Positions 1-64,000 of a stretch of 64,000 nt of DNA are shown piece by piece. The DNA lies in contig CM065885.1 in the NCBI GenBank assembly GCA_033439255.1, positions 434,001 through 498,000 on the forward strand, given 5' to 3'. Position 1 is the stretch's first letter; each line of letters opens with the position of its first letter. The stretch comes from Hericium rajendrae. Its lineage: Eukaryota; Basidiomycota; Agaricomycetes; Russulales; Hericiaceae. The translations under genes were made by a program, and so were the position numbers. A model generated the notes under the pieces. That model had not been told where the DNA came from, searched no databases, and saw only the letters and a program-made list of their open reading frames with translations.

Positions 1-799
1 CGTTGTTCTCCGGCGGACGAGACTTCTTCCGCAGGCGCCGACGCTCTTTGTGGATGGGTGGGCTAGGTGGAAGCATTGCGAGCGCGGAATTACTGCCCGC
101 ACGGAGGGGAAGATGTGCTGCGGAAGAGTACGCGACGGAGTCGCGGCCAGAGGGAATTGAAAATACGGACAGCGAGGGCGAGGCAGGGAAATGAGGTGGG
201 TAGAGGTGGGACTGGTGGTGGCGGTGACGGCTTAGGTATAGCTGTTCTGCGCGAGCGCGCGGTCACCGTCCTATCCTCCTCCTCCCAAACGCGGGTCCAT
301 CCTCCTCGTCGGACGACCAGGTCTCACCCCGAGGCGGCGAATTCGCCTTGTCGAGCTCAAAATCATCGTCCCAATTCTCCGGCTCCTGTTCGACCTGCGG
401 GAGCGATGCAGCTTGCTGTTGACGCGTGTACTCACCGCGGCGTGCCTGCCGGCGCGATGGGGACGCGGGAGAGTCGACTTTGTCTTCGAAGTCATCGTCC
501 CAGTTCTCGGCCTGCACCACTGACATCATTGATCGTTTCGGCGGGGTCGAAGGGCCAGGGTCTGCCCACTCCTGCAGCTGTGCTGTTGTCACTGTGGATG
601 TATTACCCGCTGCAGATGTTTTACTCGATGGTGTGGGCTTCGCGTGGCGGGATGGCGGGTCGCTAGCCCAGTCGGCTGAGCTGGATATCGAACAGCGCGC
701 ATCGACGGCATCTGGGACGCGCTGTTTTGCATGGCCTTGCTGAAACAGAAAGTCGTCGTCCCAGTTCTCTGAAGGGTGCGTCAGACCAGCACGCGACAA
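1..799 (-). CDS. Septation initiation network protein with ENWDDDF repeats (Byr4/Cdc11-like), partial
   Basis: Probable GAP or scaffold of the septation initiation / mitotic exit network, acting at the spindle pole body. The visible N-terminal part carries three copies of ENWDDDF(E/L), the short acidic-aromatic motif I associate with fungal Byr4/Bfa1 and Cdc11 proteins. Exons placed by eye: 799-328, 270-167 and 117 to beyond the left edge. The introns are 57 nt (327-271, GTGAGA donor) and 49 nt (166-118, GTATTT donor), and frames join cleanly across both. The third exon is rich in Pro, Arg and Lys. The start is not resolved: position 799 is only a TTG inside an open frame, and no in-frame ATG lies upstream before a stop, so a short first exon or a downstream ATG must be used. 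The motif is seen; which of Byr4 or Cdc11 it is remains inference, because the diagnostic C-terminal half lies outside the window. Confidence 0.6.
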
Positions 800-839
800 A
801 GGCGGACGAAACGCACCTGCAGCTTCAAGTTGCGTTCTT

Positions 840-2575
840 GACTGTCATGTGGACTCGTTCTGTCGTGAAACGCGGTCCTCGTCGCGGTCCTCGTCGCGCT
901 GTCGTGAGGTATCTATACCAAGACGCGGTATACGTGTGCGACGTGGTCTGGTGAAGGTCTGGTGTGGTATAAATGTTGGTTGCAGTCGTGTCCAAGCGTC
1001 GGGTCAATGCTGTCTGGCGTATTATGTAACCATCATTTGCCTTGTTCTCTTCGAGCTCGCCGGTTCAACAGCTCGATGTCAACGTTCATCCTCATGCTTT
1101 GTCCGCCATCTTTTTATGCCATCACGAGAAGGATTACTGATATTCTCAAATGTTCCATGTGCTGAGAACGAACCACATCCCCCAGCCGCCTTGCCCCAAA
1201 TGTGCATCAAATCATAGTGCTGTGAAACATGAAACATGTTCTTTAGAAACTCTAGAATCTGATATGTTACTGTTATAACAGAGTCTCAAACAAAGGCACG
1301 TCTTTTCTCGAAACCGTTTTCTTACATGATTCCTGCCTTGCGACTACATGCAAAGCTCCGACAAAAGAGATGGCACCAGGCCCCACTGCAGACAGCCTGC
1401 CAGACCCGCGCGATGCATACTGTCTCATCAGCGGCAGGCCTGGCCCAGAAACTCGGGCGAAAACTGCGTCTAACAGCAAGATGGAAGGGAAGCAGGGCGA
1501 ACGTCTTCATCTCAGACTGACAGTTGCCAGTTCATCAAAGGGGAGATACTTACGCCGACGAACGGGAAGACAGTCTCTTTTGTGGCACTTATGTACTGAT
1601 CGTCATTCAAGCTCCCTACGAGACACCATGCGCTGTCGAAGGACGCGACATTAACTGTGCTTCCCTGGAAAGAACGCCTAACTTACGTGTATGAAGCCGT
1701 CGGGCCTGAAGGCCTGACATCCAAAGAATCACAAGAGGTCATTTTGCGCGAAGGAACGTGCCGGCATCTGGGACGCATCCTTGCGAAGACTGGCTGGAAG
1801 AGGATGACTTGCGTTCTGAGGTTTCGCTACTGGACGCGCTGAGTCCGATGCTGGACGTGCACTTCCCTAAGGATTGCACGCTCGACAGGCTTCGTACGAC
1901 CCAGATTTACCATCATCCTTCGCAGATATAGGATCTTCTGCACCATCGACACCACGGCCAGGCGCACATACGTCATTCAGTTGACGCATGAGTCAAGATG
2001 CTCCTCGAGACAGCGATTCTCTTCGTTTTGTGGGTCGTCAGAGAAGGCTGCTGGTATACGATGAGTGGTGCTGGAGCCTACACGTTGGCCTCGTCGATAT
2101 GTCGCCTTCGGACCTAAGGCTAATGTCAAATGTGTTGATATTTTGATATTCGTTGATATTCTGAGGAAGGATCTTGATTTCGAGGCTACGATGCCCTTCA
2201 GACAGTTGGCGGACAGTCATACTGTGTTTTTGAACTGTAGAGGGCAGACTTTACGGTCCGAACCGAAGCATCTGATTTCGAAGACTCGAATAATAATAAT
2301 CGATTACGAAGCAGTCGCAGATTTTTGTAAAGAATAACATAAAGATAAAGACTCAAAGCAAACTAAAAGAGTGGATCTCAAGAACAAATGAGAAAATCAA
2401 GATGAGGTCTGTCCGTACTTTGGACGCTGATCAGCAGATGCAGCCGGTCCGTACTTATTCCATTGTGAAGCTGCGCTGTACACCTCACGCTGAGTGGCGT
2501 TATATGACGGACACCCGAAGCTCTGGAAGAGCGGATCGATCCTGTCGACGATCTGCAATCCGTCAGCATAGGCAA
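840..2575. other. Intergenic region, no supported gene
   Basis: No ORF here has recognisable family motifs. A TATA-like stretch near 968-975, read on the minus strand, could belong to the septation-network gene. Around 1700-1920 the plus strand has moderately GC-rich, partly open frames without a start or clear intron signals; a decayed gene is possible. The octamer TTGATATT occurs three times within 2132-2161. Confidence 0.4.
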
Positions 2576-3891
2576 TTAATCTCTGATCCCAGCTGCACGT
2601 ACGAAGCTGACGACCGCCTCCACATCCCGGCCAGGCTGCGCGATCGACGACGGCACATTCGCCTGCAAGGCCTGCTTGAGCACGCACGCCAGCCCATTGA
2701 CGTCCGTGATGTCGCCGACGTCAGGGGCACGAACGCGTCGACGCGCCCGGCGTTCGCGCCGAACGGAATGTCGCGCGAGGTGTAGAAGTCGAGGATCGCG
2801 GCGAGGGTGTCGACGAGCCCGAACGGCGTGCCGCGGCGGAACCAGTTGCGCGGGAAGTGCTCGGGGACGTTCTCGTAGCGGCCGTCGGGCAGCTTGCGTG
2901 CGCCGAAGATGGCCGCGATGGAGGCCTCGTTTGCGATTCCGCCATCGCCGAAGGTGCCATTGGTGAGGAACTCGGGAACGAATGCCTGAGTCCACGTGAG
3001 TTCGTCGAAATCCAAATTCTGCGGCGGGACCGGCGCAACTGACCTTTGCGCCGATCATGACCAGCGCCTCGACTGGCAGGAAGTAGAATATCGGATTGTG
3101 TGCCACGCTGTGGTCATACCTAGCCTTTTGCACGTCCTTCATCGCGTCGATGGTGTACTCACCCCCATACTTCGCTGCGATGCTCTGCATCTGGACATAA
3201 AGGTTTGGATCCAAGGCGCGAGACTCGTTGAAATACGCATCCTGCCGCGTGGCAGCAGTATCGCCTACACAAGCCTGGTGAGCTGATACTCAAGTTGTGC
3301 GTGTGGAAGAAAACATACCTTCTGGACCTGTGCTGTGGTAATTGAGCCCACCCTCGTAACCGAGCAGTGGCTCGAGAAAACCCAGAGCGGCCGTGCGCGG
3401 GTCAGGGCCGCCAATTGAGAGCTTGCCCGTGATACTGAAAGGCGCTCAGCCATGCTCAGAGCCAATAGTAGAAGGAAAACTCGGCACTCACAGGTCTCCG
3501 TCATTTACGACAGAAATTAAAAAGAGGAACTCTGCGAGGTCCGCGCCCATGTTGAAGCCCTCCGCTGTCGCGGCGATGACCTCGGCCTGCGTCACGATCC
3601 CGCTGCGAGGCAGGTATCCATGGTTCGCGAGCCTGCGCCAGAGACGTAAATCAAGGCGGAATATTCAATAAGGACATATACGCACGTATTCAAACCGGGG
3701 CACGGTCCCCGTTGGTCCGTCGGCCCTGGAGGTTGGAACGGATGTGCAGCGTCTGGGATCCGCTTAAGACCGTCGACATTTGCAACGCCGTTGTCCTGTG
3801 CGGAGGGGGGACGCCCGGATCTCAGATAAGCTGGGAAGGCATTGCAGGCTGCAAAGAGAGAGAAAAGACAGGCGGGGCGGATGAAGATCAT
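2576..3891 (-). CDS. Heme-thiolate peroxidase (chloroperoxidase / unspecific peroxygenase family), frame disturbed
   Basis: Secreted heme-thiolate peroxidase that would use H2O2 to oxygenate or halogenate organic substrates. The ATG at 3891 starts a hydrophobic signal peptide. The proximal heme ligand motif PCP is in GPCPGLN at the end of exon 1. The conserved HGYLPR, GFNMG and SIGGPDPRT blocks follow, and the acid-base motif EGD-x4-R is present as PEGDTAATR. Exons: 3891-3686, 3632-3492, 3434-3319, then 3264 onwards; introns are 53-57 nt. Two problems follow. After ...VMIGAK (3044) the family frame resumes only if 25 nt (3043-3019, with GT and AG ends) are removed, too short for a normal intron. 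Near 2727-2724 the frame must gain one base, at a CCCC run, to reach the C-terminal block DVGDITDVNGLA that ends at 2576. Family assignment is firm; whether the gene is functional, mis-assembled or a young pseudogene is open. Confidence 0.8.
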
Positions 3892-5210
3892 CTTACGGAT
3901 AGCGACTGTGAGGACGGTTCCCTGACCATCTCAAGTCGTCGTATTTATGGCCGTCGTAGCATGCGAAGAGCACGGACGCAAAGGGGGATTCGGTGCGACA
4001 AGCGAGGTGGCGTCGATTGCTTGCAGAAAGTGAGGACTTACACTTGTTTCGTTCACGATTCGTTGTGGACGAAGCAGTCCATCGAGTAGCCTTTACTGAC
4101 CTGACCTGACTTGACGTCGCTTGATTAGTGGCCGAGTCGGCCGAGGATCGCCCCAGGTAAAGAAGATGATCTCTAGTAGATGCGGCCGTTTGTCCTACGT
4201 GTCGGGTAGAGTCATTTTCGCCAACAGTCTGAAAGTGAGCGGCAGAATTCAGGAGGAAAGAAGCCCACAGCAGATCAGTCTGGCCAAGCTCATGGAATGT
4301 ATCCAGGTGGTACACTGCCGGTTGCTTTGGGGAGATGGAAATGGTAGATTGGGTCAACCGACTACTCTGCCTTTGGGAGACTAGTCATGTGTAACAATTC
4401 ACTGCCATTCAGCGCCGTGTAGATGGATATCCAACGGCAAGATATCCAACGGCAAAGACATTCTTCAAGCTATATTACCTGAAACGGATGGTGAGACCAA
4501 ATCCAAATAAACGCACTGAGCGAATAGTCGGGTGGGTGTCTGGATCAGCGATTTTGAGAGTTCAAACGATGAGGAAAGAAGCAATATAACCGAGATGCCC
4601 GGCGGCGACACGAATCGACAACACCAGCACCGGGCCACATTCGGCCCGGCCTCGGCCAGGCACCTCGGCCGATCCTTCCAGGCATTAGCCCGCCGTCGCG
4701 GTCGATACTACTTTTCGTGAAACTTACTGTTCAAATTCACCTCGAATTCACCTCGCAGTACTGGCAGCCTCGTTCGGATTCAAGCGCGGGCCCGTACATC
4801 GGTTCCACCGTCTGAGATTTCAACGCAGGTCAGGGCTCACGTCCACCGTTGCAATGCTTATTGCCAACGTCGGGCTAGTGTCAAGGACAGGAATGGATAC
4901 CAACCGTAATTATCTCCATCTCGGCTGATCTGAATCGTCAGGAGAGACTTTCCCAGATATCGTCAGACAGACAACCCTGAAATGGGAAGCATTGAGTCCT
5001 CTGGAAGACTACAGATATTCTTCTGTGGCCAGAACTGAGGTCCGAGGACTCTATGTCGTCTATGTCGTCTTTGTCCTCATAAAAGGATCCCATTCAAAGT
5101 ACATACGCAAGTTACCGAACATGGACACGGCATTGTTAAAGAGATAAGTACTTCTACTCATGTATTTGGGTCAGGCAGCGCACAGCTCAATATCAGCTTA
5201 TCACCAACAT
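3892..5210. other. Intergenic region
   Basis: No convincing coding sequence. Contains a perfect 15-nt tandem duplication (GATATCCAACGGCAA twice, about 4426-4455) and CTGAC-type short repeats near 4097-4112. The open frame on the minus strand between 3893 and 4357 has no recognisable motif and overlaps the likely 5' region of the peroxidase gene. Confidence 0.4.
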
Positions 5211-7120
5211 CTAGTCCAGATCGTCAAATCCACTAAGCCACCTCTTCATGGCATGGCTACATATCTGCATTAGCATTCCGTGGATGCTACCCGGACGATA
5301 AGTGAGACTCACCGTCTCCGTACGGGGAGAATTCTCGGGCTGGCTGTCGCGCTGTCTTCCTGCGATGCGGTAGGGACCGGCGTGCTCAAACTCCCAAGAT
5401 CTGTGGAGCTCTGTGTCTCGAACGAGCCAGTCGAACTTTCCGCATCGGACGAGTCGGCAGGATCGTCAGACAAGACTGTAGGCGCGTCAGGCAGACTTGT
5501 CACGCTCGACGGTGGCGCGTCACCGGACAAAGTAGTTGACACAGCGCTGGGAGTCGCTTCGCTGTTTGCAGCGCCAGACGTGGTAGGGAACACCTCGGGA
5601 CCCAATCCCCAGAAATAGGTAAAGGGCGGCACCGATACGCTGGAGGGGATCTCGCCAGCGGATCCTGAAGGTACTCCCGTCGTGGTGGGGTCCGCTGTCG
5701 TGGTAGGGTCTGCCGTCGTGGGGTCCGTCTCGGTGGTTGGGTCTGCTGTCGTGGGGTCTGCCTTCGTGGTAGGGTCCACCTCGGTGGTAGGGTCCGCCTC
5801 GGTGGTGGGATCCGCCTCGGTGGTGGGATCCGCTGCCGTGGTGGGGATTGCCGTGGTAGGGTCTGCCTCGGTGGTTGGGTCTGCCTCGGTGGTAGGGTCT
5901 GCCTCGGTGGTTGGGTCCGCCTCCGTGGTGGGAATTGCTCCGTGGTGGGGATTGCCGCCGTGGTAGGGTTTGCCGCCGGTGGTAGGGATCTGCCTCTGTG
6001 GTAGGGTCTGCCTCCGTGGTGGGGATTGCTGCCGTGGTGGGGATTGCCGCCGTGGTAGGGTCTGCCTCCGTGGTAGGGTCCGCCTCCGTGGTGGGGATTG
6101 CTGCCGTGGTGGGGATTGCCGTCGTGGAGAGGTCCCGCGTCGTGGAGCTCTGCGACTTGCTTGGTACTTGCGAGGCACTGGCCGCAGTCGAGGACGTCTG
6201 CGATCCAGAAACAGCCCCAGAAGCTGGTGGTCTCCAGCCCTTCGTACTAGTCGAAAGCCCCCTTTGGGATCGTGCTGGTCGGCGTGGGCTGCGACTTCGT
6301 GCTCGTCACCGTCGAATTCGGCGTCGTGCTCGGCGATGTTGTCTCTGATGTCGCGCTCGTGAATGTTGGATTCCCCTTCGTGCTGGTGGCCGTCGGATTC
6401 GGCTTCGAGCTGACTGGTATCGGCGTCGGCAGCGGCTTCGTGCTGGTCAGCTCGGGCGTTGTGCTGATCACCGTCGATGTTGGTTCGACCGGAGTGGATG
6501 TTGGTTTGGCCAGGGTTGATGTCGGTTTGACCGGAGTGGATGTCGGCTTGACCGGAGTGGACAGCTTGACTGAAGTCGATGTTGCCTTGACCGGAGTTGA
6601 CGTTGGTTTGACCGAAGTCGACGTTGGTTTGACCGGGGTCGATGTTGGATTAACCAGCACGGGCGTTGGCTTGACTGGAGGTCGATGTTGGCTTGGCTGA
6701 AGTCGTTGTTGACTTGACTACGGTCGATGTCGGCTTCGTGCTGGTCGATGTCGGCTTCGGCTTCGTGCTTGTTGGCAGCGGCTTGGGTTTGGACTGGACT
6801 GGCGTCGGCTTGGGTTTTGGTGCTGGCTTAGGCTTGGGATTCGCCTTGAAATCCTGTCCAGTCCTGGAGCATAACATTTAAGAATGATACCATAGGCCTT
6901 TACACAAAGCAGATACTTACCCGGTATTCTGACGACCGAAATTAGAGCCATATCGAACTACGTCTCCGTCTCTGAAGCACTGAGGACGACGTCGAGACAG
7001 GTGAGCCAGCAATCGCGGAACCGTATTGGGGCTATCGACTTACTGGATAGGACCAGCGACGGACGGCGCCACCTGCGTGGCGACCAAGAGGGCAACGGCT
7101 GCTGTCGCGTATGAACGCAT
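5211..7120 (-). CDS. Secreted Thr/Pro-rich tandem-repeat protein with C-terminal KR-WLSGFDDLD, frameshifted copy
   Basis: Paralogue of the protein at 20419-21462. Exon 1 (7120-7044) encodes a signal peptide, MRSYATAAVALLVA then APSVAGPIQ. Exon 2 (6971-6921) encodes RYGSNFGRQ. Exon 3 (6863-5313) is repeat-rich: Lys/Pro segments, then PTST(P/S)VK units, then PTTEAD units, then a Ser-rich tail containing YFWGLGPEVFPTTS. Exon 4 (5256-5211, 46 nt) encodes RHAMKRWLSGFDDLD and stop. Introns are 56-72 nt. Inside exon 3 the repeat frame is interrupted at least three times by what look like 1-nt indels (about 6677, 6250 and 5985), so no single frame runs from exon 3 start to end. Because both ends, the promoter block and all splice sites are conserved, either the repeats are mis-assembled or the gene was broken recently. 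Likely a cell-wall or secreted protein, possibly Kex2-processed at KR before WL; no function is known to me. Confidence 0.65.
5690..6140 (-). repeat. 18-nt tandem repeat encoding PTTEAD-type units
   Basis: Degenerate tandem array within exon 3 of the Thr-rich gene. Units of six codons (PTTEAD, PTTAAI, DPTTEA) alternate with five-codon variants (PTTAD). One-base slips inside the array change the reading frame near 5985, which is the kind of place where polymerase slippage or assembly errors occur. Confidence 0.85.
6475..6720 (-). repeat. 21-nt tandem repeat encoding PTST(P/S)VK units
   Basis: About ten degenerate copies of a seven-codon unit in the same exon. One extra base near 6677 breaks the frame between this array and the upstream Lys/Pro segment. 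Confidence 0.8.
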
Positions 7121-7181
7121 TATGATAAAGAGGCTGAGTTTTGCGGTTTGGACAAAATCAAAAAGAGCGGATTTGATGAAA

Positions 7182-7272
7182 AGAAAGAATACAGGAGACC
7201 AGCACCTGTAATGAATGGGATTGGGGAGCAACCAGGCTGGAGAATAGGGCGGTTTCACTCCCGGTATTTGTA
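7182..7272 (-). promoter_or_regulatory. Conserved upstream block of the Thr-rich gene, with TATA-like TACAAATA
   Basis: The minus strand at 7245-7182 matches, with few differences, the plus strand at 20271-20334 upstream of the paralogue (shared cores CTCCAGCCTGGTTGCTCCCC and GCTGGTCTCCTGTA). A TATA-like TACAAATA lies at 7272-7265, about 150 nt before the ATG, comparable to TTTAAATA before the paralogue. The block probably covers the core promoter and the 5' leader. Confidence 0.6.
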
Positions 7273-8324
7273 GCTTTCTTGCTCGCTGATATTGAACAGT
7301 ATGCCCTGCGCCGGCGCTGTTGTATTCGTGTTCGCATCGCTGACTCAGATTGAAACATCCCGGAGTAGGGTTATTTGCATACATTCTCTGGATTTCAGCC
7401 GTATCTAGGCTTGCCGCCAAGTGATATAAACGACATCAGCCCTTACCAGCGAAAGGGAAACATTGATGAAATAACAGCGCTGGCACGCAGTCGTCAACCG
7501 AGGCTGCCGTGGTCGATCTGAGGCAAGAGAACACTTCTTGTCTGTGCTCTCGCTCGGTGCAATTAATCTGTAGACGAGGGGAGACCTACATAGGGATATG
7601 ATAAGGGCATCGAATGTTTCCGGGCGCGTTATACCTTCTTCGCTCGATCTGCCATCTAATCAAGCTGGCGCTCATCACAACCCACGCATGAGAGAAGACG
7701 CAGAAGCTATCCTCTCCTATGCCATTGAAATCGATGCCAACCAGGGACATCACGATTGCAGAAGGTGCTGTCCGGTCGTCGAAGATCCTTCTTGATTTTC
7801 CGTTCTTCTATCACGATTCATACACTGCAATCTCTTCAGTACCTCAGTACATGCGTCGTAGCGAGGGCGGGACGTGCCAATTGCATTGCACCGGGCTTCT
7901 GCCAGTGACGGTCGTCGCTGCGACTAGGCTGTTCGCCCTAAATGAACTCGATTCCAATTTTCCCTTGATCAATATATCGTTGACTTACTGACGCTCGGAT
8001 ACACAACTTTAGACGACCCTTCGATGAAGGTCCGTCTGCAGGCTCGCATACCCGGTCGGCTCCCGGACAACGGTCCTTAGCTAAAAAGATTCATCGCTAC
8101 CGCACCGTCATTTGGCTCCAACTCGAGCCCTTCCAGGCTCATTCAGCTGCTCCATCAGTTCCATTTGAATTTTTGAAGTGCCTGCTGCGACCATAAATAC
8201 ACTGTGTACCGTCGCATGCGCAATGCATATGAGCAGAGAAACAAAACGAAAGCGTGCGACACAGCCAAAGCAACAACATAGACTTTGAGACATCACAGCA
8301 GAGTACGACTTCTTGACCCCGTCT
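7273..8324. other. Intergenic region
   Basis: Separates the Thr-rich gene's promoter from the xylulokinase stop codon. Short frames only; nothing recognised. Confidence 0.4.
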
Positions 8325-11211
8325 TTATACAAGCGCCTTCACTAGCATGCCTTCCAGGCGGCAGTACTCCGGCACGATCGCCGCGTACGCCATGAACGCG
8401 TCCACGTCCGGCTCCGCAACCTTGCCCAGCCCGACCTGCATCTCGGCCTCGCCGGTCGGCAGCGCAGTCACTGGGGAGAGTGTTGTTGCTGTCACAGTAG
8501 CCGCGGCTGGATCCGGGGCACCATTTTCCCTGCAGCACCGCCGAGCGTCGCGCCGAGATCGGGCGTTGTGAACGCCGTCGACGGCTGCAGGGAGCTCGAG
8601 CTCGTCGTGCTGGTGCTGTTGCTCGTGATTGTGCGCGTGCGCCCCGCGATGTCTTCCTCCCCGTACGCGCCGTTGTAGAGGTTCGTTGGCGTAGTGGCGT
8701 TAGCGGCGCTCTCGACGCCGAGCCGCTCGAGTTCCTCCAGCGCATCCTCATCCTCTTCCGCAAAGACAGTCGAGCCAAAGCCGGACCGGTGGCCAAAGGG
8801 CGTGCTCGGCCCGCTGCTCGCCGTCGGGTTCGGGAAGGCTGGCATGTTGATGTTCGTGCGCAGCGGCGTGCCGCCGGTCGCGACCCAGCGCTTCGCAAGC
8901 AGCCTGCGCACCTCCTCTTCAAAGCTACTGCGGGCGGAGGCACCGCGCTCCTTGCCCCAGACCCACCGCGCCATATACGCTCCACCAAGAGAGGCGCGTC
9001 CAGGGAACCCGCCGGCAGGCGAGTTGCGGTGCGGCGAAACTTGTGCAGAGTCGAGTTGCGTCGTCGGCATGAACACCGGCGCGTTCCACACCTCCGCGAG
9101 CAGACTCGCCACGGACGGGAAGTTTGCTGCCGCGCCCGTGGTCAGGATGCGGCTCGGCAGGGACTGATAATCATAGGGGTCGAAGGAAAGCCCGATGGTG
9201 GTGGCCGCCGCGGGCGCGATGGAGACTGGCGTGCCGGTACGGCCAGACTGCGAGCCCGTGGCGCCGGGTACTGGCGATGCGGTGGAACTGGCGGATTGGA
9301 CAAAGTTGTTGCCGCGCGCACGGCCAGCGGTGGCACCCAGGACGCCCGTTGCGACCATGCGAGACCAGCGTACGCGGAAGGAGAGAACCTGGCTTTCAAC
9401 GAGGCAGCGGGGGTTCGCGCGGAGGTCGCGGAACTCGTTGACCTTGATGCCCGTTTCGAACCGGAAAATGCCCTTCACATGAGAGAGCGGGAAGCTGTCA
9501 CCTTGTAGTAACCAGTAACTGAAAAGCTTGTCGTCTAGACTGTCAAGGAATAAGGAAGGGCGTTTCTGATATGTTGTCGTAACGCACCCAATTGAACCGC
9601 CTGGGGGGACCACAGAGATCAAACGATCAAATGCACTCCAGCTTTTGGTATACATGTCCCGCACCAGCGCTCGTGGCACATCGGCGTTTCTGGGAGATAT
9701 TTGAGGATGCTGATGCAGAAGAGTAAAAGGACGACCCACCTGCTGTTGAGCATGATGATGTATTTTCGCTTCTCGCTAGGATCTTGTGCTGGATGAGGAA
9801 AAATGTTGTAGAGACGAGTAGGGAGGTAGTGTGGAGCGCTGGTGAGAAGGAGATCCATGGGACCGAACGAGAGGACGGCATCCGCCGGAGAAGGGCAAAG
9901 GGATAAATAGGTTGACAGATGATCCGGGGTAAAAGATGCAAGAATTGTATCTGGAGAGTTGTCAGTCAACAGCAGCTCCTCAACAAGCCCTCTACTGACC
10001 AGGCTCAAATCCATATCGCTCCACGAGATAGCGAGACACGGTCCCAATCCGTCGACCGCCTCCAGAGACGTCTACCTCGCCGAGCCATGCGCGAACCCGG
10101 CGGCCTTCCTCCGCGGAGCCACCAATGAAATCGAGCACACCGTCATCCCAGTGTCCCTGCCCGCCAGCAGCATGCACCCACATCCCAGTGGAACACGCCT
10201 CAGCCTCGCCCATGCCGACCCAAGAGCCCCCGATTAAACTCGCCAGGAACGCAGAGGCAATTTGGATGCGACCAGTGCGGGCCCAGACATCCGGTGACGC
10301 CTCCCGTACCCGCAGAAGCTGAGCGGCAATGAGCGAGGCATGGGCACTCGTGCCGACACGGGCTGCCATGTGGTCTGGACCACCCAGAGTGGCTTCCAGA
10401 GCAAGAGCATGGGAATGGGAGAAGGTATCTTGCGCAACTGGTGTGTTCGCAAGAGAGAACACATTTGGGGAGAGCTGCGAGTGCAGAGGAAGTCGAGAGT
10501 CGAGAGCAGGGAACGAAGGTATCGGTGTGGACTTCCACCAAACTAGAGCAGACTTGGGAGAAGAATTAGCATCAGAGCATCTATCGATCTGTCTGTGCAG
10601 CTTTATGCGTGACGGGGTAACGGTATATGGACCGACAGAATGGCGCGTACCGAGAAAAACGGAAGCAAATCTCACCTGCGCTGAACCTCCAATCGACTTG
10701 AATCGACCAATGTCATAATTCCTGCTCACTTTTTCGAGGAGAAAATCTGCAAAATTTTCGTGTTAATGAAATCGTGATAAGAACGTCGTGAATGGATGGG
10801 CCGATTGACGCGCGAATGAGCACGAGGTGGTCATGGTGGCGTCACGATCAAGCAAACGATCGAATTTTGCGACGAAGGCATGGGGAAAGTGGTGCGGACA
10901 ACGTACCAAGGGCCTTCACCCACATATCGACCGGCGTGGTATACGCATCTCCAGGTGTCGTGAAAATGCCGCCCTGTGTCCTGAATACGAGTCAGTTAAT
11001 GCTGCAGTACGCTCGCGCACACGCGCATCACAGCTATCGGACAATGTTACGAACAAGCTACTCACTGGTACTCTGACAACTCCGTGTCAAAATCAATTGC
11101 CTCTACCCCTATCAACTCCAAGCTCTCATCCACGATCGACGCACGCAGCTGGTCCACAGCGAGCTCTAGCCCGAGAAAGAGCGCTTGCCCAGTCTTCGCC
11201 GGTGCAGGCAT
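8325..11211 (-). CDS. Xylulokinase (FGGY carbohydrate kinase)
   Basis: Phosphorylates D-xylulose with ATP to xylulose 5-phosphate, the last step that feeds pentoses into the pentose phosphate pathway in the cytosol. Exons by eye: 11211-11066, 10980-10907, 10746-10676, 10552-10000, 9950-9740, 9689-9588 and 9518-8325. The N-terminal LGLELAVDQL sugar-kinase strand, TQGGIFTTP, GGSAQ with ALVWWKS, TGRIQIASAFLASL and the C-terminal RILTTGAAANFPSVASLLA plus NAPVF blocks follow the eukaryotic XylB order. The region between the two FGGY lobes and the C-terminus carries long Ser/Thr/Ala/Gly-rich insertions not found in the animal enzyme. Near 8524-8527 the frame must shift to reach the C-terminal AEMQVGLGKVAEPDVDAF segment. 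This could be one base lost at an AAAA run, or an unrecognised intron with a GTACGG donor about 140 nt upstream. Family call is secure; exon 7 details are not. Confidence 0.88.
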
Positions 11212-13400
11212 GTTGAGCGAACGTGGTCCAGAGGGTTTGGTGCGGTGGTATCCGTCAATGGTATCCTCAGAGATGAATGTGGTATGAAATTTTGTGTATG
11301 GTATGTGATCGTGGTGCGGTCGTCGTCAAAATCGTTGCCGAATCTAAAGGGCGACCAAATCCAAAAAAGGTCGCGGGTATGTGCAACCGCTCTCCGAGGG
11401 CTGCAGTGAGGGCTGCACGTATGCAAACGAGAGAAAGAGCGAGAAGAGACAAAAGCGAAGAGAAGGGGGAAATCACTCTCAGGATCAGCAGCTATTGCTT
11501 CCAAGCTTCGTCGCCGGCGTCTCTTTGCTTCTGCCTCTCTTTCCCACGCTCAGCCACCCGTCTTCATTGCGTCTTCATCGTTACTGCGACACTAGATGTG
11601 CTACACATCCATTTGACTGTTCGTTTGACCTCATTTGATGCACGATTACACAAGTGTTCTTGGATTAACCTATCGCTGCCTCTGCTGAACAATTTCAGCT
11701 TTTTTTTTGGCGTTAAGTCGCATGATGGTCGTCTATCGGAGACAGACAGCGCATCCACGAAACATAACCACTAAGTGCGGAGAACGAGAGAGGTTGCATC
11801 CATTAACGTTATTCATGCAAGCAGTCCATTTCGATAAAGTCATTCTCACCCTGCTACCCATCTCCAAACGCCATGATTAGGTTGATAAGTCATCGCGTCT
11901 GACCACCGAAGGTACTGAAGTCATCATCCTGGTGAACTCATTTGAATAGAACCCTAGGGAACTTACCCATTCGGGAAAAACGTATGGTGCAGAAGGTTTC
12001 GCGTCGCACAAATGCATTTCATCGCGTCAATGTGGGGTTATATATTTGCCACCATTTCGATAGGAACCCAGTGTGGACTTTGTTCTTCGGCGAGATGGAT
12101 CAGCAGTATCGGCATGGAGACTATGGTGCTGGGCGACGTAGATAAGAAACATGAGTTGCGCTCCAGTTGCTGCAAGGTCGACTGGAATGGCGGGTCGTCT
12201 GCCCTTGTCTGGCTGTGAATGCGTCGAAAAGCGATGTCTCAGAAGATGGAAAATCGCCGGGCGAAAGATGACGAGGCCGGAATTTCGGCGGACCCACGAG
12301 GTACGACGGGGGGAGTGTGCGCGCTTGAGGGAGGTCCAGCGAGCCGCGGCGTACTTACCAGAGATAGGGCAACAGTGGACGCGCAGTTGCAGTAAGCGGT
12401 TGGTCTTTTCGGAAAAGACCAGATGGAGGAGGGAAGATGCGACTCGTGAGAGTCGCGAGCACGGCGTCGGGCGTCGGGGAAGGAAAGACAGTGGACCTCG
12501 GAGCGTGGCGGTGGAGTGGCGGTGGGCGCGGAAGCAAGTGTTTGGCGACGGTGGTTTAGGGAAGCGCAGACCGACCTGAAATAGCACTAGGAGCTGCCGT
12601 TCGAGCATAATAGAGAGACACATATAAACTGCGAGTCTGCGATGCGCACAATTTTCGTGAGTGATGCACGCTCTCTGATTCGCAGAACGCACGCACTCAA
12701 GAAGGTTCGTACGTTCCGCCGACAAGAGACAAATTGTCTGCGGTAGCATAGGATCGTATCAGCGCTCGATACCATAGGATGTCAATTTAGGACATTACAG
12801 AGGCCTAGAGTACGTTCTATTCCATTCTTGAAGACCGAACAGAAGAAGCTTCGAGTTTTATTCCCAGATTACCGCTGAGTTCCGAAAGGAACCTTCCAGC
12901 TCCATCATGCGGAGTGAATATGGCCTCTGGACCTGTACTAGGCCTCACACGTTCGATTTTTGAGATTGGCGAGTTCAATCCGAGGGGCATAACAATGTGC
13001 CTCTAGCTTCGAGTTATTACAATGAGAATGCTGCGCAACTTTCACGCACCAATGATGATTGCAAGGACGAGGCGAGGGGTCAAAGCAATTACGATTAGCA
13101 TTAAGGTAATCCATCATCCGCAATGCCTTGTAATGGATCTCTAGTTGGGGATTCATCTCATCAAGACAATGGTACATTATGTATAATGAAGAGATGCATG
13201 GATGATAATCCGGCCACCATCCTCTAACGCGCAACGTTTGAGAGGCGGAGGATGGACGAACGCCTGGGAGGCAGTTGTGAACTGGACCGGTTCGGAACTG
13301 GTTCGGGCATGTTCGATTGATGCGCTGCGCTGTCACATGGACCCACAAGCCAATCTTCAGTCCGCCGCTCACCGTCTTCCCCACAATCCAAACCTTGAGG
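11212..13400. other. Intergenic region with a GC-rich island, gene uncertain
   Basis: 11212-12040 is probably the xylulokinase 5' region. From about 12045 to 12620 GC content rises and open frames exist on both strands. On the minus strand a GT-AG structure can be imagined, with one open piece ending in QPLTATARPLLPYL before a GTAAGT and another containing DDPPFQSTLQQLERN. I recognise no family and cannot choose a start or strand, so no gene is called. 12800-13400 shows nothing clear before the SPC1 start. Confidence 0.3.
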
Positions 13401-13890
13401 ATGTCTCTTTCTCCATCTATCCAGACATTCATCGAGGGAAGAATTGTGCGTGTCTCTTCTATGTATTATGCGCGAGTTACTGATACTCCTAATGTCGACG
13501 AATTGCAGGACTTTGAGGGGCAGAAGACAGTCGATGTCATCTCGCGATATGCCCTCGCAGTCCTCACCGTTAGTTCCCATCTTACTCTCCTCATGCGTGT
13601 CTGTTCTGATCTGGTGCCAGTTTATCTCCTTCGTAGCTGGCTTCGCGCTTCAGTCGCTACAAGTCACGTTTGCCATGTTAAGCGGCGGGACGTTGCTGCT
13701 CTTCCTGGTGCGTGTTCTCCAAGGACAGGACACAGGAAGCCGAGTTCTTACGCGTTTGCATCAGGTCGTTCTGCCTCAGTGGCCATTTTATAACCGAAAC
13801 CCTGTCCAATGGCTACCCGCGCTCAGTTTGACAGTCGGAAACGGAGAAGAAGACGAGGTGACAATAGGGACACCAGAAGATTGGGGATGA
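13401..13890 (+). CDS. SPC1: Signal peptidase complex subunit 1 (SPC12 family)
   Basis: Small accessory subunit of the endoplasmic-reticulum signal peptidase complex, which cleaves signal peptides of secretory proteins. Exons 13401-13445, 13509-13568, 13621-13707 and 13765-13890 give a 105-residue protein in frame; the introns are 52-63 nt. The family signature is plain: DFEGQK before the membrane part, two hydrophobic segments (FISFVAGFALQSLQVTFAML and SGGTLLLFLVVLP) forming a hairpin, then WPFYNRNPVQW and an acidic tail. Size and topology equal yeast Spc1. The ATG at 13401 is chosen because it gives a short hydrophilic N-terminus typical of the family. A divergent or second transcript is not suggested. 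Confidence 0.9.
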
Positions 13891-14555
13891 GATAAGTATA
13901 CCCTAGTGTTGGACGGATGATGGATGGGTTCTGTACTGCGTACGTATTTGTCTATTACTTTTTAGCCTGCAGTTTTGGTCTGCGGCGATATGGAGTTCGC
14001 TTTCCACGAACTCTGCTCATGTCATGCTCATGACACTGAACGAGATTTGACAATGTAAGCTCAGTTTTCTCCCCTGGACCCGAAGTGCTGGGCGGTTTCG
14101 GCAGTACAATGTGGTAAAATGAGGTGGACGATGATCGATGATCTGTGTTTCTTCTACGAGGGCATCAATCATTGTCGGACGATGACCCGCTATTGTGTCC
14201 ATGTTTCGCGGCGAGTGGTGATACGTACTTTCCGTTCTGCGTCCTCGCATTTTCCAGTCTTATTCTATGCAAGCTGGCCTCGCTAGAATCGCGATCCTCG
14301 TGCAAATAAGAGAATTGTTTTGCGGCGGCTCACTGCGGGTCGGGGAAGGACCGATGAGGAAGCGCTGTTTACTGTACGAGCCGGTTCGGGACGGGATCAA
14401 ACTCCGCTTGCTGTTCAGTCCTCGCCAGCGCCCACGACCGCCGCCATCCCTCCTTTCCGTTCCACACCACTTCCTCGTCATCGTCGACAACGTTGCCGGC
14501 GACGACGACGACGACCTCGCTGTCCAACCCCATCGTGGCCCGATTGCCTCGATTC
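13891..14555. other. Intergenic region, kinase 5' leader
   Basis: No gene seen. The last ~60 nt before 14556 stay open in the kinase frame but contain no ATG, so the leader is probably untranslated. Confidence 0.4.
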
Positions 14556-17500
14556 ATGGTCACAGCCGTCTATCCGACTTCCCTAGCCGCGCACGTCCCA
14601 CCCCAGCCGCGCGACCTCTTGACCGACGCCAGCGCCTCCCCCGAGTCGCAGTCCGGCTCGACGACGCCCTCCCACGGTGGCATGGTCACCGGCCACGAGT
14701 TCGACATCCCTATCGAAGCACCCGCCCCCGCCCCCGCCGCCCGCCAGTACGCCTCCGAGCAGACGCCCACCCCGCCCGCGACGCCCCACCCCCTGCCCAT
14801 GTCCCCGTCCATGCCCACCCAGCGCGCCACAAACGGTGCTGCGCGTCCCCGCCCGGTCTCAATGCCGCCCCAACAGTCGCAGGCGTATGCGCCGCCCCCG
14901 CCTCGCTCGGCGAGGCAGTATGAGGATGGCAGCCGCGACCGCGAACGTGACAAGGAGCGAAGGCCGCCACCGAGCTCTGCATCGGACATCTCGCGCTCAA
15001 GAACGACGAATCGAATCCTTGGCGATTATACCCTTTCGAAGACGCTCGGTGCGGGGAGCATGGGCAAAGTCAAACTCGCCCATCATAATCTCACCGGCGA
15101 AAAGGTAAGCCGCATTTCTGTATCCTGCCCTCTGTGTTTCTTTTGGTTCTCGTTTCTTGTTCTGAGCATGCGTCTTCGGAGGCTCCAAATTTTGACTTGG
15201 ATGGCCTGTCCGAACTTTGATATCATCACTGTTCAGGACGGGTTCATATCCATGCGCTTGCATCAGAGTCTTCGCAACCGCTGGAACATTCGAGCTCTGC
15301 GGTTCACTTGTCACTTTTTTAAAGACATGTTAGGGTTCCAGCGAGTGCGAAAACTCTATTCATAAGGCAGCCACTCGCGGGAGGAGGTGCTTCTGGCTCT
15401 GAGACTCTGAGGCTTCCCCTCGCTGGCCTGTTCGAACTTTGATTTCATCACTGTTCGGGGCAGCTTCATTCCAATGCGTCTGCATTCACGAGCTTCCCGG
15501 TCGTCCATCGTTATAGGAGTATGAGACAGTCCAGCACGCGAGTGCGCGGATGTCGCATGTGACGAGCTTTGCCTGCGTCGGCGCCCGTTTCGGGCGTCGA
15601 TCGAGGATAACAGCTGCGTGCTCCCGTACTTCGCGCTCAGCGTCAATCTCGTAGCGTTTTCACCGTTCGTGCATTCATTCTAGTGGCGCCCATGGGCGCC
15701 ATTTTTGACGTGCTTGTGTTTCCGAAGCATTGCAGAGTCACCAGTTACCATCATGTGAACGCATCACCCCTTAATATCTACTGACGACCATCTTCACTAG
15801 CTCGCCGTCAAAATCCTTCCCCGCGTCATCCCCGCACCGCCAAATCCCAATGCACCAAATCCTGAAGCTGCCGCAAAGCAGGCTAGCAAGGATGCCAGCA
15901 AGGAGATCCGCACCCTCCGCGAGGCGGCGCTCTCCCAACTCCTCTATCACCCCTACATCTGCGGCATGCGCGAGATGATCATCCACCAGCACCACTACTA
16001 TATGGTCTTCGAGTACATTAATGGCGGTCAGATGCTCGACTACATCATCAGTCATGGACGGCTGCGCGAGCGCGTTGCGAGGAAGTTCGCTAGGCAGATT
16101 GGGAGCGCGCTCGAGTACTGTCACAGGAATAATGTCGTGCACCGCGGTTCGTGGTTTTCATCCCGCTTGTGTATTTATCTAATGGCGCTCCTCAGATCTC
16201 AAGATCGAAAATATTCTCATCTCGCAAACCGGGAACATCAAAATCATCGATTTTGGTCTCTCGAATCTGTATGACCCAGTCGGGCACCTATCTACGTTCT
16301 GTGGTTCGCTCTATTTCGCAGCTCCCGAACTACTGAATGCAAAGGTCTACACGGGCCCCGAGGTCGACGTTTGGAGCTTTGGCGTCGTCCTATACGTGCT
16401 GGTATGCGGGAAGGTTCCGTTCGATGACCAAAGCATGCCTGCTCTGCATGCAAAGATCAAGCGGGGTTTGGTGGAGTATCCCGTGTGGCTGAGTGCAGGT
16501 GCGTCGACTACGCTGTTCATTTCCATCATTTGCTCACAGGAATATAGAATGCAAACACATACTCTCCCGCATGCTTGTCACCAATCCTGCAATGCGTGCC
16601 CCACTGTCCGAGATCCTCGCGCACCCATGGATGGTCCGTGGTTTCAATGGCCCCCCGGACAGCCATCTCCTCCGGCGCGACCCGCTCCGCGCAGACGAGC
16701 TCGACCGGCAGGTCATCCGCGGCATGGTCGGCTTCGAGTTCGGCACGGAGGACGAGATCGAGCGGCGATTGATCGACGTGCTCGAGTCAGACGCCTACAT
16801 CCGTGCGGTACAGCACTGGGAACGCAGGCGCGAGGGCGGCGGGACCGCCAATGGGCGCAACGGCCGTCACTGGAGCGAGTCCCTCTCCAACTCGTCGCTC
16901 GCTGTTTCCTCATTTGACGGGAGCACCGCTGTCGGCTCAGGCACCCAGAACGGCCGCTCGTCTGGCGATGTGTCCGCCACGTCCTCGCCATCGAAGAAGT
17001 CGAAGCGCTTCTCTGGCTTCGATTTCTATCGCCGCAAGCTGTTCTCGCCATCGACGTCCCCGCCATCGACGCCTTTCTCGCAGTCGCCGGCCGCATCACA
17101 ATCTCACATTTCCCATTCCTCACTCGCGGATGCGGGCGGGCGGGAGCCGCTCGACCCTACAAGAGGATTCCATCCGCTCATTTCTATCTACTACCTTGCA
17201 CGGGAGAAGCTTGAACGCGACAAAGTCTACGGGCCTGGCCACTTCGCCAGCTCGCAGCTCTCCCTCTCTCCGCCTGTAACCAACAACGGTCCGCAAGCTG
17301 TTCAGGCACCTTTAGACGCAAATGGTCCTGCGCCGCCGCCTTCCTCCGCGAAGCCGAGCATTCACTTCGTGAATGCGCCGCCGCCCAAGCCCGCAGCAAA
17401 GGCGGACTACAGCATGCCCCTCCCACGCCTCCCGGCACCGGAGACGTCGCACTACTCCGGAATGTCGTACGATGCCGCGTCGCCGTCGGCGGCGCAGACT

Positions 17501-19296
17501 CCGACGACACCCACTTTCCATCTGCAGGCCCAGCCCCGCGCACGGGACGCGGGCCTGGCGGCCCCAGGCGCCGCGAGCGTGCCGAGCTCGCCTGCGCGTC
17601 CTACGATGCCCCGCGCGCCGCCCGCGTCGACGCACCGTCGCAGCCACAGTCTCAGCCAGCGGCCGAGTGCCGGTCGGTGGGGCGGCATGTTTGGCGGGCA
17701 CGAGCCGCCGCGCACCGCGGGGCCGGAGCTCGCGACCTTTGCGGAGAAGATGGAGGAGAGCGCGCCGGGCTCAGAACCCAGCTCTGCACCACCCGATGTG
17801 ACGGTGTCGCCGGCGACGCCGGGATCGACGCTCGTGCGGCGGTTTGGAAGCTTGTTGGTCGGTGGGGGCAGCGTGCGCGAGGACGGCACCACGGGCCGGC
17901 GGGGCGGCTCAAAGAGGACGAGCATCCTGGGTGGCTTCGCTTCGCCGCGACCATCTGGCGATGTGGAGGATGTGCCCAAGGATGCGGAGAAGGCGCAGGA
18001 GACGGAGACGAGCGCGGAGGCCGAGTTTGGACATGGTGTGTCCGCCACTGGCGGAATTCCGCACAGCCAGACGATGCCCGCGCATCACCGCCGCGCGGCG
18101 ACGATCCTGGATCCGCAGGGCCATTCGGCGACAGCGCGACACGAGCGCAGAGCTAGTGCGGGAGCGTCGATGCTGTCGGGTCCTGGTGGCACGATCGGAC
18201 GCTATCGCCGGCCATCGACTGTCACGAGTCGCCCTGGCTTTGGAAAGCGCTTTTCGCGGACCGATGAGGAATATGCGGAGGACGAAGAAGCGGTCGCCAC
18301 GGAAGAGCAAGTGGAGGCACAGCGCGTGGCAGACGAGCAAGAAGATGAGAGGAATGGAAATGCGGCGGATAAGGACTTCAAGCCCCTGTTCTTGAAGGGT
18401 CTGTTTAGGTGCGTTTTCCGTGATCCGTTGCATGTCTTTGAACTTATGGCGTTCGTTTGTGTTCAGTGTCGCCACGACTTCCACAAAGGCGCCGTCGGTG
18501 ATTAAATCCGATATCAGGCGCGTGCTCGACCGAATGCAGGTCCAATATCGCGAGACCAAGACTGGCTTCGAATGCATCCATATACCCTCAATTGACCTTT
18601 CTTCGGTCCCTGATTCACAGCAACCGCCGCCCTCGACACCTCGTCAAAGTCGGCATCGCAAGCAAGGCTCGTCTGGATCCAACGAGTCGAGCGGCACGCG
18701 CAGATCGATCATCCGCAAGGCGTCCAAGCTTTCTTTCGGCACGAATCGCCGGGAAAAAGACAGAGAGCGCGAGAATTTGAGTGTGCAGAAGGACAAGGAG
18801 CTCCCCAGTCGGCCATCAGGGGGCACGACCTTCACCGCGACACCGAGTAGCGGCTCGTCATCCTTCTTCAACGTTTCGTCCAACACTCACACGGTCACAG
18901 GCGATGGCCAACGCGCCCCCACCGACGAGGGCGCGCCATCGTCCGCTCTGCAGACGGAGGATTCGCCACCAGCGAAAGGCAAGAATCTGCCACCCATCCC
19001 GCGTGACTTTGCCGCGACCGCGACACCTCAGCCTACGGGGCCCATATCGCCGCTGCCGACCGGAGAGGTCGATCGTGATGTGTTTGAGACGATCGGCCAA
19101 AACACGCTCTCCGTTAGGTTTGAAATCAACATCGTAAAGGTGCGTCCGATTAGCGCGCATGCATTGGACATTACTGATCTATCTGATGCAGGTACCGTGG
19201 TTGCCATTGCACGGGATCCAGTTCCGACGGGCCAGTGGCGATGGATGGCAGTACCAAATGCTCGCGCGGCGCGTTCTCACCGAGCTCAAGCTCTAA
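14556..19296 (+). CDS. KIN1: KIN1/KIN2 (MARK/PAR-1 type) serine/threonine kinase
   Basis: Cell-polarity and exocytosis kinase of the AMPK-related family. Exons: 14556-15104, 15801-16146, 16196-16498, 16548-18408, 18467-19139 and 19192-19296. Kinase domain: glycine loop [13 protein letters not shown]-type lysine in LAVKIL, catalytic [18 protein letters not shown], an activation loop LSTFCGS with the threonine that LKB1-type kinases phosphorylate, AAPELL, and the lobe end [10 protein letters not shown] long low-complexity Ser/Pro-rich region follows. The C-terminus ends with a KA1 membrane-binding domain ([13 protein letters not shown] to RVLTELKL). The first intron is 696 nt, more than ten times the others, and contains an internal duplication. 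The upstream frame is open but lacks an ATG, so 14556 is the best start; the kinase and KA1 domains are beyond doubt. Confidence 0.92.
15202..15486 (+). repeat. Diverged direct repeat inside kinase intron 1
   Basis: A 62-nt segment at 15202-15263 recurs at 15424-15485 with 51 of 62 positions identical by hand count (shared CGAACTTTGAT and TCATCACTGTTC). The copies are 222 nt apart and both lie within the unusually long first intron. Confidence 0.8.
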
Positions 19297-20242
19297 CGAC
19301 TCGTATGCCATCCGCATGATATGCTCTTCTCCCGCATCTCCTCTCGGTGTCTCCGGGTCTCGCCCTCATACGCACTTGTTACATGTGAACGCATGCAGTT
19401 TGACGGTTGACGTCATACCAGTTAGGATTCTGATTATTTGTTTGGTTTGTCCATTATGAGGTGGTTTTGATGCTTTCGCAGTACGGCTCGCTCTATTATT
19501 CATTTCCGTGCACACCGTTTCTTTTACCGCGCTTTAGTTCGCTCTCTCTAGTTCTGCTAGATCGCCATTCGCTCACGCCCGTTTGTGGTTTGCCGTGCAT
19601 ACACATGTCAACAACATTGCTGCTACATTATATGGCCCGGCCATCAGTCTCGTGAATCTAAATATATCCACGAGACACGAATGGCCTCAAACGACCGCGT
19701 CACACAGCACTATGTAATGTACCCTGCACTGATCCTACCCGGACCATTACTTAGGGCAAAGACCCTGAATGCTGGGCCGTTCCCGATCAGTGACAACGAT
19801 TCTTACCAAGTCGACTCGTCGCAAGATGAACGAAGTAAGCAATGCATACGTAGGAGTACTGTGCCCGGGGTATTATTATACCCTGTAGTACTCCGATGGT
19901 TATCAGGTTGGGCCTGTGGTATGCACTTGTATACTGTGTCGTAACATTACGGATTTAACGCCGGTGCAGTGAAACACTGGATCAGGAATGGATCATGGTA
20001 GTGTGGTAATCGACCAAAACAGTTCTTTTGATACGCATCACTGTTGACCCTGCAACTCGAGTGCACTGTCGGACTGGACCCTGCGCAAATGAGGGTAAAC
20101 CTGCTTAATGGAGTGGCATGCAGATCGACGACGCCCTGTATGGATTAGCAAAGTTGCCCTATTCATTGCCTTTGGGTGAAACGACTGATCAGCGCTCGAC
20201 GAGGGCACCGCCATAGGGCCCGCTGTCGCTGGGCCAGAAACC
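19297..20242. other. Intergenic region
   Basis: Kinase 3' region followed by the upstream region of the Thr-rich paralogue. No gene recognised. Confidence 0.4.
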
Positions 20243-20334
20243 TTTAAATAGTGGGGGGAGGACTCACCGAATTCTCCAGCCTGGTTGCTCCCCCATCTCA
20301 TTCAACTTACAGAAGCTGGTCTCCTGTAGTTCTT
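20243..20334 (+). promoter_or_regulatory. TATA-like TTTAAATA and conserved upstream block
   Basis: TTTAAATA at 20243-20250 lies about 170 nt before the ATG at 20419. The block 20271-20334 matches the reverse complement of 7182-7245 upstream of the paralogous gene. Conservation of non-coding sequence argues that the whole transcription unit was duplicated and that both copies are, or were, similarly expressed. Confidence 0.65.
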
Positions 20335-20418
20335 CACTCATCGCATTCGCTCCTTCCATTTCGCCGACATCTCTAAAGCTCACCAAGTCCAAGTCCTTGA
20401 TCACCGTCCTTGATCACC

Positions 20419-21462
20419 ATGCGTTCATACACGACAGTTGTTGCCTTGTTGGTCGCCGCGCAGATGGCGCCGGCCCTCGCTGGTCCTATCCAGTATGTCG
20501 ACAGTCATGCACGCTTCTGAGGTCACTGGCTCACCTTCGATATTATTCCCAGAGCCGCCAGAGATGGAGGTGTAGGCCGATACGGGTCTGTGTTTGGTCG
20601 CCAGGATGCTCCGTAAGTTTATGTTCAGCATACGAAGATGTACTAGCATCTTACCATTATCCCTCCAGAGCCCCCGCAGTAGCCGCAGCGGGGGCGAAAA
20701 AGCCTCCTCCTCCTCCCAAGACCACGAAGGCGCCGGTCACTACGAAGGCGCCGGTCACTACGAAGGCGCCGGTCACTACGAAAGCGCCGGTCACTACGAA
20801 AGCGCCGGTCACGACGAAAGCTCCAGTGACCACGGCCGCACCGGTCAGCACGAAGGCTCCAGTCAACACGAAAGGGCCAGTCACCACGAAGCCGCTGACC
20901 GGTTCGGGGACGAAGACGCTCTCCGCGACCGCGAGCGGCACGGCAATCCCATCCGGTTCCGTCGGAACCGTGTCCACCTTGTCCCAGTCGATCCCCGTCC
21001 CGTCCGACTACTTCGGCTTGGGCACTGAGGTGCTCGCGACCACGTCGGTGACCCCGATTCCGTTCCCGAACCCGTCTGCGTCTGTTGCAGCCAGCGGCGC
21101 CTCGGTCACCAAGACCGCGGTCGGGACCGGTGCGACCACGGCTGCGCCAGGAACCACGAAAGTTGCGACGGGCGCGCTGCCCGACCCGACTGACAGCGTC
21201 GCCCTGCCGGATTCCAACACTGACGATCCCAGTCTGCCGGGAGGGTCCAACACCGATGTGCCCGATCTATCGAGCACCCCGACGGACTCCGTGGTGTCCC
21301 CTGGCACGACGGACGCGCCCGCGCCCGTCGACGACCCTACCGACACCCCCCTTGGGAAGAGGTGAGCATGATTACTGCCCGACGCGCATTGGATGCATGC
21401 TGACGCACAAACCTAGGTCTGCCGAAAAGAGGTGGCTCGCTATGTTTGACGACTTGGACTAG
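20419..21462 (+). CDS. Secreted Thr/Pro-rich tandem-repeat protein with C-terminal KR-WLAMFDDLD
   Basis: Intact member of the pair, 290 residues. Exon 1 (20419-20492) encodes a signal peptide, MRSYTTVVALLVAAQMAP then ALAGPIQ. Exon 2 (20553-20612) encodes RDGGVGRYGSVFGRQDA. Exon 3 (20669-21361) holds nine TKAPVT-type units, then a Ser/Thr/Pro/Gly/Asp-rich region with YFGLGTEVLATTS. Exon 4 (21417-21462, 46 nt) encodes RSAEKRWLAMFDDLD and stop. The LGKR and AEKR sites are dibasic and Kex2-like; cleavage after the second would release a nine-residue acidic-aromatic peptide. The Thr/Pro repeats predict heavy O-mannosylation. No known domain or GPI signal is visible (the C-terminus is acidic, not hydrophobic). 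I do not recognise the family. It could be a wall protein, an effector or a peptide precursor; the dibasic site and conserved tail are seen, the processing is inferred. Confidence 0.85.
20724..20885 (+). repeat. Nine 18-nt tandem units encoding TKAPVT variants
   Basis: Units start ACGAA(G/A)GC(G/T)CC; the first three are identical and later ones diverge (TAAPVS, TKAPVN, TKGPVT). The period (18 nt) equals that of the PTTEAD array in the paralogue, but the encoded sequence differs entirely. Confidence 0.9.
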
Positions 21463-22158
21463 AGTAGTAGATGATGTCCACGGCCTATGCGCCTCTCAGA
21501 TCTAGAGATATGATTGAAAGTACTTACTTGTTCGTTCACCGGCGTTGTTTCTACGCTCGATAACTTGCATCTGTACTTTGAATGAGATCATTTTATGCAG
21601 ACAAAACGAATGAGATGTGAAAAGTTAGACCATGCGACAATGACAATGCTCTTGCACAGAGCGATTCAAATAGGTTTTTTTGCTTTTCTGACGATTGAGT
21701 TCAGCTGGAAAATGTCTTTGAGCATTCGACTTGAATTTTGAACGTTGCAAACAACGTTGAGTGTTGTTGACAACAGTTGGCAACAATTGGCAGTGGCAGT
21801 GCGGTGGCAGCGGTTCCGAATCTTTCCGAGCGGTGCAAGGATGCCTACGACATTGTCCTTAAGTATCGATGAAGCGGTTAAGCAGGGTGATATCTTTCTA
21901 CCTTGATCAATAACACTGACGGCTTCACGGGAAACAGATAACTTTCCAGCCGTTTTTCTTGAAGGACCGCACACGATTTTCGAAAGGCGGTGCTCGATCA
22001 ATGCCCGAGGTTTTTTTTTTGTTTCCGTTGTCGAGCATCGGAGCAAGTGACAAAGTATCGACGTGTCACCTAGTTGTCACCTCCTGCGCCATGGCACAAA
22101 GTTCATGAAACGCACGACATAACGAGTCAATTTTCCTCTGCGATAGCGAAGGTACGCG
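21463..22158. other. Intergenic region
   Basis: Contains poly-T runs and TTGACAACA/GTTGGCAACA-like short repeats near 21750-21795; no gene recognised. Confidence 0.4.
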
Positions 22159-22167
22159 TATATATAT
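22159..22167 (+). promoter_or_regulatory. TATA element of the F-box gene
   Basis: TATATATAT about 90 nt before the ATG at 22255. An out-of-frame ATG at 22181 lies between it and the start and opens a short upstream frame that overlaps the start codon. Confidence 0.45.
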
Positions 22168-22254
22168 GCTGGATTGTGAAGATGACCCTGCTAGCCTACT
22201 CCTTGACTGGCTGCTACTCGGACTCCGTCTTGCCCTACTCTCTACGAAGGCAGC

Positions 22255-24051
22255 ATGATAGCACTGACACAGGCTCGACGCTTCATCCTGGAGATCCCAG
22301 AAGAGCTGCTTCTCGGTATCTTTCGATATCTAGAAGGTAGAGACATTATTCGGTGTGCCTCGGTACGTTTTGAGATCTTCTGTGGAGGACTGTTTCTAAA
22401 CGTATAAGTTCTAGGTATGCCGCCACTTCTCGCTTATGATAGCTCATTCGATGGAGATGAAGTACAAAATCGAGCTCTCATCTGACACCCTCACCGATTG
22501 TCCTTCCATGCTGCCGACGAACAAACGCCTCAGCCTCCTCCATCGGCGACGTCATGCCCTGCGCAAACCCACATTGCAGAAATACATCATTCCCGACATG
22601 CTGGATACAAACATCCAGTCCCAAATCCTCGAAGGAGGCATTGTTGCGTCGCTTGTGAACATGCCGTTTATCAACAGCGCAGCCTCGCCTTCCATGAAGC
22701 AGCGGCTTCACATCCTCCCCCTCCCATCGCACGATCGCGAAAAGGCCGCTACCCTCATGGATCACCCCCTCGACATACCGATCTACGACCTCGCCATGGA
22801 TCCCTCCCAAGACCTGCTTGTACTGACCGAATTGCACTATTACACTTCTGGACCCGAGCAGACCACAAGCATTGATATCCGCCTGCATCTGCGCGCACTG
22901 GGACATCCCGAGCTTGCCGTGCATCCGGCCGCTGGCCATCCGATCTTAGCTGCAACACTTAATACCTCCTTCCACGTATCGCCGCCGATGATCTACGGCG
23001 ATGTCGTTGCGCTCGTCATATACCACCCGCAGAACCATGTGCTTGTCTGGAATTGGAGGACCGGGCAGAATCTGGTGGTGCGTCCCCTTTCTATATTCCG
23101 TGCATGCTTTCATGACTGAAGCGTCCATAGTGCAAGACACATAGCGAATTGCCACTCGACGAGATGCCGACGTACTTTTCGTTCGTCTCCGACCACGCTT
23201 ACATTATCACCGATGTGTTCTCGCCATACCCGGGTGGCGGCCGCCTGCAACTGTTCTCGTTCACCGGCGACTCCAGCCCGCACAAAGGCGGCATGTCGGT
23301 GGACGTGCTTCGGACCCAGCGCTCTCCCACACATGTCGCATCACTGGAGCTCCCTGCAGTCCATCAGAGCGTCACCCGGCGTATGGTCCTCCACTCCGCT
23401 ACCCACTCGCCATCGCGCCATGCGCCGTTCGCCACACCTTCCGCCGCGCGGCTGCAACTTCTCACTCTGCATTACGCGACACCTGTCACGCGCTCATTTC
23501 GCTTCGTCATCGACAACGGTGTATTCCTCCGTTTACTAGACAACACCGCGGGTTCTTGCCAAGCGGACAAAACAAAAGCCCCCACCATCCCTTGGAAAAA
23601 GTGGGGCCCCGGCGCATCGCGCGCCTTCATTCGAAACGACACGCAGGACCTCCTGCGCAGACACGCGCACGGCCGGCACCTCCTCCTGCAGGACCGCCGG
23701 CGGCAGCGGCTCTATGCCCAGCTCCTCTGCTTCGACACCTCGTACGCGCGCCCACAGGCCCCACAACGCGAGACGCACGCCTTCGAGCTGCTCCCGGGCG
23801 GCGTGCGCCCCGTGTGCGCGCACACGGCCGACATCGTCACGCGTCCAACGACGCTTCCCATGGGGGACGTCTTTTTGCGGCCGGTGGTGACGTGGCTGCC
23901 TTACCACGTCGCGGTGGAGTTCTATGCGCCGCCGGACGCGGAGTTCGCGGTGGCCGATACGCGGTTGGTGATGCTGAAGGGCAACTCGGAGAGGGCGCTG
24001 GCGCAGCCCCAACCAGACGAGACGCGGGATCTTGAGGTGTTCATGCTGTGA
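22255..24051 (+). CDS. F-box protein
   Basis: Probable substrate receptor of an SCF ubiquitin ligase. Exons 22255-22362, 22415-23077 and 23131-24051 join in frame to 563 residues. The N-terminal F-box reads EIPEELLLGIFRYLEGRDII then RCASVCRHF, with the first intron inside it. The remaining ~520 residues resemble the long beta-rich C-terminal regions of Agaricomycete F-box proteins (repeated hydrophobic strand patterns such as LVIYHPQNHVLVWNWRTG) but show no repeat I can name with certainty. Substrate unknown. The exon joins are supported by continuous sense on both sides and by GT/AG sites (GTACGT-CTAG and GTGCGT-ATAG). Confidence 0.8.
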
Positions 24052-24477
24052 TGCGGATGGCTTTCTTGTTTGCGAGCTCTATAGAGGTTCGAGCTTTCTG
24101 CTCTGGATTCTGGGTTCTAACAGTGCTATTAATCGGGCAGGTTTGACCGATATTCTTGTAATTCCTCAATTACGTTAATACTAATCATAATATTGTTCAT
24201 CCGATTTCTTTAATGCGAGAAGCCAATGTTCGTTCACCCACAGAGGTCGTGGTACGTGAGCCATCACTCGACTCTAGCTTTGCTCGGTGCGCTATCTCAA
24301 CGGCTATCTGCTCCAATCCATAAATGCAATAGCCGTCAACTGTCGTCGACGCCAGACAGTCATTAGCATCATCGAAGTAGGTTATGTGCGGTCATAATAG
24401 TACGTCCTCAAACTCAAAGCACAAAAGTATTGACTGTTTAACATGTCCATGCCTTCGTAAGTCCAGCACCGCAGGTA
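24052..24477. other. Convergent intergenic region
   Basis: Shared 3' region of the F-box gene (plus) and the ICMT-like gene (minus); AT-rich, no gene seen. Confidence 0.5.
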
Positions 24478-25249
24478 TCAAAAAACAAAGGGCAGAAGCC
24501 TATAAGGCGTCTTCTGGACCCACTTGCTCCACGCCTCCCCGAACCGCGCCCTCAGCATCCCGTCTTCCTTGATCGTCCTTGTAATGACAATAGTCATGTC
24601 CATAACCCGCATAGCAACCCAGATCCGGAAGTACCACCGGCCGACCTCGGTGTCGAGCCATCCGCACTCCCGGAACCATGAGCCCTGCCCGAACTGGATG
24701 AGCGCGGCGCCTATAACCTTGATGAACAGGCCCGTGTAGCTCGGATGCCGCACGACGCTGTACGGCCCCGTCGTTACGAGCTGGTGCTCCTTGCGCATCG
24801 CGAGTTCGAAGGTGAACATTCGGCCCATGGTGCGGTAGCACAGGAGGCGTAGGAGTGCACCGCTGATCGTGAGCGCTGCGCCCGTCCGGAATTGGGGCGT
24901 GATCTGGGGGCGGCCCATTCCATTTGCAGTGAGCAGCCCAAGGACACGTTGAGAAAGCGGTGCGTCGGGCGCGAGGCTCGCGACGATGACGGCGGACTCG
25001 CTCAGACAGCACAGTGCGAAGCCACCCTACATAGCACGACCGTCAGCTATGTGCCCGCTTTCCACATCACGGGTTTCATACCTTTACGATCATAGTGAGG
25101 ACCGGCATGAGATTATATGGCCAGAGGCGCTCCAGTCCTGAAGGCTTGATCCTGTCTTCCTCCGCTGCTGCCCCCGGTGGCGTGTACGATTTCCAGAGCA
25201 ACGCCGAGCTCGTCAGTAAGAGCGGGACCTTGTACACTGGAGATGACAT
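24478..25249 (-). CDS. Isoprenylcysteine carboxyl methyltransferase-like membrane protein
   Basis: Integral membrane methyltransferase of the ICMT/PEMT fold, expected in the ER, using S-adenosylmethionine to methylate the C-terminal prenylcysteine of CaaX proteins (Ras/Rho proteins, mating pheromones). Two exons, 25249-25082 and 25026-24478, give 238 residues. The diagnostic region is clear: TGPYSVVRHPSYTG, then a membrane segment, then ITRTIKEDGMLRARFGEAWS with the conserved E...L...FG..W pattern and a YRLLP end. Hydrophobic N-terminal segments (VPLLLTSSALLWK, GGFALCCLSES) fit multi-pass topology. Basidiomycetes often have several such genes, so this need not be the Ste14 orthologue. Confidence 0.8.
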
Positions 25250-25788
25250 TTTTCACGGCGAAATAATTGTTCTATCTCAGCCGTTAACCGTTTCTTTTAT
25301 AAGGGCGTGTCTCGCAGTTCGCAGCCGCCGTGGAAAGCCTGTTAATGTCCGAGTCCCGCGGGATTTGGGCTGGCGGCGAGCGGCGGCGACTGGACGATAC
25401 CGCAGCATTCCACGCAGCAATGATCGCCATCTACTTTTGGTGGCCGGAAGAGATGTACCGGTCTCGAACTAGAAAATAGAAAGCAAACGGACTGACAGCG
25501 ACAGAGTGGCTTCGGGGCTGGGGGAACGGGTCACTGAATGTTCTCAAATCCTGTACACATAAAAGAGAGGAAGCACAAATGTCAATATCCTTTGAGCACT
25601 TTCATACGATAAGTTATCACTCACCTGTTGGTTTCATACGACAGTACGCCGAAAGACCGCCGAAGCTTCAATATGAAAGGGCCATTTCGATTAACTGACA
25701 ACAATTTCAAACAACTAAAACAGATATCATCCGTGTTTCACCGATGTGCATTTAAATGGAATCGTACGCCCTCTTGACTGCGCCCTGG
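25250..25788. other. Intergenic region
   Basis: Upstream of the ICMT-like gene and downstream of the F-box-like gene; no gene recognised. Confidence 0.5.
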
Positions 25789-26992
25789 CTACCTGTCCTC
25801 GGATACGCGAGCAGCAACGCTCTCCAGGAACGCAGCCTCGGCCACATCGTCAGCCTCCCGAACCTCCTCCTCAATCGAAATTCCAGTGTACCCGACGCCC
25901 GCGTCCAGCATGGCATATCTGACCACAGACCCCTCCTGTCCACTATCTTCTTCGAAATCTAGCTTCGCCTCCTTCAGATTAGTGAGCTCTGCAGCGAAGC
26001 GCGGGTATATATCCGACCACCGTCTCATTTCGCCGTCTTCAGGGAGGATGTGACTGCAATGCTTGAAATTCAGCCTTTCCAGCGTCGCCTTATGCCGAAT
26101 GATGAAATCCTCTACGCCTGACTCTTCGGCGAAGAGAACTTGGCCGAAGGACAGGGAGGTAAGATTAGGATAGGTGATGTCCGACAACGGGAGACGGGGT
26201 GCGTAGCCAATTTCTTGATCGGTGTGGAGGCTTAGGGACGTTAGAGTTGCTGAGGGGGGCTGCAGGAAACGGGTTGGGATCGTGGTTTGCCAGAATTTGA
26301 TGAACGGCTCTTCGTCGTACCAGCCGAACTGCTCTTGCTCGGATATCGTGGAGATGCGAAGCTCGGTGAGGCTGCCCAGCAGCGATGTAAACCCCTCTCG
26401 GTCAAACACTTCGCTGTGGAGAGCGATCAGGGAGTTAAACGTCAGAGACTTCAGCTTGAGAGGATGGGCGACAAGCCCTTCTAGGACTGCATTCTGCAGC
26501 AGGCGCGTGTCTGCTTCGTCCTCTTCCTCATAGCGCGGGTTGAACGTGAAGCTGACGGAGTCGAGCAGGGGAAGCTCATGGAAGAGGGAGATCACAGCTT
26601 TGAGCGCTTCACGAAGACCTTCCTGGTCCTTTTCCTCGGATTCTTCGTTATCTGAAAGAGGGCGTGGTGAGTGGACCTGAGTCTATTGCGCGTTAGACCG
26701 CATCTGACGAGGCGCACATACTTTCCACTTCGCCGAGTTCCTCGTTAGCATCAGGACGAGCATGAACATCCACGATCACCACCTTCTTAACGTGCTTCGC
26801 GACAGTCTCCGTGGACAACGCTTCCTGGAGTTTCTGAAGGCTGTCGATCGTAATCTTGGCACGCAAAGAGCGGAACACAGCAGGCGTGGCGACCTTGGAC
26901 AGTGTCTTGTTCGCCTCCCGGACTCGAAGCAGGTCGTCGCTCGGCAAATCGTCGACGACAGCTTTGAGAAGTTCTACTGGGAGAGTGTCCAT
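25789..26992 (-). CDS. F-box-like / leucine-rich protein, paralogue of 52349-53619
   Basis: Two exons, 26992-26722 and 26651-25789, encode 377 residues. The N-terminal F-box-like segment is LPVELLKAVVDDLPSDDLLR; a variable leucine-rich body follows with strand-turn patterns (LKSLTFNSLIAL, LTSLSFGQVLF, LERLNFKHC). It shares with the plus-strand gene at 52349 the start M(D/N)...PVELLK, the intron at the same place in an acidic loop after about 90 residues, the FWQTTIPTRFLQP versus FWGDTLPQCFLQP block, the EDFIIRHKATLERL versus EEFLMRHKDSLEHL block and an RYAMLD/RYAKLD near the end. Likely an SCF adaptor of an expanded mushroom family; substrate unknown. Confidence 0.8.
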
Positions 26993-27672
26993 CGATGCGA
27001 GAATGCTGGAATTTGCAGGGTATCGGACGGCAAACCAAGGAACAATGCGAGCTCTGCTTTTGAGCACTTTGTAGGACGGCCAGGCACACCCGCTTTCCGC
27101 AACAATCCCAGTGACAAACCTTTTCGATCGTGAAATCAAACGTGCGGGTCCAGATAGGTCCAAGTACCTAAGATGGAAACTAAGATGGAACAAAAATACA
27201 CGGGCGCTTCTCATGAGGGCATGGGCGCTTCATGGAGATCATCCGCACGAAGAGCCACGCGAGTCAGAGCGCGAAGATGCGTGTGAATGCCGGAACCTTT
27301 GCAAACTCGGTGAGGAGAGAGGACGTGTTCGAAGCGCGTACCCTGCACGCTGTCGATACACATGCTGTCTGTAGAGTGCAAAGTAGTGAGGCACGTATAC
27401 GTTTAGATCCCTGACTCACCTGGAACCTTCACGGGCTCAGGCCTCAGGGTCCGCATGATCGATTCTGAAAATTGACACTGACATAATTCTGTGCGCACCG
27501 GTAAGAAGAAAATGACCAGGGAAAAGCTTCCAAACCGATGTAATAGCATGGGTATAAACGGTATTAAGTATAGTCATAGATACAGCAAGCCGGCTTCCAG
27601 CAGACATGCAAAACAAGGCACATTAGCGACTGGATAATGCGACCAGAGGTTGCGTGCACTCACCGGATAAGA
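26993..27672. other. Intergenic region
   Basis: Open frame extends upstream of 26992 in the F-box-like frame, but the ATG at 26992 directly precedes the F-box. No further gene seen. Confidence 0.45.
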
Positions 27673-30600
27673 TTAGATACCACCAAACTTCGCCCAGTCC
27701 ACCTTCCGCTCCCGACCCCGGCCGACCGAGGTTATATCAGACAGATGACGCATCGTCGGTCTCCCATGCGGACAGTTCCACGGCTGCTCGATCGTTCCCA
27801 TGTGACGAATGACCTGGAGAACGCAATGATGCATTAGTATCTACGAACCGATCTCCCTCGTGCCACGCACCGTTGTCATCTGCTTCACAGGCAGCGCCTT
27901 GCCCACCATGATGCTCTTTCTGCACGCGCGCATGGCGAACATGGCGCGGGCTTTCGAGCAGCGCACCATGGTCCCGGCAGGACGATCATGCATGAGATGA
28001 AGCAATTCTTCAAGATCTGCGAAGACTGTAAGTAAATAAATGGCAGATGAAAAGTGTAGTGAACACGTACCCTTAACGTCGAAGACCGTGGCCTTGCTGA
28101 CTGGCTGGGCCACCAGCTTGACACGCCGATCATCGTCCGGATCGGCAGATTCGTCGACGGCAATCTCGAAACCGTTCTGCTTTAGAACGTCGATGTTTTC
28201 GATCGCAACGAGCTGATCAGCCGCGGTGAGCTCCAGTGTCCTCGGCCTTCAACAATGAGATCAGTCAAGGGCCACAGTCGACTTAAGAAGACAGGATAGG
28301 CTCACGTATACAACCGCTGCGACTCGATCTGCGTCGTCTGCTGCAGCGTCTCAAAATTGTACTTCTCGTCGGACGCATGCTGATCAACGATGAACAGATC
28401 GTCCATCGCGTCCACGCGTCCATCGCCAGCGGCCGCCTTCCTCCGCCGCGCAATGATAAATCCAAGATTGAACTGCCCCACAACCTCCATCGTCTCGAAG
28501 TCGTCCTTGTGCAGCACGCGCGAGAGCACCTCGTCAGCAGCCTCCCCAGTTTCAGCGATGCCTGCCTTGCTCCGCAGGGCCTCTTTTGCGGACGCTTGGG
28601 AGCTGGACAGACTAGCTTCCTGCGAGGCCCGTGCGGAGTCAAGCTTGTCGCGCAGAAGGCCCCAGGCGGCAGCGACGCGGGACAGGTCGAAAGAGGTGGA
28701 ACTTGTGTCTTCGGATATAGTGCGGACGACCTCCGGCGGGCCGATGAGCTCGTCATAGGCGTCAGCGGTCTCTGCAATGATGCTCGAGGAAGCCTTGGGG
28801 CGCGCCTCGAATGCGGGGGTGTTCTGCCCAGATGTCCGTGGCTCATCATCAGTGAGATCGATGATGTCGCTCGAAGCGGCTTTGGAGAGAGCGGGCCTTC
28901 CATCGTTGACTGTGATGAGATCTTCATCTGCAATGATACTCTCCTGGATGTCGACGTCCATCGTCTCATCGACGATGGCAGTACTCAAGTCTGGCTGGAC
29001 AGCGTCCTCCCTCTCGGGAGTGACATCGCTCATCTCCTCGTCTTCGTCCTCCTGCTCATCCTCGTCTTCATCTTCTACATCCCGATCCACTGCATTTTCA
29101 TCCTTCTTGCCTACCGTCTGACTCCCACTCGCAAACCCCTTCAGTTTCGTCATAAAACTCTCCTTCGCCTTTCTCCCAGTCTCAAGCCTCGGCCTCTTCC
29201 GTCTGTGCTCCGACCCTTCCTGGGCGCTCGTGCCCCGCCGTAGATTCCACGACGCGCCAGACGTATCCAGCACCATCTGTACGCCGCGCGTCTTGTCCTT
29301 CGACGCGGCATTCACGCTCTTGTCCGCGTCTCCGTTGAGAATACGCTCGACCGTCGCGGGCGCGCGGCCAGTGGACGAAGCACGCGAGCTACCACGCGAA
29401 CTGGACTGGGCATCGTCGGCGGCGATCGGTTTCTGTACCGCTCCAGAAGGCGCTGAAGTCGTCCGCCTGGATGTGCCAGCGCTGGAAACAGACCAACTGA
29501 TGTCCGCCGAGGAGATACACTTGCGACTGGTATTAGCGCCGGCATCCTTGACGATGCCCGCAGGCTCCTCGTCCTCGTCCTCTTCCGGCGCCGCGTCCTC
29601 GTCTGCGGCATCTACTGCGATGACATCGTGGGATACAGGTAGAGGCAACCGAAGTGCGGGCGTGCGGAGCGTCTCCACCAATGGCTCGGACTGCGACGAC
29701 GAATCGGGCTGCAGGGGTTCATCGTCGTGTAGTGACGGCGGCACGGTGCTATCGTCCCCGCCCGCGGGGTGTTCCGTTGATTTATGTTGGGAAACCGTGT
29801 GTGAAGGGCCTGCTACCGATTCTTGATCGAGCTCATCGACTTCGGCGTCTTCGGTCGTTTCGTCCGACACTTCTTGTTCATCGCCATCTATGCCAACCAG
29901 GTCTGATTTGTGCGAGTCCTTCCGGCTTAGGGAAGCGGAAAGCTGTGGTCTTTGAGATGCCTGCGTTGCGTTGAGCGTAAATGTAGACCGCGCCGACGAG
30001 AATGCATCTGTCAGGGTAGCCTGATCGGAATTGCCCGAACAAACGGAATTCATGTTTCGAGTCAATCTGATGTTGTACTGATATAGCATGAGCGAAAGGG
30101 CTTACCTTGAGTGCCTCGATGAGGTTGTTCTCGCTGTGGAGCAGAATGGTCCTTTTGTCTGGGCTCACGTTGATATCGCATGATTCTGAAGCAAACATCT
30201 CAGATGTGATCACTCCAAGATGGCCGTCAAGAACGGACCGGTGGGTATGATGAAATCAGCGACTATAAAAGGAGACTGTTGTATGTTAAATGTCTTGTAC
30301 ACTTCGTTGAACGCCTTCTGAACCTGATCCGAAGACCTTCTCAGCATCGGTGACTAGAACCATGCAGTGATTATTACCTTTACCGGCGAACAAGGACGCC
30401 CATTGATAAAAAAGAACTGCCGGTCAGTTCCTGTCCTGCCGCACCCCACAGAGAACTTCGACACAAGACCGTGCACCCGAACGATATTGGTGCTGTTGGA
30501 TGCACTGTGATACAACAACAATAAAGCACGGGACATAACAATCACAAGGCAGGCGCTAGCGTACCTATCTCGATCCAGCCCGCGCCTTCGAAGGACGGAT

Positions 30601-31580
30601 CTCTCCGTCTCGACGTCGAACGCCAAATCGAGGTCGACGATGTTCTCGAGGGACTTCGGGCCCCATAGAGCGGAAATGGCAGTTCGCAGCGAAGTTGACC
30701 CATCCGTTCTCAGCTGGAAGGACTTCCGTCTATTGATCTGTTACTCATGCATGCAAGAAGTATATGGAACAAGTGACTCACCCTCCCTCGGGCTGATTGG
30801 AGACAGTCAGTCTCACGCCTTGGTTTTCTTTTGTGCAGGGAACGAGAGCATACGCGTTGAGGAGGTTCAGTGCCTTTCCGAACTCACGCTTAGCGTTGCG
30901 CTGAAGCTCCTTTCGACGCACAGGTAATGGCACAAACAACCCGTTGATAGTGACGGTAGTGCCACGCTATCAATGAAATTGTTGAGACATGGTCAAAACG
31001 ACAAGAAGTAAATTCACCTGTCTCGCCACCTTGCCATTTCTGCTTTTCACGTGTCCATTTCTGTCCAGCTCAAGTACAGTACCCATGGGCGCCTGCGAGG
31101 ATGTAGAAGTGGTAATTAAAACACTTTCACTCAACGCGCACAGGGATGATAAGGCTTCGCCGCGGAAACCAAAGCTGATCACAGAGGTGAGGTCTTCAAA
31201 TGTGGCTAGCTTCGATGTGTGATGCTTCAGACCTAGAAAATGACAGCTATCGAAGATGACTCTCTGTTGCCAGCACAGATGATACTCACCAACATTATCG
31301 TAGTCCTCAGTTGCGATGCCTGTCCCATTATCTATCACTTCGATAGACTTCAGGCCGTAATCCTTGAATCGGACCTCTGCAGAGCAGCGTGAACGATCTG
31401 ACACGTCCGAATTTACGCTTCTCACTCACCGATACTGGTGGCTTTCGCGTCGAGACTGTTTTCGACCAGCTCCTTCACCGCAGTCTGGAGATCACTGACG
31501 ACCTGACCTGAGGTGATCCGGTGAATGGAATCCGCGTCAATAGCCCTGATTGCATGGTTCCCTGTCTCCTCCTGGGACAT
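27673..31580 (-). CDS. PMS1: DNA mismatch repair endonuclease PMS1 (human PMS2 type)
   Basis: MutL-alpha subunit that nicks the daughter strand in mismatch repair, in complex with MLH1. Twelve exons by eye: 31580-31430, 31376-31290, 31232-31018, 30966-30782, 30729-30565, 30504-30378, 30353-30239, 30185-30106, 30020-28306, 28246-28071, 28026-27871 and 27813-27673. GHL ATPase motifs: [18 protein letters not shown] and [23 protein letters not shown] is the family's linker signature. A long acidic, disordered linker fills most of exon 9. The endonuclease motif [12 protein letters not shown] matches DQHA-x2-E-x4-E, and the zinc-site partner [11 protein letters not shown] lies near the end. All catalytic residues I know for this family are present. 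The 5' part is cut into small exons of 80-215 nt, typical for this conserved gene. Confidence 0.95.
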
Positions 31581-32664
31581 AAAGCACGTTCAGGACGTTT
31601 TTACGAGGGCCTAAGGCTATGCTGGCTCGGCCAACGTTCAACAATGAGAGGATATGTACAAAGCTAAAAGTGCTTTGCTGCAGTCAGTTCACCGTCCAGA
31701 CGCGACGCGGCGAGCGCCGCTGAATTACCAGAGTGACAATTTTGATCTCCGCCTCAATGAGGTGGCACATGCCGTCTGCTCACCGCACAGCGCCGCCACT
31801 GCTCCCAACACGCCCTATCGCTGTGTCTACTATCCTCGACACCGATCTAGATGATAATTTGCCGCACTGCTCTAGTCTACGCGACGTGTCACACCCTCAT
31901 AGCAATGCTCGTTGACCTAGGCTTAACCCCAACACGTCGGCGGTGGTCGGAACCTGGCTCGTGACCCGTCTATTGTCTGAAGGCCATCGATTATAGTCAT
32001 TGAGCTACTGTGATATAGAAGCTGGGTGGTGGCAGCGCCTACAACTGATGACCATAATCATTGTTCTCAGAGCGATGCTACAAACAGGCTCATCATTATG
32101 GAACAAGAGGAGGCTTCCCGATGCGGCTGTTGTCCGCAATCCGGGACACCCGCTGGCCCGCACCCGAGCACCCGAGCGCGCAACTGCCCATTCCCCGTCC
32201 TCCTGTCCACCCATTTCAGTGCCATTACTCTATTGACGACCCGTTTTGGATCCCGCCCTAACCCATTTTGAGCCATCCAGCAGATCCAGCTGCCAACAAG
32301 CATTCTCTTTGTCTCGCGTCACAACCTGCTTTTGTAGGGCTTTGGCATCTTCAACCTAATATCGCTCCCTGCATTCTTTATCCTGGTAGGTGCATTAGCG
32401 GACACGTTGGGAAGGCGTGGAGCGTTGTCTCATCTCCCGGGGCCAAGCATCCGCATTGGGCAGTACGTTTGCACCGCTTGATGCCCTGTCTCTATTGACC
32501 CTTTGATGCACGTTGCCCGGGCCCATTTGTTCTGTCATTGATGACACAAAAGACTGCATCTTTCAAGGCTTTATAACCCCCCGACGCTTGTCCGCGCCCC
32601 ATCTCTGCACCCAGCAGCGTGTTTGATAGCTCGTGGCTTCCGCACTTCAGCACGCTGTCCCGTC
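31581..32664. other. Divergent intergenic region
   Basis: Shared upstream region between PMS1 (minus) and the nucleotidyltransferase-like gene (plus). No gene recognised. Confidence 0.5.
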
Positions 32665-33433
32665 ATGTCCTCCTCTAGCATGGCCTCAGAGCACAATGAA
32701 GTCCTCTTGACCCGCGCCAGCCTCCGCTCCATCCTCCATGACCTGTCCAATCGCCTGTATGCCTCCTTCGGCCACCAAGTGCGTCTGCTCGTACACGGTG
32801 GCGCCGTGGTGGTCATGCATCCGCAGCTCAAGAGCCGCCGCGCGACGCGCGACATTGACTACATCCACCGTGCCTTCGTCGCGGACTACCAGCGATATGG
32901 CGTCTACGATGCCGAGGCACGTCTCACGTCCTGCATCGCTGCGACGGCGCGGAAGTTCGGTCTCGGTCGCGACTGGATGAACGCTCATGCAGATGTCGCG
33001 CTGCCCATGGCACCAGAGTAAGCATCTCTTACCCCCTCCGCTCCCGCCACTCCGCCGACACCGCTCCCATAGCCGCTACGGCCGTCTTTACGACCCCATC
33101 GCACACGGCTCCATGAACCAGACCAACATCGACCACAACACGATCTACTCCTCCCCAGGCCTGCTACTGGTCGGCGTAACGTGGGCATGGGGCCTCGCGC
33201 TCAAGTTCGTGCGCTACCAGAAAGACGACCCCGGCGACGTCGCCGCGATGCTCCGCCTCGCGTACTGGCAGCGCGGCATCAAGTGGGACGTCGACTCGCT
33301 CGAGAAATGGATGACGGCCATCTGCTGGCCGATGGGATACTCCTCGTATCCGCACCCCAAGGTCGAAACGCTTCGGAAGCGGCTGCACCACGCCATTGCC
33401 CTGGCGAAAGGACGAGCACTCCCGACGCCGTGA
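32665..33433 (+). CDS. Conserved fungal protein, nucleotidyltransferase-like fold (unknown function)
   Basis: Two exons, 32665-33017 and 33073-33433, join in frame (GA|C at the junction gives D) to 237 residues. The segment VRLLVHGGAVVVMHP followed by RRATRDIDYI resembles the G-G ... D-x-D arrangement of minimal nucleotidyltransferases, and the later GRDWMNAHADVALP and FVRYQKDDPGDVAAMLRLA fit the same fold (helix after the strand pair). I recall similar single-domain proteins across Agaricomycetes without an assigned role. No signal peptide or membrane segment. The fold is an inference from motif spacing; whether it is catalytic is unknown. Confidence 0.7.
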
Positions 33434-33777
33434 TGATCCCGGCCTGCAGCATATGAGTCTCGTCCAGCATCTGTCGTCCGTCCATCTCGTTGCTTTATTG
33501 TTGTTTATTATGTTACATACTGCATGCATGGTCATGCCATTCTGTCGCTTCCTCCAGGTTATTACATCTACCACGGACTTGATACCAGTGCACTCGATAC
33601 CTAAAAGGACCGACAGCGGCCTTCATCCTCGGATTCGTAGTGTACGATGACCCCCACTGTATTCCTGCAATTCACGTCCATCATGACCTCACCGGTACCT
33701 AATGCCCCGGGTCCATCCTACACATTACGCGCGTCATTATACTCGTTCTACATCTAGCACTCCCGTGCGTCTACAAG
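33434..33777. other. Convergent intergenic region
   Basis: 3' ends of two genes meet here; no gene seen. Confidence 0.5.
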
Positions 33778-36134
33778 CTAGAATCCAATCGTCGGCACGA
33801 ATCCCCGCAGGTGAGCAGGCACCAGCTCCGGCGGCATGCGCCCGATCTGGTCCAGCGGCGCACGCTTCGCCAGCGCAATGAGCGTCATCCGCAACTGCGT
33901 CTCCAGCGGGTCCTCCTTGTCCGTCTCCATCCTCACCTCTGCCCCTACCTCCGCCGCGTGATGCCGCGCCTCAAGCTGCGCGAGCAGTGCACTCGCGTGC
34001 TCCATCGCGCGCGCGAGCACGGCCGGGTCCGTGTCGATCTGCGCGAGCGCGACGCCCTTCGCGCCCGCCGTCGCCGCGTCCGCCGCGAAGAGCTCCTCCG
34101 GCACGTGGATGAGCGACGCGAGGTCGAGCGGCTGCGTGCCCAGCGCGCGCATCTGCGCGCCCACGCGCGCCGCGGCGGGCAGCACCGCCGTCGCGGTCTG
34201 CAGCGCCGGCGCGAGCGCGCGCGGCGCCGCGCGGGACGGGTCCTGCGCGTGCACGGCGGCCGCGCTCGCGAGGCGGTGGCGGCCCTCGGTGAGGGCGTCC
34301 ACGAGCGTGTCGTTGACGTATGCGTGCAGCGGCTTTCCGAGCGGGAATGTGACGTCCTCCGCGGGCAGGTTGGCCTGCGCGGTCAGAGGCGGTAAATACG
34401 GGGACGGGGCGCGATGGGGTGTGCGTACCAATTCCCGGGGCGGCGTCACGAATTCCGCGAGGCTCCGCACGTAGGCGAGGCCGTCCACGCCGCCGTAGAC
34501 GACTTCCCGCAGGTATTCCTGGCCCTCGAGCGCCCGCCGCCGTGTCCAGTATTCCGTGCCGTCTCCGTCGTCGGCAGCCTGCGGCACGCCTTTGCTTTCG
34601 ACCGACTTCCGTATCGCCTCGAACAGCTGCTCCTGCGATGCAAACGCATTCCGCACGTCCGCCCGTGACTCCTTCGCGAGCCGCTCCAGCAGCGTCGCAT
34701 AGGCGCCATAGTCCGTCGGGTGCGGCTCCCGTGGCTCGACCGCGGGTGCCTGCAACAGATCCTCGTCGTCTTTGTCCCTCGCCTTCGCGCGCGAGGGCGC
34801 GTTCCGTGTGACGGTCCAGAAGCGATATCTGGGTTTGCCGTTCTTTGGGGGCTCGGGCGGCTTGGGCGGCGCGACGTAGCGGGGTGGTGGCTCTTCAGGT
34901 ACGGTCGCGTTGACGGGTGCGGGAACAGATATTTGGGATTGTGATTGAGTGGAATCGGTGGGTATGGGTATGGGCGGGGCGTAAAGGGGCGTCAGTTGCG
35001 GTTTGTGTAGGCCCTCAGGGACGAATGCAGATAACACGGAGAACGGATCTTCCACTGTATTCCTAGTCAGCGGGCGCTTGCATGCAAGATGAAAAGATGC
35101 TAGACGCACTTTCGGCGTAGTCGAGGCTGCCGTCTGCAGCAAATGGCGGCCCGCCGCGTTCCATCCTTAAGCGTTCTTTCTTGGTTCGATAGCGCTTTCC
35201 TGTAGATGTGCGAAAGATTAAATGACATTAAAGGAGGTTCGGTTTCCGATTTCACCTTTAAGTTTCAATGCGACCATGAGCTCTGCCCAATCCGACCCTG
35301 GCGGAAAGGCGCCGAGCCCATCCTTGTATCCCGGCAAATGCCCGCCGGGCTCGACAGTTTCTGATAAAACTGCGCCTTTCTTCCCGGCTCCGCGGGCTCT
35401 CTTACTTGGAGGCATGACAGATGAGCTTACAGACGCGGATCGGCGCGCGGGCGTCGTGGGTCCTGCGCTAGGCCCCGCGGCGTCCTCGTCCTCCCCCTCG
35501 ACGTTGATGTCTTCGTCACGCTCGATCTCAATGTTCCAGTCGGTCTCGTACTCGATGACCTGCCCCGCGGCTTTCGCAATGTGCTCGGCACCCCAGGTTT
35601 CGATGCGCGAGGCTTCGGAGTGGTAGATCGTTCCCGGCGGGTTGAATACCTTGGCATTGGCAATGACAAGCTGGAAATCGGACTGTAGAAAGATGAAGAC
35701 AGACTGCAATAGCTCCCGATTGGTACAAGACTCACCGAGAACTCCTCCAACGAGCGATATCGTCCCTTTTCCACCTTGGTCGTCATCGTGCCAAAATCCA
35801 TGGGCCGCGGGACAGCCTCTGCATATCCTGGAACTTGAGCAGGATCCACCGGCTTGAGAAAGAATCCATAGTCGTCCTTCCTAAAGTTCATTTCAGCTGA
35901 ATGTAGATAAATGAAGTCGCTGAAGACTCACCTTTTGATCTTAGTGATAAGTCCCGTCAGCACTTCCCTCAGGGGCTTGAGTTTGACGGGCCGCGGAGAC
36001 TTCTTGACTGGTGTCTCCTCCAAAAGGGCTTTCTTCTTTGCCTGCAATGCTTTCAGTGATGGAATCACAAGCGTGAGCCCACTCGAGCTCTGCCCCGTCT
36101 GGGCGCGACGTGGCGTTCTCTCAGCATCGTCCAT
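33778..36134 (-). CDS. Bromodomain protein
   Basis: Nuclear acetyl-lysine reader. Exons 36134-35932, 35880-35736, 35682-35256, 35199-35110 and 35054-33778 give 713 residues. The bromodomain spans exons 2-3: YGFFLKPVDPAQVPGY, PRPMDFGTM, and the acetyl-lysine-binding asparagine in AKVFNPPGT. It is preceded by a Lys/Arg-rich helix and followed by an acidic stretch (DEDINVEGEDEDAAG), a basic region (KRARGAGKKG) and GKRYRTKKERLRMERGGPP. The C-terminal ~400 residues are helical and Ala/Leu-rich. Domain order is closest to BRD7/BRD9-type proteins of chromatin remodelling complexes, but the C-terminal part is not diagnostic to me. The intron-3 donor is GTGAAA. Confidence 0.82.
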
Positions 36135-39100
36135 ACGATGATGATCTGCAAGACTTCTCTCTATATTCTGATAAAAACTAAAGTTTTAAATGAGCGCTCA
36201 TGATCCTCGGCAACCAAGGAGGGATAGAACATACCTGCAGCGGGCAACTTGCTGAAGGCCTTGCGACTTGCAGACGACGTCCTGAGAGGGTGGAACGGGA
36301 GATGCCGGGTGGCTTTCGTCCACGTGGAGCTCTATACGTTGACTCACGTGCTGGTCTGGCACGACGCGTGAGCAGCAGGAATGTTAGGCATAATGTGTTC
36401 GTGAAAAGTAAGAAACGGTCGTGCAAGGACAGGATATAGGTCGTTCTCGAGCGAGTTGACGTCAAAGGCGTCTATAAATTGAGATCTGGAAAGGGGGAGG
36501 GCGCAAGCCCTGGCTGGGACGGTAGCCAGTAGGAGCGGATGTCTGTGAAGTTCAGTGTCTGTGAAGCCTTGAACTTTGGACGTAGCACGGAATATTAGAG
36601 GTCAAGTCGTAGAGCGTCGTGTGGGCTTCCATCCTCGGCTTAGAGGCATCCATAACAACCACAGTCTTCGGAATCGACGAGACATCGGTGAGATCGGTGT
36701 TTTGAGTCCAGGTTGTCGACGATCAGAGTCTTGTGTCGGACAAACATACGGAGGTCCGAGAACTCCTTGAGGCCCCCAGAGATCTGATGGAGATTGTAGA
36801 CTTAATTAGCATGATTGACCAAGGACTTCATAATTAGAATGCAAGCAGACATCAGGCGAGTGAGACAGACCGAAGAAGCGCCATATGCGGGGGACACTGT
36901 CTGACCGAGGCTTGTTCTTGCACAAGATAGGTAGCCTTACCGCCGTAAAGTTCGGCAACCTGGATACATGGTTAGGGAAGCCAAAAAAAATCGAAGATCA
37001 AGATAGACTATTGAACCTTCAAGATTGCTTCACGGCGAAAGAACGAGTACTATACTGGATTGAGCAGCCGATTTCCCCGAGCTCGTCCTTGCCATGTTCT
37101 TGGCGACATCTCTGCCTTCATGGAATTGGACGGCTGCAAGGCCCTGATCACTCTGAAGTAGAATATTGCCCTTGTCTAAGAATACACCAACATGTAAGAT
37201 GTATGCGCGTTGTCAACAGCTATAGTCGAAATACTCACAGTAGCGTCGAGGAATGCCTCTCTCCCGGCCCTTTGAACAACCCCAGGATTCGCAATGCAGG
37301 TGAGAGAGCGTGTTCGGGACTCATGTTAATTATAACGCAGTAGTTCTGTGTCGTAGAAGGGATTTTTACATGAGTATATGCGGTGAAGATGAGGAGAGAC
37401 TGACGACGCGACTGACGACGCGCCGCGGTCACGCGCGCTGTTCCACATGCATGCTGAGTCACCACGGCACGGTATTAGCGCCGGTCTTGTTGGCCGTGGC
37501 ACTGGCGAATTGCAGAAAATATTGCTTCAATGTGAACTTGGCTTAAACCACCAGAGACATACCGTTTTCTTGTGCCGAGTTTTGATTGCTGACATACCTA
37601 CCGAACAGAGTACCATGCGTCGTTTAGTAGTTGGACCGCTCAAGGTGACGGAGCTCGTGCTGCGATTCCGAGTCCGGCGAGTCTAGTATTCCGTTGTTCA
37701 GGCGTACCTTTAGGCTAACGCGCTGCCATATTCAGGGATTTTTGAGTGGATCTGTGCACATTTGTGCACTGACATCTCTAACTCTCAGGCAAACCGCGCT
37801 CGTGCATCTGTCGCTAGGATCCTCAATATTCTCCTCAGCGTGCTTCTGGAAGTTCAATCGACTACCGCCGCGCCGCGGTGCTCCAGTGCCGTACATCATC
37901 TCGGGAAATTTTCTGCCCATGCGCCTCGTGCATGTCATTGCCTCCTGTCGCTGTTGCATGTACACTTCTCGATCCGGTCTTTCAGGGAATGGCTCAGCTC
38001 GGCTGGATTTCACGAGTATTGCCGAGCAATGACTGGGACCTGTGGCAAATGTGAATCTATTGCGTAACCGCATATCTTATTAGGCAGCTGTAGGCGGAGA
38101 CGCATCCTACCGCGGATGCACTCCACAGCGAGCTCATGACTAGGGTTTGTCCCCGTTTTGAGGTCATCTATCGGAAGGCCGTCTCTTCGCTCAAATTTCA
38201 ATATCACATTGCATAATATTGACTTCTCGACAATATGCGCATGCGATAAGTGCACTCTAGATCGTGTTGGCGATGCGGTTGGCGCCTCCGCTTCGCGGGG
38301 CATTGTCAAGTCAATGAACTTACAGCATGGACGGATAGCCGTATCGAGAAAAGCTGTCGATGAAGGATGGGATACCAGCTGCCGGACACAGCCGATGGTG
38401 CCGTGTTTGGTCGGTGCGTTCATATTTTCGCTGAGTCTGGCGCTACTAGGGTCCGTGTATAGATGTTTCATCTGATGGGATTCGTTAGCGAAGCCATATC
38501 CCATTTGTATGACAGGATGCGTCATGGGCCGCTGGGACTTACGGGTCATTCTGACACTGTTCGAATGTCTAGACTGTCCCCGCGTGTTGATGGTCGACCA
38601 TGACCTTGATGCCGCGAGACCCCGAAAGCCTGCATGATCCCACGTATTCTGAAATCAGCAGATCATCGCCCCTCCGCAAACAGAAAGTCTCTCCATCGGC
38701 GCAACGTTTTCGCAGGCTGGACTATTACCGTTGTTCTCGGAAGGAACGTCGCGCGACATACGGAAAATTACAATGGAAGAGAAGTGGGTCTGCATGTCAG
38801 GTAAGCCGTGCCTTCGCCTCAATACTTTTTCCCCGTTCTAATGAAGCCGACCAGGCCCATTCAGCACATTCGCCCCTATTCGCCCCTGCGGTACACCCAG
38901 AGCAGAGCTCGCCATTTATATGCTACCCAGTGTTACCTTGCAGGTTTGATCCAGCGGTCGCGTGATTACACACGGTCGTTGTCGTATTGCGAATGGACCG
39001 AGTTTCCTGAAAAATCTACGTCTCATACGACATTGCAATTTACCTCAGTCGCCATCCAAATGAACCTACATCATCGTGCGAGACGGACTCCGTTGGACAA

Positions 39101-42100
39101 GCATATTGCGTGACCGTAAACCTCCTACCGTCGACATCTCTTCAGCTCACACGCACTCCCGTCGGAGCGCCGTGGCCCTGCTGCTGATGGACTCTATATG
39201 CAGACGACGACGCGTCATGCACCTTGGCGCTCCGGAAAGCCTGGTTCTGGTTATTCATTTTTCTGTTCTGCCTGTTTTTGGACAGCGGTGGCTCTCTCAC
39301 TCCACCACCCCCTCACAACCGCCTCATGGCCATGAGCTCACCTCACCCTCGGTTGAAGAGCTGTCAGTGTCCTTCAGCCTTCCAAGGCATGTTCCAGGTC
39401 AGCCCTGCATATCCCCGAGGCGTTACAATCGCAGCTGAACATTATTGTTCCGGATAGAAGGGCAAGATGGTTCTCAATTACGCATCTATGCCGTTGCTAC
39501 GCCGATCGTAGTGAGATCCACTAATGAAGAAAATGGCCATTGCCGCATTGCTTTCATCTTCCGTGCATTGTCCCAACTCAAATTGTCGGGATGGTCTAAT
39601 TTCAATGTCATCCCGCCGTTTACATCCGGTCCCCATCCTCGGCATATCTGTTCAATACTGACCATTCCACTTTGACATGTGACCGACATTTTTCGCTGTA
39701 CTCCTGTTGCCTGGCCGTGATCCACGCCCTCCCTGCGTGGCCTGCGCATGGATGGCGCGAAGAACGTAGCGTGTCAGCTCCGTTTCTTATTCAAGCATCC
39801 GAATGTTCAATCCCCGGTGACATATTTCGACACCCGCTTTTTCGAGACGTGGAGTCAGGGCCGTCCTGGTCTTCGCTAGTATGTGGCAACAGCCTTGTTG
39901 CATGGCTTCCTCGACATACTAATTCATGTGGGTGGCTCTGGTGCCCGTTCCGCAGATATCTCCCTATGTGATGTTCGTCATATCAAAATTGCTCCTGCTC
40001 GGCACTCGATGACAGACATGCATTATGGTCCATTATGGTCCGTTGCCAGTCCACCGGGCCTAGATGCTGTCTAGACGGAGAGATGCTTCGTCGGAGCCCC
40101 GGTGGCTTCTGATCCACAGGCTTCTGAAACTCTCGTCTTCGACATGTCAAACGCTCAGCAACCGATGTGCCCGCCGATCGCTAAGAGCCACCTGTGACAG
40201 TCGAGATAGGAACACCTCCAGATTAATGCCGTGTCCTCACCTTCGCCTCAAACATCGTCGCGTATCAATTTTCGGGCGGTCATAGCGAGCCTTGAAGTCG
40301 AGCTGTTGATTAGAATTGCCTGATTCCACCTCGGCAATCGTGGGCGTCCCTCGTTGCTGGGCAACTACAAGTGTCGCTCGAGCGACTACGGTGTGCATAT
40401 TACAACAGGTCCAGGCCGCACCCACATACACCCACAATGATGTATGGAAGAGATCACAGCGTAACTTATCACGTTAGATGTGCAGAAGTACTGCTATATC
40501 GTGCTGACTAAGCAGATGAGTCGTGGATTCTTGGAAACCTGTCAACCATTCCTAGTCGATACTGCATTGGGAAGGTAAGTAAGTTCAAAGTTTTCCATTC
40601 CTCCTTATTGCACGCTGTGACCTCGTGCATGGGAGATGTTGGGACGATCTTTCGCTCGAACTTTGACCATCGCCCCGTCTTTCCCGCGGCCAAGCGCTCA
40701 TGACAACTCGTTCAGGAACGTCTTTGGAGCACTTGTGATCTTGCCGACACCCATTCAACTCAAACGAGCGTCTGTTAGATGTTATCAGAACCTCTGGTTC
40801 CTCATCGAGTACTCTCTAGCTCCTCTGCTTGACGTTCATCAGGTCTCTCAGTCCAGAGCTCTCGTATGTATAGCGCAGATCTTTTTTACGGAATCAGATG
40901 TGGCAGGCTCATGCGAGAGAACGACGAGAGCGCCAGATTATTAAGGTCCCAAGCGAGCCGTATAACCGGTTATTCGCCGCTGTAACCAAGGCAACGGGCA
41001 TTGATCTCCTTGCGCTGATCTTGGCTCCCGTCCCGCTTCCTGCGTCATATGTTTTGCAGCATGTGCCATCACATGCAATTTTGTTCCCTTTCTCGCGGAT
41101 CGAGGCAACTCCGTCCTCCGAATCTTATCTCAGACATGTGGAGGAGGCATGGCTAGAAAATGCGATGTTGACGTTGGCGCTGTGTTCATGAGTAGTTGGG
41201 AGCATCGCGCTACTGAGCCTGAGAGCCTTGTGCCTGTTTTCGTAGGCGTCGTGAATGGGCCGAACATCGGGCTGCGCGTGTGCAGATGTCCCGGAAGGAG
41301 CATAGCCACTGAGAAATTTGTCCTGGACGCGGACGATTTTCGCAGGGAAGCCCAGGGGAAGCCCTCAAACTCTCGGGCTCGGCAGCCTCGCATGGCTCGC
41401 TTTGTTTTGCTTGCCGCTTGTGTCTGCGTTGCGTCACGGACTAGTGGCGGATTGTCGAGGTGGCGAGTGATCTAATGATCGATGACTCCGACAATATGAT
41501 GCTCTTTAGATTGTTGGTTGCCATACTGACCTATCAACTAAACAGTGAGTTCTGTTGAAGAGTACCCCGTCCTCTTCTGTCACACCCTTTGCCCATGACA
41601 CGATGTTGTGTTGACAACTGCCGTTTCGTGTTCTATTGCTGGAGGATACGACGGGTCTGTCAATGCCATTGCGCCCGATGGCCACCTATGGACGCGTGCT
41701 TCTGCTCCGAGGGACGATCTGGAGATAGATTACACATATGAACTTCGGAGGGCTATCGGGTTCCGGCGCCGGAAGCTTGAGAATTCAAATTGCCGCCCAT
41801 GTCGTTGCGAACTCGCATACAGATGAACCTCGCGAAAATTGGGTAATTATTATCCAATGTGTCGGCTCTGCTGGTTACAACTCCTCCTTTCCTTTCCACC
41901 CTTCTTCTCGTTCATTCACCTTCCCTTTCCCTTTTCCTCTCGCCTCAAGGCGTTGAGCCGCGTCCACGTTCGACGCGAACTGTATTCCTGGTTTCGGCGC
42001 AACTTCTCCTCTTGCATGTCTCTGCCACCCTTACCTAGCCTGACAATCAACGTCTAATCAACATATGATACATATCCGCTCTTTGGACCCAAAGCCAACA

Positions 42101-42308
42101 AACGCGACTCACGATCTCTGACAGCCAAAAAAGAACATCTCTTCTGAGAACTTATATCAATCGTCGCGTCTATCTACGTTATTGAACATTCATTGACCCT
42201 ATTCGCCATTCACTGCTATCCAGAGACACCGATTACTACACCAGGAATACATTTCGCGTCGCTGACGCCCACACGCGCTTACCTCTGGAGGGATTTGAGC
42301 CACAGGTG
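36135..42308. other. Six-kilobase gene-poor stretch
   Basis: The longest non-genic interval of the window. ORFs are short and none shows a family motif. On the minus strand at about 37330-37050 a coding-like piece (GREAFLDAT, then a GTGAGT...TTAG interval, then LLQSDQGLAAVQFHEGRD) looks like a degenerate exon pair, and 36800-36580 has similar fragments. On the plus strand at about 40516-40575 a short frame (MSRGFLETCQPFLVDTALGR) ends in a GTAAGT donor with no convincing continuation. No terminal repeats, polymerase or transposase motifs were found. The last ~250 nt should be the 5' leader of the homeodomain gene. Confidence 0.4.
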
Positions 42309-43840
42309 ATGATGAAGAGACGGCACTCTGAAGTAGACAAGCCCGAGCAGCCGCGCTCAAGCCCCTCGGCTGGGTCGTCGTCGCAGGGTGAGGGGGGTAT
42401 GGCAGACACGGAGACAGATGCTGGTCCGAGTCGTTCGAACGTGGGCCCGAGTAGTGGAGGGCACCGGGAAAGACCACCTACGGACGTGGCACCTCCGCCA
42501 GTCGCGAAGAAGAAGAGGACCCGGACGTTGACCACACCGCATCAGTCTGCCGTGTTGCACGCTTTGCTCGCGCAGGTGAGTTTGCCGCGTGTTGCGTCAT
42601 CGAGCAACCTCTTCTTAACGCCGAATGCAGTCACGCTTTCCAACTACGGCCATGCGCGAGGAAGTGGGTCGCTCCATCGGGCTGAGTGCTCGCAAGGTCC
42701 AGGTTCGTTTCCGTGCTCATGCATGTCCTCACTTTACTGACGGGACACAACTCGCAGGTCTGGTTCCAGGCATGTCAATACTCGCTTGATGTAATATTTC
42801 GTCTTATAATAATTAATTTCATTTTACAGAATCAAAGGCAGAAAGCCCGCAGGCCGCGGAGTCAAAGTGCGGCAGCACCTCTTACGCGCCCTCCGCAATA
42901 CGAGTCCTTCTCGAACGAACCTTCCACTTCGTCGGCTGGTTATGCACCGACTGCGCATGACACGATGCCTGGCCTTTCGAGGATACGTTCTACCCGACCA
43001 GGTTATCCTCATCCTGAACCCGTCCTGTACGGGGCTCTGCCAGGACCGAGTTCGAGCTCGGCTGCACCTCTAACCGGACCCGGTATGCCTGGTCCATCAG
43101 GTTCTTACATGTCGCGTTTTCCACCTCCCGGTCCTCTGCCGACACTCGGTCCAGCACCACCAGGATTTATCTCACGGCCAGATTACGCAGAGCAATGGAC
43201 ACCCATTCCCTACCACGAATCACAGACGACTAGTCGAGGATATGCCTTCGATCCAACCCCTCCACGAGGACGGGGTATGCTCCGTGGACCACCACATGAC
43301 ATGCCTATCAACCTACCACCGCTCGGTTCCGGTCGAGGCCCTTCGAGCTCAGCCAGCTTTCCCCTTCCATCACCGGCGCAGTTGCCTCACCTTGGTGCAC
43401 CGCACCCCTCTGCGTTCATATCACCTGGCTCACCTCCGCTGCGTCGCTTTCCGTCTCGTTCGGGCTCCTTCCAGGCTCCGCACCCGCCTTTGCCGCCGTT
43501 GCACGTTCCTTCATCGTCTTACGGCCTGCAGCCAGTTCCCCAATGGGGCTCCTCATCCGCATTCTCGTCCGGTCCGCCGCCTGTTCCGCGCTTGCGGTCC
43601 CCCATAAGTCCGTTACTGTTACGGTCCAGGGATCCAGCGCCAGTATCTCGCGTGGCTTCGCCCGGATTATCTTCGCCGGTCATTCCGGCGCCGGGAAGCC
43701 CTCGCGTCACGAGTCCTCGCCCTCCAGTCCGCAGAACACGCTTCGACCCCGTGCGTGCCGCCCAGGACGAGAATATATCTGGTGCCAGCGCCGCAGGTGC
43801 AGGCCCACCTCCGTCGCCGCGCGGAACACGCCGCGAATAA
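42309..43840 (+). CDS. Homeodomain transcription factor
   Basis: Sequence-specific nuclear regulator, 453 residues. Exons 42309-42575, 42631-42702, 42758-42769 and 42830-43840. The homeodomain is split over all four: KKKRTRTLTTPHQSAVLHAL in exon 1, then SRFPTTAMREEVGRSIGLS and ARKVQ, then VWFQ alone in the 12-nt exon 3, then NQRQKARR opening exon 4. Together the recognition helix reads KVQVWFQNQRQKARR with the invariant W, F, N and R. Intron 3 begins GCATGT instead of GT and ends TTTACAG, a GC-AG intron. The C-terminal ~320 residues are Pro/Ser-rich and disordered, as in fungal single-homeobox regulators. It is not a mating-type HD1/HD2 pair, since no divergent homeobox partner lies next to it. 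Confidence 0.9.
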
Positions 43841-44642
43841 ACGAGACCCGACGACGCCGCCCAACATACAAAATTTACGCCTTTCACGAAAACCTCGAGA
43901 AGACCACATACGCTCAATCCTATTCGCGCCACTTGTTGCTTGTGACTTACTACACCCCTTCTAATCGCCGCATTCCTTCTCACGCATTCTCGTTCTCTTC
44001 ACACCCTACTGTCTTTGCTCTAATCGTCGCTCGCAGCTGTCTGTCGCCTTTCCCGTCTTTACGCTTTCTTGCCATTCCCTACCGTCAACCCTAATTCTAA
44101 TTCTCCCCCGTTATCGTATCCTCACCTATATCCATCCGGCCCTGGAGACAGCCCCCTACGGTCGTCTCGGTGTTGGCGGGCTCTCAACCACAATTAATTG
44201 TGCCATCGCATATGTATCGTTGTCAGGCCATCCTAAGTGGTCTTCCATTCTACAATACGCGTACAATTCTTACTTACTCACGATACATGTCCCTTACCTT
44301 CCTTCGACGCCCATGTACTTAATGCGCGGACGCCCGCGCTATCGTAACATAGCTCACCTACCTCACTACCGATATCATGCTCATATGTCAGGATTTCCTT
44401 TTCAACAGTCCGCTTTGCCCCTTGATACTCATCTTCATGAGCTTCGGACATCGATTGTCTCCGACAAGGCGACCTGGTGACGACATCGATGTAATGTGCG
44501 GGTGGAGAAGCACAATTGATGGCTTCCTGAAACTCGACATATGGTCTGGACTTTGAAACCATGACTTGACACTTTCATTCATAGAGTAGCGTATGCCCTC
44601 ATGCACCTCATTCACAACTGAAATTGAATTTCTATTGTGGAA
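43841..44642. other. Convergent intergenic region
   Basis: 3' regions of the homeodomain (plus) and RING (minus) genes; pyrimidine-rich, no gene recognised. Confidence 0.5.
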
Positions 44643-47509
44643 CTACTTTCCCCTCCGACGCAGCCGCTTTCTCAACGCCTCTTCCCGATGTTCGTCCGCC
44701 CTCGCTGCGAAGTTCCCACCGACATCGCGGTCACATGACGTCCCCGCGCGTTCCATCGACGCGTCTTCCCCTCGGCCTTCAGGTACCTTCCCATCAGCAT
44801 GACGGCGCGCAGCAGCCAACCTCACACGCAGCTGTGCCTGGGCCCGAAGCCGTGCCTCCATTTGCTCAGCGTCCGAAGCCTGCTGTCGCTCGCATGTCAT
44901 GGGGACCGGGGCAGTTGACGTATGCGCGTGATCCGCGTCCCCCGAGTGCGTGTTGCCATCGACCGCGCCCGGATCGCTGTGGCCCAGCGTAATCTGCCGC
45001 TCTGTTTCCAGCTTGTCAAGAAGTCGCGCGCGGAGATCGGGGGGGACGGCCGTCGCCCCTGGCCCTGTGGGGTTCTCGGCGTCGCCGTGTCCTCGCCTGC
45101 TTATCCCCGACTGACGTGATGGGGAACAGGAAGTCGAAGCCGACGTTGGAGCAGAAGCTGGCACGGTGACGGGATTTAAGGTTGCATTAGGATGCGAACA
45201 CGGGGAAGGCGGGTCGTCGTGTGCCCGGCTTCCATACGGATCTGAGAACCCGAGGTCAGCATCTGCCTCCCACGGCCGAGAAACGTGGCATCTCTCGACG
45301 GTCCCAGCTGAAGCTCGTCTACTCACCTGCGGCTGCGTTCCCCCTCATCTGCGCCACCCGTGCTCTCGTCCGCGCCATGATCTCTGGCGCCGACATCGAT
45401 AATCCCGTGGGCGGGCGGTCGTTTCCGTCGAGAGCCGTGACAGGTGCGACGGCTTGACACTTGGCGCCTGACGACATGGCAACGTATTCATCCCCGTTCA
45501 AAATTGGCTCAAGTGGAGTTTGAAGCTCGTCGGCGGCGGGTGTTTCGGGGGTGGGTATGGATATGGGCGTCGAGGTTGTGATTGTCGCTAATTTAGATCT
45601 AGAGGCCAAACGACACGCATCCATGCTCGAAGGACCAGACCGCAAATGAGCCTGTATTGAATCGCGCAAAGTCCGATGTCGCATTCGATCCTGAGTGACG
45701 AGCCTTGGACGAGCTGGGGGCGAGACACTGTCCAAAGGGGGAGAGACGGCATCGGTGAGGTTGGGTGTAAACTGTGTTGTGGATGTATGGTTGCCCTCTT
45801 CGTCTGGATAAAGTTGCTCAGTCCTGTCACGAGAGGCGCCGACTGATGTAAAGGCCATAGCTTGCGGAATGGAGGGAGTTTCGGAGCGACGCATTGTCTC
45901 TGGCTGGATCTCTTCAATCCTCGAACTAACATCTCGCCGAATCACTCGTTTGCCTTTGTCGCGAACAGATGAACGGGACTGTGAGCGGGATCGCGAACGA
46001 CGGCGGTGTAAAGAACGGCCATGACTATGTCTTTTGCCGTCCCTCACACTATCATAATGGCAGCGAGTCTCTCTAGTCTCACTTTCGTCTTGATGGCCAT
46101 GATGCTGAGCTGATCGTATGTGGTCTTCATCCGAACCGTCTGCATGTCTATGTCTGCGATGGGATGGAGAATGCGGACGTGCACGTGGAGACGGTTCGTG
46201 GGGACGGCGTGATAGCCTTGCAGATGGCTCGGAAGATTGAGAAGAGATAGAGGACGCTCGCGACCTCGACCGTGACCTGGACTGTGAACGGAACCAACGC
46301 CAGCTCCGTTCATAAGCGGGAGGAGGTGGTATATTGGATGTGATGTCGTACTAAACGGATCGAATACTTCAGTATAAATACTCACGAGACCAGAGACATC
46401 GAGATGTTACCTGGACGCTAGCATCGTAATTTGCTAGATCTCGGTACGGGGACCGCATATACGAGTAGATCTCTGTCATATCACCAAGATTAGATGGTTC
46501 CCGTTTGAGTATCGATTACTACGACTGTGACATACCGTGCGCGAAGTGTTCCGCATTTACAAAGCGGCCGCCATGGACATAGGGAGTGTCCATGTCCAGA
46601 AATTCAGCGAGCAGCTTCACTGCCGACTCGGAACGGATATCGATGGCTTTCATGAGAGATATCGTGAACATGGTAAGAAACTGTAAATTGGCTCGATCAG
46701 AACCCAGCCTAGTGAAAGGACAAGGAATATTTGTCGCGCAGCCAGGTCCCTTACCTCTACATCTAGATTGGGCCATATACGCAGCTCACGACGCAGAAAA
46801 ATGGTAGCGCGCTTTATGAGGTCCGGAGATGCCGAAAACTGGGCTGGTGTGGGATATGGACGGTAGCGGGTGAACGCGTTAGACGCAACATGCTGCGTAA
46901 TTCATCTGTATTAAAGAAAAGTTCCGAGGGTACATGACAATTCGTGCTCACCTTAGCATATAGATGGTGTTGATATATCCATCGCCTCCTCGCAATGGCC
47001 CTCTCGAGCGCATCCATTTCCTCCCGTTCTTCCCTTTCTCTCCTGCCCCACCGACGCTCCCTCCGTGAAGGCCTTCGCACATTGAGATTACTAGGGCCAG
47101 TCGCGAGCAATGCACGTCCAGAAGCACCTTGAAGTGGGGGTGGGGACGTACGAAGCGGAGGCAAGAAATGCTTCTGATAGTCATATTTCGAGCGAATGTG
47201 GTGAATCAAATAGTCCCCTGTGCTTTGGGAACACAGTGGACAGCGGCGCGATTGCTCTTGGGATGCCATTCAGCGTCATATACATGAAGCACGAACGCAG
47301 TGGGACTCACCACACCATACAAGTAGACATTCAAAGCAAAACTCATGGGAACAGGTGGGTATCAAGGTGCGATCCACGATTGGCTGCAGACATATCGTAC
47401 AATGCTCTTCATCTTCGATGTTTTCTACGACATCTTCGGGTATACCACCCGGCGTGCTTGGTTCTAATTTGATTCGTTTCAAAGGGGGACTGTTCGTAGG
47501 GTCTGGCAT
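44643..47509 (-). CDS. RING finger E3 ubiquitin ligase, TOPORS-like, Arg/Ser-rich
   Basis: Probable nuclear E3 ligase. Exons 47509-47311, 47256-46952, 46892-46755, 46680-46536, 46472-46411, 46350-45327 and a last exon to 44643. The RING is split by intron 1: CTICLQPIVDRTLIPTCSHE with FCFECLLVWC, then EQSRRCPLCSQSTGDYLIHH, a C3HC4 pattern. The sequence after the last cysteine pair (IRSKYDYQKHFLPP) and the long Arg/Ser-rich tail (RSQSRSRSRSR, RRRSRSRSQSRSS) match the TOPORS family plan. The final intron starts at 45326 (GTGAGT); its acceptor is either 45263 or 45242, both in frame, because the nearest AG would leave only 19 nt. Total about 830-845 residues. ATG 47509 is the first in frame before the RING. 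Confidence 0.85.
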
Positions 47510-47946
47510 AAAGCAATGAAGGGGAGAGCAAAGGCTTGCAAGTTCCAAGTCAAGCGCGCCTGCGCTGACTGAATAAGGTCACGTGACACCAATATACCGC
47601 CTGCACCGGAAGGTATTTCGGTCGAATATTCTTGGGACGCCATCTGTCTAAGTAGAAGACCTCAAAATGACACCCAAATGTTCTTTGATATATAAACAAA
47701 GCGGCAGTATGAAGAACATTGACCGAAGTCCACCCATCCGCCCGCGCACATCACACGTACTCGAGTATGCATAGCGAGAGTAGTTCGTGATATATCAGGC
47801 TATATCCTCTGTTTATCGCTTTCAAATTTGTAATACAAAATTCTGTCAGTTACAACTGCAATGGTATACAAGACTGCGCTAAATCGGCACTGTTCGCAGG
47901 CGCTTAACCAAGATACTTTTTGAACCTACATTCGTTTTTATCTTAC
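47510..47946. other. Intergenic region
   Basis: Upstream of the RING gene and downstream of phospholipase D. ATATATAAAC near 47688-47697 reads on the plus strand and has no gene to serve. No gene recognised. Confidence 0.5.
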
Positions 47947-50900
47947 TTAGATGTAAATCGGAAGGGTGGGGTTGAGGCCGACCCAGTCAGGCCCCTCGAC
48001 GAAGTCCTTCTGGTCAATCAAGAAATCCTGCCGCAACGGATAAGAGACCAGGCAACTAAATTTACGTGACACAAGACGTACCAGAGGCGCCTCCACGAGC
48101 GATCCTTTGACACGCGCCAGACGTTCCTTGACGCGCTGGAGCGGAATGTCAGGCGCGACATGGCCTGTCTTAATCTTCGGGACGTAGTTCTGCATGCAAC
48201 ACTCAGCCGCCTGTTGATTAATTACGATAGAATCTGAATCGTACCTCGTAGGCCTTCCAGTCTCGCACCAGGTTCGTCGGCACCGGGCGGAACAGCTCGG
48301 TAAAGATCTCGCGGTTGCGGCGCGCGGTCGTCAACCACAGGTCAATCGTCTCCTTGAGCAGCGGGTCCGCGACGAGCTTGTCCTCGTCCGTGTCGAATTC
48401 GTCGTCGTTCGGCTGCGGCGCAGCACGCATGAAAGACGTCAACTTCTCGTGGCGGTCAGTGGCGTTCTGCTGCGGGATAAGACCAAGGTGCTCTGTGATA
48501 AAATGAGCCAGGTACTATGACTTCAGTGAGGGAAAGAGAATTGCATACGCCTGTAAAGCTTGCGGCGGAGAGAGGCCGCGAAACGCGCGACGCGGACGGG
48601 CTCGCCATTCATAGTGCTCTCGATCAGATCGTCATCTTCGACGACAAGAGCGATCTCGGAGTCTCCGTCTCCCTGCATAGATTATGAGAATTTGCGGAGG
48701 GAACGTTTGTAGAAAACTTCACCTTCTGGCTGCGGTCGTTCAAGTTCGCAGAACCCATCTGTCCGAAATCTGATTAGGGATGCACGAAAAGCAAAGCCAA
48801 AAAGACGTACGATCACCCTCCGGTCATCCACAATCATAAGCTTCGTATGGATGTACGACAGCTCCGACACATATCTGCCATCCTCACTCAGCCGAGTTCA
48901 CCTTTCAACAAGCAATCACACTACTCACGCATTCAACTCCTCTTCCTCAGTCCCCAGCCACTGCTCCTGCGCAAGCTCAGTCTCATCCTGCAGAGCATGC
49001 TGTCCCACCGTATCCGCGACCTCATCGTCATTGCGGTCCGCGCCGCGCTGGAAGCGCTCAATTATGTCTACCGCCTCGTTGTACGTCGCCGGCAGGGGGT
49101 AAGTCTCCTTCTTGACGTCCGTCTTGTCGGTGACGACGACGCCCTCCGTCGTCGGCGTCGGCATCTTGACTACGGCTTCCTTCGGCTGGTCGGGGTCGGC
49201 GGAGTCGCCAACCCATTGGCGCGCGAGGGCGACTTGGGCTTGGTTGAATTTGATGCCGCTGTTTTCCTCCATCTTCGTGATCAGTGAGTCTACATGAGTG
49301 CGAGCGTAGATGAGCTGAAAGCCATCTCAGGTATCCTAAGTATGACACGTACTGGGCGCGTTGATGCGATCGTAGACACGAAGATGGTAAAAGCGGATGT
49401 AGTCCATGCTGGGACAGATTTTAAGACAATATCCTGTGTACGCTGCGATTATGAACTTACGGCTCGAGACCGGCCTTGCGGATTTCCTCGTAAATGCTGC
49501 TGCCGCCACGATTAATCGTGCGGTACTGCGCGGCCATGATGGTTTTCAAGGCCGTCTCGTCCTTGATATCGCCCGAAAACGCTGGCACCTCCGGAATCAC
49601 AACAAAGACCTACACCCAGGAAAATTAGGGCATGCGACCGAAGGAAAGGCGAACGATGCTACCTTGAATTTGTTTCCCTCGCGGCCGGCACGGACGATCC
49701 GCTCGACGAGGGCCGCTGCGATCTGGTTCTTGATCGGGCCATCCTTTTTGGTACTTGAGATGCTGTATCGAGTATACGTCAATCAAGCCTGAGAAGCACA
49801 TCAAACAGCACGCACAAGAACTGGTTCTCTGCAGAGAAGTGTTGAAGTGAGGCCAAACTGTGGGACGGCCGGGAATGGAAGACGACGCACCAATGTAGAT
49901 GAAGTGCTTGGCCTCTTTGATCAGCTGGATGTCTAACCATGGTTAAAGCATCAGCATGTGCTTCTTGCGACAACGCGGGGTGAATGTGCTGCTCACAAGC
50001 GTTCTGGATACTGTGCTCGGTCAAGACGCCGTGGCTCCAGTCGCTCACGCTGCGCACGACCTGAACGCGGCACGACCCATGGGGAGGCGGAGGGTAATGC
50101 TGCTCGTCGTAATCCTCGCCGTGGGATAGGTGGAAGCGCTGGCGGAAGTGCACTCCCATCCGGTGGAAACGTTCGCGGTGGGGGTGACCTGGAACCCGTG
50201 ATGAGATAGAGGAAGATGTAAATTGGTGGGACGTACGGATGATGGCTTCGTTTGGTGAAGCTTCGACGTTGTGAGGGAAGGAGAGCCAGTCATAATGACT
50301 GTGTATCACGGAATTCGATCAGATCTTAGAGCTGTACTATCGAAACCACGGCTGCTCACCTATCATCTTTGTACTAAGTCTAAAGTCAATGGTAATCGTT
50401 CAAGGAATAGCCACCAGGTCTCACCTTCCTAACCTTGATCTCGTTCCACCTCTCGATGAAGTGCTGAACAATATCCAACACGACCGGCCCGACGAGGGTC
50501 ATATGCACCTACAGCATCACGAGATATCAACAAAATGCCCGTTTCGTCAAACAATATACTCACGTCATGCCACGGCATACGCGGGCTCTCCGCCACGGAG
50601 ATCGTCCCGCTCACGTAGTCCTTGACTCCCTGGAAGTCGGAGATCCGCGCGTTGTTGTAGTCTTGCCCTGGGAACAGCGTCTTGGAGAAGTCGGTCGGAT
50701 GCGCATCGGCCAGGGGGTGGTTGTTCGTGTCCCAGCGGCCGAAACAAATATCCAGTCCTCCGATGCAGGCGCGGTGTTGGTCGACGACGACGACCTAACG
50801 AGACATGTGAGTATTTGGGTTAAGCGGCACGAGCATATCTTGCGTGCGCACTTTCTCGTGGTGAGACCAGAATTCGACATTATCTGGCAAAGAGCTCAAT

Positions 50901-51790
50901 TGAAACAGATTCAAGACGGCGTAGTATTGAGGATACCTTTGGAACCAATGTGATCGGGATGCCGCATGCATGCGATGTTGGTGTGCAGCGCTTCGAGCGC
51001 TTTCTGTGGACGTGCACAGCGTCAGAACGAAATCATAAGCGATAACTCCGTGACATCATAATCAACCTTCGTATGAGAAGAACTCATGGTCATGGTTTGC
51101 GTGACCTAAAGGAATCTTTTCAATCACGCCTGGAGGTAGCTTTTGAGCGAAACAAACCTCTTTGTAAACAACGACGTATATCTTCACTCCCTGCTGGGCT
51201 TTGCGCTGCAGCAGTCTGTCCAAGCGCCATTCAGGATGGTAGGCAGCCGGGCGACGGAGGTATAATTCAGGCGTAAGCCACCAGTCCTATACGAGACTCA
51301 GTTGTCCTATATCGTAATCGCTGGAACAAAGGAGCGTACGAGGATGAAGATGCACTCGCGAGCGCTGTCAAGCAGCTCAGACAGAGCATAGAAGTAGTCG
51401 TGCCCGTCAATGTGCCTAGAGGAGCACGAAGGTGAGTACCACCTCAAGGAAGTAAAGTTCAGGGTGCCTACCACTTGACAAAATTGGACGCTCTCTCTTC
51501 GGCAAAACTATCGAAACGATGGCTGGCGTTGATAGCTGCTCTGATTGCGTCGTCCTGCTTCTCTGCCGGATCGTCATGACGGCCTACAGTTCAAAAGATA
51601 AGACGACGCTTCGTCACACAACAGAGCGACTTACGGTTGGGGTCCAAAAAGCCTAAGGAAATACAAAGACCTTGTAAGCTACATGTCTTCTGAGTGAAAT
51701 CCGGTCGATAAACGTAACAGACCTTCAATGGTATCCTCCGCGTGCTTGAGGCCCTCCGGGATTTTGTTCACAAGATGGGCCAAGAAAGAT
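47947..51790 (-). CDS. Phospholipase D
   Basis: Hydrolyses phosphatidylcholine to phosphatidic acid and choline; this is the shorter fungal type without PX/PH domains. About 15 small exons on the minus strand. Seen motifs in order: ASHRFDSFAEER and VKWHIDGHDYFYALSELLDS, first HKD as WSHHEKVVVVDQHRACIGG (about 50865-50735), FPGQDYNNARISDF, MPWHDV, VQVVRSVSDWSHGV, YIENQFF, second HKD as IHTKLMIVDDRRV then GSANLNDRS (about 48850-48750), and the terminal GLNPTLPIYI. Both H-x-K-x4-D signatures are complete. An 18-nt micro-exon (51652-51635) encodes GFLDPN. The final intron removes 54 nt so that EAPL joins DFLIDQKDF. The start is unresolved: the exon ending at 51723 (LVNKIPEGLKHAEDTIEG) has no in-frame ATG, so another short exon must lie between it and the TATA element near 52000. 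Confidence 0.9.
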
Positions 51791-51998
51791 GGTCTAAATA
51801 GGTATCTGGTGAGGGTATAACTCGAAACGAGAGGGTATGGCAAGGATATGGTGGTGGTCAAGGTCAGAGGGTATGATACAGCGCCGTCAACTTCCACTGG
51901 TTGCCATCCTACATCTTGCCGATTCGGCGATCAGACCACTCAACGCTTCCTTGTGATGTTCCTGACGAGTTGTTGAAGAAAGAAATAAGTAGTGCGGC

Positions 51999-52008
51999 TA
52001 TATATGGA
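51999..52008 (-). promoter_or_regulatory. Likely TATA element of phospholipase D
   Basis: CCATATATAG on the minus strand, about 200 nt upstream of the first identified phospholipase D exon. Confidence 0.4.
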
Positions 52009-52348
52009 CACGACGTCATCGTTTTTGATCAAAATGGCGATGTTCATTCAGCGCCCAGCGATGTGCCAGGCAAGCAGGAAGGAAGCTCGTCCGCGTTGAC
52101 TCCCGTGAGCAAGATATTCAAATACATAACGCAACAGCATCCGCGTCACCCATAATGGTTGAAGACAAAAGAAAACAGGTGTATCAAAAGAGTCTGATTA
52201 AAACAATGCCGATTCTATTGATGTCCGCCTCTTTATGCATGATGGTGGGCGGATCGAGTATAAAGTGCTGACTCGGGTACTAGGAGTACCAGGCCACCCG
52301 TACCCTCTCGAAATTTCACGCCTACCAGCAATCTCCCAAGTAACCACC
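52009..52348. other. Divergent intergenic region
   Basis: Short shared upstream region of phospholipase D (minus) and the F-box-like gene (plus). The plus frame is open upstream of 52349 and includes another in-frame ATG at 52235; the start at 52349 aligns with the paralogue. Confidence 0.45.
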
Positions 52349-53619
52349 ATGAACCGCCGCGCTTTTCCGGTAGAGCTATTGAAGATGATCACATCGGAAG
52401 TGACGTCTAGCCTGGATCTGCTTAACCTTCGCGCTGCAAATACAACCCTCCACGGCATCGTGACACCGCGAACGTTCCGCCATGTCCACGTCACAAATTC
52501 AAAGCAGAGTGCCGATGCGTTCGCGGCTATTCTGCGTTCCAAAAAATTGGCCAGATATGTCCAACAAGTTGTTTTGCAGGACAAGGATGCGGATGACGAG
52601 GGAGCAAAGTGTGGCGCTCAAGGTATGTGTGAGACACCTATTTATTTTTGTTTTCGTCACCTGTACTAAATCTTGACGAATCAGTCGACGAAGCGACATG
52701 CTCGGTCGAAGCAGAGGCTGAGACTGTCGACAGATACAAAGGAGCCGTCGACGAGACAATCAACGCATTGCGAGACGCCTTCACCATGTTATCCAACCTG
52801 CCTAATCTCAGGATCTTGAGACTGATCTTCTGTCCAGCACTTCCGGATGACTGGGATTCCGACTTCGTCCCCGAACTCGAAGAACAACCAGACGAGCTCC
52901 GCCTCCAGCTGGCCGTCCTCGAAGCCGTGGCAGAGCACTCCGACAGGCTTTCCCTGCGCTCATTAGCCATCATCAACGTCTTCGCGTTTCACAACGAGCT
53001 GTTCGAGAGGCCTAGCTTTGCTGCTTTGTTCAAATCCGTCACCGCGCTGCGTGTAGACGGCGTCTCGGACACGTACAGGGTGTGTGCGTGCTTCTCGGTG
53101 CCATTTTGCCAGTTCTGGGGCGACACGCTGCCACAGTGCTTCCTGCAACCTGTCAATGCCTCGAATCTCGAATCCCTCACACTGACATCCGACCAAGGTA
53201 TGGCCGCGCCGCCAGACAGCGCACTCACAGAAGTGCACTTTCCCGCTTTGAAATCGCTTTCTTTGACGAACTTCTTGTTCTGTGACCTGAGTTTCCGCAT
53301 TGAGGAGTTTCTAATGCGTCACAAGGACTCATTAGAACACCTAGAGCTGAGGGGATCCAAGATCGTACTACCTGACTGGGCGGACGAGCCCACGGAGTTA
53401 TGGGCGCAGAAGTGGATCCGGTTCTCAACAGAGTTTGCGTCGCTCAAAGATCTGGTCGTCGAGGACACGGAGTTCGATGAGTCGCGGCCGTTGCGATACG
53501 CGAAGCTGGACCCCGAGTATGGCTGGATGCCGGAGTTTATGGAGATGCCTGGAGAGGAACAGGACAATGGTGCGTTGGAGGCTTGGAGGGCCGTCGTTGC
53601 CGCTAGGAGGGCGAAATGA
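52349..53619 (+). CDS. F-box-like / leucine-rich protein, paralogue of 25789-26992
   Basis: Two exons, 52349-52622 and 52685-53619, encode 402 residues. F-box-like start PVELLKMITSEVTSSLDLL, then LRAANTTLHGIVTPRTFRHV; the intron falls in the acidic loop KDADDEGAKC..., at the position used by the paralogue. The body has leucine-rich strand-turn units (LRILRLIFCPALP, LESLTLTSDQ, LKSLSLTNFLF, LEHLELRGSKIVLP) and ends with YAKLDPEYGWMPEFM and an Ala/Arg-rich tail. Role inferred as an SCF substrate receptor. The two paralogues are 25 kb apart in opposite orientation and well diverged, so this is an old duplication. Confidence 0.82.
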
Positions 53620-54270
53620 GGGAAGAATTGGATGGTCATCGAAGGATAGGGTAGGGGACTAGTATGCAAACCTGGAAGTGGAGCATAGATAGACGCGGTT
53701 GAGGGTTAGTTGTATGAGCTCGTAAATAGCAATCGATTCCATGATGTATCTATTCGATGTGTTCCCGTCATTGGCCAGACGATAATCCAGAAACACGGGG
53801 CGCCTCTTCCTGTCTAGAAGTTCATCTTGCGAATTGAATTAACGAGGATTCTTGAATAAAAGCTGAAACTATTAAGGCAACTTACTGTAAGCTGCTCCAG
53901 GGCAGTTCTCGTCGAGTTGAAGTCGGGATACTGTCGGGATCAGCGTCTGATGCCGTGACGGGACCTGATTTAAAAATAAATAAAAAAAGATGCCGTGACG
54001 GGAAACCGGCCCTTGCCGGCCGGATATTGGACCTCTCCCGGAGCCTCTTATTGTTCTTGGTCTGTTCGTTACATGAATACACCAGTGAGTGAGCGTTGAG
54101 CTCTTCCATATTCTCTCACAACGTTCGATACAGATCTTCAAAAGTTACCGGGTGGTCTCTTCGTATGTGTCAGTCCCGTATTTCCCTGATCGTGCCAGAG
54201 ACTAATTTCGAAGCCTGCAGAAAACGTCTCAACATAAATTGACAATGGATAGTCAAGTCAACGGCAATCA
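53620..54270. other. Intergenic region
   Basis: Contains a short direct repeat GATGCCGTGACGGGA (about 53950 and 53990) around an A-rich run. No gene recognised. Confidence 0.45.
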
Positions 54271-54575
54271 ATGTATCTCGTTGCGGACTCCAGATGTTCA
54301 ACTCCCCTGGTCTTTGAATCTTACGATGTCATTGATCGCACGTTCAGTGCTGCAGAAGTTTGGTCCAAATTTGTCCAACCTCGCATTGCTTATCTTCAGG
54401 GGATATCCTATCGTGATCGGCCTGAAACCGTGATGCAGGCTCGTCAGATAATAGAAGATGAATTGGCCGCCTTGCATCTGGTGATGTGCTCTCTGCGCAC
54501 ACAGCGCAACACCCTTGCTCTGATTTATGGCTTTCCCTCTGAGATCCTTGCTCGAATTCTAAGTCTCGTGCCAGG
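54271..54575 (+). pseudogene. Truncated F-box gene fragment
   Basis: The plus-strand frame from ATG 54271 encodes a typical Agaricomycete F-box N-terminus: a helical lead (ARQIIEDELAALHLVMCSLR), TQRNTLALI, then the F-box start GFPSEILARILSLVP. The sequence stops resembling the family right after, where it meets the 3' end of the convergent O-fucosyltransferase-like gene; the frame runs on only to 54666. No downstream F-box body exists on this strand. It is therefore best read as the remnant of an F-box gene cut off by a rearrangement. A very short functional protein cannot be excluded. Confidence 0.5.
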
Positions 54576-56715
54576 TCAGTCAAGCAGCGTGGTCCGCGGG
54601 TCCGCACCTCGCGCTGCCCGCATGTTGACGATGCCCCCGGCAACGGAGCTCATGGAATGGGCATAGAAATACGCAGAGCGCGCCAGTAGCGCTTGTTCCA
54701 CGAGAGCGCGGACGTCTGTCACCATGAGCGGCCAGCCGAAGGCCTGCCTGTCTTCGATTGTCAGGAGATCGTTGAGGAAGACAGCTCCGCCGGCGGCGAT
54801 GGCTTTCAGAGCGTCAGGGTCGCGCTCGTCAGTGGCGACGTAAAATCTATGGACTCAGTGAGTCTAATGCGCGCCCCAACAATGTTTGACCACTTACGGA
54901 TCGTCAGGATTCGGCGGTTGATGCGTGAACTGCGTTTCATCTGGCATGATCCCTGCGATATCGTAGCTGCGAACCACTTGTCGACTGGCGAGGAAGTCGC
55001 GCCCCGTCTCGAGGTGCTCTTTCACCCTAGCAACGTGCTGTGCCGGATCACGCTCCATGACCCAGTCCTCCTTGATGACTGGTCGCGAACTCAGCAAAGC
55101 CCAAAGAATTATATGGCACCAATATGTCAGTACTCACAGTCACCGCGGCGCATATGGGATCCCATCCATAACCGCCTCCCGGTCAATCGCAACATGCGCT
55201 CATGGAGCTTCTCAGCAAGTGTGTAGACTTTGTCGATGGCATGGACCTGATGCAAGACCATGCCTTGGAAGTTTCCGCTTGCATCGGTTGATGTGAAGCG
55301 CATAGAGCCCTAAGCTCAAGGATAAGAATGCATAGATCTCAAGGTGAACATGGCACACATACTGGCTTCCGTTCAAGATGCGTCTCTCCCGCAAGGAGAA
55401 GAACGTCCTCGTCGAGATCCGCATACTCGTCTGCGAAGCCTCGCAGCGTGGATCGCGGAGCGACTTGACGAACGGGTTCGACAACCGTTTTGGCGAGATC
55501 CATGCCGAGGCTGTTCAGGTAAGTGACTGATGATCATGTTAGGGCCAAAACGACTTACGCGCCCTGGAAGGTATAGAGGATCTCCCAACCGTAATCGCGC
55601 AGGAGCTGCTCTAATTCCGCCTCATCTTCTATATCCCCGACTTCATCGAGGCACTCAATGATGCCCCAGACCCGGTCGAAGTCCAACACAGACTGGTCCT
55701 CCGGCAACGCGTTCCAAAGCGCATCATGAACCTCCGATGACGGGGCCTCCTTACGCCATGCGCCTATCCGCCCTGTGTCCACATCGAAACCGACCGGGCT
55801 CCAGCTCCCGCGAGCCTTCATATCCTCGGGCAGCACATCGACGCGGTTCGTGCCTTTGGGATCATAGTACGCGTTCTCAATGACGTAGAGCGACGGCGTG
55901 CGCGACTTGTCTTGCTCGAAGATCATCGCGCCGCTGTGGTACGCGTCGCGGTCCCATGAGCCGTCAGTTTTCTCCAGCGTCGTCGGAAGGCCGTGCAGGC
56001 GGAGATAGTCCGAGACAAGGATGACCGGGTGCGCTTCGCGCAGGAGGGTGACGTTCACCATGAGCGATATAGGGATGCGCCAGCCTGCGCGTTGGTCGGC
56101 GGGAAACTCAATCCCCGTTGCTTCTGTTCTGTCAATCATCGGCACATAATCTGCACAGATAGCGCTGCAAGAAAAACATCAGTCTTGATCTTTCGGGTCG
56201 AAGGGCTAGGACGCACTTGTCATACTCGCATGCGCGAGCGTAGACGAATGACGGGATGATCAACGTCCGGTTCAGAAGCTTCGCTTGGAACAGCGAAGTT
56301 TCGATGATATACCTGACCTAGAGCCATCATTAGTGGACGACAACATATACAGACGAAAGAAAACTCACATTATTCCATCCAGATACAGGCTGTAGTCCCG
56401 CGCGTAAAAACCATTCGTCCTCGCCGTCAGGTCCCTTAGCTCTTCGAGGCTGAGCTCCTCGTGATCTATCGAACTCCCGGGAGACACGTCCTCAGGCAAC
56501 ATCTCGACGCGCTGCCTCCTCGGTGCTGATACGACAGCCGGGGCGCTGTACCCACCATTGCCAAAGACGAAGAGGAATAGTCCCGCTATTCCCAGGAGAA
56601 GCCCCAGCCTTCCAAGACGACCCGCGCTCGGATAGAACGGGCGCCGAAGCCGCGATGGATACGACTGCGGGAGCAATGCCGACGATTTGCCACTGACCAG
56701 CAATGAGTAAGACAT
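54576..56715 (-). CDS. O-fucosyltransferase-like type II membrane protein
   Basis: Golgi-type glycosyltransferase of the GDP-fucose protein O-fucosyltransferase superfamily (GT-B fold). Exons: 56715-56369, 56312-56217, 56164-55559, 55510-55363, 55309-55138, 55078-54898 and 54846-54576. A cytoplasmic Ser/Pro/Arg-rich tail is followed by one membrane segment (LGLLLGIAGLFLFVFG) and a lumenal part. The nucleotide-sugar arginine motif is in WMGSHMRRGDF, split by an intron after GD; FYVATDERDPDALKAI and the late D-x-ALVEQALLA block complete the fold's C-lobe. Acceptor substrate unknown. The ATG at 56715 gives a tail of about 35 residues; an in-frame ATG at 56793 would add 26 residues and cannot be excluded. 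Confidence 0.82.
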
Positions 56716-57873
56716 GACTTGCACGAGCGACACCAGGTAGCTCGGGGGTGCAAAAAAATCTGGGAAACGGCCCTTTATATCGGGCTCGGACATGTTTCGT
56801 CTCGCGGGCACTTGCGCCCGGACGTGGTGGATTGCTCTAAGGGTACGCACGTCGGCAATCTTCAGGAGGTTGTAGATCCCTGCATTCTAATGATCTTCGT
56901 ATGGGACTTCCCTGGTCTTCGTAGGTCGGGGCAGTCAGGTCATATCAGGTCGGGTCAGGGTCCATTCAGATCAGACCGGGGATCAATCCGATCAACAATT
57001 CCGGTCGCTGTTTGCGATGAAGCATTACACACGGGGCCGAAAGGAGTACTTGTCTCCAGCAGAAATAGGGTACTGTCGTGGGCGCCTGGCCGCTCACAGA
57101 TGGTTTTCCGCCTTGCAAGGCCAGCAGCTGAGATCCTAGAGCATCCGGCATTCAGTCACACAAAGCATGATTATGCTGAAGAACAATAACGGGACTCACT
57201 CTTGTAGCCTGATTGAACGGCCTCTGCTGGCAGAAACGCTCTATGGGCCAGAGTTGGTCGTTGAGCTCGCGACACTCGGAAGTATCATTAGAACTGAGCC
57301 GCGGGGTAGCGACCGACAACTAGGACGCCATCAGTTTGCAGATCTATGGCTGAAACCGATCAGTAGCAGTTCCATCAAATGTTGTAGCCTGCCATACGAT
57401 GCGAGGTGACGACTTTGTCGGAGCAGCCCTTCCTTGGCAAGAGCGGGTCAGAGAGCGATCGTAAGGCGGCATCCAAGTCATAAGCATTATAAGCACGTTG
57501 AAACCAGAGGAAGGAAGTGAATCAGTAGGAAGACACGCCAGATCCAGAGGATCATGCTCACTCGAGGCCATGGGCAAGATATTGAGGATCCAAGTCTCCC
57601 AAAGCATGCCGGAGGAGGTTCCTGTCGAACTGGCTCAGCTTGCTCTTGATATCGTCCAAGGCAGCCCTGTCCCGATGAGTAATGAACCTATCTTTGTCCG
57701 TCTAGTCGTAACAACGGAGTTCTTGCGCCGCATCAGCGCACTATGCTGGAAATGTCCGACGCAGCCAACGACGCACAAGCGCGCGCCAGTCCCGTACGCG
57801 CCGGACATGGCGAAGGAGTCCGTTCTCCATATACCCAGACCTTACATATAAAATATATCAACCTTCTTCTGCG
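56716..57873. other. Intergenic region
   Basis: Around 56930-56990 short TCAGGTC / TCAGATC repeats occur. The plus-strand frame 57498-57851 (begins MKPEEGSE, contains VPVELAQLALDIVQG) has a hydrophobic pattern but no recognised domain and overlaps nothing else; an additional small gene or relic is possible. Confidence 0.4.
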
Positions 57874-59183
57874 TTACCCTATTTTGTAAAGATCGACATA
57901 GGCAGCATCATGCCGATCTACACAGTCGTACACCTTAGCTGTGCCAAGATCGGTATATGAGAGACAGAAGTTCGGCATGTCCACCTGCACGTGAATGTGA
58001 GCCTTCAGGAAGAGTGAAAAGGAAGACACGGACCACTTCGTGCATCCTCAAATCGCCCGCGACGCTGCACAGCATGTACGCCTCAGTGCGTGTGAGGTTC
58101 TTTTCCGCGCACAAAAACTCAATCATATTCCGCACAGCGGCGCGAGTGGCCTCCTTGATGTCTGTCACGAATCCAGTCCTCAGCCACGCAGATAGAACGT
58201 TCAGCGAGAAAGGCGCACCAGGGTCGACACCGCTAGTGCAATAGTACTCTTCACCCTGAGTGGTAACGGGCGGCGTCTTGAAGTGCGGCGTCTTGGTGTA
58301 GGGTTTGTCCTTGCGCACGGTCAGGCGGAACGTGGCCTTGACGGGTGTCTCGATCGCGGTGCCTGCAAACTTCTCAAAGGGTATGCGGCGAACAAATTGC
58401 GCCGTGCATACCGCAGACCTCTACGATACTGTAGATCAGTGTCTGCCCAAGTAATTACACTCGAGATACGTGCCTCCGTCTCCTTGCGCAGCGTGGCCGT
58501 CCTGAAAGCTGCGCCTCAGCATCATGCATGATAACACGCACGACTGATTAAAGGTGGCATTTACCCCGCAGGAGAACAAAGCGCCCTTGACTTCAATGGG
58601 CAGATAGAGCGTCGACCCGGCTACCACATGCCGCGTGTCGATGTTCCCGCCCGTATGATACGGCGGAATCGTCGAAAACGCGCCCTTGTCCGCTCGCGCG
58701 ACGCCCATTTCGCCGCAAAACGGCCTTAATGGAATCCTGATCCCCCTCGCCTCGTCGAACCACGCAAAGCCGCCCTGCTGATCGAGCTTCCACGTCTTGA
58801 GCGTCTGTGTCGTGAACTCGTCGTGCAGCAGGCCGAAGCCGCCGATCGTGGCCGTCCATCCCCAGTCCGCCGTCTCGATGGACAGCACGTCTATCTGCAG
58901 CGTGTCGCCCGGCTCGGCGCCCTCGACGTACACGGGTCCGTTCACCTGGTCAAGGCGCGAGAAGTCGAGCGCAGCGAGGGCCGAGTCGTCTGAGTCAGCG
59001 GTGATCTGGCCGTTTGACGCGTCCAGGCAGTCAAATGAGACGGTTTCGCCAGACTTGATGGTTATGACGGGTGGGATGCTTTGACGCAGCGTCAGAGTGA
59101 CCTACGCCCGACTTGGTGGAGGGTAAATACCTGTTGTCCCAAGCCAAATTGTTATGAGCCCGCTGGACTGTGTGGATAGACAT
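57874..59183 (-). CDS. Formamidase/acetamidase (FmdA/AmdA family)
   Basis: Hydrolyses short-chain amides to ammonia and the acid, serving nitrogen assimilation. Exons: 59183-59131, 59078-58565, 58501-58474, 58420-58412 (only 9 nt), 58362-58034 and 57984-57874; 347 residues. Family blocks: RAHNNLAWDNSIPPVITI, FDCLDASNGQI, GPVYVEGAEPGDTLQID, FCGEMGVA, HTGGNIDTRH, ALFSCGDGHAAQGDGEVCGT with AIETPVKATF, and the ending HEVVDMPNF. The strictly conserved DGHAAQGDGEVCGTAIE can only be read if the donor after GGAG is GC (GGAG|GCACGT) and a 9-nt exon encodes E-V-C. Catalytic acidic and histidine residues of the family are in those blocks. Cytosolic; no signal peptide. Confidence 0.9.
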
Positions 59184-59998
59184 GGTGGTATGTGAATGAA
59201 CGACAAACTACTACGGCGCAGCGAAATACTTGCCTTATCGTGGAGGTTATCATCGTTCTCAGGAACATGGGAGACGGAGAGCTCTTGCACGGTTCGGAAG
59301 TGTTCGTGGATAACCGGCCCTTCTCGGGCCGACTGCTTTCTCGGGCATGTCGGTCATCGACTCGGAATCACTTTCAACTTTTGCACTCAGTCGCCCTCAC
59401 GTTCCATGGCCCTGTGCACCCCGATTTTCTATTAAAGTGTGTCTTCATGCTGGTATATAGTTCATTTGCTATGGGTTTGATCGCCTTCACAGCGTGTATC
59501 ATGACCAGCCTTTTTTTTGCCATTAGGTGTAAGGAAAGGCAAGGATCTCGCGAAGACATCAATATGCAGTAATGACTCGGCTCTCAACAGTATAGATCTG
59601 CGGTATATACGTCTTGACCTCCCCAACCTTTCGGACATTTTCATTCATCCTGTCAAAGACATCGACTTGTCATAACTCAATCTGCTAGAGATCTTTGAGA
59701 GATCTGCATTGGGGGGCGCTCGGTGAGCTCGGCTATCATCTGGCAGGCGGTCGAGTCTACAAAAGCGGCTTTGCAAGGATTCATTTGGGTCGGGGATGCG
59801 AGGTAAGTTGTAGCTAGTGAGAAACAGTGATAACCCTGTCAGTGTCCCCATTTTGTATACTGGGAACCGCGTCAGGCTATGCGGTTGCGCGTCGACAAGG
59901 TCAAGAAGCTTGGGTGAGTTAAAGATTACAGGCAATCCTAGGCTATGTCCATTCCACTGACGATAAGTTGTACATATCTCCCTTCAGACATCTATCAA
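59184..59998. other. Intergenic region
   Basis: No recognised gene; short frames only on both strands. Confidence 0.45.
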
Positions 59999-62900
59999 TC
60001 AAATACCAAGTTGAGCATTCGAGATCCAATGAGCACCTCCGGCGCACCGATACCCATCTCCTTGCTTGATCCATCGGAAGCCCGCCACGCACACGCCCAT
60101 ATCGCGCAGCTTCGCTTGCACCATTGCCTCTTTCCGCCGTTCTTCCTGTTCTCGCTGCTTCTTCGCTGCAAGCTGCGCTGCCTTCACCTCTCGCTCCGCA
60201 CGTGCGCGTATTTCCTTCAGTCGCTGCTCCTCCAGCTGGCGCTGCACCGCGTCGCGCTCCGCAGCGTCCTTCGCCTGCTTTACGGCCAGCTGCTTGGTGA
60301 GCTCTTTCTCCTTCGCCTCTTTCTCCCGGGCCTCGCCAAGCTCCTGCTCCATGGTTCGCAGATCCTCTTCGACGCGTTGCGCAGCTTCTTCGGCAGCCTT
60401 CTTGTCCGCGCACAGCTGTCTCCAGACGCTATCTGTAACGCCGTCGTCTCGAGTATCGACAGCTTCCTCAGCCGCAGGGATCTCTGTCGCTTCCGCGGTC
60501 TTGGGTGGTGTGGTTTTTGTTCTTATCGCACTGCTGGTGCGCATCGTTGGCGCCGTCGGGGGGTCAGGCTGAAGGATCTGCTGCATGAGCTGCAAGCTGT
60601 TCTGCTCCGGATTGAGGGGTACGTTGCTGGACCGTTCACGTCTATCGCGCAGCATGTCGCTGATACAGGAGATGACATCGGCGGCAGAGAGTTGCATCGC
60701 ACCGGTGTTGTGGACTGACGTGTTCTTGAAGGCCATACGAACCATCTGCTTCGACAGTGTCATCGTGTCGCGTGCGTTGCCCCACGAAGGCAGCGCCGAC
60801 AGGGATGCGATGAGATCGGACATCTCTGCATACTGGCCAGATTCTGGATCGTCCAGTTCGATGACGCTGACGCCGTCCTTCTTTAGCACTTTGCTCAGCA
60901 GCTCAAGACACCGCGCCGGCTTCATGTTCTCGAAGACGATCTCGTCTGGGAACCGACTGGACAGCCCAGTGTTGACTGCCATGAGTCTGTTCATCTCCTG
61001 ATCGTACCCTGCTAAAATGACGACAATCTTGCCCTTGTACGCGTCGAGCGTGAGCGTGGCCACGATCTCGTCCATGGCTTCCTTTGCGTAGTGCCCTTCG
61101 CCAAGCCTGTACGCCTCGTCGATAAACAGGACTTGACCCAGAGCTCTTTCGAAGACCTTCTTGGTTTTGGGTCCGGTCTGGCCAACATACTGCCCAACAA
61201 GTTCTGACGCGGAGACTTCCTGCACCTTCGGAGACGACAGGAAGCCCATGTTGAAATAGACTTGACCCATCTTGCGGGCGGTCGTCGTTTTCCCGGTGCC
61301 TGTGAGTGCCCACGTCATCAACGGCCGACTATGAATATGAAGGAGCCGGCTTACCTGGCGGACCCTTGAACACGAAGGTTGTCGGAATCAACGCCCGTAT
61401 GTCTCTTCCCTGTGCCTTTGAAACTTGTGCAATGTGTTGATATTCCTCCAACTTTCTTACGATGTCTTCGCAGCCCACGACGTCCTCGAAGAGTTTCTTG
61501 AGATTATCTCCACCATGAACGACACGATCGAAGTCCAGATCGAAATCGACCTGCTCGAAAATGACGTCGAACGATCTCTCCTTGACAGGCAGCTTGGCCT
61601 GACGGGTCTGGAAGCGCCCTTTCGCCTGGCCGAGGAGGTTTTCGACCTCTCCGCCGTTCCCGAAGCTAGGCCTGTTCCGCGCGCGGCTGAGCACCTCAAT
61701 CGCCACATCCTTCGCTGCATCTGTTGCCTCGAGTTGCTGCTGCTTCAGCTTCAGATCCAGGATCTGGCGCAGCTCAGAATCGTTGAAGTCGTTGAAGTAG
61801 AATGCGTTCTCGATAGCAAACCGACGCGACAGGCCAGGATTCACATTCTGGGGATGCAAGGGTCAGATCTTTGGATATGGTGCGTGCGATCTCCATGCTG
61901 ACCTGGAACATCTCCCTCATCTGAGTTTCGTATCCCAGCAGGAGGACGCATCGATCTTCGCCTGGAACACTCTGAACCTCGGCGACGATAGTGTCGATCA
62001 CGGCAGTTTTGTACGGATCGTTCTGCTGGCCTGTCGATGATCCTTGGTACAACATATATGCCTAGAAATGATCAGTAAGAGACGGAATTGGAACAACAAA
62101 TCTTAGGACATACTTCATCGATCACCAAGACTTTGCCAACTGTGGTTGCCAATATCGCACTCGTGTTCTTCTCCGATTCGCCCAACACACTCCCGATGAA
62201 GTCAGCTGGGTTCTTGACGACAACTGTCCAAAGAAAGGTATCAGAAATACAGCACGGGTTTTGGTGTCAGCAGACTAACCTTCGCCGTTGCTGAGAAGCG
62301 CCAAATCGACCAAGATTTGTCCATAGAGCTTTGCGACGCTTGTCTTGCCAGTACCAGGAGAGCCCAAGAATACGCGATTGAGCGAAACGGCTATGGGTTC
62401 CTTCTCTTGCAGCTCGCGCCGATAGTTCACATCGATTAGGTCTATGAGGTTCTGTACCGAGTTCTTGACACTTTGAAGCCCGATGAGGTCCTGAAGCTTC
62501 CTCCAAGCAGCGCTCTTCACAATCGCAAGAGATGGATCGGGGCCTATCAGGTCTTCCTTCAGGATCTCGAAGTCATTAGGCTCAAGGCCCTCCTTCCGCT
62601 CCTGGACCAGTCGCGCTGCCTGGCGTTCAGTGATCTTGTCGAGCATGTTCTGCAAGGCCCTCGCATTTCCAAATCCTTCGCGTCCGCGGCCCCTTCCTAG
62701 GCGACGCACGGCAATGCGGCTGTACAGACCACCGAATCCGTCTTCGACCTTCATGCGGCCCGAATACTTCTTCTCAATGCGCTTCTGGAGCATGAACAGT
62801 AATTCTGGATCTGTGTAATCTGCGAATTGCAGTCTATATGGGACTCGACTTGTGAGGCCAGGATTATGCTCGAAGAACTTTTCCATTTGCTTATTGTAAC

Positions 62901-64000
62901 CGGCTAGAATAAAGACGATCTTGCCGACGTTGTTCTCCATCTCGGCCAGCAGGTAGTCTAGAACTTGGCTTCCTTGGAAACTGTGCTCGCCTGTCAACTG
63001 GTAGGCTTCATCCACGAACATCGTTCCGCCACCGGCCTTGAGGATCTGCTCGATTTGTTTCTTGATTCCGGGCACGCCATCGTTCGCTAGACGAGAGCCG
63101 GTGGTCTCAATGAAGTCGTCTCCAGGGAGCACGTCAATGGAGGCAAGAAGTTTGGCATACCGACGTGCGACAGTCGTTTTTCCTGTGGACGAGTTAATTC
63201 ACCAAACGTAACCAGGACTAATCGGAACTTACCTGTCCCCGGGTTTCCGAGCAAGACAATATTGAATCGCTCTTCCTTCAGTGATGTGCCTTGTCGTTTG
63301 GTGACGTCAACCTTGGCTTTAATGCGGAGGATTTGCGCCTTGACATCCTCCAACCCGGTCATGTCCATAACGGCATCTATGTGCTCGTTGATCGCACCTT
63401 CGACGTCCTTTTGCCTTCGCCATTCAGTTTCTGCAGGTGAAACAACCAAGGGTTCCGTGGGCTCCGACGGGAACCGTCTGTCATCTCTTGGGAGAGACGG
63501 TTGCGGTTGCGGATGGGGTTGTAGGTCCACGGTTTGGGGCGTTGGCGCCTCAGTCTCATGCGGCATGTTGTCCGTTGGTGTTGCAACGGCGGCCGCCCTC
63601 TCGTTCCTCGATTGTGCATCCTCCAGGTCCTTCTGTTTCTGCGCTAGGGCAAGCCGGCGTTCCTCGGCCATACGAGCGTCTTGAACTATCTGCCTTTCCG
63701 CAGCGATCTGCTCCTCCAACTGGGCAATTTGACGTAAATGGTCCCGCTGTTCAGCGTCTCGCTTCTGTTGAAGATCGTATTCCTTCTTCTCCTTCTCTTC
63801 AGCAAGTTTATCTTCCAGATCGCATTTCTTGCACGAGACTGGCGCATTGTCGCGACACTTCCAGGAGCGCACGTGGCCCTTCAGACACTTGTCGTACGTG
63901 ATTTTGTCGCATGCCATCTTCGAATGGTCGCTTATCTGGTGGCACTTGAATGGACACGGATGACCGCAAACGAGCATGACGCCACTATAAGGCAAGATGG
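59999..64000 (-). CDS. NFX1-type zinc finger protein with three CbxX/CfxQ-type AAA domains, 5' partial
   Basis: C-terminal part of a very large protein running off the right edge. Exons: beyond 64000 to 63233, 63182-62280, 62223-62114, 62061-61903, 61847-61355 and 61299-59999. At its start are Cys/His pairs of NFX1 type (CGHPCPFKCHQ, CDKITYDKCLKGH, CRDNAPVSCKKC), then a charged coiled coil. Three AAA modules follow, each with a Walker A and B: GNPGTGKTTVARR with FVDEAYQL; GSPGTGKTSVAKL with VIDEAYMLY; GPPGTGKTTTARKM with FIDEAYRL. A second coiled coil (Glu/Lys/Arg/Ala-rich, 60450-60150) and a terminal block MGVCVAGFRWIKQGDGYRCAG complete it. The Y-R/Q/M-L after DEA is typical of CbxX/SpoVK-like AAA. 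In fungi such modules often follow an SF1 helicase; that part would lie outside the window. Role unknown. Confidence 0.88.

Follow-up and report, generated by a model that had tools for sequence, protein, structure and literature searches.

Genes A and B and their features

Two genes for putative secreted, repeat-rich proteins lie in the window, that is, the whole stretch of 64,000 nucleotides of Hericium rajendrae DNA analysed here, and both were found where the preliminary description had placed them: gene A at 7120-5211 on the minus strand and gene B at 20419-21462 on the plus strand. On our reading of the exons from the sequence, gene B is intact and encodes a product of 290 residues in four exons (74/60/693/46 nt); the exons of gene A measure 77/51/1551/46 nt. 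All six introns of the two genes are of the GT..AG type, 55-72 nt long, and agree in phase, as had been claimed. The features are:

7190..7239, minus: gene A leader; TATA-like ACAAATA starts 32 nt upstream
7044..7120, minus: gene A exon 1 (77 nt), signal-peptide-like start
6921..6971, minus: gene A exon 2 (51 nt), holds RYGSNFGRQ
5313..6863, minus: gene A exon 3 region (1551 nt), not one continuous reading frame in the assembly
6473..6718, minus: gene A tandem repeat, 21-nt unit, PTSTPVK type
5677..6145, minus: gene A tandem repeat, 18-nt unit, PTTEAD/PTTAAI type
5211..5256, minus: gene A exon 4 (46 nt), R-HAMKR-WLSGFDDLD-stop
20277..20328, plus: gene B leader, two blocks; TATA-like TTTAAATA starts 34 nt upstream
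20419..20492, plus: gene B exon 1 (74 nt), signal-peptide-like MRSYTTVVALLVAAQMAPALA then GPI
20553..20612, plus: gene B exon 2 (60 nt), holds RYGSVFGRQ
20669..21361, plus: gene B exon 3 (693 nt), with basic TKAPVT repeats, the mid-block YFGLGTEV..VTPIPFPNPSA, an acidic stretch and the first KR
20721..20895, plus: gene B tandem repeat, 18-nt unit, 9.7 copies, TKAPVT
21417..21462, plus: gene B exon 4 (46 nt), R-SAEKR-WLAMFDDLD-stop

The start MRSY(T/A)T...AGPIQ and the mid-block YF(W)GLGxEVxxTTS are common to both genes and, as first described, the repeat body varies between conserved ends (TKAPVT in B; PTSTPVK and PTTEAD in A). Two of the supposedly constant elements proved narrower in scope. 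The motif RYGSxFGRQ, said to end exon 2, is present in A and B about three residues short of the junction and is absent from a third paralog, gene C. Likewise, the 46-nt last exon encoding R-(S/H)-A-x-KRWLxxFDDLD-stop is common to A and B but not a constant of the family, since the last exon of C measures 40 nt. Judged by eye from the sequence, the N-termini of the family have a hydrophobic stretch with small residues ahead of GP, and the signal cleavage point of gene B, placed by the -3/-1 rule, is presumably MRSYTTVVALLVAAQMAPALA|GPI.

A 5' leader is likewise common to A, B and C, with 90-94% identity over about 52 nt. An RNA structure was rejected, as the leader folds no better than its shuffles (z 0.06, 0.01 and 0.86), and an Rfam scan of positions 1-30000 of the window gave no match at the gathering score. 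A coding role was rejected too: the spacing of the blocks is 19, 21 and 22 nt, and there is no ATG from block 1 to the start codon.

Gene A had been taken as intact, but its repeat exon is broken by about five 1-base indels, which shift the frame and spread the repeats over three frames, the repeat types originally quoted lying in different ones. A stop at 6652 interrupts the frame running on from exon 2. By eye, the order of frames along exon 3 is 1-2-0-2-1, with changes near 6683, 6260, 5987/5978 and 5939. Gene A may have been damaged recently, or its repeat may be mis-assembled; a full protein would not be expected from it as assembled. Given the broken exon, it is possible, although we lean against it, that A is a pseudogene, the 'pair' then being a functional gene beside a decaying one, which would be compatible with every other reading of B and C. 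On the other hand, the indels are net zero modulo 3, all lie inside tandem repeat and leave no stop in any piecewise frame; the leader, the splice sites, the mid-block and the tail are intact, and mis-assembly of the repeat is equally possible. A comparable gene of Serendipita indica, from the DELD family discussed below, was reported absent from the genome database, likely because of its repeats (PMC3708536, in the section concerned).

Gene C and the composition of the family

The third paralog, gene C, lies on another contig of the same genome (C2:319424). It has the intron phases of A and B, part of the mid-block and the tail RR-EME-FDDLD, and its product is 252 residues long. Exon 1 of B matches exon 1 of C weakly (E 0.10, similarity search within the genome). 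The family has at least three members, a lower bound because the similarity search that found C left gene A unlisted. Further weak similarity matches lie on contigs C10, C16, C5 and C7; the ORFs at the first of these (L013) show repeat-type likeness only. A further search gave three weak places.

Neither B nor C contains cysteine (0%), histidine (0 each) or an N-x-S/T sequon. From residue 25 on, Ser, Thr and Pro together make up 40.6% of B and 46.5% of C; the commonest residues are T, A and P in B, and S, T and K in C. A Pfam search found no domain in C and no PIR match in either protein, and the sole Pfam match for B, to cementoin, was rejected as an artefact of repeat composition. A scan of viral contigs with B as query gave one locus, aligned to residues 58-134, the repeat region. 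The structure predicted for B exon 3 in single-sequence mode has a mean pLDDT of 47, with solenoid blocks at 70-76; the perfect repeats, modelled in this mode, probably produced the solenoid as an artefact.

Beside A and B, a xylulokinase and an SNF1/KIN1-like kinase were identified, and around C there are ORFs of P450, aspartyl protease, F-box and fungal-kinase type. One ORF read as xylulokinase gave no PDB match. On these identified neighbours a shared gene cluster was rejected; many flanking ORFs are without a family match. A search for UstYa (DUF3328), whose gene would be expected near the precursor of a dikaritin-type RiPP, gave 0 matches in this genome and equally 0 in the 14 control genomes, which makes it uninformative.

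The tail, the dibasic pair and kexin

The string FDDLD is identical in all three paralogs, and just upstream of the tail each has a dibasic pair (KR in A and B; RR in C, where the codons differ). The spacer between the two varies in kind and number, being WLSG in A, WLAM in B and EME in C. The unit WLxxFDDLD, earlier regarded as constant, is therefore not so, as C lacks WL; what is kept is the dibasic pair, three to four variable residues and FDDLD. If FDDLD-COOH is the recognised part, such variation of the spacer is as expected. Between A and B the FDDLD codons show two synonymous and no nonsynonymous differences, and between A and C three and none; B and C are scored at two and one, the one arising only from averaging over mutational paths. 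Because the codons differ without a change of amino acid, the FDDLD residues are apparently held by selection, on the basis of five codons in three paralogs from one genome.

Allowing up to two mismatches, the tail pattern occurs at two places in the 46.8-Mb genome, namely A and B, and the reversed-pattern control at none, so the A/B match exceeds chance. A degenerate search (TWYGANGANHTNGANTRR) gave 20 places against 26 in the reversed control, that is, no excess. Three of the 20 are the family, and four others have a dibasic pair near the end. All four were rejected. In two (L034, L048) the motif is followed by TGG instead of a stop, and stops interrupt the frame further upstream. The frame of L035 (RKRLKTFDDLE-stop) is likewise interrupted upstream; this place follows the apparent end of what we take to be a P450, with no secreted-protein reading seen. 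L043 (KRHQLTHFDDLE-stop) is antisense to a reading that we take to be G-alpha-like. L035 or L043 may still be a small terminal exon of a gene that escaped notice.

The genome yielded one kexin gene, as a P-domain match beside a subtilase ORF that matches yeast kexin chains at E 1.3e-75. A dibasic pair can nevertheless remain uncut. The pair precedes the tail in 3/3 although arginine is scarce within the body of gene B's product, which has six in all: one in the MRSY start, three within residues 1-41 and two in the tail region.

Known systems and readings of the tail

The closest precedent found is the tail of the S. indica DELD proteins, from which the present family differs in length, composition and exact motif. 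These are described as secreted, low-complexity, cysteine-free products of a multigene family with a C-terminal RSIDELD, 101-135 residues long, with a regular His/Ala pattern, a two-helix prediction and R (no dibasic pair) ahead of the motif; their authors regard body and tail as functionally distinct (PMC3192844, in the passages on this family). Given these proteins, 'undescribed', the term first applied to A and B, goes too far where the kind of protein is concerned: secreted proteins that combine a repeat-rich sequence with a conserved ...DELD C-terminus are known. The function of the DELD tail is given as unknown where PMC3708536 and PMC4620400 mention it. A general secretory role of RSIDELD is disfavoured because, in the relevant part of PMC5293756, it is among the effector motifs that were not enriched in the Rhizophagus irregularis secretome and showed no positional constraint.

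Like the DELD family, ours is basidiomycete and multigene, with a low-complexity, repeat-rich body and a tail that is apparently separable from it, and B and C lack cysteine. The likeness of the tails is confined to an acidic extreme C-terminus of the form hydrophobic-D-[D/E]-L-D-COOH: RSIDELD is absent, and FDDLD stands in its place in 3/3. In contrast to the DELD proteins, B and C are long (290 and 252 residues) and rich in Ser/Thr/Pro/Lys instead of His/Ala; a dibasic pair precedes the tail in A, B and C; and the low-confidence model of B exon 3 shows nothing that corresponds to the two-helix prediction. The DELD genes are characterized by flanking transposable elements; the neighbours identified at A, B and C are ordinary genes. 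Our literature search found no fungal paper with FDDLD, and none on this family among the matches listed. The fungal literature among those matches carries RSIDELD; the FDDLD string was found in a pneumococcus paper.

In Kex2-processed repeat proteins (KEPs), by definition, Kex2 sites delimit three or more similar fragments (PMC6339444, PMC7329392, PMC9769878, in the parts giving the definition). B and C resemble them in a start that looks like a signal peptide, in internal repeats and in dibasic sites, but their repeats stay within one fragment, are not bounded by dibasic pairs and are followed by one terminal peptide. In-silico cutting after each dibasic pair, carried out for B and C (gene A, having no single frame, was left out), gives no three similar fragments, and KEP membership was rejected.

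Fungal alpha-pheromone precursors are secreted and release a peptide after KR, in some ascomycetes with W directly after the pair. The tail in A, B and C differs in being single, acidic and non-repeated, and we know of no pheromone sequence that it resembles. Mucin-like fungal wall proteins of the PIR/Hsp150 type have Ser/Thr-rich repeats and a Kex2 site; B and C differ from them in the absence of cysteine and of a Pfam PIR match, and in the position of the dibasic pair at the C-terminal end.

The reading that we favour, tentatively and at just under an even chance, is that the paralogs (at least three) are secreted, cysteine-free, Ser/Thr/Pro/Lys-rich proteins whose DELD-like tail is recognised in the pathway and then removed by Kex2. 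Its signal peptide would direct each protein to the secretory pathway. The repeat body would tolerate drift as well as gain and loss of length; it is probably O-glycosylated, and the product would be a mucin-like surface or matrix protein. A separate last exon would supply the acidic FDDLD-COOH behind the dibasic pair, and recognition of this free-carboxylate tail would most likely take place during the passage of the precursor through the pathway. Kex2 would then cut after KR/RR in the late Golgi, giving the body and a tail piece of 8-9 residues, which may be a signal or only a tag. Such removal would not be general to DELD-like tails, because those of S. indica have R and no dibasic pair.

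A broader version, unlikely in our estimation, would make the hydrophobic-D-[D/E]-L-D C-terminus a portable basidiomycete module carried on unrelated low-complexity bodies, a luminal sorting or packaging tag that is Kex2-cut here. We consider it unlikely that, as first proposed, Kex2 frees WLxxFDDLD or EMEFDDLD as an extracellular signal, with the repeat body as carrier. A dibasic pair immediately ahead of the tail in 3/3, the kexin gene and the KR-W order of some ascomycete pheromone precursors are consistent with it, and a tail that is the natural C-terminus would need no carboxypeptidase trimming; yet neither the length of the peptide nor its N-terminal half is conserved among the paralogs, there is a single copy per precursor, unlike KEPs, and the identified neighbours (xylulokinase and SNF1/KIN1-like kinase at A and B, P450 at C) include no receptor or partner gene. 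Unlikely, finally, is an uncleaved cell-wall or mucin-like protein whose tail stays in place to anchor or to bind, the two basic residues being incidental or belonging to the motif: a tail that is first basic and then acidic could bind unaided, and S. indica tails are described without such a pair (PMC3192844, in the passages cited above), but the change from KR to RR keeps the dibasic character despite different residues and codons, as a Kex2 site would require.

If the portable-module reading were true, the module and not the repeat body would be under selection, on bodies that are His/Ala in Serendipita and Thr/Pro/Lys here. A DELD-like tail on its own exon behind a likely processing site would permit a direct test of whether it acts ahead of cleavage or following it, and of any activity of the released piece. 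Screens for peptide precursors that demand at least three repeated cores would miss single-copy C-terminal candidates of this kind.

Three genes with a common carboxyl end

The genome searched comprises 46.8 Mb in 19 contigs, the window being bases 434001-498000 of contig C8. Its short introns, its genes and a kexin mark it as fungal, and the preliminary description takes it for an agaricomycete. Two neighbouring paralogs lie in the window, and a third lies on another contig:

7120-5211, minus: gene A, exons of 77, 51, 1551 and 46 nt
20419-21462, plus: gene B, four exons of 74, 60, 693 and 46 nt, read cleanly into 290 residues
C2:319424 (site L012): gene C, exons of 74, 69, 576 and 40 nt, 252 residues

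All six introns of A and B are GT..AG and 55-72 nt long, and the conserved ends listed for this pair in a preliminary description were all found at both genes. Gene C appeared as a weak signal-peptide match (E 0.10) when the genome was searched with protein B. It shares the mid-block VTPIPFPxPSA with B (48% identity, E 0.15) and ends in ...SKRDAAPSDPTPFR-AARR-EMEFDDLD. Gene A was missing from the match list of that same search, which points to limited sensitivity, and more family members may therefore exist. Exact TTYGAYGAYYTNGAYTRR occurs at four places in the genome (two in the reversed control): the three family genes, plus a site in a different context that reads FDDFD.

All three genes open with a signal-peptide-like start, place their introns in the same phases, keep parts of the mid-block, carry a dibasic pair ahead of the tail and end in FDDLD followed by the stop. 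The nonapeptide WLxxFDDLD, initially proposed as the constant unit, is too long a definition, as its WL is not kept across the family; likewise, the supposedly constant 46-nt last exon measures 40 nt in C, and C has no RYGSxFGRQ. The dibasic pair stands 4, 4 and 3 residues from FDDLD in A, B and C. The repeats also differ among the genes, those of C (SSTKGA and TSKTAESK types) being unlike those of A and B. In the five FDDLD codons, A and B differ by two synonymous and no nonsynonymous changes, and A and C by three and none; B and C score two and one, the one being solely a path-averaging effect since the residues are identical. The tail outside FDDLD is under less constraint (tail pN 0.26 for A-B, 0.39 for A-C and 0.46 for B-C).

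Local features of genes A and B

Codon comparison of A with B sets one stretch apart:

A 7120-7044 (minus), B 20419-20492 (plus): exon 1, low synonymous divergence

Here pS is 0.10; exon 2, the mid-block and the tail give 0.65-0.72. Such similar signal-peptide codons suggest local gene conversion or a constraint at the DNA level.

Gene A had been taken for intact, yet its exon 3 has no single open frame as assembled. The frame running on from exon 2 meets a stop at 6652; a second frame holds the PTSTPVK repeats and a third some of the PTTEAD repeats, until the first is regained near 5939. Placed by eye against the repeat units, the indels are extra bases near 6683, 6260, 5987 and 5978 and one base lost near 5939, with shifts that sum to zero modulo 3. 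No stops were found inside the piecewise exon 3 frames and no damage was seen beyond the repeats, a pattern that could reflect a very recent lesion or, alternatively, tandem repeats that were mis-assembled.

The window also holds the following genes, the first two between A and B:

8300-10762, minus: xylulokinase-like gene; PDB match 4bc2 to ORF 9992-10759, no PDB match to ORF 8492-9772, extent toward 8300 our interpretation
14358-19319, plus: SNF1/KIN1-like protein kinase
2576-3289, minus: Peroxidase family 2 ORF, downstream of gene A
28302-30101, minus: ORF with a sub-threshold MutL C-terminal match
59999-61387, minus: ORF with an AAA ATPase match

A shared 5' leader

Ahead of all three genes lies a leader of two blocks with variable spacing (CAGCCTGGTTGCTCCCC, a gap of 19-22 nt, then GCTGGTCTCCTGTA), beginning 115-142 nt upstream of the ATG:

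A 7239-7190 (minus), B 20277-20328 (plus), C at L012: two-block leader

Pairwise identity is 90-94%, against 53-76% in flanks and introns under the same alignment; 200 shuffles of the A-C pair gave a mean of 62% and a best of 81%. TATA-like sequences start 32-34 nt upstream, so the leader probably sits at the mRNA start. It contains neither an ATG nor a stable fold. Exact two-block matches occur at three places in the genome, A, B and C (control, none). Block 2 at one mismatch has three further sites (control, one); the 1.7 kb read at these sites held nothing resembling FDDLD, and no family-like start lay nearby. Block 1 at two mismatches has four (control, three), among them:

C6:2535757-2535773, minus: L027, further block-1 site

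At L027, GCTGGTCTC follows 16 nt behind block 1. It appeared at 12-27 nt in 7 of 200000 shuffles of this stretch, four sites having been inspected. The best ungapped block-2 score is 9/14, equalled at another site, L026. Counted from where block 1 begins, an ATG follows at 85 nt and opens a signal-peptide-like 98-nt candidate exon (MHSFVVALSMLVATAHAAPFARS...), unlike the family's, which would end in phase 2 as family exon 1 does. Given this spacing and exon, a diverged leader may extend beyond the FDDLD genes and may be a feature of secreted-protein genes more widely.

Processing of the tail and known systems

The genome has one P-domain match, and the adjoining ORF resembles yeast kexin chains (E 1.3e-75); the locus also encodes a hydrophobic, transmembrane-like stretch. 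In all three genes a dibasic pair stands before the tail, and Kex2 is somewhat more likely than not to cut there. Our favoured reading, tentative and falling just short of an even chance, is that a cysteine-free, mucin-like protein would be secreted, its C-terminal FDDLD would be recognised within the secretory pathway, and Kex2 would then part the tail from the body. As a rival we keep the tail piece as a released signal peptide, which the would-be peptide's variable N-terminal half and length make less likely.

B and C do not qualify as KEX2-processed repeat proteins. The published criteria call for at least three similar fragments between Kex2 sites (PMC6339444, PMC7329392, PMC9769878), which both B and C lack.

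Of the systems met in the literature, the DELD proteins of Serendipita indica come nearest. PMC3192844 gives 25-29 cysteine-free proteins ending RSIDELD, with body and tail regarded as functionally distinct, two secreted Laccaria bicolor proteins that end in DELD, and, near C-termini in its reference genomes, 43 putative motifs, several off consensus. Two other papers state the function as unknown and speculate on translocation or signalling (PMC3708536, PMC4620400). In the Rhizophagus irregularis secretome, RSIDELD is among motifs without enrichment, which speaks against a general secretory role (PMC5293756). The two systems share their architecture and a carboxyl terminus of the form D-[D/E]-L-D, whereas exact motif, size and composition differ, so A, B and C are not DELD family members. 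Their family may nonetheless work in the same way as the DELD proteins.
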